Assembly (NCBI GenBank): GCA_009937445.1 | Contig: JAACFM010000005.1 | Coordinates: 1 to 55,147, forward strand | From: Gammaproteobacteria bacterium | Lineage (GTDB): Bacteria; Pseudomonadota; Gammaproteobacteria; Steroidobacterales; Woeseiaceae | DNA: 55,147 bases | Direction: 5' to 3' | Shown: piece by piece, positions 1 to 55,147 of the stretch | How positions within the stretch are numbered: the first letter of the stretch is position 1 | Layout: each line of letters opens with the position of its first letter | Position numbers and translations under genes: made by a program | The notes under the pieces: generated by a model | Told to the model about the DNA's origin: nothing | Database searches by the model: none | Seen by the model: only the letters and a program-made list of their open reading frames with translations

Positions 1-248
1 TGGAGAAAAGCGCAGCACTGATGACAGCATTGAAAGTGATCGAGCTTTGGGAGTGGCAGCACTGTGAGTATGAAGCAGGAATGCTCAAACGGGAAACGCT
101 GCCGGTGGATTCGTGGCGACTGTGGTACCACGGTAAAGGACAGAGCCCGGTGCCAATTCAGGAAATATGGGCGCTGCGAAAGGAAGTTATGAATCCCAAA
201 TTCGTGCAGTTCTTTGAAGAAAATATTGTACAACATCAATTATCGTAG
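1..248 (+). CDS. C-terminal end of an unidentified protein (5' truncated)
   Basis: The reading frame is open from the left window edge (codons from position 3) to a TAG at 246-248. An internal ATG lies at 21, but the open frame upstream suggests this is the tail of a longer protein. The visible residues are rich in Trp, Glu and charged residues (VIELWEWQHCEYEAG near the edge) and show no domain I recognise. The stop lies 21 bases before the start of the sulfotransferase-like gene, so the two may be co-transcribed. Function unknown. Confidence 0.5.
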   Translation, partial: EKSAALMTALKVIELWEWQHCEYEAGMLKRETLPVDSWRLWYHGKGQSPVPIQEIWALRKEVMNPKFVQFFEENIVQHQLS

Positions 249-257
249 GGTGTCTGC

Positions 258-264
258 AGGAGGA
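258..264 (+). promoter_or_regulatory. Strong Shine-Dalgarno site for the sulfotransferase-like gene
   Basis: AGGAGGA ends 5 bases before the ATG at 270, which supports that start over the second ATG at 276. Confidence 0.7.
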
Positions 265-269
265 CGTAT

Positions 270-893
270 ATGACTATGAAAGTAATCGGGGCAGGCGTTG
301 GACGTACAGGAACCTATTCCCTGAAGCTTGCCATTAATCGACTTGAACTGGGTCCATGTCACCACATGGAAGAAGTTCTCCACGCAATGGACGTTCAGGT
401 ACCGCTTTGGTCGGCAGCTGCAGCTGGAGATCCGGACTGGTCGACGATCTTTCATGGGTACCAGAGCGCTGTGGATTGGCCCACAGCTTGTTTTTTCCGC
501 GAACTGGTCCGGGAGTTTCCGGCAGCCAAATTCGTATTGACGCAGCGTGACCCGGAAAGATGGGCAGACAGCTTTGGTGGAACGATTTACAAGTTGCTGG
601 CGGGGAGAGCCGAGGCGCCACCCGAGATGAGTGCCTGGCTTGAAATGGCGAGTGATGTCATCACCCAGAGCGGTTTTCCTGCCGGTCTTGATCGCGATGG
701 GTTGGCCGAGGCATTTATCGCCCATAACGAAGCTGTCAAAGCCGCGATCCCGGCCCGTCAGCTACTTGAGTTTGAGGTCAAGGATGGCTGGGGGCCACTC
801 TGTGACTTCCTGGATAAGCCAGTTCCAGACGAGGCGTTTCCACGCACCAATCATCGCGAGGAATTCTGGGATCGTGTCAATGGCAAGCTCTGA
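270..893 (+). CDS. Sulfotransferase-fold family protein
   Basis: A 207-residue protein of the small sulfotransferase-like family (P-loop fold; PAPS-dependent transfer is expected for active members). The N-terminus has GAGVGRTGTYSLKLAI, the position of the 5'-phosphosulfate-binding loop. Near residue 90 KFVLTQRDPERWADSF matches the 3'-phosphate-binding region of these enzymes. Length is typical of the single-domain bacterial and fungal members often annotated simply as sulfotransferase family protein. The acceptor substrate cannot be inferred. The start is fixed by the AGGAGGA at 258-264. It converges with the MFS gene, with 14 bases between the two stops. Confidence 0.8.
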   Translation: MTMKVIGAGVGRTGTYSLKLAINRLELGPCHHMEEVLHAMDVQVPLWSAAAAGDPDWSTIFHGYQSAVDWPTACFFRELVREFPAAKFVLTQRDPERWADSFGGTIYKLLAGRAEAPPEMSAWLEMASDVITQSGFPAGLDRDGLAEAFIAHNEAVKAAIPARQLLEFEVKDGWGPLCDFLDKPVPDEAFPRTNHREEFWDRVNGKL

Positions 894-907
894 AAGCAGT
901 AAGCGTT

Positions 908-2134
908 TTACGAGGCGTTAGTTTGAGGCTGCCGCCGGCGCAGAAAAATCGATACAACCGCCATGGCTCCCGCGGCCAGCAAACAGTAAGCGCCGATAAA
1001 TTTCATTTGTGTTGGCAGCGCCAGGCCCATATCGATCAACGTCCCGGTTAAGCCGGGGCCCGCGGCGGTTGCCAGCACAACCGCCGAAACGGTCACAGAT
1101 CGAATAGAACCCAGATAGACAACACCGTAAATTTCCGGCCACAAAGAACCGAAGAGTGTCGACGAAATACCGTAACTTATCCCCAGCAGCACCATGATGA
1201 TGTAGAGCGAATAGGCCGGTCCACCGACAGAGATCGCGAAACAGGCGGCCGACAAGGGAAGAAGGAAATAGGGTAATACCCTGGTCGCCCCGACCCGATC
1301 TATGATCGCGCCCGTTACCAGCGCACAAGCGACTGTAATCAGCGCCAGTACTATCAGCGATTGAGCGAACAGTTGCGGCGGCCAATCGTTGAACGCTGTC
1401 ATGTAGTTTTGATGATAGAAAACGGTGGTGCCGACGAAACCCGGACCAAGCACCCCGATCAGCAAGACCCAGAAAACCGGATCGCGCACGACTTCCCGGC
1501 GTGTCCAGCTTCGCACATGACGTGATGGCTGGTCCGCTTTCGCCTCGTGTCCGTGCGGTTCACGGGGCTTGCGATAGGCCCAATAGGAAAACGGCAACCC
1601 CACTACGAGCAGTGCAACAGCGCCAGCGATCCACCCTGCTTGATAACCGTAGGCAATTGCTATCGCCGAAAAGGCCAGTGGCAGAGTCGCTTCTCCACCT
1701 TGATGACCCAGCACGACCAACGAGACTGCCCTTCCTCTCTCGACCGCGAACCAGCGTCCGGTCGCTGTCAGTGCCATATGCGTCATCATTCCCTGACCAA
1801 AAAGACGCAGCAGGAAAATGGCTGTAATCAACACCAGTAATGAGGACGCATATCCTGCCATTAGCGTCGCAGCCGCCAGCGTTGGGACAACGAACGCGAT
1901 CATCCTGTGGGCTGGTATGGAATCGACCAGGCGCCCCAGAAAAGGAAGGCAAACTGCGCTTCCCAACGTGGCAAACATATAGATACGACCGATTTGTCCG
2001 TGGCTGAGATCAAAGGTCGCCTGCCATTCGGCAATCGATGCAGAGATGAAGTAGGTCTGCCCGAAACTGGAAAAAAATGTCAGCACGAATCCGCCGGCTA
2101 TCCAGCGGAAATTGTTCCTGATGAACTTCAACAT
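908..2134 (-). CDS. MFS transporter
   Basis: About 408 residues of alternating hydrophobic segments typical of a 12-helix major facilitator. It shows the conserved loop between helices 2 and 3 (GRLVDSIPAHRM) and the corresponding loop in the second half (GAIIDRVGATRVLP). The frame extends upstream to 2275, but that extension overlaps the end of dbpA and is hydrophilic; the ATG at 2134 (MLKFIRNNFRW) sits 4 bases after the dbpA stop and begins just before the first helix, so I use it. It is the last gene of a tight minus-strand run (methyltransferase, amidohydrolase, dbpA, transporter) and may import or export a compound handled by that run. The substrate is not identifiable. Confidence 0.8.
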   Translation of the reverse strand: MLKFIRNNFRWIAGGFVLTFFSSFGQTYFISASIAEWQATFDLSHGQIGRIYMFATLGSAVCLPFLGRLVDSIPAHRMIAFVVPTLAAATLMAGYASSLLVLITAIFLLRLFGQGMMTHMALTATGRWFAVERGRAVSLVVLGHQGGEATLPLAFSAIAIAYGYQAGWIAGAVALLVVGLPFSYWAYRKPREPHGHEAKADQPSRHVRSWTRREVVRDPVFWVLLIGVLGPGFVGTTVFYHQNYMTAFNDWPPQLFAQSLIVLALITVACALVTGAIIDRVGATRVLPYFLLPLSAACFAISVGGPAYSLYIIMVLLGISYGISSTLFGSLWPEIYGVVYLGSIRSVTVSAVVLATAAGPGLTGTLIDMGLALPTQMKFIGAYCLLAAGAMAVVSIFLRRRQPQTNAS

Positions 2135-2138
2135 GGCG

Positions 2139-3524
2139 CTATCGTCGGACTCGCGCGCGGTACTTTCTGCCTTTGATAGGTCGATCGCTGAGTTGCCGCT
2201 GCGCTTTTTGCGCATACTGATTCTGTACGGCAACATAGCCGTATGAATCAAACAGGTCGATTGATCCAACGGCATCGCCTGGAATTGTGCCCTGCGCCGT
2301 CAACGCACCCAATAAGTCTCCCGGTCGCAGTTTATTCTTCCGTCCGCCGCTAATCTGTATTGTCGTCATCTTCGGGTTTAGCGCATCATCACCGCGCTTA
2401 GCATCGGGAATACCGCGCTTCTGCAGCAGCGCATCGGGAAGCGCTTTTTCAATCTCTTCCAGTCGCCACATTTCGCGATCTTCAACCAGACTCACGGCGA
2501 CACCCGTCTTGCCCGCGCGCCCCGTTCTTCCAATGCGGTGCACGTAGATCTCTGCCTGAGGTGGCAATTCATAGTTGAAAACAGCATCGATATCTTTTAC
2601 ATCCAGACCGCGCGCCGCAACGTCCGTAGCGATCAGCACACTCGCGCTTCGATTTGAGAATCGCACCAACACCTGATTTCGTTGTGCCTGATCCAGATCG
2701 CCATGCAGCGCAATCGCAACAATTCTCTCTCGCTGCAGATAATCAGCGACTTCGGCACAATCGATCTTGGTATTACAAAACACCAGGTTGAGTTCCCCGC
2801 CCCACGCACGCAGGACTCGAAGTAACTCTGCGTTTCGGTTTTCACGAGTCACCGAACACCAGGTCTGCGTAATCTGCGCCGGCTGCTCGTCGTCGGTAAC
2901 ATCAACGATAATCGGATCGCGCTGCACTCTCGCACTCATTTCGGCAATGGCGTCCGGATACGTCGCACTGAATAACAGCGTTTGGCGTTTGCTCGGCACG
3001 AAAGCAAGGATCGCAGCCAGTTCGTCCATGAAGCCCATGTCCAGCATTCGATCTGCCTCGTCGAGGACAAATGTCTGCAGGTCCGAAAGGTCGATGACAC
3101 CGCCGCGCAGGTGCTTGTGCACACGGCCGGGTGTGCCGACAATAATGTGCGGACTGCGCTGCAGGGACGCCGTTTGATCTCGCAGCGGAGAGCCGCCACA
3201 CACACTCAGAATTTTGATGTTGGGAATCGCCCGCGCCAGTCGACGAAGCTCTTTGGAGACCTGGTCGGCCAGCTCTCGTGTCGGGCATAAGACGAGTCCC
3301 TGAGTTTTGAACATCGCGACGTCCAGCCTGGTTAGCAAACCCAGACCAAATGCTGCTGTTTTTCCGCTGCCCGTCTTGGCACGCGCTAGCACGTCCTTGC
3401 CTTCGATTAGCGGTGGTAGTGTCTTGGCCTGAACCAGGGTCATCTCGACATAGCCAAGATCGGCCAGATTACCCAGCAGTTCTGGCTTCAGGTCGAGGGT
3501 GCTGAAATCGCTAGAGTCTGACAT
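2139..3524 (-). CDS. dbpA: ATP-dependent RNA helicase DbpA
   Basis: A 461-residue DEAD-box helicase. Visible motifs are motif I (ARAKTGSGKT), motif II (VLDEADRMLDMGF), motif III (SAT), the second RecA domain (IATDVAARGLDVKDID) and motif VI (HRIGRTGRAG). The last roughly 75 residues (KMTTIQISGGRKNKLRPGD onward) form the DbpA-type RNA-binding domain, which in E. coli DbpA recognises 23S rRNA hairpin 92 during large-subunit assembly. Length matches DbpA. It is embedded in a metabolic gene run: 5 bases after the amidohydrolase stop and 4 bases before the MFS start. Confidence 0.93.
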   Translation of the reverse strand: MSDSSDFSTLDLKPELLGNLADLGYVEMTLVQAKTLPPLIEGKDVLARAKTGSGKTAAFGLGLLTRLDVAMFKTQGLVLCPTRELADQVSKELRRLARAIPNIKILSVCGGSPLRDQTASLQRSPHIIVGTPGRVHKHLRGGVIDLSDLQTFVLDEADRMLDMGFMDELAAILAFVPSKRQTLLFSATYPDAIAEMSARVQRDPIIVDVTDDEQPAQITQTWCSVTRENRNAELLRVLRAWGGELNLVFCNTKIDCAEVADYLQRERIVAIALHGDLDQAQRNQVLVRFSNRSASVLIATDVAARGLDVKDIDAVFNYELPPQAEIYVHRIGRTGRAGKTGVAVSLVEDREMWRLEEIEKALPDALLQKRGIPDAKRGDDALNPKMTTIQISGGRKNKLRPGDLLGALTAQGTIPGDAVGSIDLFDSYGYVAVQNQYAQKAQRQLSDRPIKGRKYRARVRR

Positions 3525-3529
3525 CAGCT

Positions 3530-4810
3530 CTACTGCTTGTTCTTGTAGACAACGCCACCCTTCATCACGAAATCGACGTCTTCCAGCTCGCTGATGTCAG
3601 CAATCGGATCGCCGTGCACTGCAATAATATCTGCGAATTGTCCGGGCTCGATCTTGCCAACTTTGTCCGCCCAACCAAGGAGTTCGGCCGCCAATGAAGT
3701 CGCCGACATGATGGCCTGCTCCGGCGTCATACCAAAGCGAACTGCGCGGGCAAATTGTTTGCCATTATCACCGTGCGGATACACGCCGGAGTCTGTGGCA
3801 AAGACGACCTTGGCACCCATATTGACAGCGAGTGTGAAGCTCTGCCGCTGTACTGTGCCGACCTCATGTTCCTTGTTGATGTTTTCTTCTGGCACGCCAT
3901 TTGCCGGGCCCATCTCCAACGTGTACTCGGTATTGTAGATATCGATCGCGAAATAGGTGCCGCGGTCAATGCCCATCTGGATTGCTTCGCGGTCCAGAAA
4001 GCTCGCATGCTCGATAGAATCGACGCCGGCAGTAATGGCTCTCTTGATGCCTTCATTTCCGTGCGCGTGGGCGGCAACCTTGCGCCCGTGTGTGTGCGAC
4101 TCATCGACGATCGCCTGCATTTCTTCGAGCGTGTATTGCGTCATACCAACTTTGGTACCTTTCGAGAACACACCGCCGGTGCCACAAAATTTCGTCAGGT
4201 CGGTCCCGTATTTCACATTCTCCCGGACCTTTGCGCGTGCTTCCCAGGGACCATCCGCCACGCCATCGCTACGCTCATTAAACGATGCGTTCAGGGCATT
4301 GTTGTCGCAATGACCGCCGGTAATGCCGAGACTCGGCCCGGAAACAGCCATGCGCGGGCCCGGCACTTCGCCCGCATTGATGGCGTTACGCAATGCAACG
4401 TCAGCATAGTCGGGCGCACCCACATTTCTGATGGTTGTGAAGCCGGCCATGAGGGTCTTTTCAGCGTTCACGACACCGCCAATCGTCGCCCGGTGCGGGG
4501 ACTGGAAATAACCGGCGAAGAAGTAGTTATCCAGATTGCCCACAACATGCGTATGCATATCCATCACGCCAGGCAAGACAAATGACGACGACAGATCGAT
4601 AACTTCCGCGCCATCCGGAATCTGCGTTCTGGAGTCACCAACCGCGATAATCTTGTCGTCTTCAACAACAATTACCGCATTTTTGCTGACCTTGCCGTTG
4701 CTTGAATCGAACAGCGAGCCGGCCTTGATGATCGTAATTTCACCAGCAACAGCCGACGTACTCAGTAGCGCGGCGACGAGAGCCGCGCCTACTATGGAAT
4801 TTCCTTGCAT
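3530..4810 (-). CDS. Secreted metal-dependent amidohydrolase
   Basis: A 426-residue amidohydrolase-superfamily enzyme of the imidazolonepropionase/Xaa-Pro dipeptidase-like type. Residues 1-22 form a signal peptide ending ...STSAVAG, so it should act in the periplasm. The metal site is seen as MDMHTH (HxH), HAHGNEGIKRAI and a following IEHASF, and the late catalytic Asp in FATDSGVYPHG. An AGAGGAT-like ribosome site (RC of 4817-4824) precedes the ATG. It lies 29 bases downstream of the methyltransferase gene and 5 bases upstream of dbpA. The family hydrolyses amide or peptide bonds such as N-acyl amino acids or X-Pro dipeptides; the substrate here is unknown. Confidence 0.85.
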   Translation of the reverse strand: MQGNSIVGAALVAALLSTSAVAGEITIIKAGSLFDSSNGKVSKNAVIVVEDDKIIAVGDSRTQIPDGAEVIDLSSSFVLPGVMDMHTHVVGNLDNYFFAGYFQSPHRATIGGVVNAEKTLMAGFTTIRNVGAPDYADVALRNAINAGEVPGPRMAVSGPSLGITGGHCDNNALNASFNERSDGVADGPWEARAKVRENVKYGTDLTKFCGTGGVFSKGTKVGMTQYTLEEMQAIVDESHTHGRKVAAHAHGNEGIKRAITAGVDSIEHASFLDREAIQMGIDRGTYFAIDIYNTEYTLEMGPANGVPEENINKEHEVGTVQRQSFTLAVNMGAKVVFATDSGVYPHGDNGKQFARAVRFGMTPEQAIMSATSLAAELLGWADKVGKIEPGQFADIIAVHGDPIADISELEDVDFVMKGGVVYKNKQ

Positions 4811-4839
4811 TGGAACTATCCTCTTAGGGTACGACCACC

Positions 4840-6384
4840 CTATCGCATCTTCTCTCGCGGTAGTTGAATACTTAGCCGCGAACGGATCTCTGCGTCTATC
4901 TGCTCGGAAATGTGCTGCGGGCGACTGCCAGCGAGAATCTCTTCAACTTTCTTCTTCGCCCGCTGCAATACATCGGTCGATCCCTGTTCGGCCCAGTCCT
5001 TCGGGCTCAGCCGATCGCCCACTTCCGGGTAAACATAGTCGCGCTTCATCAGGTTGAGGGTTTGGTCGTGACCCAGGTAATGAACGGGCCCCTCCAGACA
5101 AACTTCCCGCATCGTTTCGAAAGACAGGCTGTCCGCATTCACCTCAATACCGCGAATCGTGCGATTGATAGCGCCGAGCATATCGTTATCGATAACGTAG
5201 CCTTCAAGGCTGGTTCCCAAGAGACTCCCCTGCATGCCCGCGGATTCGTATACAAGATTGGCGCCGCAGTGACCTGCCAGCGTGTTGGTATAGCCTTTCT
5301 CATAACCTGACTGCGCGTCGGGTATCTTCGAGTCAGCCATGCCAGCCGCTATTCCGGTCGGCAGATCATAGTGCCGCCCCATCTGACCACACGCAGCCAT
5401 CAATACCGCCTGTTCTCCGCTACCGCCGCTCATGGCACCGGTTCTGAGATCGGAAACAAATGGCCAGGTACCAAAAATCGCCGGATGCTTCGGTGCCAGA
5501 AGATTGACGTACACGAGGCCCGCAAGAACTTCTGCAACTTCCTGCACGACGGCCCCGGCCAGAGACGCCGGACTGGTCGCGCCCGCCTGACCGGCAGCGA
5601 GTAATAAAATAGGCATCCCGCCGCGAACACAGGTCTCCATCACGTGGCAAGCGTCCTCCGCAAAACGCAGTGGCGGCACGACGAAGCAACACGACAGGCT
5701 CGCGAACGGTCGCTCACGCCACTTATCTTCACCGCCGGCAATCATGTGCAGCATGGAGAGACCGGCTTCCGCATTTTCCGGCTTGATAAAACTCAGGCCG
5801 ATGTGCTTGCTGGTTCCGGATGCACACGCATAAGCGGTGTTGATGTCCATATCCATGGACGACGCCATGTCCCGCGGAACCAGTGATCGCTGATAGAAAT
5901 GAATGTGGTCCATCTCGTTGACAATGCAGGCGACGTCATAGAGATCAGACAGTGTCGATTCACGATACTCCCGCGTTTCGCAGTCCACCATGTGCACCGC
6001 GGCCCCGGCAGTACCGAAGTGGGTACTCGTACCGCTGAGCAGCATGTCGTATTTGGGGTCCTGGCCGAAAAGGGTGATGTTGCGGGCGGCGTTGGCGATG
6101 GTATCTTCGACCAGAGCGCGCGGGAACAAAAGGCGACCTTCGTCCGAGTAGCTGCCGCCAGCAGCCGTTACCAGTTCGATGCTGCTCGGTATCGCATTCG
6201 CCAGACCGATCTTTTCCAAGACATCCAGAACCGCGCTATGGATTAGCTCAACATCAGTTTCGGACAGCGGTTGGTAGCGACCGCTGGACATACCCGGACG
6301 CACCGCCCTTTCTTCGTCCGGCGTTGGCGCTGCATGGAGCGCCTTGCGAGCCGCGCGACCTCCTCTACGACGAGTATCAGCCAT
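4840..6384 (-). CDS. MttB-family (trimethylamine methyltransferase-like) protein, non-pyrrolysine type
   Basis: A 514-residue TIM-barrel protein of the COG5598/MttB family. Recognisable parts are an Arg/Ala-rich N-terminus followed by MSSGRYQPLSETDVELIHSA, and the body with ITLFGQDPKYDM, GTAGAAVHMVDCETREYR and AGHCGANLVYESAGMQGS. Archaeal MttB carries pyrrolysine encoded by an in-frame amber codon; this frame reads straight through without one, so it belongs to the non-Pyl group, whose characterised members demethylate quaternary amines such as glycine betaine, carnitine or proline betaine using a corrinoid protein. No corrinoid-binding protein or reactivase is visible in the window. It is the first gene of the minus-strand run and is divergent from two FAD/GcvT dehydrogenases, which strongly suggests a methylated-amine role. 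Confidence 0.87.
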   Translation of the reverse strand: MADTRRRGGRAARKALHAAPTPDEERAVRPGMSSGRYQPLSETDVELIHSAVLDVLEKIGLANAIPSSIELVTAAGGSYSDEGRLLFPRALVEDTIANAARNITLFGQDPKYDMLLSGTSTHFGTAGAAVHMVDCETREYRESTLSDLYDVACIVNEMDHIHFYQRSLVPRDMASSMDMDINTAYACASGTSKHIGLSFIKPENAEAGLSMLHMIAGGEDKWRERPFASLSCCFVVPPLRFAEDACHVMETCVRGGMPILLLAAGQAGATSPASLAGAVVQEVAEVLAGLVYVNLLAPKHPAIFGTWPFVSDLRTGAMSGGSGEQAVLMAACGQMGRHYDLPTGIAAGMADSKIPDAQSGYEKGYTNTLAGHCGANLVYESAGMQGSLLGTSLEGYVIDNDMLGAINRTIRGIEVNADSLSFETMREVCLEGPVHYLGHDQTLNLMKRDYVYPEVGDRLSPKDWAEQGSTDVLQRAKKKVEEILAGSRPQHISEQIDAEIRSRLSIQLPREKMR

Positions 6385-6423
6385 CTCTTGCCCTCAGTAA
6401 CGATTCTGCGCAAGATAGCTGTA

Positions 6424-6440
6424 GATCAACTGATGATCAA
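6424..6440. promoter_or_regulatory. Direct repeat GATCAA x2, 11-base period, in the divergent promoter region
   Basis: GATCAA at 6424-6429 and again at 6435-6440, one helical turn apart. They lie just upstream of a TATAAT, where a -35 box would be. This layout suits a transcription factor binding site between the divergent methyltransferase and dehydrogenase genes. No regulator gene is adjacent. Confidence 0.35.
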
Positions 6441-6447
6441 TCAAAAC

Positions 6448-6453
6448 TATAAT
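6448..6453 (+). promoter_or_regulatory. Putative -10 box (TATAAT) for the dehydrogenase operon
   Basis: A perfect TATAAT 18 bases before the ATG at 6471, with no recognisable -35 hexamer at 16-18 bases upstream. A GAGGGAG ribosome site follows. The missing -35 suggests an activator-dependent promoter using the GATCAA repeats. Confidence 0.4.
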
Positions 6454-6470
6454 CATTTGAGGGAGCTCGC

Positions 6471-8870
6471 ATGACCACACATGCTCGAATCGCCATCGTA
6501 GGTGGCGGCATAATGGGTGCCGGACTGCTGTATCACCTTGCAGAACAAGGATGTAGCGATGCCATATTGATCGAAAAAGGCGAGCTGACTTCCGGCTCTA
6601 CCTGGCATGCCGCAGGCCAATGCCCGAGCTTCGTCGGCAACTACAACCTCTCAAAAATTCATGCTTACACCATCGATCTCGCGAAGAAACTGGAGGACAT
6701 GACCGGCCAGAGTGTCAATTGGCATCAGAGCGGCGGCATTCGTCTTGCGACCAATCAGGAAGAGCTTGACTGGTTTCATTTCATCAAGGGCTTCGACGAC
6801 AACTGCGGATCAAAGACCGAGATTATCAGCGTTGATGAAATTCAACGCCTCCATCCGTTCCTGACAACCGACGGTGTACTCGCCGGTGCCCACACCACCA
6901 ACGACGGCCACATAGACCCGTCGAGCATGTGCCAGGCGCTCGCCAAGGCCGCCCGTAGCCTGGGCGCGAAAATCCAGCGGCACAACCGGGTAACGGACAT
7001 TCGCGCATTGCCGAGTGGCGAGTGGGAAGTCGCCACCGAAAAAGGCAACATTGTCGCCGAGATTGTCGTCAATGCGGCTGGTTGTTTTGCCCGAACCGTT
7101 GCACAGATGGTGGGCACTGACGTTCCGGTAACGAGTGTCGAGCATCAGTACGTGGTGACAGGACCCGTGCAGGAGTTCATCGACAGGGACGAAGAGGTCC
7201 CGGTCATACGAGACCCTTATGCGTCCTGCTATGTTCGGCAAGACCAGAACTCGGGTCTGATCGGCATCTATGAGAATATTGATCTCGCCGAGCCCTGGTT
7301 ACCCAGCGGCATACCGCCATGGGAATCGGACAGCGAGCTGTTTCCCGACAATCTCGAACGCATAATGCCGTGGCTGGAGCGAGCACTTGAGCGCATGCCA
7401 ATCCTCGCAGACGCCGGTATCCGCCGGGTTGTTAACGGCGCAATTACACACACACCCGATGGTTTACCCCTCCTCGGTCCTGCCGCCGGTATAAGAAACT
7501 ACTGGATGGCCTGCGGCTCGTCATTCGGCATCGCCCAGGGCGCTGGCTGCGGCAAATATCTGGCGCAGTGGATGCTCGACGGTGATGCAGAAATTAATAT
7601 GACCGGGTTCGATCCGCGTCGCTTTGGTGCCTATGCCGACGAGTCGTACACACGCGCAAAAGTGTTTCAGGATTACGGCAGAACCTATGCGTCCACGCTT
7701 CCCGGTGAAGAACTTCCCGCGGGCCGCCCAAGGCGCACCAGCCCCCTGTATACAACGCTCAAACAACACGGCTGTGTGTACACGGAAGGTTTCGGCTGGG
7801 AGAGGCCCAAGTGGTTCTCGCTCGACGGACGCGAAGAAGACTACAGTCATCGACGCAACAACATTTTCGACCTTATAGCCGCTGAATGCCGGGCGGTCCG
7901 CGAAGCAGCCGGACTTACGGACCTGAGCGGCTTCGCAAAATACGAGGTTTCGGGAGCGGATGCCGGTGATTATCTTGAGCGCGTTTTCGCCAACAAGATG
8001 CCGGGTAAAGTCGGGGGCATTACGCTCGCTCATTTCGTTTCGGCAAACGGCAGAATTGCGGGCGAAGCAACGGTCACCCGCATCGACGATAACGCTTACT
8101 ATATTTTGTCTGCCGCATCGGCCGAACTGCGGGATCTGGACCACCTGACCCAAGCCAAAAATGACGATGATGATGTCACGATCGAAAACGTGACCGATCA
8201 GCGCGGTGCTTTGGTCCTTGCCGGTCCGCGATCGCGAGACATCCTCGCGAAACTCACCGACGCCGATCTGTCCAATGAGGCATTTCCCTGGCTGACGTCC
8301 CAGGAAATCAGTATCAACGGTGCTCCTGTGCGCGCGCTGCGCGTCAACTATGTCGGTGAGCTGGGCTGGGAGTTGCATCCCGCAAACGAAACCATGAGCG
8401 GACTTTACGATGCGCTCTGGCAAGCGGGTAAAGATGCGGGCATTCGTGACGTCGGGCTCTATGCCGTCAATAGCCTGCGAATGGAAAAAGCCTACCGTGG
8501 CTGGGGCGCGGAACTGACAAATGAAGTGACTCTCACGGATGCCGACATGGCGCGCTTCGATCGCAGAAGCGACGCAGAAAAACAGCGCGACAAGAGCTGT
8601 GGATTTCGTCTGGTCTATCTGGACGTCGCGACCAGTGATTCAGATGTGCGCGGTGGCGAACCGGTTTACCTCGACGATCGGTGCATCGGCGTTACGACCT
8701 CCGGAGGCTATGGCCACCACGTCGGCAAGAGCCTCGCATTCGCCTACGTCGAAACAGATCATTCCAAAGCAGACACAAGGTTCGGTATCGACATGCTCGG
8801 TGAACGTTGCAATGCCGTCGTCTTATCCGAGCCCGTCTACGATCCCAAAAACCTGAAGCTCAAGAGCTGA
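6471..8870 (+). CDS. FAD-dependent dehydrogenase with GcvT domain (dimethylglycine/sarcosine dehydrogenase-like), first copy
   Basis: A 799-residue two-part enzyme. Residues 1 to about 400 are a DAO-type FAD domain (IVGGGIMGAG near residue 9). GSTWHAAG places His46 at the residue that carries covalently bound FAD in dimethylglycine dehydrogenase. Residues from about 420 form an aminomethyltransferase (GcvT) domain expected to bind tetrahydrofolate and capture the methyl group as 5,10-methylene-THF. In this copy the Asp that normally sits in the GGIxxD motif of the folate site is Glu532 (IAGEATV). The segment after VNSLRMEKAYRGW also departs from the usual TPLEAGL-type sequence. One base separates it from the next gene, a paralogue. 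Substrate: an N-methyl amine, not determinable from sequence. Confidence 0.85.
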   Translation: MTTHARIAIVGGGIMGAGLLYHLAEQGCSDAILIEKGELTSGSTWHAAGQCPSFVGNYNLSKIHAYTIDLAKKLEDMTGQSVNWHQSGGIRLATNQEELDWFHFIKGFDDNCGSKTEIISVDEIQRLHPFLTTDGVLAGAHTTNDGHIDPSSMCQALAKAARSLGAKIQRHNRVTDIRALPSGEWEVATEKGNIVAEIVVNAAGCFARTVAQMVGTDVPVTSVEHQYVVTGPVQEFIDRDEEVPVIRDPYASCYVRQDQNSGLIGIYENIDLAEPWLPSGIPPWESDSELFPDNLERIMPWLERALERMPILADAGIRRVVNGAITHTPDGLPLLGPAAGIRNYWMACGSSFGIAQGAGCGKYLAQWMLDGDAEINMTGFDPRRFGAYADESYTRAKVFQDYGRTYASTLPGEELPAGRPRRTSPLYTTLKQHGCVYTEGFGWERPKWFSLDGREEDYSHRRNNIFDLIAAECRAVREAAGLTDLSGFAKYEVSGADAGDYLERVFANKMPGKVGGITLAHFVSANGRIAGEATVTRIDDNAYYILSAASAELRDLDHLTQAKNDDDDVTIENVTDQRGALVLAGPRSRDILAKLTDADLSNEAFPWLTSQEISINGAPVRALRVNYVGELGWELHPANETMSGLYDALWQAGKDAGIRDVGLYAVNSLRMEKAYRGWGAELTNEVTLTDADMARFDRRSDAEKQRDKSCGFRLVYLDVATSDSDVRGGEPVYLDDRCIGVTTSGGYGHHVGKSLAFAYVETDHSKADTRFGIDMLGERCNAVVLSEPVYDPKNLKLKS

Positions 8871-8871
8871 G

Positions 8872-11319
8872 ATGAGTAACGAACTTCCCAAAAAAGCGCG
8901 CGTCGTTATCGTCGGCGGTGGCGTAATCGGCTGTTCGGTCGCCTATCATCTGGCGAAGATCGGTTGGACCGATGTTGTCCTGCTCGAGCGTCAGCAGCTG
9001 GCTTGCGGCACGACCTGGCATGCTGCCGGACTGGTCGGACAGTTGCGTCCTTCGATGAACATGACACGGCTGGCCCGTTACACGCGTGAACTCTACGAGG
9101 ACCTCGAAGCCGAAACCGGCCAGGCCACCGGTTATCACCAGAGCGGCTCGATCTCCATTGCCGTTAACGAAGAGCGCTTTGAAGAACTCAGGCGCAGTGC
9201 TTCGATGGCCAAGGTTTTCGGGCTCGAAGTTAATGTGATTACGCAATCCGATATCCGCGACCGTGCACCTTTGTTGCACACAGATGACGTCATTGGTGGT
9301 ATCCACATTCCCTCTGACGGCTACGCCAATGCCATCGACGTAACACAGGCATTGGCCAAGGGTGCACGCGAAGGTGGCGTACAGATAGTCCAGAACTGCA
9401 AAGTCACTGCGATCCATCAGGACGACGGAAAAATTAGTGGGGTTACGACAGAACAGGGCCGGATCGACGCAGACTACGTTGTGCTCTGTGGCGGCTTATG
9501 GACTCGTGACCTTGCTGCCTCAATTGGCGTGAACGTGCCACTGCATGCCTGCGAGCATTATTACGTTTTGTTCGAGAACGTCGCAGGACTGCAGAAGGAC
9601 ATGCCGGTACTGCGGGACTATGACGCCTGCACGTATTACAAATACGATGCCGGGAAACTCATGGTTGGCGCTTTCGAGCCGCAAGCACGCCCCTGGGGAA
9701 TGAATGGCATTCCGGAAGATTTCAGCTTCGATGAGATCCCCGGCAACTTCGAACACATGGAGCCCGTCCTCGAACAGGCGATGCAACGTGTGCCCGCTTT
9801 ACAGGACGCCGGCATAAAGACGTTTTTCTGCGGCCCCGAGAGCTTCACACCCGATGTTCGATATCACCTCGGCGAGGCGCCGGAGATCAAGAACTGTTTC
9901 GTCGCCGCCGGGCTGAACTCGATCGGCCTGCAATCGGCGGGTGGCATCGGCAAGGTACTTGCAGAGTGGATCAGGGACGGACGACCTCCGGCGGATCTTT
10001 GGGAAGTCGACGTTCGTCGCGCCATGCCGTTCCAGGGCAACCGCAACTATCTTCGCGAACGCGTGACGGAGAGCCTTGGCCTCTTGTATGCGACGCATTG
10101 GCCGTTCCGTCAGTACGAGACAGCTCGGGGCGTGCGCAAGTCGCCGCTCTATGACCGGCTGTGTGCCGCGGGTGCCTGCCATGGTGAGGCATTTGGCTGG
10201 GAGCGGCCTAATTGGTATGCGCCGGAGGGCACTGCACCCGAGTATGAGTACAGCTATTTTCGCCAGAACTGGTTTGAGCACTCCGCTCGTGAGCACCAAG
10301 CGGTGCGGGAAGGCGTCGGCCTGTTTGATCTTTCCTCATTCGCCAAATTCAGACTCGAAGGACCGGATGCCGTTGATGTGCTCAACCGCATCGCGGCGAA
10401 TGACATCGATGTTAGGCCGGGACGAATGGTCTACACACAATGGCTCAACGAAAAAGGCGGAATCGAGGCGGACCTGACCGTCACGAGGCTGGAGCGCGAC
10501 TGCTTTCTTATCGTCACGGCGGCCGAAACAGAGATCAAGGACTTCAACTGGCTGCAGAAGAACATTCCGGCCGAAGCGAGATGTATCGCGACCAACGTAG
10601 GCTCAGCGATGTCCGTAATAGCCATCATGGGCCCACGCTCGCGAGAGTTGTTGCAGCAACTAAGTCTTGCAGACCTGTCGAACGACGCCTTCCCGTTTGC
10701 GAGCAGCCAGGAAATCGAACTCGGCTTTGCCAACGTCAGGGCATCCCGAATATCTTTCGTCGGAGAACTGGGCTGGGAGTTGTACATTCCCACAGAATTC
10801 ACCCTTGGCGTTTACGATGCGATCGTCGCTGCAGGCGAGGAATTCGGACTTGTTCATGCGGGCTACCATGCGCTGAACTCCTTGCGCATTGAAAAAGGCT
10901 ATCGCCATTGGAGCCACGACATCACAGATGAAGACAGTCCGCTGGAAGCCGGTCTGGGCTTCGCTGTGAAGTTCGACAAGCAAGGTGGATTCAGCGGCCG
11001 GGAAGCGCTGCTCGCGCAGAAAGAAAAGGGACTGACGCGACGCTTGCTACAGTTTCTGCTCGACGATCCTGAGCCACTGCTCTACCACAACGAGCCCATT
11101 TGGCGGAACGACGAGATCGTCGGCCATATAACATCGGGTATGTACGGACACACGCTGGGTGCCGCAGTTGGACTCGGATACGTACACCAGGCTCCGGGTG
11201 AGGATAACGAGTCACTGCTTGGCGGGCCTTACGAAATCGAAGTGGCGGGCAAGAAGATCAAAGCGAAGGCTTCATTGCAGCCTATGTATGACCCCAAAAA
11301 TGAACGGATGCGAAAATGA
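8872..11319 (+). CDS. FAD-dependent dehydrogenase with GcvT domain (dimethylglycine/sarcosine dehydrogenase-like), second copy
   Basis: An 815-residue paralogue of the preceding protein with the same order: DAO-type FAD domain (VIVGGGVIGCS at the N-terminus; GTTWHAAG with His50 at the covalent-flavin position) and a C-terminal GcvT folate domain. Unlike the first copy it keeps the folate-site Asp (Asp534 in GGIEADLTV) and the usual ending SLRIEKGYRHW...SPLEAGLGFAVKFDK. This makes it the more orthodox member of the pair. It starts one base after the upstream stop and overlaps the thioesterase start by 4 bases (ATGA), so the three genes are almost certainly translated from one mRNA. Confidence 0.88.
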   Translation: MSNELPKKARVVIVGGGVIGCSVAYHLAKIGWTDVVLLERQQLACGTTWHAAGLVGQLRPSMNMTRLARYTRELYEDLEAETGQATGYHQSGSISIAVNEERFEELRRSASMAKVFGLEVNVITQSDIRDRAPLLHTDDVIGGIHIPSDGYANAIDVTQALAKGAREGGVQIVQNCKVTAIHQDDGKISGVTTEQGRIDADYVVLCGGLWTRDLAASIGVNVPLHACEHYYVLFENVAGLQKDMPVLRDYDACTYYKYDAGKLMVGAFEPQARPWGMNGIPEDFSFDEIPGNFEHMEPVLEQAMQRVPALQDAGIKTFFCGPESFTPDVRYHLGEAPEIKNCFVAAGLNSIGLQSAGGIGKVLAEWIRDGRPPADLWEVDVRRAMPFQGNRNYLRERVTESLGLLYATHWPFRQYETARGVRKSPLYDRLCAAGACHGEAFGWERPNWYAPEGTAPEYEYSYFRQNWFEHSAREHQAVREGVGLFDLSSFAKFRLEGPDAVDVLNRIAANDIDVRPGRMVYTQWLNEKGGIEADLTVTRLERDCFLIVTAAETEIKDFNWLQKNIPAEARCIATNVGSAMSVIAIMGPRSRELLQQLSLADLSNDAFPFASSQEIELGFANVRASRISFVGELGWELYIPTEFTLGVYDAIVAAGEEFGLVHAGYHALNSLRIEKGYRHWSHDITDEDSPLEAGLGFAVKFDKQGGFSGREALLAQKEKGLTRRLLQFLLDDPEPLLYHNEPIWRNDEIVGHITSGMYGHTLGAAVGLGYVHQAPGEDNESLLGGPYEIEVAGKKIKAKASLQPMYDPKNERMRK

Positions 11320-11744
11320 GCAAGAACGTCATGATCAGCTGTTACAAGGGGATGGCCCAACCCTGGTTTTGCGATGTCATGGGCCACATGAATATTCGCC
11401 ACTATATGGCGATGTTCGACGAATCGTCATACCAGATGTTATTCGAAGTATTCGGCTGGACCGGCAACCCCGACAACAACGGTGGACAAGGCTGGGCTGA
11501 TGTTAAACATGTCATCGAGTATCAGGCTGAAGTTCACGCTGGCGATCTGCTTGAGGTGAAGGGTTGCTTGACGAAAGTCGGCAACAAGTCGATTGGCATT
11601 CGCTATGAGATGATCAACTCCGCCAAAAACGAGCTGGCTGCGACGCTCGAATGTGTATGCGTTCTTATTGATCTTCAGAGTCGAGACGCGGTCGCTCTTT
11701 CTGATGAGCAACGAGAGCGGGCAGCGAAGTATATCGGGGAATAG
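11316..11744 (+). CDS. Hotdog-fold acyl-CoA thioesterase
   Basis: A 142-residue 4HBT-type thioesterase. The N-terminal motif WFCDVMGHMNIRHYM matches the DxxGHxNN-like start of the fold, with an Asp and the GHMN turn. It overlaps the preceding gene by ATGA. Because a betainyl-CoA thioesterase of this fold feeds glycine betaine into demethylation in carnitine-degrading bacteria, a similar role is possible here. That is inference from context, and a general acyl-CoA thioesterase cannot be excluded. It converges with the helicase gene, with 104 bases between. Confidence 0.8.
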   Translation: MSKNVMISCYKGMAQPWFCDVMGHMNIRHYMAMFDESSYQMLFEVFGWTGNPDNNGGQGWADVKHVIEYQAEVHAGDLLEVKGCLTKVGNKSIGIRYEMINSAKNELAATLECVCVLIDLQSRDAVALSDEQRERAAKYIGE

Positions 11745-11848
11745 AGATTTGGCGCAGAGATGCTGGTGGGACGCCAATGGCTTCTCCACGACCCACAGTC
11801 GACGGTGTCGCCTATCCCTGAGCAACACCGGACCAAGAACTTAGGTAT

Positions 11849-13750
11849 CTAACTCTTGGGCTTGGGCTTCAGCTTCAGTTTCGCTCGTGGCTTGGACGAG
11901 GGTTTGGGCTTGGGTTTAGGCTTCGGTTTGCCCTTGGGTTTCGACTTCCGATCATGCGGCTTGCCACCCGGCTTATTCGCATGCGGTTTGCCGGACTTGT
12001 AACCCGGTTTGTCTGATCGGGGCTTATCTGATCGAGGTTTATCTGCACGGGATTTACCCGACTCGTCTGCCGACCCACCGTGAAGCGAAATATTCATCGG
12101 TCTGCCACACACACGAACCTTCTTCAGATCCATAAGAATATCGCGCGGCATCCCGGAAGGCAGATCCACCAGACTGTAGCTTTGTTCGATCGATATGTGG
12201 CCGATGTGTTCGCCTGCCAGACCGGCTTCGTTGGCTATAGCGCCCACGATGTTACCCGGCTTGACGTCGTGCTCATGCCCCACCTCAATTCGGTATCGTT
12301 CCTTGTCCGAATCCAGCTCAGGTAAAGCTCTGTTGCGCGATTTATTGTCCCGCGGCCGTCTATCGTCTTTGGAATGACGCTGTGGCCGATCGTCCCTTGA
12401 GTCGCGAGCAGGTCTCTCTTTCTCAGGCGCCAATAATAACGGCTTGTCACCAATCGACATCTTCGCCAACGCTGCAGCAATCTCCAGCGCGGGGATATCG
12501 TGTTCGTCACGATACTGCTCAACCAGGTTTTGCATGAAGGTCATTTCGCCGGCAGCCAGTGTGTCGGTGATCTTCTGTTTGAAATCTGCGATACGTTTGT
12601 TGTTTACCGTTTCGGTCGTTGGTAACTCAAGTCGGGTAATTTTCTGCCGCGTTGCTCGCTCTATCGCTGCAAGCATTCGTCGCTCTCGCGGCGCGACAAA
12701 CAAAATGGCTTCGCCCGATCGCCCTGCCCGACCTGTCCGGCCGATACGGTGGATGTACGCTTCCGTGTCATACGGAATATCGTAATTAACAACGTGGCTT
12801 ATGCGGTCAACATCGAGACCACGAGCAGCAACATCCGTGGCGACCAGAATATCCAGTGCCCCGTTCTTCAAGCGTTCGACGGTTTGCTCGCGATGCGCCT
12901 GCGCCATGTCACCGTTCATCGCCGCTGTCGCGTAACCCCGCGCCTCCAGTTTCTCGGCGAGTTCCGTTGTCGCTGTCTTGGTACGGACAAACATCAGGAT
13001 GGCATCGAAGGACTCAACCTCGAGAATTCGCGTCAGGGCATCCAGTTTGTGGTACCCGCTGACTTGCCAATAGCGTTGACGAATAGTCTCCGCTGTCGCC
13101 GTCCGGGCCTTGATGGATATTTCCTGCGGTTTATTCAGATGCCGGCGCGCGATGCGTTCAATTTCCTTTGGCATGGTCGCCGAGAACAAGGCCATCTGAC
13201 GACCTTTCGGCGTCTGGTCCAAAATCCACTCGACTTCATCGATGAATCCCATACGCAGCATTTCGTCCGCTTCATCAAGGACCAGGGCCTGCAATCCGCC
13301 GAGTTTTAACGTCCCTTTGCGCATATGGTCCATCACGCGGCCAGGCGTTCCGACCACAACCTGCACACCGCGCTTCAATTGGCGAATCTGGCCCGAGTAC
13401 TCCTGACCGCCATAAATCGGCAAAACGTGGAACCCTTTGATATGAGACGCATACCGCTGATAGGCCTCAGCGACCTGGATCGCGAGTTCGCGAGTCGGCG
13501 TCAGTGTCATCACCTGGACGTTGTTGTCCTGCATGTCGAGGCGGGAAAGCAATGGCAGCGCGAACGCTGCGGTCTTGCCCGTACCGGTAGGGGCATGTCC
13601 GAGCAGGTCCAGACCTTTCAACAGATGTGGAATGGCCTCTGACTGAATCGGCGACGGTGTTTCGTAGCCAATCTCCTCCAGCGCGGTGATTAACGGTTCG
13701 GCAAGGTTCAGATCGCGAAACGTCGGGGTCGCGGGGTTAGGCTTGGTCAT
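11849..13750 (-). CDS. deaD: DEAD-box RNA helicase, DeaD/CsdA-like
   Basis: About 633 residues. Motifs: Q motif (GYETPSPIQ), motif I (APTGTGKT), DEAD (VLDEADEMLRMGF), SAT, and HRIGRTGRAGRSG. A DbpA/CsdA-type RNA-binding domain follows (RYRIEVGHEHDVKPGNIVGA...). The tail is a very basic low-complexity stretch built of SDKPR, SGKPH and KPKPKPKP units, typical of RNA-binding tails in cold-shock helicases. The frame runs up to 13906, but I place the start at 13750 (MTKPNPATPTF), just ahead of the conserved FRDLNL; the extension has no helicase features and lies in the divergent promoter region. It flanks the C1 locus opposite dbpA. Confidence 0.9.
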   Translation of the reverse strand: MTKPNPATPTFRDLNLAEPLITALEEIGYETPSPIQSEAIPHLLKGLDLLGHAPTGTGKTAAFALPLLSRLDMQDNNVQVMTLTPTRELAIQVAEAYQRYASHIKGFHVLPIYGGQEYSGQIRQLKRGVQVVVGTPGRVMDHMRKGTLKLGGLQALVLDEADEMLRMGFIDEVEWILDQTPKGRQMALFSATMPKEIERIARRHLNKPQEISIKARTATAETIRQRYWQVSGYHKLDALTRILEVESFDAILMFVRTKTATTELAEKLEARGYATAAMNGDMAQAHREQTVERLKNGALDILVATDVAARGLDVDRISHVVNYDIPYDTEAYIHRIGRTGRAGRSGEAILFVAPRERRMLAAIERATRQKITRLELPTTETVNNKRIADFKQKITDTLAAGEMTFMQNLVEQYRDEHDIPALEIAAALAKMSIGDKPLLLAPEKERPARDSRDDRPQRHSKDDRRPRDNKSRNRALPELDSDKERYRIEVGHEHDVKPGNIVGAIANEAGLAGEHIGHISIEQSYSLVDLPSGMPRDILMDLKKVRVCGRPMNISLHGGSADESGKSRADKPRSDKPRSDKPGYKSGKPHANKPGGKPHDRKSKPKGKPKPKPKPKPSSKPRAKLKLKPKPKS

Positions 13751-13877
13751 TCTAAATTCCATGGTTTTGAGGCAGCAGGACACTTTAGCACTATCGGCAG
13801 TCCGGAGGACCAATTGCTGGGAAATGCTTCCTTGAGGGGAAACTGCATCAACGGAAGAAACCGTGTAGATTCGCGTA

Positions 13878-15281
13878 ATGCTTGGATTTATCGACACAGG
13901 CATCATCTTCGCCTACCTGGCGCTGATGATAGCCATCGGAGTTTATGCGAGTCGCCACCAGAGCAGCGTGGAAGATTTTTTCCTCGCTGGCGGAAAACTG
14001 GGCTCCATTTCTATTGCCTGTCTTTGGCTGGCCTCCTGGGTTGGTGGTGCTGCAATTGTAGGTGGTGTTGCAAAAACACATGAATTCGGGATATCGGGTG
14101 GCTGGTACATCACCTGTATGGCGATCGGCTGCCTGTTGTTTGGTCTTCTGTTCGCCGCACGACTAAAGCGGATGGGCGAAGAACATGGGTTGCTGACATA
14201 TCCGGACTTCATTGAGATACGCTACGACAGTCGCACCCGAGTTGTCGCGACAATAACAACCATCCTCGCTTATGTTGGATATTCGGCGGGCCAACTCGCC
14301 GCCGCCGGCGCCGTATTAAGCACTCTCCTCGGTTGGGATTATTCCACGTCGCTTTTGCTTGCCTGTTCAATCATCGTGGTCTACACCGCGACAGGCGGGT
14401 TCCTCGCAGTCACCTACACAGACTGGGTGCAGATCAGTTTACTGTTTGTCGGCGTGGTGATTGTCGGAATTCCGGTCGCAATTTCAAACGGCGGAACCTG
14501 GGAGGCATTTACTACGCAGCTGCCAGCGGCGCACTTCAGCCCAACCGGGTGGGGCCTGCCAACGATGCTGGCACTGGGCATCTCAATCCCCTTGAGTTTT
14601 TTCGTGGCGATGGACGGTTTCACAAGAATGTTTGCTGCGAAAAGTGCCGCCGTAGCGCGGCGCGGTACTCTTCTGGCAGCATTGATCCTGCTGCCTCTGG
14701 TAATTGGAGCAACCTGGCTCGGTCTCACAGCCGCCCTGCTTTATCCGGGTGCTGACAGCAGCGGGGACATTTTGTCGCAGCTGGTCATAGACCTTTTCCC
14801 GGTTGGCTTGAAGGGCCTGATGCTGGTTGGCGTGCTCGCAGCCCTCATGTCGACCGCTGATATCTGTATTCTCACGGCGGCTGCAAATGGCAGTCGCGAT
14901 ATTTACCAGCGTTACATGAACCCGGACGTGTCGCCCAAGAAGCTGTTTCGTTTAAGCATGTATCTCGCGGCGATCGTTGGCTTGGCCTCCGGACTATTGG
15001 CATGGCAGATGCAGGACGTTATTGGCATTTTGCTGCTCGCATTTACGGTTAACGCTGCCGCGCTATTTGTGCCAACGATCGCGATGGTGACGCTTAAGAA
15101 GGTCAATACCAACGCCGCATTCTGGAGTATTGCCCTGGCATTGAGCACCGTCGTTGCGTGGTATGGCGCATCTGTCATGGATCTCGCGCCCGTATTCCAA
15201 AATGATCCGCTTTGGTCGGGTTTGATGGTATCCATAGTCGTTTTTTTCAGTATCAGTCTGCTAGGGAATAAAGCAGAGTGA
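13878..15281 (+). CDS. Sodium:solute symporter family transporter
   Basis: A 467-residue SSS-family permease with about 13 hydrophobic helices. The beginning (YASRHQSSVEDFFLAGGKLG) is the diagnostic motif after helix 1, and STADICILTAAANGSRDIYQRY in the second half is the conserved helix 8/9 region. Members import sugars, amino acids, carboxylates, proline or choline-like compounds with Na+. It heads a three-gene unit with 4-base overlaps to a 2-hydroxyacid dehydrogenase and an aminotransferase, so an amino acid or hydroxy/keto acid substrate is likely. No strong ribosome site is seen before the ATG. Confidence 0.88.
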   Translation: MLGFIDTGIIFAYLALMIAIGVYASRHQSSVEDFFLAGGKLGSISIACLWLASWVGGAAIVGGVAKTHEFGISGGWYITCMAIGCLLFGLLFAARLKRMGEEHGLLTYPDFIEIRYDSRTRVVATITTILAYVGYSAGQLAAAGAVLSTLLGWDYSTSLLLACSIIVVYTATGGFLAVTYTDWVQISLLFVGVVIVGIPVAISNGGTWEAFTTQLPAAHFSPTGWGLPTMLALGISIPLSFFVAMDGFTRMFAAKSAAVARRGTLLAALILLPLVIGATWLGLTAALLYPGADSSGDILSQLVIDLFPVGLKGLMLVGVLAALMSTADICILTAAANGSRDIYQRYMNPDVSPKKLFRLSMYLAAIVGLASGLLAWQMQDVIGILLLAFTVNAAALFVPTIAMVTLKKVNTNAAFWSIALALSTVVAWYGASVMDLAPVFQNDPLWSGLMVSIVVFFSISLLGNKAE

Positions 15282-16249
15282 CACGCGTCGTCCTCACAGA
15301 ACCACCGGAGTGCGCAGGACGTGACCTTGGCGTTGAGCGTTCGATTCTCGGTCCAGATATCGAACTTGTGCAATACATCTGCGACGACAATGAGGAGCAT
15401 CTCATTTCAGCCTGCAGGGACGCCGACGTCATACTGACAGCGTTCTCGCCTTTGACCCGAAAAGTCATAGAACAGTTAACCCACTGCCGGCTTATTTCAG
15501 TAACCGCTACCGGATACGGCAATGTCGATCTGGAGGCGGCGGCGGACGGCGGAATCCGGGTCTGTGCCATCGATGAATACTGCACCGAAGAAGTCGCTGA
15601 TCACGCCCTATTACTCATGCTTGCCCTCTGCAGGCGCTTGCCCGAATATCATAAGCAGGTTCAGGAGGACAGGAACTGGCAGTTCGATTCTTTGCAGGGC
15701 CTGTCGCGCATGCGAGACCAGACACTCGGTATCATAGGATTCGGGCGGATCGGTCAGGCGGTTGCCCGGCGTGCGCAGGGATTCGGCATGACGATCATGG
15801 CTTTCGATCCGTATCCGAATGAAGCGGTGATCGCTGATCTGGGCGCTCGTTCCTGCACTTTGGCAGAGCTGTATGCCGCTGCTGACATCATCAGCCTTAA
15901 CTGCGGTCTGACGGGCGACAACGAACATCTGATCGATAAAAACGCATTTGGGCAAATGCAACGCAGCCCTATAATCATTAATTGCGCGCGCGGCGCATTA
16001 ATAGATGAAGCAGCGATGGTGAGTGCGCTCGACACAGGACAGATATCCGGGGCCGGCCTCGATGTGTTGAAAGATGAGTCTCCGGATTTAGCCGCATCGA
16101 AACTGATGGGGCGCAGCAATGTCATTTTGACGCCACACATCGCTTTTTATTCCGATGCATCAATGCTGGATAATCGGACGATATCAACGACCAACGTGCG
16201 TAACTTTCTGGACGGCAAAGACGAAGACGTAAGGCGGTATGTAGTATGA
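15278..16249 (+). CDS. D-isomer-specific 2-hydroxyacid dehydrogenase
   Basis: A 323-residue NAD(P)-dependent reductase/dehydrogenase interconverting 2-hydroxy and 2-oxo acids. Features: Rossmann GIIGFGRIG near residue 155, EEVADHALLLMLALCRR before it, and the catalytic set Arg in NCARGALID, Glu in LKDES and His in TPHIAFYSD. The overall style resembles the C-terminal-binding-protein/phosphoglycerate dehydrogenase-like branch. It begins with GTG at 15278, overlapping the symporter stop (GTGA), and ends overlapping the aminotransferase ATG (ATGA), which implies translational coupling. Confidence 0.9.
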   Translation: MTRVVLTEPPECAGRDLGVERSILGPDIELVQYICDDNEEHLISACRDADVILTAFSPLTRKVIEQLTHCRLISVTATGYGNVDLEAAADGGIRVCAIDEYCTEEVADHALLLMLALCRRLPEYHKQVQEDRNWQFDSLQGLSRMRDQTLGIIGFGRIGQAVARRAQGFGMTIMAFDPYPNEAVIADLGARSCTLAELYAAADIISLNCGLTGDNEHLIDKNAFGQMQRSPIIINCARGALIDEAAMVSALDTGQISGAGLDVLKDESPDLAASKLMGRSNVILTPHIAFYSDASMLDNRTISTTNVRNFLDGKDEDVRRYVV

Positions 16250-17388
16250 GCAAGACGGTAACATTCGACGGTGCTGCACCTGTTGGCACGATTAATTTCG
16301 GCATAGGTCAGCCGTCTGCAGACCTCTTGCCAGTCGACCTTGTGAAAACCGCCAGCCAGTCTTTTTTTGACGAAGCTCAACCGTTCGAACTGAACTATGG
16401 AGTAACACAGGGCGACGCACGATTTCTTCAATCACTGGCCGGCTTCCTGACAAGCAGCTACGGCGCTCCAGCAACAAGCGACCAGCTAATTGTCACGGGC
16501 GGTAACTCTCAGGGGCTCGACCTCGTGTCGGTTGTTTTTGCCAACCCGGGCGACACCGTTTTTGTCGAAGAGCCGAGTTATTTTCTCGCTTTCCAGATTT
16601 TTCGCGATCACGGTTTAAACATTGTCGGGATCCCTGTCGACGATGACGGTTTGTCGGTCGATGCATTGCAGGAGGCGTTGAAGTCCCATAAACCTGCATT
16701 CCTGTACACCATACCGAGCTATCACAATCCCGGCGGGCAAAGCACAACTGAAGACCGTCGGCGACGGATCGTAGAACTGGCCGACGAATATGATTTTCTC
16801 ATCGTTGCGGACGAGGTTTATCAGCTTCTCTATTACTACGATAAGCCGCCCGCGGCCTATGGCACGATGTCGGCCAGTGAGCGCGTTCTATCGCTGGGAT
16901 CCTTTTCGAAAATCCTGGCGCCCGGATTACGACTGGGCTGGATTCAGACATCCGAACGCCTGTTAGGTCAGATCAAGGCGCACGGCTTTATCAATAGCGG
17001 CGGCAGTATTAATCACATCAGTTCGCTCATCGTACGCAAGGCGATCGACAACGGGTCTCTCGAGACACACATTGAGTCTCTGCGACACAGCTATCGCAGC
17101 AGAGTGGAAGCCATGGACGCCGCGTTGCACGAGCACTTTGACGGTATCGCAGAATGGACCCGGCCGGACGGCGGCTACTTTTTCTGGCTCCGGTTTGACG
17201 AATCCGTTGACACCGCGCCGCTTCGCGAAAAAGCCCGCGCGGTCCAGGCCGGATTTCAGGGTGGCACTGTCTTCTCGAGCCAGGGACAGTTACGCAATTA
17301 CCTGCGCCTCAGTTTTGCTCACTACGGTGAGGATGATATTCGCGAAGGTATTGCCCGCTTGCGGTCACTTTTTTCGAAGATAAAGTGA
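16246..17388 (+). CDS. PLP-dependent class I/II aminotransferase
   Basis: A 380-residue fold-type I aminotransferase of the 2-aminoadipate/MocR-like branch without a DNA-binding domain. Lys222 in GSFSKILAPGLRLGW is the PLP lysine; IVADEVYQLL holds the Asp/Tyr that contact PLP, and PSYHNPGGQ is the substrate loop. With the dehydrogenase and symporter directly upstream, the set would import an amino acid or 2-oxo/2-hydroxy acid and interconvert the keto, hydroxy and amino forms. Substrate unknown. Confidence 0.88.
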   Translation: MSKTVTFDGAAPVGTINFGIGQPSADLLPVDLVKTASQSFFDEAQPFELNYGVTQGDARFLQSLAGFLTSSYGAPATSDQLIVTGGNSQGLDLVSVVFANPGDTVFVEEPSYFLAFQIFRDHGLNIVGIPVDDDGLSVDALQEALKSHKPAFLYTIPSYHNPGGQSTTEDRRRRIVELADEYDFLIVADEVYQLLYYYDKPPAAYGTMSASERVLSLGSFSKILAPGLRLGWIQTSERLLGQIKAHGFINSGGSINHISSLIVRKAIDNGSLETHIESLRHSYRSRVEAMDAALHEHFDGIAEWTRPDGGYFFWLRFDESVDTAPLREKARAVQAGFQGGTVFSSQGQLRNYLRLSFAHYGEDDIREGIARLRSLFSKIK

Positions 17389-17444
17389 CAACGAATACGT
17401 AAATGCGGATACTGCGCGGCCCTCTTTGCTGCGAATAATCCGAC

Positions 17445-18332
17445 ATGTTTCGAAATGTACGTTTCTACCGTCTGGACGGTGTCTGGCCCGAGTCTGAAGA
17501 AGCACTCTCGACGAGCCTTGAACAAGCGGGCTTCGAGCCCTGTGGCCCCCTCACAGAGCGCAGCTCAGGCTGGGTCGCGGTTGACCCGGACACCAGCGAC
17601 CTTTTGGCTCGCCGACTCAATGGCGCGGACCTCGTTCGATTGCGCAGCCAGTCGCGAGTACTGCCTGCCGCGGTTATCAACGAGGAACTCGAAGCCAGAA
17701 TCGAGGAATATCGCAACCGCATGCAGGAGGCTCCGAGCCCGCGCGAGAAGCGTCGCCTGAAAGCCGAAGCACGTGATGAACTGATGCCCAAAGCTATGCC
17801 CAAGTCTGACAGGATCTGGGGCTACATAGACCTCAAAGAAAAGGTCCTCGGAATCGACACAGCACTCGAGTCTGTCGCGGAACGTTTTTTGCGCCGCATG
17901 CAGGCTTCACTGGATGGCATAAACATTCGTCCACTGCAGTTCATGAAACCCGTCGACGAACTATTGAGCGGAATCTTCTTTGAAGACGCGCCGCGACAGT
18001 TTTCGCTTGGCCGGGAGTGTCGCATGCAGGATCTTGGCGATGCGGCTTCAAAAGTCCGCTGGACCGATTTCGATTTGAGTGACAAGTCGATTCGGGATCA
18101 CGTTGCCAACGGTATGCGACTGACTCATCTGTCTATTGTTTACGACAACATAATGAATTTCGTGTTGGACGAGAACGGCGTTATTTCCAAGCTGAGATTC
18201 GTCGGCATGGACGACGACAATGAGGATCACAACGATCCGCTCGCCAGACAGGACGCAGAGTTTGTTCTGATCACAGGTACGCTTCGAAATCTGCTCGGTG
18301 ACCTCAAGAAACAGTTAGGTGGATACGCCTGA
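17445..18332 (+). CDS. rdgC: Recombination-associated protein RdgC
   Basis: A 295-residue protein aligning along its length with E. coli RdgC: N-terminal FRNVRFYRLDG, GFEPCGPLTERSSGWV, then LPAAVINEELEARI, KRRLKAEARDELMPKAMPKS and the C-terminal FVLITGTLRNLLGDLKKQLGG. RdgC forms a ring-shaped dimer around DNA and restrains RecA. Length is usual. It lies 56 bases after the aminotransferase. No clear ribosome site precedes the ATG. Confidence 0.92.
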   Translation: MFRNVRFYRLDGVWPESEEALSTSLEQAGFEPCGPLTERSSGWVAVDPDTSDLLARRLNGADLVRLRSQSRVLPAAVINEELEARIEEYRNRMQEAPSPREKRRLKAEARDELMPKAMPKSDRIWGYIDLKEKVLGIDTALESVAERFLRRMQASLDGINIRPLQFMKPVDELLSGIFFEDAPRQFSLGRECRMQDLGDAASKVRWTDFDLSDKSIRDHVANGMRLTHLSIVYDNIMNFVLDENGVISKLRFVGMDDDNEDHNDPLARQDAEFVLITGTLRNLLGDLKKQLGGYA

Positions 18333-18411
18333 GCTGGCACTTGTACCTCGTGAAATAAGCTTCTGTTTCCGGTTATACTGCTTTCCTGCCGACGAAACAT
18401 AAGAAGAAAAA

Positions 18412-20151
18412 ATGCCATTATTCGCGGACGGTACGTTTACGCTTTCAAACAATTCTCGGGCCCGTTATGCGACGGGTTCAATCATGTATTTCGCGCAGGG
18501 CATTCCACAGGGTCTGCTCGGCATCGCTATCCCTGCATGGCTTGCCAGCCTTGGCGTTAGCGCTTCTGAAATTGCATCTTACCTTGCCGTCATAACCTTA
18601 CCCTGGGCCTTCAAGCTGGTTACGGGTCCGTTCATGGACCGCTTCGAATATCTGCCGATGGGTCGACGCCGCCCTTGGGTGATCGGTGCACAGCTTGGAT
18701 TGTCGCTTTCTTTACTGTCGCTCATGTTGGTAGAGACGCCTGCCGATCAAGTGGGCCTGCTAATGCTTATCGGCGTGCTCGTTAACAGTTTTGCAGCAAC
18801 TCAGGACGTTGCGGTCGATGGTATGTCTATCGATCTAACGCCGGTTCGCGAGCAAGGTCGTCTCAATGCGTTCATGAGTTTCGGCAAAGCGGTTGGCTGG
18901 GGTACGACCGCCGCAGTATCCGGCGTACTGGTCACCACCTGGGGATTGGGCACTACGGCAATAATCGCGGCAGTCGTTTCCGGCATTCCGCTGTTGCTGA
19001 TACTGTTTGTTCGCGAGCGTAAAGGTGAGCGAGCTCTGCCATGGACAGGGGGCGAAGCAGCGACAGTGCACCGCGCCAGCTCTTCATTCCGCGACGTTTT
19101 CAGCGGAGTCAACCAGGTCTTGTGGGTTCGTGGCAGCGTGATCGTAATGGCCATTATGTTCATGGACGGTTTGATCTACGGCTATGGCCAGGCGTTAATG
19201 CCGATCGCGGCGATCAACCTGTTCGGCTACACGACCTCGGAATGGTCGCAACTGGTTGCGATGATGGGACTCATCGGTGCCGTCCTTGCACTTTCTATCG
19301 GTCCCATTATCGATCGTATGGGCGCGAAGCGGATGTTAGTTGTGGCGACATCATTGGTCGCGATACATGCCTTGATGATCGCCCAAACACAGCATCTTTG
19401 GCAGGACACATTGTATGTTCGAGTGATGTTATCCGCCTGGATAATGCTGCTGCCAGTGGTCATGGTTTCGGTCATCGCACTGGCGATGGCAATCTGCTCC
19501 AGCACTCTTTCTGCGACGCAGTTCGCGATCTATATGTCGGTTGCAAACCTGGGTCACGCGGTCGGGTCGAAAATCTACGGCAGTGTTTCAGAGCAATCGT
19601 CTTACCAGCAGTCATACATAATGCTCAGCGCACTGGCAGTGGTGCTCATTGTCGTTATCCTGTTCCACCGTCATCGGCATCCCAAGACCGATGGCACGGA
19701 AGACGGCCGCAGATCTGTGCCAAGACACACGGTTACCATCGGCGGCGCGGAAGCTGGCGCCTTTTGGTCTGGTGCGATGCGATGTCCAAAATGCAGGGCG
19801 GACATGGAGGTCATCGAGTTCGACGGCACCGAGGTGGATCGTTGCAAGATTTGCAGCGGCATCTGGTTCGACGCGGGCGAAATCGAAATCATGCGCAGCA
19901 AAGAAGCGGCAGCCGCGATCGACACTGGTGATGCCGCCACAGGAAAACAAAGTAACGCCCTGGATGACTATCAGTGCCCACGCTGCAGTGGCACGATGGT
20001 ACGCGTTGTCGACCCGGGGCAACGGCACATTTGGTATGAGACCTGCAGTTCCTGTCACGGCTCATACCTGGACGCTGGCGAGTTGCTTGATCTTTCGAAG
20101 GTCACCATTGCCGACTTCTTCAAAGACCTTGTCACGCCGGAACGGCGTTAA
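18412..20151 (+). CDS. MFS transporter (AmpG-like) fused to two C-terminal TFIIB-type zinc ribbons
   Basis: A 579-residue fusion. Residues 1 to about 425 are a 12-helix MFS permease with an AmpG-like beginning (SIMYFAQGIPQGLLGIAIP) and DVAVDGMSIDL in helix 4. After a short linker, residues 456-579 hold two zf-TFIIB modules: CPKC...CKIC with WFDAGEIE, then CPRC...CSSC with YLDAGELLDL. Stand-alone zf-TFIIB proteins of this size are common, so the fusion is unusual. There is no stop between the parts. An internal ATG at 19777 (Met456) immediately before the first CxxC could start a free zinc-ribbon protein, but it lacks a ribosome site. The start at 18412 has an A/G-rich AAGAAGAAAAA leader. Confidence 0.85.
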   Translation: MPLFADGTFTLSNNSRARYATGSIMYFAQGIPQGLLGIAIPAWLASLGVSASEIASYLAVITLPWAFKLVTGPFMDRFEYLPMGRRRPWVIGAQLGLSLSLLSLMLVETPADQVGLLMLIGVLVNSFAATQDVAVDGMSIDLTPVREQGRLNAFMSFGKAVGWGTTAAVSGVLVTTWGLGTTAIIAAVVSGIPLLLILFVRERKGERALPWTGGEAATVHRASSSFRDVFSGVNQVLWVRGSVIVMAIMFMDGLIYGYGQALMPIAAINLFGYTTSEWSQLVAMMGLIGAVLALSIGPIIDRMGAKRMLVVATSLVAIHALMIAQTQHLWQDTLYVRVMLSAWIMLLPVVMVSVIALAMAICSSTLSATQFAIYMSVANLGHAVGSKIYGSVSEQSSYQQSYIMLSALAVVLIVVILFHRHRHPKTDGTEDGRRSVPRHTVTIGGAEAGAFWSGAMRCPKCRADMEVIEFDGTEVDRCKICSGIWFDAGEIEIMRSKEAAAAIDTGDAATGKQSNALDDYQCPRCSGTMVRVVDPGQRHIWYETCSSCHGSYLDAGELLDLSKVTIADFFKDLVTPERR

Positions 20152-20154
20152 GCG

Positions 20155-20562
20155 CTAGTTGAGATCCGGATTAAGTCCCTGCAAGACGAGCAAGTAGTAG
20201 CTTACAATCCCGACAATCTTGTCATTCTCGACGACCGGCGCATGGCTGATTCCGAAGTTATCAAACAAGCGTGCGCAGTATCGGATTTGCATATCCGGTC
20301 GTACTGCCAGCACTGGCTTTGCCATGACTTCATAGACATTCACACGCTCCGGTGCACGATCTTCGGCGATGACCTTTTTGGCTATGTCGGAGAACAACAG
20401 CAGTCCGTACTCGTCATCCTCATCACGCCGTTTGACGATAAGGCTGGTCGCCCCGACCTGCTTCATGATTTTCAATGCTGACAGCACATCCAGCGTGCCG
20501 TCTACTTCGGTTACGTTTGTGCGCATGCAATCACGCACCTGACCCCAGTTTCGAGCGCTCAT
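20155..20562 (-). CDS. CBS-domain pair protein
   Basis: A 135-residue protein that is essentially one CBS pair (Bateman module): VRDCMRTNVTEVDGTLDVLSALKIMKQ and VYEVMAKPVLAVRPDMQI...NFGISHAPVVENDKIVGIVS. Such modules sense adenine nucleotides or SAM. It is the last gene of the DUF1538-PII unit, overlapping the PII stop by 4 bases, so it probably gives an energy-state input to the same transporter. Confidence 0.88.
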   Translation of the reverse strand: MSARNWGQVRDCMRTNVTEVDGTLDVLSALKIMKQVGATSLIVKRRDEDDEYGLLLFSDIAKKVIAEDRAPERVNVYEVMAKPVLAVRPDMQIRYCARLFDNFGISHAPVVENDKIVGIVSYYLLVLQGLNPDLN

Positions 20563-20909
20563 ATTTTTCCCTCCACAACATCACCCAGTTCTGCCGTTTG
20601 GTGCATGACACCGACCGCATCTTCCACATCAATCACCACCGCTATACCCGTACCAGGCTTCGCGTCGAACTGACCGACCTCGCCGATGTGTTCAAGAATA
20701 TCGCGACTCAAATGCTGCTCGACGAGCAACAATATTACGTCTCGCTGCGACGCCAATGTAAGACCAAAGAACGTCTTGTTTTCCTTAATGCCTTCGCCGC
20801 GAGCATTATTAATAACCGTACAGCCGGTCGCGCCAGCTTCGCGCGCTGCGACCATGATGTCATCCGTTTTGTCGTCTTCGACGAAGGCGACGATCAGTTT
20901 AAAATGCAT
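20559..20909 (-). CDS. PII-like signalling protein
   Basis: A 116-residue PII-superfamily protein: FKLIVAFVEDDKTDDIMVAAREAGATGCTVI is the first beta-alpha unit, GEGIKENKTFFGLTLASQRDVILLLV takes the place of the T-loop and following strand, and GTGIAVVIDVEDAVGV is the last strand. The T-loop is short and lacks the Tyr that GlnD uridylylates in GlnB/GlnK, so classical nitrogen control is unlikely. It lies one base downstream of a DUF1538 gene and overlaps the CBS gene. By analogy with GlnK-AmtB and SbtB-SbtA it may gate the membrane partner. Confidence 0.82.
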   Translation of the reverse strand: MHFKLIVAFVEDDKTDDIMVAAREAGATGCTVINNARGEGIKENKTFFGLTLASQRDVILLLVEQHLSRDILEHIGEVGQFDAKPGTGIAVVIDVEDAVGVMHQTAELGDVVEGKI

Positions 20910-20910
20910 C

Positions 20911-21717
20911 TTACTCTTCCTTCTCAGGGTTGTTTGTTTCGGACTCGAAGTCCGATACGTGCTTTCTCAAAACTGCCAGCTGACCGTAGGCGAGTACCGA
21001 AATTATCGGAAACAAGCTCGCGAACGCTACCAGACCAAATCCATCAAGCAATGCGCTACGTCCCGGTACGGCTTCAGACAAACCGAGCCCAAGCGCTGTA
21101 ACCAGGGGTACCGTGACGGTAGATGTCGTTACGGCGCCAGAGTCATAGGCAAGCGGAATAATCAATTTGGGGGCTATTATCGTTTGCAGAATCACCACAA
21201 AGTATCCGGCAGCCACGAAATAATGCAGTGGCAACCCGGTGATGATTCGGTAGCAACCAAGACTTACTCCTATGCTGACGCCAATTGCGACCGCGACGCG
21301 CAAACCCCATACGCCGATTGCTCCACCCGAAACCTCATTGGCTTTCATCGAAACCGCAATGAGTGCCGGTTCGGCAAGCGTCGTACTGAACCCGATCGCC
21401 AGTGCGAATATATAGACCCAGTAGTAGTCCTGCCAAACAAGGTCCGCTGTTAGCTTGCCTGCGGACTCGTACAGAAATTCCGGATCAGTCAGCTGCTGAG
21501 CCATTAGCTTACCCAGCGGAAACAGGGTCTCCTCCAGTCCATCAAGAAACAACCCGAGCCCAATGACGACGAACACAAATCCGACCACGATTTGCCGACC
21601 ATTGGCCAGCGGCTCTCCTATGACGAGTCGCTGGAACGCGAACAGGAAGATAGCGATAGGCAACACGTCGATCGCGCTCGCAAAAATAAATTCCAGCGCA
21701 CTGACTATCATATCCAT
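20911..21717 (-). CDS. DUF1538 membrane protein, second copy
   Basis: A 268-residue polytopic membrane protein. The DUF1538 signature block is visible: FGTTLAEPALIAVSMKANEVSGG-like residues, and near the end TTSTVTVPLVTALGLGLSE followed by LLDGFGLVAFASLFPIISVL. It is homologous to the gene just upstream, whose end it overlaps by 10 bases. In many genomes two such halves occur in one longer polypeptide; here they are separate genes. A transport function is likely from topology and the PII partner; the substrate is unknown. Confidence 0.85.
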   Translation of the reverse strand: MDMIVSALEFIFASAIDVLPIAIFLFAFQRLVIGEPLANGRQIVVGFVFVVIGLGLFLDGLEETLFPLGKLMAQQLTDPEFLYESAGKLTADLVWQDYYWVYIFALAIGFSTTLAEPALIAVSMKANEVSGGAIGVWGLRVAVAIGVSIGVSLGCYRIITGLPLHYFVAAGYFVVILQTIIAPKLIIPLAYDSGAVTTSTVTVPLVTALGLGLSEAVPGRSALLDGFGLVAFASLFPIISVLAYGQLAVLRKHVSDFESETNNPEKEE

Positions 21718-22568
21718 TGCTGTACGGTTCCATAAGCGAGTACGAACAGGATAGGCGCCAGTGCAGCAAACGCAATCAGTCCAAAACCGTCAGTCAACGG
21801 ATTTCGTCCGCGGAGCGAGCTCGCAAGGCCGACTCCAAGCGCGGTAACGAGCGGCACGGTAACGGTCGAGGTCGTTACGCCTCCTAAGTCATAAGCGACA
21901 CCGACAATCTCCGGCGGTGCGATGGTCGTCATAATCACGACGAGGCAATAGCCAGTGATAATCATGACCGGTAAAGACCAATTGGCCAGAATTCTCACCA
22001 CACCGACAACCAGCGCAACACCAACGGCCAGGGCCACTGTCAGCCGCAGGCCCTGAGCGTATGCCTTTTTAGCCTCATCGGATGGAAGAATCACATCGGC
22101 CCCGGCTGCGACTTCTGCCGCCTCGGCCGCGATTGCAATTAGTGCCGGTTCTGCGATGGTTGTTCCAAATCCGAGCGCGAATGCAAACGCGACCAGCCAG
22201 AATACGCTGCCCTTTTTTGCCAGTGAATAGGCGAGCCCTTCACCGACGGGGAAAAGCGCGAGACGCAAACCGAAAATGAAAAAGGTCAGACCGGCAACAA
22301 CGAGTAGCGCGCCTCCTGCCATATCGAGAAGAGCCGTCGCCGAATCGCGAAACACGAACAGCTGGAAAACACTGATAACAACAGCGATCGGCAGCAAATC
22401 ACGCAGGCTGCCCATGGCGTCCCTAGCTAATGCAATCAGCGAGTCTTTCAATGTAGCCTCAATCCCTGTTAGTACATGAGCGGCCGTATCCAGTATTCTG
22501 AGGTCAGAACACGGCGGCCCGCGTTTGTTAGTGTAATGTTCTCCTGCGGATGAGGCTATTGAATTCAT
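21708..22568 (-). CDS. DUF1538 membrane protein, first copy
   Basis: About 286 residues, the paralogous half of the pair. It contains LRDLLPIAVVISVFQLFVFRD, TTIAEPALIAIAAEAAEVAAG and the repeated block TTSTVTVPLVTALGVGLAS with PLTDGFGLIAFAALAPIL. The frame continues upstream to 22637 but then overlaps the divergent kinase gene; the ATG at 22568 leaves 20 bases to that gene. No good ribosome site is present at that ATG, so a later start (for example before LTGIEATLKDSLI) is possible. It leads the DUF1538-DUF1538-PII-CBS operon. Confidence 0.8.
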   Translation of the reverse strand: MNSIASSAGEHYTNKRGPPCSDLRILDTAAHVLTGIEATLKDSLIALARDAMGSLRDLLPIAVVISVFQLFVFRDSATALLDMAGGALLVVAGLTFFIFGLRLALFPVGEGLAYSLAKKGSVFWLVAFAFALGFGTTIAEPALIAIAAEAAEVAAGADVILPSDEAKKAYAQGLRLTVALAVGVALVVGVVRILANWSLPVMIITGYCLVVIMTTIAPPEIVGVAYDLGGVTTSTVTVPLVTALGVGLASSLRGRNPLTDGFGLIAFAALAPILFVLAYGTVQQWI

Positions 22569-22588
22569 TAATGGAAGCTGAGTAAAAA

Positions 22589-23668
22589 ATGACTGCGAAT
22601 CAGGACAACCGGGAACTCGGTAAACCGGTCGAAGCACTTATGCTTGATGAGCGCGCGCTCGCTGACTATCTCGTCGATCACATTGCGGGCTTTGAGCGCG
22701 ACTGTTCGATTCAACAGTTCCTGGGCGGGCAGTCCAATCCAACCTACCTGATTGAATCTGGAAACAAAGCCTACGTTTTGCGGAAGAAGCCGCCCGGCGA
22801 CCTGTTGCCTTCGGCCCATGCGGTTGATCGCGAGTATCGGATCATCTCGGCGCTGGCTGGGTCTGAGGTACCCGTCCCACACGCCCATCTGCTGTGCGCA
22901 GACGAGAGTGTTATCGGCCAGATGTTCTATGTCATGGACTACGTTCCTGGGCGCGTCCCTGCCGAGCGCGGCATGCCCGGTTACACGACGACAGACCGCA
23001 GAGATATGTATCACGAGATGGCCAAGGTTCTTGGCAAGCTGCACAGAATTGACTATCAATCTGCTGGTCTTGAATCTTTCGGCAAGCCCAATGCGTATGT
23101 TTCTCGTCAGGTGCGCCGCTGGGCCGGGCAATACACTGCATCCAAAATCGAAGAGTGCCGTCCCATGGACGAGCTGATTGCCTGGCTTCCGGAGAACGAC
23201 CCGGACGACGGCTATTCATCGATCGTTCATGGCGACTATCGACCGGGCAATATTATCTTCAGGAATGACAGCCCCAAGTTAGCAGCGGTTCTTGACTGGG
23301 AACTCTCAACCATAGGACACCCACTCGCGGATCTTGGATACTTCTTCATGCCCCACCGGGTTGATGCGGCAACAACGCCGTACGGACTGCAAGGCATGGA
23401 CCTTGAACAACTGGGCATCCCATCCGAAACAGCGCTGTTGGAGACCTACGCGTCCAGCGCCGGTCGGAAAGAAGTACCTGACATCGACTACTACATCGTA
23501 TTTTCGATGTTCAGGCTGGCCGCCATTCTCGCCGGTGTCATGCGGCGCGGCCTGGACGGTAATGCAGCGGATCCTCGGGCTGTCGAACGAGGCAAGAGCT
23601 ACCAGCAAATCGCATCAACCGCGATGGCGATTGCTAATGCGAATTATCGGTATAATACCCCCACCTAG
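22589..23668 (+). CDS. Phosphotransferase family protein (APH fold, ACAD10/11-like kinase)
   Basis: A 359-residue aminoglycoside phosphotransferase-fold kinase. QFLGGQSNPTYLIESG is the nucleotide loop, YVLRKKPPG supplies the ATP-binding Lys, VHGDYRPGNIIF contains catalytic Asp216, and AVLDWELSTIGHPLADLGYF is the metal-binding DxD-like segment. The bacterial branch resembles the kinase domain of ACAD10/11, which phosphorylates 4-hydroxyacyl-CoAs in animals. No acyl-CoA dehydrogenase is adjacent here, so the substrate is uncertain. Divergent from the DUF1538 operon. Confidence 0.85.
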   Translation: MTANQDNRELGKPVEALMLDERALADYLVDHIAGFERDCSIQQFLGGQSNPTYLIESGNKAYVLRKKPPGDLLPSAHAVDREYRIISALAGSEVPVPHAHLLCADESVIGQMFYVMDYVPGRVPAERGMPGYTTTDRRDMYHEMAKVLGKLHRIDYQSAGLESFGKPNAYVSRQVRRWAGQYTASKIEECRPMDELIAWLPENDPDDGYSSIVHGDYRPGNIIFRNDSPKLAAVLDWELSTIGHPLADLGYFFMPHRVDAATTPYGLQGMDLEQLGIPSETALLETYASSAGRKEVPDIDYYIVFSMFRLAAILAGVMRRGLDGNAADPRAVERGKSYQQIASTAMAIANANYRYNTPT

Positions 23669-23689
23669 GCAGGGCAAAACAATAAAAAG

Positions 23690-25567
23690 ATGTCGCTATT
23701 CTCCGAGCTAAGAAGACGAAATGTTGTTCGAGTGGGCATCGCCTATGCCGTTGTCGGCTGGGTTATTGCACAGATTGCCGAATTCGCTTTTGAGAATTTT
23801 GGTGCCCCGGACTGGGTTCTCAAGACCGTCGTTGTATTGTTGCTGCTGGGACTACCACTCGCCCTGTTCTTCGCCTGGGCCTTTGAAGTTACGCCGGACG
23901 GCGTCAAGCGGGAAAAGGACGTCGATCGCAGTCAGTCCATAACAACACAAACTGGCCGCAAGCTCGATCGTGCAATTATTGGCGTACTCGTGGTGGCGCT
24001 CGCGTGGTTCGCCTGGGACAAGTTCTCCGACACTGCAGAACCAATGCCTGTTTCAGAGCCACGGGCAGAGGCAGCAACGAATAGCGACTTGCCAGTTAGC
24101 AGCCCGTCCGAGTTGGCCAATAAATCAGTCGCGGTCCTGCCATTTGTCGCAATGAGCAGCGGTGCCGATGACGAATATTTCGCCGATGGTCTGACGGAGG
24201 AAATTCTCAATTCGCTCGCACAGCTTCCGGAACTGCTGGTTACTGCCCGGACCTCTGCATTTTCATTCAAGGGACAGGATATCCCGATACAGGAAATTGC
24301 AGCTGTCCTGGGTGTGAAGCACATCGTGGAAGGTTCTGTACGCCGGTCAGGCGAACGCCTCCGCGTGACCGCCCAGTTGATTCGCGCCGCAGACGGCTTT
24401 CATCTTTGGTCTGAGAACTACGACAGCAGTTCCACCGATACTATCGCCGTACAGGAAAATATCGCTGAACAAATCGCCGCCGCGATGGATATCGTTTTAG
24501 ATGAACAGAAACGTGAAGCGATGAGACAGGCGGGCCTGCGCGACGTCGAGGCCTTTACGCTTTATCAGAAAGGACTGAAGGTCTACAACGATGCTCACGG
24601 CGAAAGAGACACCATCGAAGGTTTACTTGAGGCCAATGAATACTTCGAACAAGTCATTGACCGTGTCACCAACTTCTCGCAAGTCTATATCGACCATTCC
24701 GACCTGTTCATCCACCTGTTGACACTGGAAGCCGCTGAAAATCGGCCGGCCGGGATATCCGACGAGGACATAACGGGTGCGTACTCATCCGCTATCGCGG
24801 ATTACAAAGCCGCCGTCAGCAATGCGCGAAGCACTGACCTGCGCCTGATGATTGAGCTCGATCTGGCGTTTCTTAGCGGCAATTGGCGCGGCCTCGGCGG
24901 ACGCATTGATCGCGCTCTGGCTGAACCCGGCTGCTCGGAGGGCAACTGGACGCCGATCATTGCTGACATCTTCGGCTATTCCCAGCCGTATCTCGAACAC
25001 ACCTATAATTTGCTGGCCTGCGACCCGCGCCGCTCGCTGTCATGGTTTAACACGGCCCGCTCCGCCCTCAAAGTGGGCGATAAGGTCGAAGCACTGAGGG
25101 TCGCTAATGAGGGCACCCAGGTCGCGCCTGGTGGCTGGCTCAATACGGCGTTGATTCGTGCGCTGCTTGCGAACGGTCGCGTCGAAGAAGCACGTCAGGA
25201 ACTGGGTGATCGGATACAGGACGAACAAAGCGCGCTGCAATTTTCTATTCTGATCGCAGCCCACGAGGGCGACCGGCAGGAAGTGGACCGTCTGGTGGAC
25301 ATGTACCGTGAGCTTCCTGGCATGGGCGATTTTCAGCTATTGATCGCCACAGCCTGGGCCGGATACCGGGATGAAGCCAATGATCTCGCGTCGAAAATCG
25401 ACAGGCATCATTTTGGCGCCGTTACGCTGGCACAAGCGACACAATGGTGCGGCTGCGGCTCGCCCTTTGATCTGGACTCCACGCCCAACTTCGCCGCCAA
25501 AATCAAGGAAAGCGGTTTACCCTGGTCACCGCCAGTCACCGTAGGTTTCCCGCTTAAGGACTGGTAA
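23690..25567 (+). CDS. TolB-like/TPR inner-membrane protein
   Basis: A 625-residue membrane-anchored protein. The N-terminus (MSLFSELRRRNVVRVGIAYAVVGWV) is characteristic of a large gammaproteobacterial family; helices lie near residues 12-35, 42-65 and 94-110. A periplasmic FlgO/TolB-N-like domain (KSVAVLPFVAMSSGADDEYFADGLTEEIL...VEGSVRRSGERLRVTAQLI) covers about 150-270, followed by TPR-like helices to the C-terminus. Related domains occur in CadC-type and adenylate-cyclase regulators, but no DNA-binding or cyclase domain is present. It starts 21 bases after the kinase gene. Role unknown, possibly a sensory or scaffold protein. Confidence 0.75.
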   Translation: MSLFSELRRRNVVRVGIAYAVVGWVIAQIAEFAFENFGAPDWVLKTVVVLLLLGLPLALFFAWAFEVTPDGVKREKDVDRSQSITTQTGRKLDRAIIGVLVVALAWFAWDKFSDTAEPMPVSEPRAEAATNSDLPVSSPSELANKSVAVLPFVAMSSGADDEYFADGLTEEILNSLAQLPELLVTARTSAFSFKGQDIPIQEIAAVLGVKHIVEGSVRRSGERLRVTAQLIRAADGFHLWSENYDSSSTDTIAVQENIAEQIAAAMDIVLDEQKREAMRQAGLRDVEAFTLYQKGLKVYNDAHGERDTIEGLLEANEYFEQVIDRVTNFSQVYIDHSDLFIHLLTLEAAENRPAGISDEDITGAYSSAIADYKAAVSNARSTDLRLMIELDLAFLSGNWRGLGGRIDRALAEPGCSEGNWTPIIADIFGYSQPYLEHTYNLLACDPRRSLSWFNTARSALKVGDKVEALRVANEGTQVAPGGWLNTALIRALLANGRVEEARQELGDRIQDEQSALQFSILIAAHEGDRQEVDRLVDMYRELPGMGDFQLLIATAWAGYRDEANDLASKIDRHHFGAVTLAQATQWCGCGSPFDLDSTPNFAAKIKESGLPWSPPVTVGFPLKDW

Positions 25568-25574
25568 GTCCGGC

Positions 25575-27137
25575 TCAGGCAGCGTCAGATCGAACCTTGC
25601 TCTTCGGCAGGTTTTCGTGCGTCGCCAGAGCTCCCGCCATACAGGCAACACTCCCGCCGGGGTGCGTTCCACTACCGCACAGTGTCAGCCCCTGGACAGG
25701 TGTTGTGTGATCGAAGCATTCCGGAATTGGCCGAACCAGGATCTGATCCAACCCTGGCTCACCATGATGCAGGTGGCCTCCAGGTAAGCCATACTCACTC
25801 GCCAGATCGGCTGGTGTTGATAATTTCGTCGCTATTACTCGCCGCTCAAAGCCCGGCGCGAACTCGGTAATTACATCGACGACGCTATTCGTCAAGGTCG
25901 CCCTTGCTGCATCGTTCCAACCGCCTTCAGGTTCGAACGGCGCGTAGCTGACCATAACACTAACGACATTCTTGCCATCTGGCGCCAGATTCGGTCTTTC
26001 GATACTGGGAATCGTGATATCCAGAACAGGTGCTTCCGAGAACCCCCTGTATTTGACCGCATCGAACGCCTTCTCAACATGGTCGAGCGTCGGCGCAATG
26101 CGTGCGTGGCTTATGGTTTGATCTTTACTCGCCGCCTCGAATAACACCGGTCCATCAACCGCGAGAAGCAGATGTGCGGTCGTTCCGTTGCATCTGAAGT
26201 TGGAAATTCGGTCTGCCGTTGTGTGCGTGAGCGCTGCAACAGGAAGCAAGTCGAGCAGCACAGTCTTAGGGTTAATACTCGCACTTACGGCCGCCACTTT
26301 TACGATGTCGCCGTTTTCGAGCTCAACACCTTCAACCGATTTATTGTCGACGAGTATTCTGCTGACAGCCTGGCCACACCTGAAACTCACGCCAAGATCA
26401 CGCGCCCGTTTGATCAGCGCATCAGTCAATCCGAGGCTACCGCCCTTGATCGACAAGCCTGACATCGATTCGTGCATGAGTAAGTTCGTTGTCGTGCCCG
26501 GAGAGCGCGGCGCGGCGAAAGTGCCCAGTAGAGAGTTCAGCGACAAAGCGCCTTTGATGAAGTCCGATTCAAAGTACTCACTCAGAAAATCACTGACCGG
26601 CATGGGTGCGACTCGAAGCAGTTCCACCATATCGTGTGCGCCCAGTCGTCGCAGCCCCAGCGCGCGCGTCAACAGCTCCATTGGCGCTTCACTCTCAACC
26701 GCCATCAGATTAAGCGGGCGCTCAGTGAGAAAACGCGAAATGACCGGGCGAATTCGACGCATGAATTCGCGATAACGCAGATAGCCTTTTCCATCGGCTC
26801 GGCTGACTTCGTTAAGACCAAAAACCGTGCGATCGACGGGTCCGGAAACAGGCGCGATGCGGCCAGACTCGCCGAGTGCATACACCGTCTCGGACTCATT
26901 CTGGATCAGGCTGTCCAGACGCAGCAATTTCATCACCGCTTCTGTGACGTTGCCTGTTTCATGCCAGATGCCGGCGCTCTTGAAGCCGGGTTCAAATTCG
27001 ATAGAAGCCGCAAGACCACCAAGGTCATTGCGTTTCTCCACCAGTACTACCCGTTTGCCGCTCATCGCCAAAAGGCAAGCGTTCGTGAGGCCATTGTGGC
27101 CGCCGCCAATTACAACTACGTCGAATTGATGCTTCAT
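25575..27137 (-). CDS. Phytoene desaturase-like (PYROXD2-type) FAD oxidoreductase, distal copy
   Basis: A 520-residue flavoprotein. The dinucleotide motif VVVIGGGHNGLTNA is at the N-terminus, followed by LVEKRNDLGGLA, and the C-terminal FAD segment is LTLCGSGTHPGGSVACMAG. This is the carotenoid-oxidase/PYROXD2-like branch of the amine oxidase superfamily; bacterial members have mostly unknown substrates. The frame extends to 27224, but the ATG at 27137 overlaps the stop of the upstream gene by 4 bases and directly precedes the Rossmann strand. Paralogue of that neighbour. Confidence 0.85.
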   Translation of the reverse strand: MKHQFDVVVIGGGHNGLTNACLLAMSGKRVVLVEKRNDLGGLAASIEFEPGFKSAGIWHETGNVTEAVMKLLRLDSLIQNESETVYALGESGRIAPVSGPVDRTVFGLNEVSRADGKGYLRYREFMRRIRPVISRFLTERPLNLMAVESEAPMELLTRALGLRRLGAHDMVELLRVAPMPVSDFLSEYFESDFIKGALSLNSLLGTFAAPRSPGTTTNLLMHESMSGLSIKGGSLGLTDALIKRARDLGVSFRCGQAVSRILVDNKSVEGVELENGDIVKVAAVSASINPKTVLLDLLPVAALTHTTADRISNFRCNGTTAHLLLAVDGPVLFEAASKDQTISHARIAPTLDHVEKAFDAVKYRGFSEAPVLDITIPSIERPNLAPDGKNVVSVMVSYAPFEPEGGWNDAARATLTNSVVDVITEFAPGFERRVIATKLSTPADLASEYGLPGGHLHHGEPGLDQILVRPIPECFDHTTPVQGLTLCGSGTHPGGSVACMAGALATHENLPKSKVRSDAA

Positions 27138-28750
27138 GCTGCGTGCCTCCCAAGAATCGCCTTCGCCGCCATTTCGCCCGAGGCTCCCATAATGCCGCCA
27201 CCGGGATGCGTTCCTGATGCGCACATCCAGAGATTGCGTACAGGCGTTTTGTATTTCGCCCAGCCTGCTGCCGGCCTGAGATACAGCAATTGCTCCATCG
27301 ACAGTTCACCGTGGAAAATATTGCCTTCGGTCAGGCCAAACTCCTGCTCCAGATCCCAGGGAGTCAGGACCTGACGGTGGAGAATCGAATCTTTGAGATT
27401 GGGGATGTACTCTGAAAGCGTATCGACAACAGCGTCACCGAATGCCTCTCTTTTTTGTGGCCAGTTCGATGCGCCTTCTTTGATGTCGTACGGCGCATAC
27501 TGAACAAAGCAGCTGATAACGTGTTTACCCGGCGGAGCCATCGTAGGATCGACGAGCGTTGGAATGACCATATTGATGTAGGGTCGCTCAGAAAACTCGC
27601 CATACTTCGCCTGGTCGTAAGCCTTTTCGAGGTATTGAACACTCGGCGCGATGGCGACATCGCCGTAGAGATGGGGCCCATCGCCCGGTCGACTGACAAA
27701 CTCTGGAAGTTTGTCGACGGCGAGATTGACCTTGCCGGAGCTGCCCCGGAATTTGTAATGCCCTATTTGCTCTGTGAGTTCGCTGTCCAGGTGCTCTTCA
27801 CCGATAAGACTCATGTAGGTCCGGCGTGGATCCAGACCCGATATCACTGTGTCGGCCTGTATCTCGTCACCGTTCTGCAGTGCAACCCCCATAGCCTTGC
27901 CATTCTTGATAATGACGTTGCTAACATCAGCCTCGGTAACGATCTCTGTTCCATAAGACAGTGCAGAACGGGCAATCGCTTCGCTGATGCCGCCAGTGCC
28001 ACCTTTGGAGAAACCCCAGGCGCGCATCGCACCGTCAATCTCACCCATATAGTGATGTAGCAGAACATAGGCTGTGCCCGGCGAACGTACACCGAGGAAA
28101 GTCCCGATAATTCCGCTGACACTCATCGGCGCCTTGAGGACATCACTCTCAAACCACTGATCGAGGAAGTCAGCGGCACTCATTGTCAGTAGCTTCATAT
28201 AGGTGAAGCGCTGGTCAGCGTTTGCCTCTCTTAGACCCTGGCTCGCGCGGAAAGCCTGCACCAGCTCGCCCGGATTGAGCGATGCCGGATTCGGTGCCGG
28301 GTTGTCGATGATCGACTTCGTGAAACGGGCCAGCTGCGACATCGCCAAAGAAAATTCTGTACTGATCTCAGCGTCTTTGGCTGAAAAACGGGCTATCTCC
28401 CGTCGTGTTCTATGCGGGTCGCCCCAGCGGCACAGGGAATCTCCATTCGGCAGCGGCGAAAAAGACGACTCCAGAGGGATGATCTCGAGACCATGCCGCG
28501 CCAACTCCAGATCGCGCACGATGTGCGGCCGGAACAGGCTCACAACATAGGAGCACACCGTATAGGTGAAACCGGGGAAGACTTCCTGGCTAACCGCTGA
28601 TCCACCCACGACGGGCCGCTTTTCGAGTACCAGAACGCTCTTGCCAGCTTTCGCGAGATAAGCTGCGCACGTGAGCCCATTGTGCCCGCCGCCAACCACT
28701 ACAACATCGTAACGTGAGTGATCGGGTTTGTTTTTGAACTTCATCACCAT
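27134..28750 (-). CDS. Phytoene desaturase-like (PYROXD2-type) FAD oxidoreductase, proximal copy
   Basis: A 538-residue flavoprotein with VVVVGGGHNGLTCAAYLAKAG near residue 16, VLEKRPVVGGSAV, and the C-terminal WMCASGTHPGGGIMGASGE. Same family as the distal copy but clearly diverged. It starts 2 bases after the GcvT-family stop (ATG at 28750, or 28744) and overlaps the next gene by 4 bases, so GcvT and both oxidoreductases are one translational unit. Oxidation of an N-methyl or related C-N bond with the C1 unit going to the GcvT partner is plausible but inferred. Confidence 0.86.
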   Translation of the reverse strand: MVMKFKNKPDHSRYDVVVVGGGHNGLTCAAYLAKAGKSVLVLEKRPVVGGSAVSQEVFPGFTYTVCSYVVSLFRPHIVRDLELARHGLEIIPLESSFSPLPNGDSLCRWGDPHRTRREIARFSAKDAEISTEFSLAMSQLARFTKSIIDNPAPNPASLNPGELVQAFRASQGLREANADQRFTYMKLLTMSAADFLDQWFESDVLKAPMSVSGIIGTFLGVRSPGTAYVLLHHYMGEIDGAMRAWGFSKGGTGGISEAIARSALSYGTEIVTEADVSNVIIKNGKAMGVALQNGDEIQADTVISGLDPRRTYMSLIGEEHLDSELTEQIGHYKFRGSSGKVNLAVDKLPEFVSRPGDGPHLYGDVAIAPSVQYLEKAYDQAKYGEFSERPYINMVIPTLVDPTMAPPGKHVISCFVQYAPYDIKEGASNWPQKREAFGDAVVDTLSEYIPNLKDSILHRQVLTPWDLEQEFGLTEGNIFHGELSMEQLLYLRPAAGWAKYKTPVRNLWMCASGTHPGGGIMGASGEMAAKAILGRHAA

Positions 28751-28752
28751 GG

Positions 28753-29943
28753 TTACGCCCTCTTTCTTGGGGGGTTGAAAAAAGGTGTTTTTGTGACGAC
28801 GGCGGGCACCTTCCGACGCTCGTACTCGACAGTGACCTCAATCTGCAAGACGGTCCCAGGCTCTGCATAGGCTGACTGCACGGTCGCCAAGGCCAGATTG
28901 TCTTTCAGGATCGCAGACCACGCGCCGCTGGTCGCCTGACCAACTTGCGCTCCTTTGTGATTGTAGACAGGGATCGGCGTGCGCCAGGCGCCGCCGGGTA
29001 ATTCGGGCGGCAATCCAACTTCATTGAATAATCTTTCGAATGCCGGCCAGTCATAGACGAGACCAACGGTCGCCCACGCCGGACCTTGCAGAACTTCCGC
29101 CTTGAGGGCGTCTTGTCCAATGAACGGCTCGCGGTCGAGATCTACGGTCCAGCCGAGGCCGATCTCATACGGCGTGGATTTGCGGGACTCAATGCTGCAG
29201 TGGTTTGCACTGAAGTAATCCACTCCGTTCATGATGTAACCCGCTTCGATGCGTGTGACATCCATGGCATCGAGGCCAACCGGCTGAAGTCTGTAGTCAC
29301 GACCACCGGCCATGATGGCGTCGTAAACCGTGAGCGCCTGTGCGCAGTCTACCCAGACCTCGTAACCGAGATCCCCGGTGAACCCTGTTCGAGAAATGAG
29401 GACGTCGACATCGTCGAGCTTCGATTGTGTAAGCCCGAAATATTGGAGATTATCGAGGTCCGCATCGCTAACATTTTTCAATATATCGCGAGATTTCGGC
29501 CCTTGCAGTGACAGCACGCCTATCCTGTCTGTGCTGTCTTCAATCGTGACATCGAATCGGCGCGTTTGGCGCATCAGCCATGAGTACGAGGGCTCAGCGG
29601 CAGCGACTCGAAAATGCTCGTCGCTTAGTCGGAATACGGTACCGTCGTCCAGCACCTTGCCGTGATCATCACACCAGCACAGGTAGGCGCAACGGCCAAC
29701 CTCAAGCCTGGTGATGTCCTTGACCATGACACGCGACAGGAAGGCAGCCGCATCTTTCCCGCAGACCTCATATTTGAACAGAGGGCTGACATCGATTAGA
29801 CCGGCAGCATTTCGAAGCGCGTAGTACTCACGCTCATGACTGGTGTCGTATGAGCACACCGTGTGGTAACCGGCCCAGTCCTTAAAAAACAGGCTGGTGC
29901 AAAGCTCTGAAGTACGTTGGTGAAACGGAGTTCCGATCGGCAT
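28753..29943 (-). CDS. Stand-alone GcvT-family aminomethyltransferase
   Basis: A 396-residue folate-binding GCV_T protein. Recognisable parts: YALRNAAGLIDVSPLFKYEV, the folate-site HGKVLDDGTVF with Asp100 retained, VLSLQGPKSRDIL, SRTGFTGDLGYEVW and the closing MDVTRIEAGYI. No glycine cleavage genes (gcvH, gcvP) lie near, and the neighbours are FAD oxidoreductases, so it is unlikely to be the housekeeping T protein. DmdA-type or other demethylases are in the same superfamily and are possible alternatives. A strong GGGAGGA site (RC of 29948-29954) precedes the ATG. First gene of the operon. Confidence 0.85.
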   Translation of the reverse strand: MPIGTPFHQRTSELCTSLFFKDWAGYHTVCSYDTSHEREYYALRNAAGLIDVSPLFKYEVCGKDAAAFLSRVMVKDITRLEVGRCAYLCWCDDHGKVLDDGTVFRLSDEHFRVAAAEPSYSWLMRQTRRFDVTIEDSTDRIGVLSLQGPKSRDILKNVSDADLDNLQYFGLTQSKLDDVDVLISRTGFTGDLGYEVWVDCAQALTVYDAIMAGGRDYRLQPVGLDAMDVTRIEAGYIMNGVDYFSANHCSIESRKSTPYEIGLGWTVDLDREPFIGQDALKAEVLQGPAWATVGLVYDWPAFERLFNEVGLPPELPGGAWRTPIPVYNHKGAQVGQATSGAWSAILKDNLALATVQSAYAEPGTVLQIEVTVEYERRKVPAVVTKTPFFNPPRKRA

Positions 29944-29947
29944 GTCA

Positions 29948-29988
29948 TCCTCCCAATTCCGCTCAGGCTAGCCAATTCAGCAATTGGC
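29948..29988 (-). promoter_or_regulatory. Leader dyad adjoining the ribosome site of the GcvT operon
   Basis: Read on the minus strand, a perfect 7-base dyad GCCAATT-GCTG-AATTGGC (29971-29988) is followed 11 bases later by a second GAATTGG (29953-29959) that runs directly into the GGGAGGA ribosome site. The left arm could pair with either copy. It could be an operator or a translational switch. Confidence 0.4.
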
Positions 29989-30123
29989 GAGCAAGGGGGA
30001 GTACTACCTATCGCAAGAACGGGCTTCTACGTATCGCAGGCAAGCCAGTAAATAGCGGATAATGTGGAAATTATTAGAAATGATTTGCTAATCAGCCCTG
30101 CATTTCGCGAATCGATCCGGCTC
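29989..30123. other. Gap between the EF-G-like gene and the GcvT operon
   Basis: About 135 bases between the EF-G-like stop and the GcvT leader. It should contain the GcvT operon promoter, but I see no convincing -35/-10 pair. An imperfect direct repeat TATCGCA(A/G)G occurs at about 30008 and 30032. Confidence 0.25.
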
Positions 30124-32154
30124 TTACGCAGACTCCGCCGCCTTCGAGTCCAGTACATCCGCGGAAACCTCCGCATAAAGACTGAAGTCCATTGTAAAAC
30201 TTCCGTCACCGCCAGTTAGCGATTTGAGCCGCGAGTGGTAGTCCTGCATTTCCTTCAGCGGAACCTGGCCTGAAACGACAATACGATCGTCGCTAAGTGC
30301 CTCGGTGCCGCTGATCATCCCGCGCATCGAGGAAAGGTCTCCGGTGACACCGCCCGCACATCGACTGGGCACAGTCACCGTGACGTCGACAACTGGCTCC
30401 ATCAGAATTGGCCTGGCATTTGCGACAGCTTGCATAAAGGCTTTCTTGCCAGCCTGCACAAAAGCGATTTCCTTGGAGTCCACCGGATGGTGCTTGCCGT
30501 CATAAACCGTTACCCGGATGTCCTGCATCGGGTAGCCATACGTCGCGCCCGCATCCATCACCTGACGAACGCCGGTTTCAACCGCTGGAATGTACTGGTA
30601 AGGAATAGCGCCACCGACAACCTTGTTCACAAACTCAAATCCAGCGCCTCTCGGCAGCGGCTCTATGCGCAGGTAGGCTTCACCAAACTGTCCAGCCCCT
30701 CCGGTTTGCTTTTTGTGTCTGCAGTGCCCTTCGGCGGGCTGTGTGATCGTTTCGCGATAGGCGATGGAAGGAGAAGCAGTTTCGACTTTGAGATTATGGC
30801 GATCGGAAATCAACTCAAGCAATGTCCTGAGGTGCAGATCTCCAAGGCCTCGCAAGACGATCTCATTCAGCGCAGCATTGTGCTCAAGGCTTAACGAGGG
30901 ATCTTCTGCTTCGATTGTATGCAAGACATCCGAGGTCTTTTGAGCATCGGAATCGTTCGGTGGTTTGATAGCCAGACCGTACATTGGACGCGGCAAGTCG
31001 ATCGACTTCAGATGAAAATGATCTTCATCATGCGAGTCGTGAAGTACGGCGTCGTAGTGCACGGCGTCAACTCGCGGGATCGCACAAATATCGCCCGTCA
31101 CACCTTCGTCTATCTTCGTATGAGTCGCACCGTTGATCTTCAGTAACTGATTGACCTTAATTGGCTTGCGCGCGTCGCCGACGAACAGTTGACTGCCGGT
31201 TTTGATAGACCCCTGATGAATCCGGCAGACACCGAGCCGTCCTTTGAACGGATCGATATTGATCATGAACACGTGAGCCAGCGTATGCGCGTCCTGATCG
31301 GGCGAAATAACGACTTCCACTGCATCATCGCCCTCACCTTTGAGAAATTTCGGCGGATTACACTCCAATGGGCTTGGCATCAGCCGTTCGAATACCTCGA
31401 GTAGTTCTGGTATTCCTATGCTGGTCCTTGCTGAAACGAAACAAACCGGAATCAGATGTCCTTCACGTAGCGCCTTTTCGAACGGGTCGTGCAGTTGGTC
31501 AGGTTTTAGCTCCTGTCCCTGCTCGAGATAGATCTCCATCAGGTCTTCGTCGACCTCCACAACCTGGTCGATAATCCGCGTGTGAGCTGTTTCGAATGAG
31601 CTGAACGCGGTAGCTGCGCCGGTTGGCCGGAAGAAACAGTCGACAACCCCTTTACCATCCGCGGATGGCAGATTCAGCGGCAGGCACTCCGTACCAAATG
31701 CTGACTGAATATCCGCCAGGAGCGCCTCCAGATTGATGTCCTCCGCATCGATCTTGTTGATGATGATCATTCGGCAAAGGCCCTGCTCTTTCGCCGCCTT
31801 CATCATCCTTTGAGTCACCAGTTCAATGCCCGATTGCGCATTAATAACGACAGCGGCAGTATCAGCTGCGGGCAATACAGACAACGCACGACCGTAAAAG
31901 TCCCGGTATCCCGGCGTGTCAATCAGATTGACGTGGATGCCTTTGTGATCAAGATGGCAAATTGAGGAGTACTGCGAATGGCCCAATTGTCGCTCGCGTG
32001 GTGTGAAGTCCGAGACGGTATCGCCTCGGTCAACAGAACCACACTCGGAGATGGCCCCACCAGCGAAAAGGAGCGCCTCGACCAACTGGGTCTTTCCCGA
32101 GTTACTGGGACCAACCAAACACACATTACGGATATCTTCGGATTTATAATTCAT
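30124..32154 (-). CDS. Elongation factor G-like GTPase (EF-G paralogue)
   Basis: About 676 residues with EF-G architecture: G domain (GPSNSGKT P-loop, LIDTPGYRDF, NKID), domain II, and domains III-V including GGAGQFGEAYLRIEPLP and the late MDFSLYAEVSADVLDS. The switch I/G2 segment reads ERQLGHSQYSSIC rather than the canonical ERGITI...TT of FusA, which marks it as a member of the EF-G-like paralogue group rather than the main translocase. No rpsL, rpsG or tufA neighbours. The ATG at 32154 (MNYKSEDIRNVCLVG) is chosen because the upstream extension to 32214 lacks GTPase features. Confidence 0.87.
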   Translation of the reverse strand: MNYKSEDIRNVCLVGPSNSGKTQLVEALLFAGGAISECGSVDRGDTVSDFTPRERQLGHSQYSSICHLDHKGIHVNLIDTPGYRDFYGRALSVLPAADTAAVVINAQSGIELVTQRMMKAAKEQGLCRMIIINKIDAEDINLEALLADIQSAFGTECLPLNLPSADGKGVVDCFFRPTGAATAFSSFETAHTRIIDQVVEVDEDLMEIYLEQGQELKPDQLHDPFEKALREGHLIPVCFVSARTSIGIPELLEVFERLMPSPLECNPPKFLKGEGDDAVEVVISPDQDAHTLAHVFMINIDPFKGRLGVCRIHQGSIKTGSQLFVGDARKPIKVNQLLKINGATHTKIDEGVTGDICAIPRVDAVHYDAVLHDSHDEDHFHLKSIDLPRPMYGLAIKPPNDSDAQKTSDVLHTIEAEDPSLSLEHNAALNEIVLRGLGDLHLRTLLELISDRHNLKVETASPSIAYRETITQPAEGHCRHKKQTGGAGQFGEAYLRIEPLPRGAGFEFVNKVVGGAIPYQYIPAVETGVRQVMDAGATYGYPMQDIRVTVYDGKHHPVDSKEIAFVQAGKKAFMQAVANARPILMEPVVDVTVTVPSRCAGGVTGDLSSMRGMISGTEALSDDRIVVSGQVPLKEMQDYHSRLKSLTGGDGSFTMDFSLYAEVSADVLDSKAAESA

Positions 32155-32307
32155 CGTCCATGCCCTGTTGGTATCTGTTTTACACGATAATAGCGAACAG
32201 ACCGCACGGGGCACATTACGGTTATTGCTGACCTACTTTTGTTGCGTCCCTGCGCCAAAATGGCTCAATTAGGCGTACAGTATGGTCTGGAGAGTGAGGA
32301 TCACATA

Positions 32308-33777
32308 ATGTCTTCAGCGACAAAGCGCCTCGAAAAAACCATGGATATGGCCACGAGCTACGATAAGTGGAAACGCGCAGCTATTGCGCATGATAAAAGC
32401 ACGAAGCTGGCACGCTGGAAATCCACCGATAAATCGTCTCAATTCGACTATATATCCATCCGTCGCCGCCTTAAACGGCTGCGCAAGTTACGCACCAGCA
32501 AAGACTACGCTGGTGTCTTGTATGCCCTGAACGAAGGCGTTCACGGCAATATCGATGGTATGGGCCGCGCCGGCCTTTACCGCAAAGCCAAGTTTGGAAC
32601 GAAGAAACTTATCGTCAACTATGTTGATGAAGTCGCCGAGGCACTCGAACTCCTTGCCAGCCCGGAAGCCAGTTGTATCCCCGCTCAGCAGCGACTCGAT
32701 TTTTTCCGGAGGGCACAGCACTGCAATGGTTGTTCAGCCTTGATGATGAGTGGCGCCGGGTCCTTGCTGTTCTTTCATATCGGTGTCGTCAAAGCCCTCT
32801 GGCAGGAAGGCCTGTTGCCGGACGTCTTGTCGGGCAGCAGCGGCGGCGCGATCGTTGGTAGTCTGGCCAGCACGCATTCGGACAAAGACCTTGAGAAAAT
32901 GTTCGACCCCGAAAATCTCGTTCACGAGATCGAAAAAGACGAGACTCTTTTCAGACACCTTGCTGCATTCAAACCGAAAGTAGCGACCGCAGGAGAAGTT
33001 CGCGACGTTCTTGATCGGCTGATTCCTGAATTGACCTTTCAGGAAGCTTTCGAGCAGACAGGCCGACACTTGAATGTGTCCATCGCTGCTGCCGAAAAAC
33101 ATCAAACCTCACGCTTGCTAAACGCAATCACCACCCCAAACGTCTATGTGCGTGATGCGATCATGGCGTCGGCTGCGGTACCGGGTTTCTTCCCGCCCGT
33201 CGCGCTAGCGGCAAAAAATGATCGCGGCAAGCGTCAGGCTTATATGCCATCGCGCAAGTGGGTTGATGGTTCACTGAGTCATGATTTGCCCGCCAAACGG
33301 CTGTCGCGAATTTACGGCGTTAACCACTTCATCGTCAGTCAGGCAAATCCCCATGTGTTTCCTTTCGTAACGGATTCCGCAGGCGATCAGGGCCCGATGT
33401 CAGCGGTTCAACGGGCTACCCAGCGAACGGTACGCGAGTGGATCAATGCGACGGCTTCAATCATGGAGAAACCACTGTCGTTAAGTCCAACCGTGAACAG
33501 GCTAACCAATGTTGCGCTGGGCATCATGAATCAGGATTACGTTGGCGACATCAATATCCTGCCGGACAAGCGTTTTTTCAATCCACTGAAATTGCTCGCA
33601 CACCGCTCGACTGAAGAAATTATTGAATTAATCGCCATGGGCGAAAAATCGACCTGGCCAAAGATCGAGATGATCCGCATTCAAACCAAGGTCAGTCGCA
33701 CGCTTAGCCGGATACTCCGGGACTATGACCGTCCGTCGCAGCCGGTCAATCACCACTCACTTTCCGCCGCTTCTTAG
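32308..33777 (+). CDS. Patatin-like phospholipase with N-terminal DUF3336-type region
   Basis: About 489 residues. The patatin core has the oxyanion loop MMSGAGSLLFFHIGVVKAL (about 147-165), the nucleophile elbow GSSGG with Ser178, and the catalytic dyad Asp in KWVDGSLSHDLPAK. The helical N-terminal 140 residues match the region that precedes patatin in TGL3/4/5-type lipases and bacterial relatives. It would hydrolyse acylglycerols or phospholipids. Start chosen at 32308, after a GTGAGGA ribosome site, although the frame opens at 32239. Its last 32 bases overlap the end of the convergent WS/DGAT gene. Confidence 0.87.
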   Translation: MSSATKRLEKTMDMATSYDKWKRAAIAHDKSTKLARWKSTDKSSQFDYISIRRRLKRLRKLRTSKDYAGVLYALNEGVHGNIDGMGRAGLYRKAKFGTKKLIVNYVDEVAEALELLASPEASCIPAQQRLDFFRRAQHCNGCSALMMSGAGSLLFFHIGVVKALWQEGLLPDVLSGSSGGAIVGSLASTHSDKDLEKMFDPENLVHEIEKDETLFRHLAAFKPKVATAGEVRDVLDRLIPELTFQEAFEQTGRHLNVSIAAAEKHQTSRLLNAITTPNVYVRDAIMASAAVPGFFPPVALAAKNDRGKRQAYMPSRKWVDGSLSHDLPAKRLSRIYGVNHFIVSQANPHVFPFVTDSAGDQGPMSAVQRATQRTVREWINATASIMEKPLSLSPTVNRLTNVALGIMNQDYVGDINILPDKRFFNPLKLLAHRSTEEIIELIAMGEKSTWPKIEMIRIQTKVSRTLSRILRDYDRPSQPVNHHSLSAAS

Positions 33778-35218
33778 AGGACTTGGCGCGCTTTTTTGAG
33801 GGCTTCCTCGGCTTCGCCGCACGCTTCAACTCTGACAACGACTTTTCGAGACAAGCGATAAAGAATCGCATATCCGGTAGCACTTCTCTTGTCGACGTTA
33901 CGCTGAAGGAAATTTGACCGTTGTAACTTGGGGTCGCAATAAAAAGGCCCATACCATTGACGAGCGGTGCCATTCCATAGAATCCGATTTGTTCGGCACC
34001 GTTCATGTACAGCGGTAATTGGGGTCCGGGCACGTTGGATATGAACAGATTGCACATTCGGGCGGCCGCTCCCGTGCGCAGTACGAGACGACTTGCCAAA
34101 ACTTGAGTTGCGGCCGGTACGTGCTGGCTAAGATCAGTCATCACTCGTGCGGAAACGCCTGCCTTCGCCGCCTTGCTCTTCTCGGTTGCTGCCACTACCC
34201 GCTGCAGTCGTTCAATCGGCTTCTCCACATCAGTGAAAATCGGGACTGTCATCGAAGTCAGATTGTTTGCCGAATGTCCATCGTCCATAGCAGGACGCGC
34301 GTTGATGGGTACCCAGGCAACCAGTGGTTCTTCGGGCAGTTCATCATGGTGCATCAGATACTTACGCAGACCACCCCCACAAATTGCGAGTACAACGTCG
34401 TTAATCGTACTGCCAGGAACGGCGCGACGAATTGCCTTCAGGTCATCCAGCGCAACGTGTACAGCATCAAACGACTTGCTCGATGACACTGATTCGTTGA
34501 AGCGCGTATAGGGTACCGAATAGGTTTGGTCTGATGAGGAAAGAAGCAGATCCTGCGCCAGTTTGTACAGATTCGGCGCAGCACGCATCACAGCATCGAT
34601 CATTCCAACTGGTGACCGAACCGTGTGCCAGGCAGCGCGAACACCCATATCCAGCAGGCTCGGTGTAGGGCTGCGATTGAGCTTGGCCGAATTCAAGGGT
34701 CTCGCTGGTGTCCCCTCACTATCGATGTCAAACAGCGCCACCAGAAATTCTGAAAGCGACAGCGCGTCAGCGGCCGCATGATGGATCTTCGTTGCGATGG
34801 CGAAACAACCTTTCGGCAGTCCTTTGATGTTGTCCAGCCCCTCAACGACGTACATTTCCCAGAGCGGCAGACTCATATCCAGTGGCCGGGAATGGTAACG
34901 TCCCATGTGCGTGCAAAACTGTCGCCAGTCACCAGGCTCCGGCAGCCGCCCGTGCCGAACGTGATATTCGATATCAAAACGATTGTCGTCGACCCAATAC
35001 GGAAAATCGAGTTCGAGCGGCACACGAATCAGTCGCCGTCGGAATGCGGGATTCATGTGCAGACGGCTTTTGACGTGTTGCAGAATGTCCTTGAAGCAGA
35101 CCGCTTTGGCCGAACCGGATGCCGCAGGATCAAAAATGCTAATCGAAGTCATGTGGGTCGGGCTACTGTCCGACTCCAAATAGAGAAACTGGGCGTCTTG
35201 TCCACTTAGTTGTTCCAT
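33746..35218 (-). CDS. Wax ester synthase/diacylglycerol acyltransferase (WS/DGAT) family protein
   Basis: A 490-residue WS/DGAT enzyme, which acylates fatty alcohols or diacylglycerol from acyl-CoA to make wax ester or triacylglycerol. The start MEQLSGQDAQFLYLE is typical. The catalytic motif is HHAAADA at 146-152, with the usual final Gly of HHxxxDG replaced by Ala. Later NDVVLAICGGGLRKYL and NLFISNVPGPQLPLYM are conserved. The C-terminus is a Lys/Arg/Ser-rich tail. It overlaps the upstream HAD-acyltransferase by one base, forming a storage-lipid operon. Confidence 0.9.
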   Translation of the reverse strand: MEQLSGQDAQFLYLESDSSPTHMTSISIFDPAASGSAKAVCFKDILQHVKSRLHMNPAFRRRLIRVPLELDFPYWVDDNRFDIEYHVRHGRLPEPGDWRQFCTHMGRYHSRPLDMSLPLWEMYVVEGLDNIKGLPKGCFAIATKIHHAAADALSLSEFLVALFDIDSEGTPARPLNSAKLNRSPTPSLLDMGVRAAWHTVRSPVGMIDAVMRAAPNLYKLAQDLLLSSSDQTYSVPYTRFNESVSSSKSFDAVHVALDDLKAIRRAVPGSTINDVVLAICGGGLRKYLMHHDELPEEPLVAWVPINARPAMDDGHSANNLTSMTVPIFTDVEKPIERLQRVVAATEKSKAAKAGVSARVMTDLSQHVPAATQVLASRLVLRTGAAARMCNLFISNVPGPQLPLYMNGAEQIGFYGMAPLVNGMGLFIATPSYNGQISFSVTSTREVLPDMRFFIACLEKSLSELKRAAKPRKPSKKRAKSSKKRRKVSGD

Positions 35219-36672
35219 CAGGTTGCTTCTGCCTCAAGTTCGACCTTTTTCTGGTCCAGCGCCAGCAGATACTGGTTCCGTACTGACTCGACATGAGAGT
35301 CGATCGTGCTGGCTGACCAGTCGCTGGTATCTATCGGTGGCAACACTTCAACATCAACGGTACCCGGATGCACAATCATGTCCCCTTTGGGCTGCACATC
35401 ACTGGAGTTGTGAATAACGATAGGAACGATCGGTGCACCGGCCTGAATCGCCAGGTGGAAAGCTCCTTTCTTGAATTTCGCCAGTTTGGGTGTCAACGTC
35501 CGGGTTCCCTCAGGCGACAGACAAACCGACTTCCCTTCTACCCGCATCGTGTCCACAAGCGACGTCAGGGCTTCGATTGCGCTGGCGGAGTCCTGTCTGT
35601 CAATCAATACAATGCCAGCAGATTCCATGACTCGACCAAGCACCGGAATATCCCGTATCTCGCGTTTACCAACACCTGTAATATCGCGGCGCATCAGGCG
35701 CGAGACAACCACCAGGTCGACGTTGCTCTGGTGATTGAAAATGAACACTGCCGGGCGGTGTGACCACAGGTGTTGCTCGCCGGTAACTTTGAGATTCAGC
35801 CCGATCAGTGCACTGGCCGTATCCGCGAAAAGGGAAATGGAAAAATTCAACGCGTCCCGTCTGGATCCTGTTAAGGCCCAGATCGGAAAGCCGGCCAGAA
35901 AACTGCCGACCATGCTCACCGGCAACATTGCCGAACGCAAAATATCTGTTATCTGGGGTTGCCCACGGCTGCCGAATCGACGTACCGGCCAACCGCGTCG
36001 CTCGGCGACGGCGAGCAACTTGTTATTCGGATTCAGTGGCCGCGGATTGCCAACGCGTTCGAGTAACTCAATATCGTCATAGCTATCAGAGTAGAAAAAG
36101 CTCTTGGAGAGGTCGACACCCAATCGCTCCGACAATGACTCGGCAGCAGTGACCTTGCCCGGACCGAAACAGGCCGGTAGCACTACGGCTCCTGTGAAAA
36201 CGCCGTCCTCCACCTCAAGTTCGGTACATAAGACGTGCTCTATTCCGAGCGCTCTGGCAGCCGGACGAACCTGGTAGGGAGTGGCAGACGTCACGATGGC
36301 TACCGTATGCCCCTTCTTCAAATGCGCCTGCACCAGGGAGCGGGATTCCGGGTATATCAGCCGGGCAATATGCGACTCGAACAGCTCCTCGCCAAAGTTT
36401 GCGTAGCTGTCTTCCCTGATACCGCGCAAAAACTGGGATGCGGCCAGCATCATCGCCGAAAACCCGAGATCGCCAAGACCAAAACTCGCCATCGTACTCA
36501 GCAGTTCCACGAGCTCGCGTGGGGACAGATGGCCGCGCCTGATCTGCTCCTTGATGAAGGCCATGATCGAGTAACCCGATATAACCGTTCCATCAAAGTC
36601 AAACAGCGCTCCGATCTCCGGGCCGTCAGGCAACTTCAATACCTCGGCGACAACATCCTGATGCGGCGACAT
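35218..36672 (-). CDS. HAD-family phosphatase fused to 1-acyl-glycerol-3-phosphate acyltransferase (PlsC-like)
   Basis: A 484-residue bifunctional protein. Residues 1 to about 250 are a HAD-IB hydrolase with nucleophile motif DFDGTV (Asp25/Asp27) and SDSYDDIELLERVGNPRPLNPN as motif IV. The second half is a PlsC acyltransferase with NHQSNVD (NHxxxxD) and SPEGTRTLTPKLAKFKKG. The fusion could make phosphatidic acid and remove a phosphate, supplying diacylglycerol to the WS/DGAT next to it. An AAGGAGGG site (RC of 36678-36685) precedes the ATG. Confidence 0.9.
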   Translation of the reverse strand: MSPHQDVVAEVLKLPDGPEIGALFDFDGTVISGYSIMAFIKEQIRRGHLSPRELVELLSTMASFGLGDLGFSAMMLAASQFLRGIREDSYANFGEELFESHIARLIYPESRSLVQAHLKKGHTVAIVTSATPYQVRPAARALGIEHVLCTELEVEDGVFTGAVVLPACFGPGKVTAAESLSERLGVDLSKSFFYSDSYDDIELLERVGNPRPLNPNNKLLAVAERRGWPVRRFGSRGQPQITDILRSAMLPVSMVGSFLAGFPIWALTGSRRDALNFSISLFADTASALIGLNLKVTGEQHLWSHRPAVFIFNHQSNVDLVVVSRLMRRDITGVGKREIRDIPVLGRVMESAGIVLIDRQDSASAIEALTSLVDTMRVEGKSVCLSPEGTRTLTPKLAKFKKGAFHLAIQAGAPIVPIVIHNSSDVQPKGDMIVHPGTVDVEVLPPIDTSDWSASTIDSHVESVRNQYLLALDQKKVELEAEAT

Positions 36673-36715
36673 ATCAACCCTCCTTCGGGCCGCTCGTTAC
36701 ATATAGCTATTCGTC

Positions 36716-36736
36716 CGTGAGTAGCTAATTCTCACG
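36716..36736. repeat. Short dyad upstream of the HAD-acyltransferase operon
   Basis: CGTGAG-N9-CTCACG, a 6-base perfect inverted repeat about 45 bases upstream of the ATG at 36672. A possible operator. Confidence 0.35.
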
Positions 36737-36749
36737 TTCATCAGGATGA

Positions 36750-36783
36750 CTCCGATCATTCGGGGATTTTCAAATGATCGGAG
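36750..36783. repeat. 11-base perfect inverted repeat between the lysine-repeat gene and the HAD-acyltransferase gene
   Basis: CTCCGATCATT (36750-36760) and AATGATCGGAG (36773-36783) with a 12-base spacer. No run of T follows in either direction. It is therefore a weak terminator candidate for the lysine-repeat gene ending at 36819, or a protein-binding dyad upstream of the lipid operon. Confidence 0.5.
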
Positions 36784-36818
36784 GGTCCTGGATTACCAGC
36801 GCTCAAGCGCCCGGTGCG

Positions 36819-37436
36819 TCAGGCCGCTTTATTGCTGACTGCTGGCTTTTCAGCGACTACCGCTTTTGTCACTTTTTTCTTCGTGACTTTCTTCGGGGTC
36901 GCCTTCTTTGCGACCTTTTTCTTGGAAACTTTCTTCTTGGCTACTTTTTTCTTGGCTACTTTTTTCTTGGCGACTTTTTTCTTGGCTACTTTCTTTTTAG
37001 TCGCTTTCTTCTTAGCGGCTTTCTTTTTGGGTTTGGACTTACTTGATAGTTCCCGTTGAACTCTTGCCAGCGCCTTGTCGATATGCAAAGCGTGGGCCAG
37101 GTGGTCTCGAGCATTTGCGAGGTCATCCATCACGGGTGCGAGATCATCGCGCAATTTACTGGCATCTTTCTTCGCACCGTCCAGTGTCTTTTTCAGCCCG
37201 TTGATCTGCTTTGCAAGTTCCCGGTTCGCCTTTTTTGCTGTGGTGTTAGCAAGACGTTCCGTTTTCTTCTGCAGCTGAACGCGCGTACGTTTCGCGCGAT
37301 TGTTAGCCATTTTGATTTCCTTGCGCAGACGTTTACGCTGCCGATCGAGCTCTTTGGTAGCACGTTCGGCAGTCGTTAGAAACGTTTTCTTCGCCTGTAA
37401 CAAGTTCTTTTCAAGATTACTTAGTTCGTTCTTCAC
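36819..37436 (-). CDS. Coiled-coil protein with lysine/alanine pentad-repeat tail (histone H1-like)
   Basis: A 205-residue protein in two parts. Residues 1 to about 130 are charged, heptad-like helix (MKNELSNLEKNLLQAKK...) predicted as coiled coil. Residues 137-191 are a run of KKKVA-type pentads, ending AVVAEKPAVSNKAA. The tail resembles histone H1-like or AlgP-type DNA-binding tails of proteobacteria; the front part resembles none I can name. Probably nucleoid- or polyphosphate-associated, by composition only. Confidence 0.75.
   Translation of the reverse strand: MKNELSNLEKNLLQAKKTFLTTAERATKELDRQRKRLRKEIKMANNRAKRTRVQLQKKTERLANTTAKKANRELAKQINGLKKTLDGAKKDASKLRDDLAPVMDDLANARDHLAHALHIDKALARVQRELSSKSKPKKKAAKKKATKKKVAKKKVAKKKVAKKKVAKKKVSKKKVAKKATPKKVTKKKVTKAVVAEKPAVSNKAA
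36864..37028 (-). repeat. Tandem 15-base repeat encoding KKKVA pentads
   Basis: Eight consecutive KKKxx pentads (36909-37028), mostly KKKVA, followed by degenerate units to 36864. Neighbouring units are nearly identical at the DNA level (TTTTTTCTTGGCTAC-like on the plus strand), so the copy number could vary by slippage. Confidence 0.8.
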
Positions 37437-37608
37437 GACAATATTCCTCAGTATTTCGACGAATTCCCGAATATGACATTAGCAGCGATAGAGGCTAATT
37501 AGTGTAAGGGAAAACCGCAGCGACGCCATGTATTTTCTGGCTCTCGAACCGCCTTTTCACCTAAACTATCGCTTCCCTATTAGCCAAGAAAATTGCGAGA
37601 TATCTAAC

Positions 37609-38109
37609 ATGGGTCGTTGGCGTCCACCAACTCCACAATCATCACCCTACATCACTCCGGCCGGCTTCGCGACACTGCAGCGGGAGTTGCAGGACATCTG
37701 GGTACGGCGCCGCGATGTCGTCAAGGCATTAGCGGCGGCGGCAGCCGAGGGCGATCGCTCAGAAAATGCCGAGTACATTTACCGAAAGAAAGAACTCGGT
37801 GGTCTGGACTGGCGTATCCGCTATTTGCAAAAGCGCCTGCCCAGCCTGAACGTGGTTCGGGAATCCCCAGAAAACGATGCGATTTACTTCGGTGCAACCG
37901 TAGAGTTGCAAGACGACACTGGCAATTCGTATACCTATCGTATCGTTGGTGCAGACGAGGCGGACGCCAAGACCTCCTCGATCAGTATGGACTCACCGCT
38001 TGCCAGGGCATTGCTGGCAAAACGGGTCGATGATGATGTCGTGATAACGACCGGCGAGAAAACAGTAACGATGAGTGTGGTCTCTGTACGGTATGAGTTA
38101 CACGAGTAA
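37609..38109 (+). CDS. greB: Transcription elongation factor GreB
   Basis: About 166 residues. The N-terminal coiled coil carries the acidic tip and conserved EGDRSENAEYIYRKKELGGLDWRIRYLQKRL, and the C-terminal FKBP-like domain includes YFGATVELQDDTGNSYTYRIVG. The YIYRKKEL...RIRYLQKRL form is GreB rather than GreA. GreB rescues backtracked RNA polymerase by stimulating transcript cleavage. The frame opens at 37528, but the ATG at 37609 (MGRWRPPTPQSSPYITPAG) matches GreB length. Divergent from the lysine-repeat gene. Confidence 0.9.
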   Translation: MGRWRPPTPQSSPYITPAGFATLQRELQDIWVRRRDVVKALAAAAAEGDRSENAEYIYRKKELGGLDWRIRYLQKRLPSLNVVRESPENDAIYFGATVELQDDTGNSYTYRIVGADEADAKTSSISMDSPLARALLAKRVDDDVVITTGEKTVTMSVVSVRYELHE

Positions 38110-38120
38110 CTTTTATCCGC

Positions 38121-39179
38121 TCAAAAAGAGTAACCGATTGACGTCGTAACATTGTGGTCAGAGGACGAGGCATCTGCTGGCGGGTTACTTAGGTACGAGT
38201 GCCCTATTGTGAGGTCCCAGAAAAAGTCGCTGAAGAACTCCCGCTTGAAGCTCAGGTCCGTTTCCGCTCGAAATTGGCTCAAGTCGTCGATCAAGGGATA
38301 GATTGTGGAGGTAAAAGTAACCGATGCTTCCGGAATCAAACTGCGATGAAGATAGCGAATTTCGATTCGACCTTCCGCTTCTGTCGCGCTCTCCTCCACT
38401 GCGCCCGTGAACGAAGTACGCGTTCCCTGCAGGCCCCCGGTCAGCGAGAATTGATTTCGATTTGTCTGCACTAAATAACGACCAACCGCCCCACCTAATG
38501 AGGCTCTTCCGCTGATGCCCTGATCGTCATTTCTATCCCAGCGCGTGAACCAGTCGGTGAACCAGCGATTGGCCCTGAAACGCTGATAGTTAACCTCAAT
38601 GCTTTGCCGCATCGTGGTAAGCGTGGAGTCGGCAACATCTGGTGAAGGCTGTTCCGTTACTGCGGAATTAAGCTTGAGGCCAACAAGAAACTTTCGCGAT
38701 CGATAACGTACGTCACTGGCCAGGTTGGACGTAATAACCCCGGTGGATTTCTGCGCTTGAAAACCGAGGCTAAATCCCCCCTCCATTCGTTGCCACAATT
38801 TTTCGCTGGTTTCGATTGGGGTAATACGAACAATCTCATTTGCTGCCAGAATGACTTCCTGGCTTGCCGTTTTCACAACAACGGCGTATTCATTCTCGAC
38901 TTCCAACAAGCGTCCAAAATACCGGTTACCGTCTGTAATCTCGATCTGCAGGTTTTGGTCGCTGGTGATATGGACGATGTCTTCCCAGTCAATGGTGACA
39001 GTGCCCATCGAATCGGTCGAATACCGCAGCGCGCCGAACTCGAGCGCTTTGATTTCGCCAGTAACGGCGTTGCCATTCACCAACGTAACAATATCGGTCT
39101 TGTCCGCATGACCGGGCGCCGAAAGAAACAGACCAGTCAATAGCAATGTGAGATTGAATAATTTGCGGTGGGTGGACAT
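38121..39179 (-). CDS. DUF481-type outer-membrane protein with SH3-like N-terminal domain
   Basis: A 352-residue exported protein with a signal peptide (ending SAPGHA near residue 25). Residues about 28-120 have repeated SH3-like strands (VTLVNGNAVTGEIKALEFGALRY...). The remainder is amphipathic beta strands of a DUF481 barrel, ending with the outer-membrane C-terminal signature SIGYSF (terminal Phe). Role unknown. It converges with greB, with 11 bases between stops. Confidence 0.8.
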   Translation of the reverse strand: MSTHRKLFNLTLLLTGLFLSAPGHADKTDIVTLVNGNAVTGEIKALEFGALRYSTDSMGTVTIDWEDIVHITSDQNLQIEITDGNRYFGRLLEVENEYAVVVKTASQEVILAANEIVRITPIETSEKLWQRMEGGFSLGFQAQKSTGVITSNLASDVRYRSRKFLVGLKLNSAVTEQPSPDVADSTLTTMRQSIEVNYQRFRANRWFTDWFTRWDRNDDQGISGRASLGGAVGRYLVQTNRNQFSLTGGLQGTRTSFTGAVEESATEAEGRIEIRYLHRSLIPEASVTFTSTIYPLIDDLSQFRAETDLSFKREFFSDFFWDLTIGHSYLSNPPADASSSDHNVTTSIGYSF

Positions 39180-39212
39180 GGGTTCTCTCTTCAGATAACT
39201 GAGTGACTGCAG

Positions 39213-40223
39213 TCAAGCTGCCTTTTGATATTCGCCGGGGCTAACGCCGGTCCAGCGTTTGAATGCCCGGGCGAAGTTACTTTGATCAGCGAAGCCTATC
39301 ATGAAGGCAATTTGCGCCTGTGAGTGCTCGCCTTCTTTGAGATATCGGGTAGCTAGTGCCTGCCGCGTTGTTTCCAGTATATCTCTGTAACTGGTGCCCT
39401 CTGCACTGAGCTGGCGTTGCAATGTACTTCTGCTTCGATGCAAGCGCGAGGCGATCGTTTCCTGATCCGATCGGCCGGAAGGCAAAGTCTGGACCAGCAT
39501 GCGGCTGACGGCGGTCGCTACAGCGCTATGGTCCAGAGACTTGATGTAGTTCTCGGCAATACGGTCAGTCGCCTCTGCAACTTCGGGAATTGAACCTGAT
39601 AGCGGTCGCTCGAGATCACTGGCATCAAACAGCCAGACTTCCTGCTCACAACCGTAGCTTACCGGGCACTTAAAAAGTTCTTCGTACCGAGCCGATGCGT
39701 CTTGTGGAGCCACCGTCAATGACACATTCGTTGGGCGAACTACGCCTTGTGTAACGGCATCGCACAGGTTCAGAAAGGCTACAAAACCGGCATCTTTGGC
39801 CGCCCTTTGTGGTCTCGCCGCGCCATCCGGGTAAGTTTCAATCAACCTGTATGCGTCGCCCTGCTTCTCAAACGACAACTCACTGCTTTGCGTGATGATG
39901 ACGTGGCTGTATCGGCACAGCCGTCCAAATGCGCCACTTAAGGTTGAACTCGCCAGCCAGGCGTGACCGAGCACAAAAAAGTCCCCTGGTTTGGCTCTGC
40001 CACCAACGCTGAAGCCAAACCAGAGATCACCCGTCATGGCAACCGCGCTGCTCCAGAGTTCGTTCATTTTCACATGCGGCGTGCGAGAACCGGGCCTGAC
40101 GAATTTCCCGGTGTCGAATTTCAATTTGGCAAACAACGGGGCGGGATCAATCCCGTAGTCCGCTTCAAGCGTCTCGCCGATTACTCGTGCAACGCTCGCC
40201 AGTGTTGTTGGTTCATAAAGCAT
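39213..40223 (-). CDS. AraC-family transcriptional regulator
   Basis: About 336 residues. An N-terminal arabinose-binding-like domain of the OruR/ArgR-type AraC branch (MLYEPTTLASVARVIGETLEADYGID) is followed by a C-terminal double helix-turn-helix with AQIAFMIGFADQSNFARAFKRWTGVSPGEYQ. The frame extends to 40289, but the ATG at 40223 has a GGA ribosome element and a natural N-terminus. It is divergent from the 239-residue unknown gene and 33 bases upstream of the DUF481 gene on the same strand. Targets unknown. Confidence 0.88.
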   Translation of the reverse strand: MLYEPTTLASVARVIGETLEADYGIDPAPLFAKLKFDTGKFVRPGSRTPHVKMNELWSSAVAMTGDLWFGFSVGGRAKPGDFFVLGHAWLASSTLSGAFGRLCRYSHVIITQSSELSFEKQGDAYRLIETYPDGAARPQRAAKDAGFVAFLNLCDAVTQGVVRPTNVSLTVAPQDASARYEELFKCPVSYGCEQEVWLFDASDLERPLSGSIPEVAEATDRIAENYIKSLDHSAVATAVSRMLVQTLPSGRSDQETIASRLHRSRSTLQRQLSAEGTSYRDILETTRQALATRYLKEGEHSQAQIAFMIGFADQSNFARAFKRWTGVSPGEYQKAA

Positions 40224-40353
40224 ATTGTTTCCAATTGAACCCGATACCGGTCGCCAGAACAAGCCAGTACGGGTTGCGGCAAATTGCATAAACGGTGAGT
40301 TGTTCGGACCAGAGCCCGAGAGATTTGTTGCCTAGAGTGAACACCGTCACTTC

Positions 40354-40359
40354 AAGGAG
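40354..40359 (+). promoter_or_regulatory. Shine-Dalgarno site AAGGAG for the 239-residue gene
   Basis: AAGGAG ends 6 bases before the ATG at 40366, which supports that start. Confidence 0.65.
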
Positions 40360-40365
40360 AGAACC

Positions 40366-41085
40366 ATGAGATCTGCAAATCGTAAAGAAATCAAAAGCTA
40401 CACCCTGCCCGAGGCAGTTCAGGCAACGATAGCGGAGCACTTGTACGAGATCTACAACGACAGAGCCGGCCTGATCGGCAGACTGGACCGATGGACACAG
40501 CAACGAATCACTGATGAGAACCTTGCAAAGGTCCTGTTGGTACTTGAATCCGATAAGCCCGCCGAGGCGTGTTATCGCGACCTGGTTCGAGAAATTGATA
40601 TCGAGGCCGAATCAGGTATCTACCTGACCCGCCAAGACGCCAGACCTGATCACTTGCAACGCGTAAGCGATGAGCCGGGTGTATCAGGTCGACTGCATGA
40701 GGAAATCGCGACTATCGCGTCGACCGTATTTCCTGACGAAGCCGCTCGTTCCGCGGACGAATTCGATCTTGTATGGGTCAGCATACAAGCCTGTCATGAC
40801 CGAGCTCACCTTGATGCGAGCGTCTCCGCAATCATCATGGGTTTCCTGATGAACGATGCTGACGCGGTAAACGATATGACCGCTGTGATGCGCGCGCTGA
40901 TGTACACGTACCAGGAAAACGTCGTGCGCCGGCGCTGTGATCTGCCGTCATTGCTGCAAGAAATTGAACTGCGAGACCTGCGAACCATGGTGACCGAAAT
41001 GCGGGAGCGCAGCGGTAACTATGAGGATCGGGCAAGTGAGATTCGTCGCAAGGCAGACACCCGTTACAAAATCCCCCTGAGCTGA
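40366..41085 (+). CDS. Conserved-looking hypothetical protein, alpha-helical, cytoplasmic
   Basis: A 239-residue protein that I do not recognise. It lacks a signal peptide and membrane helices, is acidic and apparently all-helical, and has four Cys scattered singly. Notable segments: AEHLYEIYNDRAGLIGRLDRW, VWVSIQACHDRAHLDASVSAIIMGF and TEMRERSGNYEDRASEIRRKAD at the end. A strong ribosome site and a terminator directly after the stop indicate a genuine, monocistronic gene. It is divergent from the AraC regulator, which may control it. Confidence 0.75.
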   Translation: MRSANRKEIKSYTLPEAVQATIAEHLYEIYNDRAGLIGRLDRWTQQRITDENLAKVLLVLESDKPAEACYRDLVREIDIEAESGIYLTRQDARPDHLQRVSDEPGVSGRLHEEIATIASTVFPDEAARSADEFDLVWVSIQACHDRAHLDASVSAIIMGFLMNDADAVNDMTAVMRALMYTYQENVVRRRCDLPSLLQEIELRDLRTMVTEMRERSGNYEDRASEIRRKADTRYKIPLS

Positions 41086-41103
41086 CAATTATGTCAGTCG
41101 TTC

Positions 41104-41130
41104 GGCGGGCCTTCACGGCCCGCCTTTTTT
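41104..41130 (+). terminator. Rho-independent terminator
   Basis: A perfect 8-base stem GGCGGGCC / GGCCCGCC (41104-41111 and 41117-41124) with loop TTCAC, followed by six T. It lies 19 bases after the stop of the 239-residue gene. Confidence 0.92.
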
Positions 41131-41147
41131 ATCGCGTCAACCGAGAC

Positions 41148-41897
41148 CTATTGCATAAGCAATGGCGTACGCAACGTAGTCTCAAGTATCGTTCCTCTCG
41201 GCACATTGATGCTGGCACCCGACGTAAGAATCGAAACTCCGGCGCCAACCTTCATGCCGGTTCTGGCACCGCTTTTACCGTCGATCAAGCCGCCTAACGC
41301 GGCGGCTCTTGCGGTACGCCCGAGCGTTCGGCCCGCTTCACCAGCCGTCTGTGATTTTACTGTCGTGGTGGCAATCGGATGCAAGACGTCATCGATCATA
41401 ATGTCGGTAAATTCCAACGTCAGGTTCGACGAACCCGCCAAATTACCGCTTTGGCTGGCTGCCGATATGACGCCATGAACGAATGTGCCTCTGGGAGCCA
41501 GTGTCTCACCATTTTCGACGAGCGCACTTTCCAGCTGTGCACGAAATCGATGACCAGCAGCGTGTCTGCGAGTATCAATATCTTCAGTTGTACGAATGAC
41601 CAGTCGCGTGCCGGCCGCAACCGTTCTTGCCGGCGCTTGCGGTGCATTGGCGGCGGCAGCGGCGGTCTGCACGCCACTACTGAAAAATACACCGGTAACC
41701 TGATCCTCGGGGTAGGCCTCGATGCCATCGCCTGTATTGAACATTATGATGCCATTGCTACTGCCGACGAAATCACCCTCCAGGATGGATCCGTCTGCGA
41801 GCTCAATTGTGTCCGCCATCAGCGGCGCGCCAAAAAGAACCATCAGGAAAGCAGTAAATACGGCGGCGCCGTTTCGTAATAGTGTCGTATAAGTCAT
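41148..41897 (-). CDS. Exported protein with SH3-like N-terminal and glycine-zipper-like C-terminal region
   Basis: About 249 residues with a signal peptide (LMVLFGAPLMA). A short SH3-like domain (IELADGSILEGDFVGSSNGIIMFNTG) resembles the first domain of the DUF481 protein at 38121-39179. A second domain (AGTRLVIRTTEDIDTRRHAAGHRFRAQLESALV...) and a glycine-rich segment (GGLIDGKSGARTGMKVGAGV) complete it. Start taken at 41897 rather than 41945, because the extension precedes the signal peptide. Probably periplasmic or outer-membrane associated; function unknown. Confidence 0.7.
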   Translation of the reverse strand: MTYTTLLRNGAAVFTAFLMVLFGAPLMADTIELADGSILEGDFVGSSNGIIMFNTGDGIEAYPEDQVTGVFFSSGVQTAAAAANAPQAPARTVAAGTRLVIRTTEDIDTRRHAAGHRFRAQLESALVENGETLAPRGTFVHGVISAASQSGNLAGSSNLTLEFTDIMIDDVLHPIATTTVKSQTAGEAGRTLGRTARAAALGGLIDGKSGARTGMKVGAGVSILTSGASINVPRGTILETTLRTPLLMQ

Positions 41898-41902
41898 AGT
41901 CT

Positions 41903-43429
41903 TTGAGTACATGTTGTCTTTGGGATCCCAGTATAACCGTTCCATCCAACTCTCTGTTTGTCCATAAACGGCGAACAGTTAGACTGTCTTTCTACTTTGC
42001 CTTCTTTCGTAGCCGCCAATTGCCAACACACAAGCTCAGAAATTGGAAACGTCTTAAGCTGACGACGCTGGTCACACTGGCGTCGATTGCGGCTCATGGC
42101 GGTGCTTATGCTGGCGAAATCGCAGGTCTGCCGCCGCAGTTACCGACCTTTTTGGAACGCGACCTGCACGTCACTTTCATTAATGATTTTCTCGGCCGCG
42201 GTGGTTCTGTTGACGATTATCGTACCCAACAATCGGTCATCTCGGCAACCGTTGCCGATCGCTGGATCATCGTCCTGGATCACAGCCTTCTTACGCTCAG
42301 CGATGAGCCGTCATCGGGCCGTATTGACCAGCTCTCTGTCTCTCTGGGATACGAGTTGATGCGCAGCGACCGCGATGGTGAAACCGACGAGCTCATGATC
42401 GGCACAGGTCTGCGCAGCGTCGGTCGATTTGCCGGAGAACGAATCCAAAACGGTTTTCATCGCCTGGTCGGGAGCGGTATTGAAGAATTGGACTATGTCG
42501 GCAAGACTGGCACCGACCTGAGCGTTTGGTTCGATGCCCAGCGCTACCGAATGCTTCGTGACTCAAGCGATGACGGGCTGCTGAATAGCTGGCGCATGGG
42601 CTATCAGATTCGGGCAGCGTCCCTGGCAACCAGTGCTGGTCAATGGGACAGCGTATTAAGTGTGCAGGCTGTTATCAGCCGACCGACTGTCGATGTCTGG
42701 CTAGGCATCCGTAGCGATTGGAGAAGCGGATACGACGACGCCGTTTTGCGAGAAACGGCTAGCGCGGAAGACGATATGGCGCTTGTTCTTGGTGCTCGAC
42801 TCGGTCCGCTGGTCATAGAGACCGTTCAGCAGTTCAACAACAAGGCTTCTTACGGGCAAATACAACTTGTGTCATCGGCGAGCGACGCTCACAGCTACGG
42901 GAAGTCTCGCCTTGGGCTGGATTTGGGTGTTTTGTTACCGGAAGTCCAGCTGCGGCTGGCTGCCCGGCTGCCCATGCGACTTCTGACATCCGAGAGATCT
43001 CGGTGGAGGGAGTCACTCCTTATTGGGCTGGGATACGGCAAACCTCAATATAAGAACAACACTGCCATGTTTACCCGCAGCCGGCAGATCGATGCGGGCA
43101 TTGAGCTTGAGAGACCATTATCGGACGACAGTAACTGGTTAAGCACCTATGTTGCGGCGGGCGCGGGATGGCGGGACGAAAGACTGACCCGTGAGGGCGA
43201 GTTTCAAGACGAATCATCTGCGACGTTTGGACGTGTCGTCATAACGGCCTCGGCTGGAGTACGCGCCAGTTTGTGGAGCTATATGGACCGCTGGCGATTG
43301 CGCCTGCAGTTGGGTCTTGTTGGGCGCGTCCCGGTCGAAGACGCTACGGCAGCCATTACTGACCAGTCGTTTGAAGTTCAACGCAGCGCAGTCGACCTGA
43401 TGTTCGCTGCAACGCTTGATTTCGAGTGA
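41903..43429 (+). CDS. Outer-membrane beta-barrel-like hypothetical protein
   Basis: Up to 508 residues. The signal-like stretch KRLKLTTLVTLASIAAHGGAYA starts near residue 48, so the first 40 residues from the ATG at 41903 are probably not translated; an in-frame TTG at 42020 is one alternative. After the signal the protein is a series of amphipathic strands ending MFAATLDFE, typical of a porin-like barrel. It lies 40 bases upstream of the Omp85-type gene. Substrate or partner unknown. Confidence 0.65.
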   Translation: MSTCCLWDPSITVPSNSLFVHKRRTVRLSFYFAFFRSRQLPTHKLRNWKRLKLTTLVTLASIAAHGGAYAGEIAGLPPQLPTFLERDLHVTFINDFLGRGGSVDDYRTQQSVISATVADRWIIVLDHSLLTLSDEPSSGRIDQLSVSLGYELMRSDRDGETDELMIGTGLRSVGRFAGERIQNGFHRLVGSGIEELDYVGKTGTDLSVWFDAQRYRMLRDSSDDGLLNSWRMGYQIRAASLATSAGQWDSVLSVQAVISRPTVDVWLGIRSDWRSGYDDAVLRETASAEDDMALVLGARLGPLVIETVQQFNNKASYGQIQLVSSASDAHSYGKSRLGLDLGVLLPEVQLRLAARLPMRLLTSERSRWRESLLIGLGYGKPQYKNNTAMFTRSRQIDAGIELERPLSDDSNWLSTYVAAGAGWRDERLTREGEFQDESSATFGRVVITASAGVRASLWSYMDRWRLRLQLGLVGRVPVEDATAAITDQSFEVQRSAVDLMFAATLDFE

Positions 43430-43469
43430 AGCACTTGCGTCTCTCGGACATGGAATCTAGTGTTCGAGC

Positions 43470-44660
43470 ATGAAGCTCCGATGGACACTAACATTCGCAT
43501 TTGCATTGCTTACCAGCGTTTCTGCAATCGCAGAAACCGATGCCAGTGCGGATGAAGCACGGGATTTTGACCTGCCCGGATCCCAGACTGATCTTCTGGA
43601 TAACAGTCTTAACCTGGATGATGTCGATTTTCTCGGTAATCCGCTGGAAAAACGCTTTGCGAAATGGCCGGAGGACCTGGTTATTGCGCCGGTCCCGGGG
43701 TACTCGCCACAGCTTGGCTGGAACCTGACACTCGGCGGCGGTTATTTTCTGCAGTTGGATGACAAAAACTCAGAAAACCCGCCCTCGGTAATCGGCGGCT
43801 TCGTCATGGGGGCGGAAAACGGCAGCTATGCTTATGGCGGTGGTGCAAATCTGCATCTGCTGAACGAAAGATTGCGGCTGAAGTTCGGGGCCGCGTATAT
43901 GGATATTCGGTATCAATTCTACGGCATAGGCAATGATCAAAACGATCTGGGTATCCGTGTAAATCTGTTGCAAGAAGGCCCGATATATTTCGCAACCGGA
44001 AGCTGGCGGGTTTGGAAAAAACTTTACGTCGGCCTGGGCTATTTGAGCGGCGAAGTCGACACCCGGCTGCGCTTCGATACTTCCCCGTCACCGGATTTTG
44101 ATCCGACCTTAAAACTGGATACTGGCGCGATCAACATCCCCATTGAGATCGACAGTCGAGATCACGAACAATTCCCGCGTGACGGCTGGTTGGTGAAAGC
44201 GCGGGGGATGTTTTATCGAAAATCGGTGGGCAGTGATTTCGAGTCTGAAACATTTAAATTCATCGCGAATCGTTATTTGCCAATGCGTGATCAGGACGTG
44301 CTCGCCCTGCGCCTGTTCATCAAAGGCACCAGCGAAGACACGCCATTCTTTCTGTTGAGCACATTTGGCGGCAGCACGGATCTTCGTGGTTACCCTTCCG
44401 GTCGATACCGCGACCGAATGATGTATGCGATGCAGAGCGAGTACCGCTGGCACTACAACGACCGCTGGATATTTACGGGCTTCGCAGGCTTCGGTGAAGT
44501 TGCCGACAGTTTTTCAAATTTCGGCCAGAATTTTCTGCCTGCGGGCGGCATCGGTGCACGCTTCGTGCTGTCCGCAAAACACCGGGTGAGCTTGTCAGCT
44601 GATGTGGCAGTCGGCGAAGACGGTATGGAGTTCTATTTTGGCATAGGTGAGGCCTTTTGA
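43470..44660 (+). CDS. Omp85/BamA-type barrel protein without POTRA domains
   Basis: A 396-residue surface-antigen (D15) family protein with a signal peptide (ending SAIAE). The barrel region includes GGSTDLRGYPSGRYRDR, the LRGY form of the L6-loop VRGF/Y motif that defines Omp85 barrels, and it ends FYFGIGEAF with a terminal Phe. A full BamA or TamA has N-terminal POTRA repeats; here only about 60 residues precede the barrel. Likely a specialised outer-membrane protein, not BamA itself. Confidence 0.8.
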   Translation: MKLRWTLTFAFALLTSVSAIAETDASADEARDFDLPGSQTDLLDNSLNLDDVDFLGNPLEKRFAKWPEDLVIAPVPGYSPQLGWNLTLGGGYFLQLDDKNSENPPSVIGGFVMGAENGSYAYGGGANLHLLNERLRLKFGAAYMDIRYQFYGIGNDQNDLGIRVNLLQEGPIYFATGSWRVWKKLYVGLGYLSGEVDTRLRFDTSPSPDFDPTLKLDTGAINIPIEIDSRDHEQFPRDGWLVKARGMFYRKSVGSDFESETFKFIANRYLPMRDQDVLALRLFIKGTSEDTPFFLLSTFGGSTDLRGYPSGRYRDRMMYAMQSEYRWHYNDRWIFTGFAGFGEVADSFSNFGQNFLPAGGIGARFVLSAKHRVSLSADVAVGEDGMEFYFGIGEAF

Positions 44661-44723
44661 TCGCCGGTTCGCACCCACGATCATCTTTGCTTTGGTCGCT
44701 CGTGCTATATTAATATCTATCTA

Positions 44724-45242
44724 ATGAACCACCGGTTGCTGCAAATGACTGCGTCTATTCGTCCCGGCTGTCTTGTCGCCCTGACACTTCTCACCCTGAC
44801 CTTCGGCGTCACAGATGTTCGTGCGAATGAAATCGATTCGGCAACGCTTGCCGAGGCCAGAACGCTGTTGAAATCAGGGCGGGAAGACCTGGTGCGTGAG
44901 GAAATGGAGTTAACCGAGAGCGAAGCCGCCGCCTTCTGGCCAATCTACGAGCGTTACCGGGATGATATTGAACGCATCCGGGATCGCCAGGCAAAAATGA
45001 TCACCACCTATATGGAAGCTTACTGGGACGCTGATTTAGACGACGAACTGGCGAAGCATGTTCTGGACGAACACTTTGCGGTCAATAGCGCGCTACTCAA
45101 GGTGGAAAAGAAATATCTGCGGCGGTTTCGAAAAGCGTTACCCGCCGCAAAAGTGACTCGCTTCTATCAGCTGGATAACAAGCTGGATGCAGAGATCGAC
45201 GTCGCCCTTGCGAAGCTTATTCCGCTATTCGACGCGTCCTGA
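44724..45242 (+). CDS. Periplasmic helical protein, Spy/CpxP-like
   Basis: A 172-residue protein with a signal peptide ending VRANE (residues about 15-36). The mature part is all-helical and charged, with LTESEAAAFWPIYERYRDDIERIRDRQ resembling the LTxxQ region of Spy/CpxP-type chaperones and sensors. It lies 63 bases after the Omp85-type gene on the same strand and could act as a chaperone for it. Assignment to the family is tentative. Confidence 0.65.
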   Translation: MNHRLLQMTASIRPGCLVALTLLTLTFGVTDVRANEIDSATLAEARTLLKSGREDLVREEMELTESEAAAFWPIYERYRDDIERIRDRQAKMITTYMEAYWDADLDDELAKHVLDEHFAVNSALLKVEKKYLRRFRKALPAAKVTRFYQLDNKLDAEIDVALAKLIPLFDAS

Positions 45243-45243
45243 T

Positions 45244-45918
45244 TTAGCTCTGATCGACTAACGCGTCAAGGCGTGTACGCGCCAGAGACGCCCACCGGGA
45301 GCAGAGTTTTTCGACATCCTCCCAGCGCGTTAGCATTTCACCACCCTGCCCTAGTGCCGCACCCTGCACGGCGCGAGTCTCTACACCGCGAGCCAGAATC
45401 TGTTCCGACTGCGAGTCACGAAGCTCAAGAATCAATGTCGCTTCGCCGACAGCCGTGAGTGCAAAGCCTATTTGCATACTTCGGCCGGACGGCACAGTGG
45501 CTGTAATATTCTCAACCCTGACCGTTAACTTCATTACGTTTGGGCCAGGTTGATCTCTGCTACCAAAGTTTTGCAGGTTCGAAAATTCCTGCGAAAAAGC
45601 ATCCGCTAACAGATCCTCAAAACGCTGCTTTTGCGCCTCATCAAGGGGGAACTGTTGTTGCGACCGATCAGGCGTTCGGAACGCCAGTTCGGGGGCAGCA
45701 AGAATGACGCCGTCATAATCGCTGAACACTGTTTCCGGTCGAACCTGGGCGACATCAAACTGTGGCCTCACAACGTCTGCCAAACCTTCGTAGTTAACGG
45801 CTGACCCGATAGCGGGTGGGGGCTGTGAGGAACAAGCGGTCACTGCAAAAACGAGGGCCAAACAACACAGATCGGATAAGGGCCGGAAGAATCTATGAGT
45901 ACTGAAGAATAGTCGCAT
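45244..45918 (-). CDS. DUF3313-like lipoprotein, first copy
   Basis: A 224-residue lipoprotein; lipobox VTAC with Cys29. The segment VGEATLILELRDSQSEQILARGVETRAVQG and the ending KLCSRWASLARTRLDALVDQS match the second copy at 51127-51798 in order and spacing. The residue after Cys is Ser, which predicts outer-membrane sorting. Function unknown. It converges with the Spy-like gene, one base apart. Confidence 0.7.
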   Translation of the reverse strand: MRLFFSTHRFFRPLSDLCCLALVFAVTACSSQPPPAIGSAVNYEGLADVVRPQFDVAQVRPETVFSDYDGVILAAPELAFRTPDRSQQQFPLDEAQKQRFEDLLADAFSQEFSNLQNFGSRDQPGPNVMKLTVRVENITATVPSGRSMQIGFALTAVGEATLILELRDSQSEQILARGVETRAVQGAALGQGGEMLTRWEDVEKLCSRWASLARTRLDALVDQS

Positions 45919-46056
45919 AATCCGGAAACTATGCTTGATTTGGGTGCCCTCCGCAATGCCGCGTCATGGTTCGCGGCGGCGTGGCTGGAAGGGTAGTGAC
46001 GCTAGCGACGGAGGGTTATACTGCTCGACCTTGGATCCCAGACTCAATGAATCACG
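45919..46056. other. Divergent intergenic region between two lipoprotein genes
   Basis: 138 bases that should hold promoters for both directions. I see no convincing -10/-35 pair, dyad or repeat. Confidence 0.3.
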
Positions 46057-46713
46057 ATGACTCCAGCCAAAAACAGATTTGCCGCACTCACCACAGCCAT
46101 AGTGATCGGCTGCATTGCAGCCGCCTGCGCGTCAGGCTCGAAAATCACGCCTGTCTTTGAGGACCCGGCGTTTTCCGGGGTTTCCTACCAGAATATATTG
46201 GTGGTCGCGGCTACTCAGACCTACGAAAACAGAGCGGCCTACGAGCGGGTGATGTCAGCCCGTCTGGTGGCCTCGGGAGTCGCCGCGGCACCGCTCCATC
46301 AGGTTGGTGGCGGCAATCGCCCTATTGATCGGGATGTGATCATCGAGGCAGTTCGCGTCGGCGGTTTCGATGCTGTCCTGTATACGCATACGGCTGGCAG
46401 CCAATCGAATATCTCCTCGACAACGGGCCAGACGACCGTCGATGCCCATCGCAAGTCGGACAAGGTCGTCAATCTGTTTCGATACGACTACGAAGAACAT
46501 GCCGATCCCGAGTACGTGAGCCTCGCCACCTCCGCGATCCTGATAACGGAACTGTACGCTGTATCCTCGAAATCAAAAGTCTGGGAAGCCAGGACTGACC
46601 TGGCGGAACGTGACAGCACCGCACTTCTGATCGAAGACGCAGTGTCGCTGCTAATGGGCGCCCTGCAACGAGCTAAGCTCGTCAATACCAAGGCTTCCAC
46701 GCCGGCACCATGA
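46057..46713 (+). CDS. Putative lipoprotein of unknown function
   Basis: A 218-residue protein with an N-terminal hydrophobic stretch ending AAAC (Cys24), a weak lipobox lacking the preferred Leu at -3. The mature part has KITPVFEDPAFSGVSYQNILVVAA and a mixed alpha/beta pattern like other small periplasmic lipoproteins. It lies 65 bases before the RND operon on the same strand and might be part of it. No family assigned with confidence. Confidence 0.6.
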   Translation: MTPAKNRFAALTTAIVIGCIAAACASGSKITPVFEDPAFSGVSYQNILVVAATQTYENRAAYERVMSARLVASGVAAAPLHQVGGGNRPIDRDVIIEAVRVGGFDAVLYTHTAGSQSNISSTTGQTTVDAHRKSDKVVNLFRYDYEEHADPEYVSLATSAILITELYAVSSKSKVWEARTDLAERDSTALLIEDAVSLLMGALQRAKLVNTKASTPAP

Positions 46714-46778
46714 GCCCGGCCATCCCGCCAGTTGAACGCGACTGACATCCAGCCTACAAAAGGCTTACCGAGATTCTA

Positions 46779-47894
46779 ATGAAAAACAAAAGCACCACAT
46801 TCTCCGTCAATCGACCCTTAGTAATCGCCGCATTCTCGATGATCGTGTCTGTATTTGTCAGTGCCTGCGGCCCAGGTGAGGTTGTTGAGCGGACGGAGGT
46901 CGCACGACCCGTCAAGATGATTTCCGTCGGTGAAAAAAGCAATGACGAAACGCTGGAAATCCCGGGCAGCGTTCACGCAGCCCAGTCTGCTGAACTTGGG
47001 TTTGAAGTCGCAGGTCAAATGTCTGAGCGACTTATTGAGGAAGGACAGGTCGTAGCGGCTGGTGAGGTGATCGCAAGACTGGACGCCAGAGATTATGAAG
47101 TACGTCGGGATCGGGCTCGTGCCACCCGGGATACCGCGAAGGCGGATTACGATCGATACTCGACGGCCTACGCCGCAAATGCCGTTACCGAACAGGAAGT
47201 GAGCCGGGCAAAAGGCCAATATGACGTTGCTCAGGCGGACCTGGACGTGGCACAAAAAGCACTCGACGATACGCAGTTGCGAGCACCGTTTGGTGGTCGA
47301 ATTGCGAGACGGCTGGTGGATGATTTCGCCAACGTGAATGCCAAGCAACCCGTGGTCGTGCTGCAGGATGAATCAAGTCTTGAGCTACGCGTTGATGTCT
47401 CCGAGCGGGACTGGGTGCAGGGCGACTCCAGCCTGTCGAGAGACGAAATTACGAAAAAGATCAAACCGCGCGTGCGCGTCGCGTCGCTTGGCCAGCGCCA
47501 GTTTCCTGCTTATTTAAAAGAGCTGAGCGCCAGCGCTGATCCGGTCACACGCACCTACCGGGTCACGTTTGGCTTTGCGAGCCCCGCCGACGCCAACGTT
47601 AGTCCGGGTATGACCGGCAGTGCCGTTGTAGATCGCCACCGCAGAAATATGACTGGCGCCGCTGGTCTCGCCTTACCCTCGAATGTGATCGTCGCCGACG
47701 CCGACGGCAACCCGTTTGTTTGGATTGTCGACACAACCACCATGCGCGTCAGCAAGCGTTTGGTCGAACTCGGTGAGCTGTCCGGCGATCACGCAAACAT
47801 TGTCAGCGGTCTGACGGGTGGCGACCGAATTGTGGCATCAGGTGTCAACAGCGTCACCGATAACATGCTCGTCCGGGACATCGAGAATAATTAG
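46779..47894 (+). CDS. RND efflux periplasmic adaptor (membrane fusion) lipoprotein
   Basis: A 371-residue AcrA/MexA-type adaptor. Lipobox VSAC with Cys30 anchors it to the inner membrane. Then come the barrel-sandwich start (IPGSVHAAQSAELGFEVAGQM), a coiled-coil hairpin (RRDRARATRDTAKADYDRYSTAYAANAVTEQEV), the second lipoyl half (LDDTQLRAPFGGRIARR) and the beta-barrel. It connects the inner-membrane pump to an outer-membrane channel. Its stop codon overlaps the GTG of the pump gene by one base. No TolC gene in the window. Confidence 0.93.
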   Translation: MKNKSTTFSVNRPLVIAAFSMIVSVFVSACGPGEVVERTEVARPVKMISVGEKSNDETLEIPGSVHAAQSAELGFEVAGQMSERLIEEGQVVAAGEVIARLDARDYEVRRDRARATRDTAKADYDRYSTAYAANAVTEQEVSRAKGQYDVAQADLDVAQKALDDTQLRAPFGGRIARRLVDDFANVNAKQPVVVLQDESSLELRVDVSERDWVQGDSSLSRDEITKKIKPRVRVASLGQRQFPAYLKELSASADPVTRTYRVTFGFASPADANVSPGMTGSAVVDRHRRNMTGAAGLALPSNVIVADADGNPFVWIVDTTTMRVSKRLVELGELSGDHANIVSGLTGGDRIVASGVNSVTDNMLVRDIENN

Positions 47895-50800
47895 TGGATA
47901 TCGCCGCAATAGCTATTAAGAACCGTGTGGTTACTCTTGTCCTGACGGTTGTGATGTTGTTTGCCGGTATCTCGGCTTTCAACGACATGAGCCGCCTTGA
48001 AGATCCGGAATTTACGATTAAAGACGCCCTCGTCATGACGCCCTATCCCGGGGCCTCGGCCGAAGAGGTAGAACAAGAGGTTTCGGATTATCTGGAAATC
48101 GCCGTTCAGCAGCTCGGCCAACTGGATAGAGTCACGTCAAAATCAGACCGCGGCCTGTCAACACTGACCGTCACGATCAAGAATACCTACGACGGTGAAT
48201 CTTTGCCGCAGGTCTGGGATGAGCTCCGGCGCAAAATAAACGATGCAGCGGCGAATTTGCCGCAGGGCGTTGGCCAGCCGATTGTCATCGATGACTACGG
48301 CGACGTATTCGGCGTGTTTCTGGCTATTACGGGCGACGGGTACTCCTACGCTGAATTGAAGGACTACGTCGACATGTTGCGGCGCGAACTGTTGCTGGTC
48401 GAGGACGTGGGTAAGATCACGACCTACGGCGAGCAAACCGAAGCCATCTACATCAGCTTCGATCGCGATCAGATCTCGCAGCTTGGCATTCAGCCACAGG
48501 CAATCGTCAACGATCTGATGCAAAAACAACAGATCGCCGACTCCGGTCGGGTCAGGGTCGGCAAGGAATATATTTCCATCGAACCGACTGGTGGCCTCGA
48601 CACCATCGAAGACTTTGAAGAGTTCATCATCCGTGGGAGTGGCGGCGAACAGGTAAGGCTACGGGATCTTGCTGATATAGAGCGAGGTTATCTCGAGCCG
48701 GAAAAGACGATTTTGCGATACGACGGCAAAATGAGCATCGGCCTGGGTATCTCTACAGTGAGTGGCGGCAACGTTGTCACGATGGGCGAAGCGTTGCGGA
48801 GCCGCCTGTACGAACTCGAGAATCAGCGTCCGGTGGGCATCGACTTTGGCATTATATCGCTGCAGTCTGAGGCGGTAGCGGAAGCGATATCCGGGTTTAC
48901 CGCGAGCCTGCTGCAAGCCGTCGTCATTGTTATTGTCGTTTTACTTTTCTTTATGGGACTGCGCAGCGGCTTGCTTATCGGCGCAGTTTTGCTGATCACG
49001 ATCGTTGGCTCTTTCATTTTCCTGAACCCCATGGGCGTCGCGCTGGAGCGCATTTCGCTCGGTGCCCTCATTATTGCGTTGGGTATGCTGGTGGACAATG
49101 CCATCGTCGTGGTGGACGGTATTCTGATACGCCTGCAAAAAGGGGAGACTACCGAGTCCGCGGCTAGCGCCGTCGTCAAACAGTCAGCCTGGCCGTTGCT
49201 TGGGGCGACGATCATCGCCATTCTCGCCTTTGCGGCTATTGGCACGTCAAATGACAGCACCGGAGAGTTCTGCCGGTCGTTGTTCCAGGTGGTTATGGTT
49301 TCATTGCTGCTTAGCTGGTTCACTGCCGTCACAATCACGCCACTGCTGTGTGTTTTGTTCCTCAAGACACCCACACAAAAAGACCGGCAAGAGGATCCCT
49401 ACTCACAGGGTTTCTACCTCAAATACAAAGCGCTGCTGGGGCTTTGCATTCGGCGGCGCTACCTGACAAGTGTGCTCGTTGCCGCAATGTTTGGCTCGGC
49501 GTTGTGGGGCTTTACGTTCGTGGACCAAAGCTTCTTCCCTGCATCGACGCGCCCTCAGTTCATGCTTGATATCTGGCTGCCACAGGGCACCCACATCAAC
49601 GAAACCACAGCGCGAGTAAAGGAAATAGAACAGTACCTGAGTGAGAAAGATGAGATCGCCCATGTGACCTCAATGATTGGTCAGGGTGGGCTTCGTTTTC
49701 TGTTGACCTACGGCCCGGAAAAACTGAACAGCTCATATGCTCAGTTGATCGTGGACGTTCACGACTATCGAAGCATCAAAGATCTGGGCCCAAGCATCGA
49801 GAGCGAGCTTGCCGCGCGGTATCCGGATGCCCTCACCTATCACTCCCCATTTCAGCTGGGCCCTGGCTCGACCGGGAAAATTCAGGCTCGTTTTTCCGGG
49901 CCTGACATCTCAGTGTTACGGCGACTATCTGAAGAGACCAAGGCGATATTTCGTGCTGACGCCGATTCGAAATCCATTCGTACCGATTGGCGCGACAGAG
50001 TAAAGCTGGTTCGACCAGTACTTGCGGATCAGCGCGCGAATGTCAGCGGGATTACCAGACCGATGGTCGCACAAACCATGAAGCAGGCATTTCAGGGCGA
50101 GGTGGCTGGCTATTATCGGGAAAATGACCTGAGCATTCCGATTGTTCTCAGAGCCAAAGACAGGGACAGAGACAACATCAGCAGTGCGCAGAACCTGCAG
50201 ATCTGGAGTCCGGTTGCACAACGCAATATACCGCTGCGTCAGGTCGTCTCCGAATTCGAAACTGTATTTGAAAACGAGATCATTAATCGTCGGGACCGCA
50301 AGCGCACGATGATCGTTTATGCGGATCCCAATACCGGTCTCGCCAGCCAACTGTTTGCTCGCGTCAGAGGTCCTGTCGAGGCACTGGATTTGCCGATAGG
50401 CTACAAACTTGAATGGGGGGGCGAATACGAGGATTCGGCCAAAGCCAATGATGCGATTGCTGCACAGATCCCCGTATTCGTTCTGGCCATGATCCTGGTG
50501 ACAATCGTTCTGTTTAACTCTCTCCGGCAACCGCTGATCATCTGGCTCTGCGTACCACTGGCCATAATTGGGGTGACGGTAGGATTGCTGTCAACGGGGC
50601 AACCCTTTGGGTTCATGGCGACACTTGGCTTCCTGAGTCTGATGGGTATGTTGATCAAAAACGCAATCGTGCTGATCGATCAAATCAATTTGGAAACTGA
50701 CGCAGGTAAAGATCTACTGCCGGCGATTATCGATTCCGGTGCCAGTCGCCTCCGCCCGGTTGCCATGGCCGCGTTGACCACGGCCCTCGGCATGATTCCG

Positions 50801-50920
50801 CTCTTAATGGACGCTTTCTTCGCATCCATGGCTATAACCATTATTGGCGGGTTGACGTTTGCTACCGTCCTTACCATGGTCGTAGTACCGGTATTTTATT
50901 CAATTTTCTACCGCGCCTGA
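47894..50920 (+). CDS. RND efflux transporter permease
   Basis: A 1008-residue AcrB-family inner-membrane pump. It shows two six-helix halves, large periplasmic loops, the proton-relay helix 4 motif GMLVDNAIVVVDGI with the Asp pair position, and GFLSLMGMLIKNAIVLID in the second half. Starts at GTG overlapping the adaptor stop. Substrate not inferable; such pumps export drugs, bile salts, lipids or metals. The shortness of the N-terminal cytoplasmic part is normal for this branch. Confidence 0.93.
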   Translation: MDIAAIAIKNRVVTLVLTVVMLFAGISAFNDMSRLEDPEFTIKDALVMTPYPGASAEEVEQEVSDYLEIAVQQLGQLDRVTSKSDRGLSTLTVTIKNTYDGESLPQVWDELRRKINDAAANLPQGVGQPIVIDDYGDVFGVFLAITGDGYSYAELKDYVDMLRRELLLVEDVGKITTYGEQTEAIYISFDRDQISQLGIQPQAIVNDLMQKQQIADSGRVRVGKEYISIEPTGGLDTIEDFEEFIIRGSGGEQVRLRDLADIERGYLEPEKTILRYDGKMSIGLGISTVSGGNVVTMGEALRSRLYELENQRPVGIDFGIISLQSEAVAEAISGFTASLLQAVVIVIVVLLFFMGLRSGLLIGAVLLITIVGSFIFLNPMGVALERISLGALIIALGMLVDNAIVVVDGILIRLQKGETTESAASAVVKQSAWPLLGATIIAILAFAAIGTSNDSTGEFCRSLFQVVMVSLLLSWFTAVTITPLLCVLFLKTPTQKDRQEDPYSQGFYLKYKALLGLCIRRRYLTSVLVAAMFGSALWGFTFVDQSFFPASTRPQFMLDIWLPQGTHINETTARVKEIEQYLSEKDEIAHVTSMIGQGGLRFLLTYGPEKLNSSYAQLIVDVHDYRSIKDLGPSIESELAARYPDALTYHSPFQLGPGSTGKIQARFSGPDISVLRRLSEETKAIFRADADSKSIRTDWRDRVKLVRPVLADQRANVSGITRPMVAQTMKQAFQGEVAGYYRENDLSIPIVLRAKDRDRDNISSAQNLQIWSPVAQRNIPLRQVVSEFETVFENEIINRRDRKRTMIVYADPNTGLASQLFARVRGPVEALDLPIGYKLEWGGEYEDSAKANDAIAAQIPVFVLAMILVTIVLFNSLRQPLIIWLCVPLAIIGVTVGLLSTGQPFGFMATLGFLSLMGMLIKNAIVLIDQINLETDAGKDLLPAIIDSGASRLRPVAMAALTTALGMIPLLMDAFFASMAITIIGGLTFATVLTMVVVPVFYSIFYRA

Positions 50921-51114
50921 GCCGGGAGCATGATCTTTTACCCAAATATCGAATCCTGTAACATTTGGTAACAACGGGACGTCGATTCCCGATGTGATGT
51001 CATACTGGCGTAGCGACATCGCTCGCTTATTCTTTTATCATCACCTTTAACGCTTAAAACAGCATTTAATCTGCAGTTCGGCCCGTTGCGACAACCAGCA
51101 TAGACTGACTGTTT
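50921..51114. other. Intergenic region after the RND pump
   Basis: About 200 bases before the ribosome site of the lipoprotein gene. A weak dyad CCAAAT/ATTTGG (50942-50968) and a 5-base dyad CGGGA/TCCCG (50975-50991) are present, neither followed by T runs. The lipoprotein promoter is probably here, but no clear boxes are visible. Confidence 0.3.
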
Positions 51115-51120
51115 AAGGAG
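51115..51120 (+). promoter_or_regulatory. Strong Shine-Dalgarno site AAGGAG
   Basis: AAGGAG ends 6 bases before the ATG at 51127, fixing the lipoprotein start. Confidence 0.7.
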
Positions 51121-51126
51121 AATAAA

Positions 51127-51798
51127 ATGAAAAAACTCTCAATTGTGGCTCTGATCGCTGTTCTTGCTGGCTGCGCCCAGGCGCCAAGCATCCAGCAGGG
51201 GCCTGACGCCGAAGTGACCTTTGACGGACTCGTACGAATCGACAATGGGCGATTCAAGGATTCGTGGATCGACCCGGATGTCGACTTCAGCCAATACGAC
51301 CAGATCATGGTAGGCGAAGCCGTTTTTGAGTTTCGCGCCGTCAAGAAGTCGTCTTCTGCATCGTTTGCCCGGCGCAGCAACGAATCAGAGTATTGGATCA
51401 GCGATGCGAATAAGGAAAAGCTGGTCGGCGTTGTAACAGAAGTGTTCAGGGACGAACTTAAGAAAAGTACGCATTTCACACAAGCCGATGCTGCGGGACA
51501 GAATGTTCTGATTATTGTCGGCGGACTGCACGATATCGTCTCGCGCGTACCGCCGGATCAGGTTGGTCGCGGTGATATCTATCTATCGTCCGTGGGTGAA
51601 GCCACCTTGGTCCTCGAAGCCAGAGACTCACTGAGTGGAGAAACGATCTACCGCGCAATCGATCGGCGCAGTGCGGAACAAGCGGGTGGTCAGATGATGG
51701 TTTCGAACACTGTCACCAATACAAGTGAAGTTAGACGAATGGCTCGCCGGTGGGCGACTCGTCTCCGCGAAGGCCTGGATTCGATTCACCAGCAGTAG
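51127..51798 (+). CDS. DUF3313-like lipoprotein, second copy
   Basis: A 223-residue lipoprotein with a textbook signal and lipobox LAGC (Cys16) followed by Ala-Gln, predicting the outer membrane. The core has DQIMVGEAVFEFRAVKK, VGEATLVLEARDSLSGETIYRAIDRRSAEQAGG and the ending RRMARRWATRLREGLDSIHQQ, each mirrored in the lipoprotein at 45244-45918. Duplication with divergence is likely. Function unknown. Confidence 0.75.
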   Translation: MKKLSIVALIAVLAGCAQAPSIQQGPDAEVTFDGLVRIDNGRFKDSWIDPDVDFSQYDQIMVGEAVFEFRAVKKSSSASFARRSNESEYWISDANKEKLVGVVTEVFRDELKKSTHFTQADAAGQNVLIIVGGLHDIVSRVPPDQVGRGDIYLSSVGEATLVLEARDSLSGETIYRAIDRRSAEQAGGQMMVSNTVTNTSEVRRMARRWATRLREGLDSIHQQ

Positions 51799-51812
51799 GT
51801 TCGCGTGCAACC

Positions 51813-51840
51813 CGGGTGGTCCCCGCCAAAGGGCCACCCG
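51813..51840. repeat. GC-rich hairpin between convergent genes
   Basis: CGGGTGGTCC and GGGCCACCCG form a 10-base stem with one G-T pair and an 8-base loop. It lies 14 bases after the lipoprotein stop and 27 bases before the end of the convergent barrel gene. There is no T run on either side, so it would be an imperfect bidirectional terminator. Confidence 0.5.
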
Positions 51841-51867
51841 ATGTTGCGGTGACGGCGCCAACAGGCG

Positions 51868-52743
51868 CTACCAAAAGCCGGTGATGTGCAGGTTTGGCCC
51901 AGTTAGTCTTGTGCGGAAGGAACCCCTCCAGTGTTCTTCCCTTAGAGTGCCATCGAGTTCGAAAAGCTGGTAGCTCAGCCCAATGCCCAGGTGTTCTGTA
52001 ATTTGAAGATTGGCTCCGGCCGCAAAATTCCATATGGTGCCTGCAAAGTCGCCAAGATCTGCGGAAAACCAGTCCAAACGCGAGTACAGCAACCAGCGGG
52101 CCGACGGCGAATAACGATACCAGACACCAATATCGGGCACGGGAAAGGACGCGGAAACGTTACTAGTGACGTATTCCGTCGTCACATCGTCGAGCGTTAC
52201 TTCCCCACTAAGCATTGCGGCGGTCTTGAACAGATGAACCCCGGCTCCCAGCCGAAGACTGTGACGACCGCCATCCCAGAAGCGCCGGGAAAAAAACAAC
52301 CTTGTGACTGATATCTTCGTCGCAGCCGAAATCTCGGCCCCGGCATTGAATACCAGGTCCTCCCACTCAATGGTCTCTTCGAGTATCTTTGTCGCGCTTC
52401 GACCCGCATGAAAGTTCTGTAATGACAGACCCCACTTTTCTGAGAACTGCCAACCAAATTCAGCCACAAAAAGATCCGGTTTATCATCGAGGCCCATGTC
52501 TGACTCAAAATCGATGACAATGTTTGCGTCATCGACCCCCCCCGCCACTGATGCGTCAAGATCCCGAGCTGCAAAGAACCCACCAACGTTGACCCAGTAT
52601 TTGTCGCTCATTATCGGGTGCACGTCATCAATGATCGCAGTTTCGGCAGCGACCAACGGCGAACACATTGCAATTGAATATGCCAACGTGACAGCGGTGA
52701 ACCTTTTCACTCTTTTACGAGTGCCGTGGTCCCGAGAATTCAT
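51868..52743 (-). CDS. Outer-membrane beta-barrel protein
   Basis: A 291-residue exported protein with a signal peptide ending CSPLVAAE (about residue 34). The remainder alternates short amphipathic strands and turns (FVAEFGWQFSEKWGLSLQNF, LRLGAGVHLF, FAAGANLQITEHLGIGLSYQLF) and ends LHITGFW with a terminal aromatic residue, as in OmpW/OmpA-like 8-strand barrels. Role unknown. Confidence 0.75.
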   Translation of the reverse strand: MNSRDHGTRKRVKRFTAVTLAYSIAMCSPLVAAETAIIDDVHPIMSDKYWVNVGGFFAARDLDASVAGGVDDANIVIDFESDMGLDDKPDLFVAEFGWQFSEKWGLSLQNFHAGRSATKILEETIEWEDLVFNAGAEISAATKISVTRLFFSRRFWDGGRHSLRLGAGVHLFKTAAMLSGEVTLDDVTTEYVTSNVSASFPVPDIGVWYRYSPSARWLLYSRLDWFSADLGDFAGTIWNFAAGANLQITEHLGIGLSYQLFELDGTLREEHWRGSFRTRLTGPNLHITGFW

Positions 52744-52934
52744 GAGTAGCTGACCCTACGGAAGATAACTTGTCCATTTTAGCGCATTCACCAGCAAGCG
52801 TCCGGCATGCTAATTTAATCTCCCCTGCGGCTAGGCACTCTGGCGTACAAGGCTAGTCATTTGCCGAAGTAGTCATCTCATCGACATTCAAGGACCATTG
52901 GACACAGATAATCCATCACTATGGGCCTTTTCCA
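52744..52934. other. Divergent intergenic region before ppdK
   Basis: 191 bases between the barrel gene and ppdK, presumably containing promoters for both. TTGGAC (52898-52903) with a poor -10 16 bases later is the best candidate but is weak. No repeat or terminator seen. Confidence 0.25.
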
Positions 52935-55147
52935 ATGACTGAAAAACTTGTTTTCTCCTTTCATGACGGCAATGGGCAAGACAAACAATTGCTCGGCGGA
53001 AAAGGCGCTAATCTGTGCGAAATGACGCAGATCGGTATCAATGTTCCGCCGGGATTCGTCATTACGACCAAGGCTTGTCTGGATTATCTGAACCAGGAGC
53101 AATTGCCCGCAGGCCTGATGGACACAGTCAGCGATGAGATCGCCCGACTCGAGGCCACAACGGGGAAGACCTTCGGCATGGGGTCCGATCCACTCCTGGT
53201 ATCAGTGCGCTCCGGTTCCGCGATGTCGATGCCCGGGATGATGGATACGATCCTCAATCTCGGTCTCAACGACGAGACACTGGCCAGCCTGATCGAGCAA
53301 ACCGGCGACGAGCGATTTGCTTACGACGCCTATCGCCGATTCATCCAGCTCTTCGGCAAAGTGGCATTAGGCATTGCAGACGAACACTTCGACAAACATT
53401 TCGAGGCTGTCAAGGAGCGGGCTGGCGTCAAGGCCGATGTGGGCCTCGAAGCATCTCACCTCAAGGAAATTAGCGAAAAGTTCATCGCCGTCATCCAGCG
53501 TGAATCCGGCAGGGAATTTCCGCAGGACGTCATGCTGCAATTGCAGCTGGCAGTGGAAGCCGTATTCCGGTCGTGGAAAGGTAAACGAGCGCTCGACTAT
53601 CGGCGCGAGTTTCACATCACGCCGGACATGGCCAATGGCACCGCGGTCAACATCTGTACCATGGTTTTTGGTAACAAAGGCGATGATTGCGCTACCGGTG
53701 TCGGCTTCACGCGCAACCCGGGAACCGGCGAGAATGAGATGTTTGGGGAGTATCTTACCAACGCTCAGGGTGAAGATGTGGTCGCCGGCATCCGCACGCC
53801 GAAGCCCTTGCAAGCGATGCAGGAAGAAATGCCGGAGCAATACTCGCAACTTGTCGCGCTGCGCAATACGCTCGAGTCACACTACCGGGAAGTGCAGGAC
53901 TACGAGTTCACTATAGAGAAAGGCACGCTGTACTGTCTGCAGACTCGCAACGGCAAAATGAATGCCGCCGCGATGGTGCGAACATCTGTCGAGCTGTTCG
54001 AGGAGAAACTCATCTCCCGTGAGCAGGCCTTACTGCGAATCGATCCTGAACTATTGGAGCAACTGCTACACCCGCGGCTCGATCCTGACGACACAACGGA
54101 CCCGATCGCTACTGGCCTGCCGGCATCTCCCGGTGCGGCATCGGGCAAGTGCGTATTCGACGCAGACCTGGCGGAAAAGCTGGGCAATGCTGGAGAGAAG
54201 GTGATACTGGTCCGGGAAGAAACCCGTCCTGAAGATATTCACGGATTCTTCGCCGCTGAGGGCATACTAACCAGCCGCGGCGGTAAAACATCGCACGCCG
54301 CGGTGGTCGCGCGAGGCATGGGCAAGCCCTGTGTTGCCGGCGCAGAAGGCATTGTCGTTGACGTCAGTCTTCGACAAGCTCAGGTCGGTGAGAAAACACT
54401 CCACGAAGGCGATGTCATCACGCTCGACGGCGCAACCGGCATGGTCTACGAGGGCTCCATCCCGACGATCCCGGCGTATTTTTCAGACGAACTGAAGGTC
54501 TTGCTGAACTGGGCCGACGAGATCGCCGACCTGAAGGTTATGGCGAACTCCGACACGCCGGCGGCAGCCCACAAAGCGCTGGAATACGGTGCGATGGGTA
54601 TTGGCTTGTGTCGAACCGAGCGCATGTTCAACGCCAGTGACCGACTGCCGATCGTCATCGACATGATCCTGGCCAATAACGCAAAAGACAGACAAGCGGC
54701 GCTCGACAGATTGATGCCTATTCAACGTGCCGACTTTATCGAACTGTTTTCGGTAATGTCCCCTCGCCCGGTTACCGTGAGGCTATTGGACCCCCCCATG
54801 CACGAATTCCTGCCAACCGAACATCAGTTGCTGGAACAGATCGAGACTTTGCGTCTGTATCGGAACGTTGTCAGAGGAAGACAGGTCGCGCTGGCTTCAT
54901 CATCAACAATGACCGAACTCCCGCACCCGTTCAGCGAATTGAGTGAAGAGTTCGTCAACGATGCACTGATAACCAAAGAACGCATGTTGAAAAAGGTGCG
55001 CGAGCTTCAGGAAGTCAATCCAATGTTGGGCCACAGGGGCGTACGCCTTGGGATTACTTACCCGGAAATATACGAGATGCAGATTCGGGCGATTCTCGAG
55101 GCGACTGTGGAATGCGCCAGGCAGGGTATTGCAGTACAACCCGAAAT
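52935..55147 (+). CDS. ppdK: Pyruvate, phosphate dikinase (3' truncated by window edge)
   Basis: 737 codons are visible and the frame is open to the right edge; full-length enzymes are about 870-900 residues. It interconverts pyruvate, ATP and phosphate with phosphoenolpyruvate, AMP and pyrophosphate. Seen in order: the N-terminal ATP-grasp start LLGGKGANLCEMTQIGINVPPGF, VSVRSGSAMSMPGMMDTILNLGLN, VFGNKGDDCATGVGFTRNPGTGE, the phosphohistidine domain GGKTSHAAVVARGMGKPCV (catalytic His), and the PEP/pyruvate barrel with GIGLCRTERMF, LLDPPMHEFLP and MLGHRGVRLGI. The start MTEKLVFSFHDG follows the family. Confidence 0.95.
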   Translation, partial: MTEKLVFSFHDGNGQDKQLLGGKGANLCEMTQIGINVPPGFVITTKACLDYLNQEQLPAGLMDTVSDEIARLEATTGKTFGMGSDPLLVSVRSGSAMSMPGMMDTILNLGLNDETLASLIEQTGDERFAYDAYRRFIQLFGKVALGIADEHFDKHFEAVKERAGVKADVGLEASHLKEISEKFIAVIQRESGREFPQDVMLQLQLAVEAVFRSWKGKRALDYRREFHITPDMANGTAVNICTMVFGNKGDDCATGVGFTRNPGTGENEMFGEYLTNAQGEDVVAGIRTPKPLQAMQEEMPEQYSQLVALRNTLESHYREVQDYEFTIEKGTLYCLQTRNGKMNAAAMVRTSVELFEEKLISREQALLRIDPELLEQLLHPRLDPDDTTDPIATGLPASPGAASGKCVFDADLAEKLGNAGEKVILVREETRPEDIHGFFAAEGILTSRGGKTSHAAVVARGMGKPCVAGAEGIVVDVSLRQAQVGEKTLHEGDVITLDGATGMVYEGSIPTIPAYFSDELKVLLNWADEIADLKVMANSDTPAAAHKALEYGAMGIGLCRTERMFNASDRLPIVIDMILANNAKDRQAALDRLMPIQRADFIELFSVMSPRPVTVRLLDPPMHEFLPTEHQLLEQIETLRLYRNVVRGRQVALASSSTMTELPHPFSELSEEFVNDALITKERMLKKVRELQEVNPMLGHRGVRLGITYPEIYEMQIRAILEATVECARQGIAVQPE

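Follow-up and report, generated by a model that had tools for sequence, protein, structure and literature searches.

The window, as we call the whole stretch of 55,147 nt that was analysed, carries a gene for a non-pyrrolysine methyltransferase of the MttB superfamily, which faces a tight operon of two FAD- and folate-domain dehydrogenases (DMG1 and DMG2) and a thioesterase (Table 1). DMG1 and DMG2 are 1 bp apart, and DMG2 overlaps the thioesterase gene by 4 bp. A first-pass annotation of this DNA had described the same genes in the same arrangement, and its description was borne out by the open reading frames and their domains. A consensus scan found no sigma-70-like site in the divergent gap, and the promoter scan gave fewer matches than expected from shuffling.

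Table 1. Position and identity of the features at the MttB locus
Feature	Coordinates	Strand	Basis
Xaa-Pro dipeptidase-type amidohydrolase	3530..4810	-	NF051886, 569 bits (cut-off 500)
MttB-superfamily non-pyrrolysine methyltransferase, 514 aa	4840..6384	-	PF06253, 379 bits; below TIGR02369 cut-off
Divergent intergenic region, MttB to DMG1, 86 bp	6385..6470	.	measured gap
DMG1, FAD + folate-domain demethylating dehydrogenase, 799 aa	6471..8870	+	DAO, FAO_M, GCV_T, GCV_T_C
DMG2, paralogous FAD + folate-domain demethylating dehydrogenase, 815 aa	8872..11319	+	DAO, FAO_M, GCV_T, GCV_T_C
4HBT_2 thioesterase, 142 aa	11316..11744	+	PF13279, 64 bits

The PF06253 profile spans residues 6-501 of the window MttB. 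The score against TIGR02369, the model of the pyrrolysine-containing trimethylamine MttB, was 355 bits, below the cut-off of 525. The frame contains no internal stop codon, and in the alignment a Met sits opposite the pyrrolysine (X) of 7xcl. A pyrrolysine enzyme was rejected on these grounds, and the non-pyrrolysine identity claimed earlier holds. The pyrrolysine trimethylamine methyltransferase 7xcl (181 bits) and the non-pyrrolysine MtgB of Desulfitobacterium hafniense (9yce, 2qne) belong to the same superfamily; the score of the window protein to 9yce, 185 bits, barely exceeds that to 7xcl.

DMG1 and DMG2 matched the mitochondrial dimethylglycine dehydrogenase 5l46 at 628 and 515 bits, respectively, and both aligned over nearly the full length with 5l46 and with the dimethylglycine oxidase 1pj5. 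Both proteins retain the WHAAG stretch known from dimethylglycine dehydrogenase; we take its His to be the flavin-bearing residue. One acidic alignment column, presumably that of a residue in the folate site of dimethylglycine oxidase, is Glu in DMG1 and Asp in DMG2. The window differs from these known systems in having two paralogues in tandem, whose substrates are predicted ones. The thioesterase gave a weak match (36/592 bits) to the carnitine 3-dehydrogenase model NF005716, in the C-terminal part of that model, and is possibly a betainyl-CoA thioesterase.

The Xaa-Pro dipeptidase-type gene lies on the same strand as MttB, 29 bp 3' of it, and the two are probably co-transcribed. Its tie to a demethylation pathway is doubtful. 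The gene was included among the neighbourhood queries described below, and relatives of it were absent from every relative locus listed; it was thus rejected as a conserved partner of MttB, and a proline-betaine reading is therefore without support.

Elsewhere in the window, genes for an SSF symporter, a D-2-hydroxyacid dehydrogenase and a class I/II aminotransferase overlap by 4 bp (13878-17388, plus strand). They were rejected as components of the module: among the loci compared, only that of G008 (L045) has close relatives of the dehydrogenase and the aminotransferase beside it. On the minus strand, two FAD oxidoreductases, one of the flavin amine oxidoreductase family, are followed by a stand-alone GcvT-type protein (25575-29943), whose match to the TMAO demethylase model (282/1100 bits) lies in the C-terminal part of that model. 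This may be another folate-linked demethylation locus. Two DUF1538 proteins are encoded in tandem at 20911-22637 (minus strand).

Corrinoid machinery outside the window

The window corresponds to the whole of contig C162 in a draft genome of 175 contigs and 3.29 Mb, which is ~90% complete. A profile search of C162 for B12-binding_2 (PF02607) and B12-binding (PF02310) gave no match. Since C162 is exactly the window, the absence of a corrinoid protein from the window, as noted in the first-pass annotation, is real. Its headline of a methyltransferase with no corrinoid partner fails for the genome: the whole-genome search for corrinoid and RamA proteins, which it had itself proposed, found both on contig C82. 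PF02607 had three matches in the genome, namely a MetH-size frame on C62 and frames of 230-240 aa on C130 and C82, and PF02310 had eight, these three together with one on C147 and four on C21. The only match to the RACo_C_ter activase domain lies on C82.

The C82 array (L040, 1557-11834) is encoded on one strand and comprises three MttB genes, an MTHFR-domain protein, a RACo-type activase, a methyltransferase, a small Virulence_fact-domain protein, a DUF1638 protein and the corrinoid protein. The methyltransferase is of the methyl-H4F:corrinoid type (PRK07535, 367 bits against a cut-off of 259). The corrinoid protein is stand-alone, ~230 aa long, and matches B12-binding_2 at 57 bits and B12-binding at 90 bits; its score to NF047996, 204 bits, is under the cut-off of 370. 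Proteins like MtgC, MtgD and the activase are all encoded, on C82, in the same genome as the window MttB. A genome devoid of corrinoid machinery was thus rejected, and the apparent puzzle of an MttB without a corrinoid protein is removed. Because such a corrinoid carrier is encoded on another contig, the genes of the window probably represent a variation on a pathway described recently, rather than a novel system that works without B12.

The genome encodes five MttB proteins, which share 25-46% identity: the window copy, the three on C82 and a fifth on C59. The neighbours of the fifth are a DMGDH-type gene, a betaine-aldehyde dehydrogenase and a BKACE-type gene, a label that we assigned at 236/382 bits to the nearest NCBIfam cleavage-enzyme model. 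On C130 (L041, 2-4871), the second stand-alone corrinoid protein lies beside creatininase/IolN-like and L-sulfolactate-dehydrogenase-like genes, all below their cut-offs. Genes similar to this set adjoin an MttB_c operon in G012 (L055).

A survey of 149 draft genomes, our own included, gave 30 genomes with an MttB match at E 1e-120 or better and 60 with a C82-type corrinoid protein at 1e-45 or better. The corrinoid protein was present in 28 of the 30 MttB genomes and in 32 of the 119 others (Fisher p = 1.6e-11). According to the MttB tree, five of the 30 (G002, G012, G069, G082 and G126) have only relatives of the C82c paralogue. In the stricter set without these five, 24 of 25 genomes with a window-type MttB encoded the corrinoid protein, against 36 of 124 (p = 2e-10). 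DMG2 relatives with at least 70% identity were found in 22 genomes, 21 of which have MttB; these 21 are within the 25. Both the 25-genome subset and the 70% line for DMG2 were chosen after the results had been seen. The DMG2 homologue of G132 (contig C45; L172, 2043-4630) is spread across several reading frames and contains an internal TAG, by assembly error or decay.

The two MttB genomes in which no C82-type corrinoid protein was found, G077 and G126, are 82% and 88% complete. G143 and G099, which have the closest MttB in the 149-genome search, carry the corrinoid gene on a separate contig, as our own genome does. A further 17 genomes with window-type MttB were sampled by choice from the best 80 of 549 confirmed loci. 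Fourteen of these encode a C82-type corrinoid protein, one has a MetH-like match only and two have neither, so that no C82-type protein was found in five genomes in all (G077, G126, G155, G159 and G161). The pairing of corrinoid protein and MttB is one of co-occurrence, not of binding, and the C82 protein is a candidate partner.

Neighbourhoods and phylogeny of the relatives

Features within 10 kb of MttB were tallied in 106 loci: 18 from close relatives, 14 from Mesorhizobium/Aminobacter and 74 others. The wider set of MttB loci consisted of the best 80 of 549 confirmed ones. The 18 close-relative loci represent 18 of the 22 genomes of their clade (all except G033, G039, G077 and G086) and, being mutually related, do not represent independent events. 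The 74 include the order mates G143 and G099, and the tally leaves out L055, which has a C82c-type MttB, and L169, which has no full MttB. The split into 18 and 74 loci was made after the results had been seen.

Conserved neighbourhoods were the test that the first-pass annotation had named for its own reading, with loss of the pairing in relatives as the refuting result, and the outcome was mixed. The MttB gene had a DMGDH-family neighbour in 17 of the 18 close-relative loci and in 41 of the 74 others listed, but in none of the 14 Mesorhizobium/Aminobacter loci, which had none of the tallied neighbours within 10 kb, and in none of the seven that make up the nearest MttB group (L062-L065, L067, L068 and L077; flanks short in L062 and L064). 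Many contigs end early, and the neighbour counts are therefore lower bounds. When the count was restricted to loci with flanks of 5 kb or more on each side, a DMGDH gene was centred within 5 kb in 22 of 32 others, 11 of 13 close relatives and 0 of 14 Mesorhizobium/Aminobacter loci. When Mesorhizobium/Aminobacter is counted once, the pairing is found in 58 of 94 loci.

The other neighbours differed between the groups. The close-relative loci had a corrinoid gene in 12 cases, a BKACE-type gene in nine and a carnitine dehydrogenase in six (two tested, 711 and 719 bits, cut-off 592). A methylmalonate-semialdehyde dehydrogenase lies near DMG2 in 4 of these 18 loci (one tested, 674 bits against 448.5). 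The 74 other loci listed had a GbdR-like regulator in 13 cases (two tested, 341 and 327 bits, both short of the 480-bit cut-off), an MtgE-like homocysteine methyltransferase in five (that of L101, the one tested, matches PF02574), a corrinoid gene in four, BetA in three and BADH in one. In L089, betaine-aldehyde and choline dehydrogenase genes lie upstream of MttB-DMG1. The thioesterase homologue adjoins a BKACE-type gene in 8 of 11 contexts (L154-L164), which were taken from 11 of the 21 other genomes with a match, and a further context, L053, likewise has BKACE. No BKACE gene is present at the window locus.

In the MttB tree, the window protein groups among gammaproteobacterial copies with a support of 92, and of 97 for a 31-row set in a second tree. 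The MttB proteins of 22 genus, family and order mates form a separate clade (support 100). Other order mates are placed elsewhere: G143 and G099 in the wider set, and five genomes with C82c-like copies. DMG1 and DMG2, by contrast, group with the mates of that separate clade, each with a support of 100. Forcing the window MttB into the 22-row clade was disfavoured (AU p = 0.036) in the second tree, which left out 13 Mesorhizobium/Aminobacter rows and seven long rows. The AU-tested group was picked after the tree had been seen, and the evidence is therefore moderate. A window MttB of other ancestry may have replaced the resident MttB, with or without MtgC, beside an inherited dehydrogenase pair, C82 covering the corrinoid function; differential loss of two old MttB paralogues could also have led to this pattern. 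An exchange, if real, would suggest that both MttB groups do the same job.

Predicted pathway and substrate

Aerobic demethylation of glycine betaine by MtgB, MtgC and MtgD has been reported for Ruegeria pomeroyi, with proteomics and mtgC and mtgD mutants (Mausz et al. 2025, PNAS, PMC12478193). The authors also report that genes for later demethylation steps frequently lie close to mtgBCD, and that a genome can carry as many as seven PF06253 genes together with mtgC and mtgD. Since an aerobic MtgBCD system is already published, the present locus belongs to a published kind. Other papers describe an MttB-MttC structure (PMC9842639), non-pyrrolysine MttB homologues in a sponge community (PMC9999580) and MtgB homologues in a cold seep (PMC8547467).

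We propose that the cluster is a bacterial kit for stripping a quaternary amine, glycine betaine being the likeliest, of its N-methyl groups, with the corrinoid function supplied from C82; on balance we favour this proposal over the others considered. Its general class, corrinoid- and folate-linked demethylation, we consider likely. In the order of steps that we infer, MttB would transfer the first methyl group to Co(I) of the MtgC-like corrinoid protein, supplied in trans from C82. The MtgD-like methyltransferase of C82 would pass it from the corrinoid to tetrahydrofolate, and the RamA/AcsV-like activase, also of C82, would re-reduce the cobalt. DMG1 and DMG2 would then take off the second and third methyl groups by oxidation, as methylene-tetrahydrofolate, which would lead from dimethylglycine through sarcosine to glycine. 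The thioesterase may free glycine betaine from the betainyl-CoA of carnitine breakdown. The first-pass annotation had already suggested that MttB and folate-linked dehydrogenases may deal with successive methyl groups in an aerobic pathway; this idea fits the recurring pairing and the published aerobic MtgBCD work.

The R. pomeroyi DSS-3 system resembles this proposal in being aerobic, in using a non-pyrrolysine PF06253 protein, in encoding MtgC, MtgD, RamA and DUF1638 apart, and in being followed by dimethylglycine and sarcosine demethylation (PMC12478193). The window differs in that its MttB lies beside two DMGDH-type genes and a thioesterase and has no mtgC. That paper gives SPO2108 and SPO2134 as the copies induced by glycine betaine; our comparison was with the megaplasmid copy, to which the window MttB is 48-49% identical.

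Glycine betaine is a metabolite common to choline oxidation and carnitine breakdown. The carnitine genes in one group of loci and the GbdR-like, choline and betaine-aldehyde dehydrogenase genes in the other point to it as the shared compound. For both the thioesterase and GbdR, the link comes from neighbours in other genomes. The route of carnitine 3-dehydrogenase, BKACE and thioesterase resembles the module in the operon thioesterase and in the BKACE-type and carnitine dehydrogenase genes beside it in relatives. It differs in that our own ~90% complete genome had no carnitine dehydrogenase match at E 1e-20 and carries its BKACE-type gene on another contig, C59. For the window cluster, we regard glycine betaine as substrate as about evenly balanced.

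The C59 paralogue points the other way. It scored 443 bits to MtgB 9yce, against 185 bits for the window protein, and relatives with at least 63% identity to it occur in 16 of the 17 sampled genomes (one split in two pieces), the 17th having one of only 54%. As this copy is far closer to a proven MtgB and is common in the sampled genomes, the window MttB may serve another betaine. The module would then carry out a corrinoid-linked three-step demethylation of, for example, gamma-butyrobetaine, beta-alanine betaine or taurine betaine, and the C59 MttB would serve glycine betaine. We consider this possible but clearly less probable than the reading with glycine betaine. PMC12478193 suggests that multiple PF06253 genes per genome serve diverse methylated compounds, which agrees with it. 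So do amine-like contexts such as the methylmalonate-semialdehyde dehydrogenase near DMG2 and a cluster on the R. pomeroyi megaplasmid (L059, 11944-21264), in which MttB is found with a class III aminotransferase, two DMGDH-type genes and a sulfoacetaldehyde-acetyltransferase-like gene (401/620 bits, below the family cut-off), beside a divergent LysR gene. This is a candidate cluster of the taurine-betaine type; we found no literature on its genes by title, and none on taurine betaine using that term. Against another betaine stand the GbdR-like regulators and the choline and carnitine genes beside the same module, and in the MttB tree the copy of R. pomeroyi falls outside the main clade, on a long branch. 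Tentatively, window-type MttB could form an uncharacterised group of betaine:corrinoid methyltransferases whose substrate is not glycine betaine. They would be firmly coupled to a dedicated pair of folate-linked demethylases, so that a trimethylated amine is taken to the primary amine aerobically, and would be exchangeable between lineages through a shared MtgC hub.

It is unlikely that MttB and the dehydrogenases are neighbours without a shared function, the dehydrogenases taking dimethylglycine and sarcosine from elsewhere. The pairing is missing in the nearest MttB relatives and in Mesorhizobium/Aminobacter, and the grouping of MttB in trees differs from that of the dehydrogenase pair, as such a reading would have it; but the pairing recurs in the close-relative and other loci at the frequencies given above, and MttB is present in all but one of the genomes with a DMG2 relative at the 70% line. 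A corrinoid-free demethylase, in which folate or the GcvT domains of DMG1 and DMG2 would accept the methyl groups straight from MttB, is highly improbable: only the local absence of a corrinoid gene and the five genomes lacking a detected C82-type protein, two of them incomplete, speak for it, whereas the genome encodes a corrinoid protein, an activase and a methyltransferase, MttB co-occurs strongly with the corrinoid protein and, to our knowledge, characterised MttB-family members are corrinoid users.

A search by title and abstract, which fell short of most subscription journals, found no published module of MttB with two DMGDH genes. As far as this search shows, the window-type MttB group, its wiring to a double dehydrogenase and the possible partner exchange are new here. 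The locus is a possible example of MttB-type enzymes being swapped around one corrinoid hub in proteobacteria. The role of several PF06253 paralogues per genome, a question raised in PMC12478193, becomes directly testable with so compact a module. If its substrate is not glycine betaine, this widespread group would offer a testable marker for the turnover of another betaine. Near the choline and betaine genes of L089 (15927-17789) lies a gene for a protein of 620 aa. Its N-terminus is weakly of the methylcobalamin:CoM-methyltransferase type and its C-terminus is a corrinoid one, and we take the protein to be CmuA-like from its domain layout.
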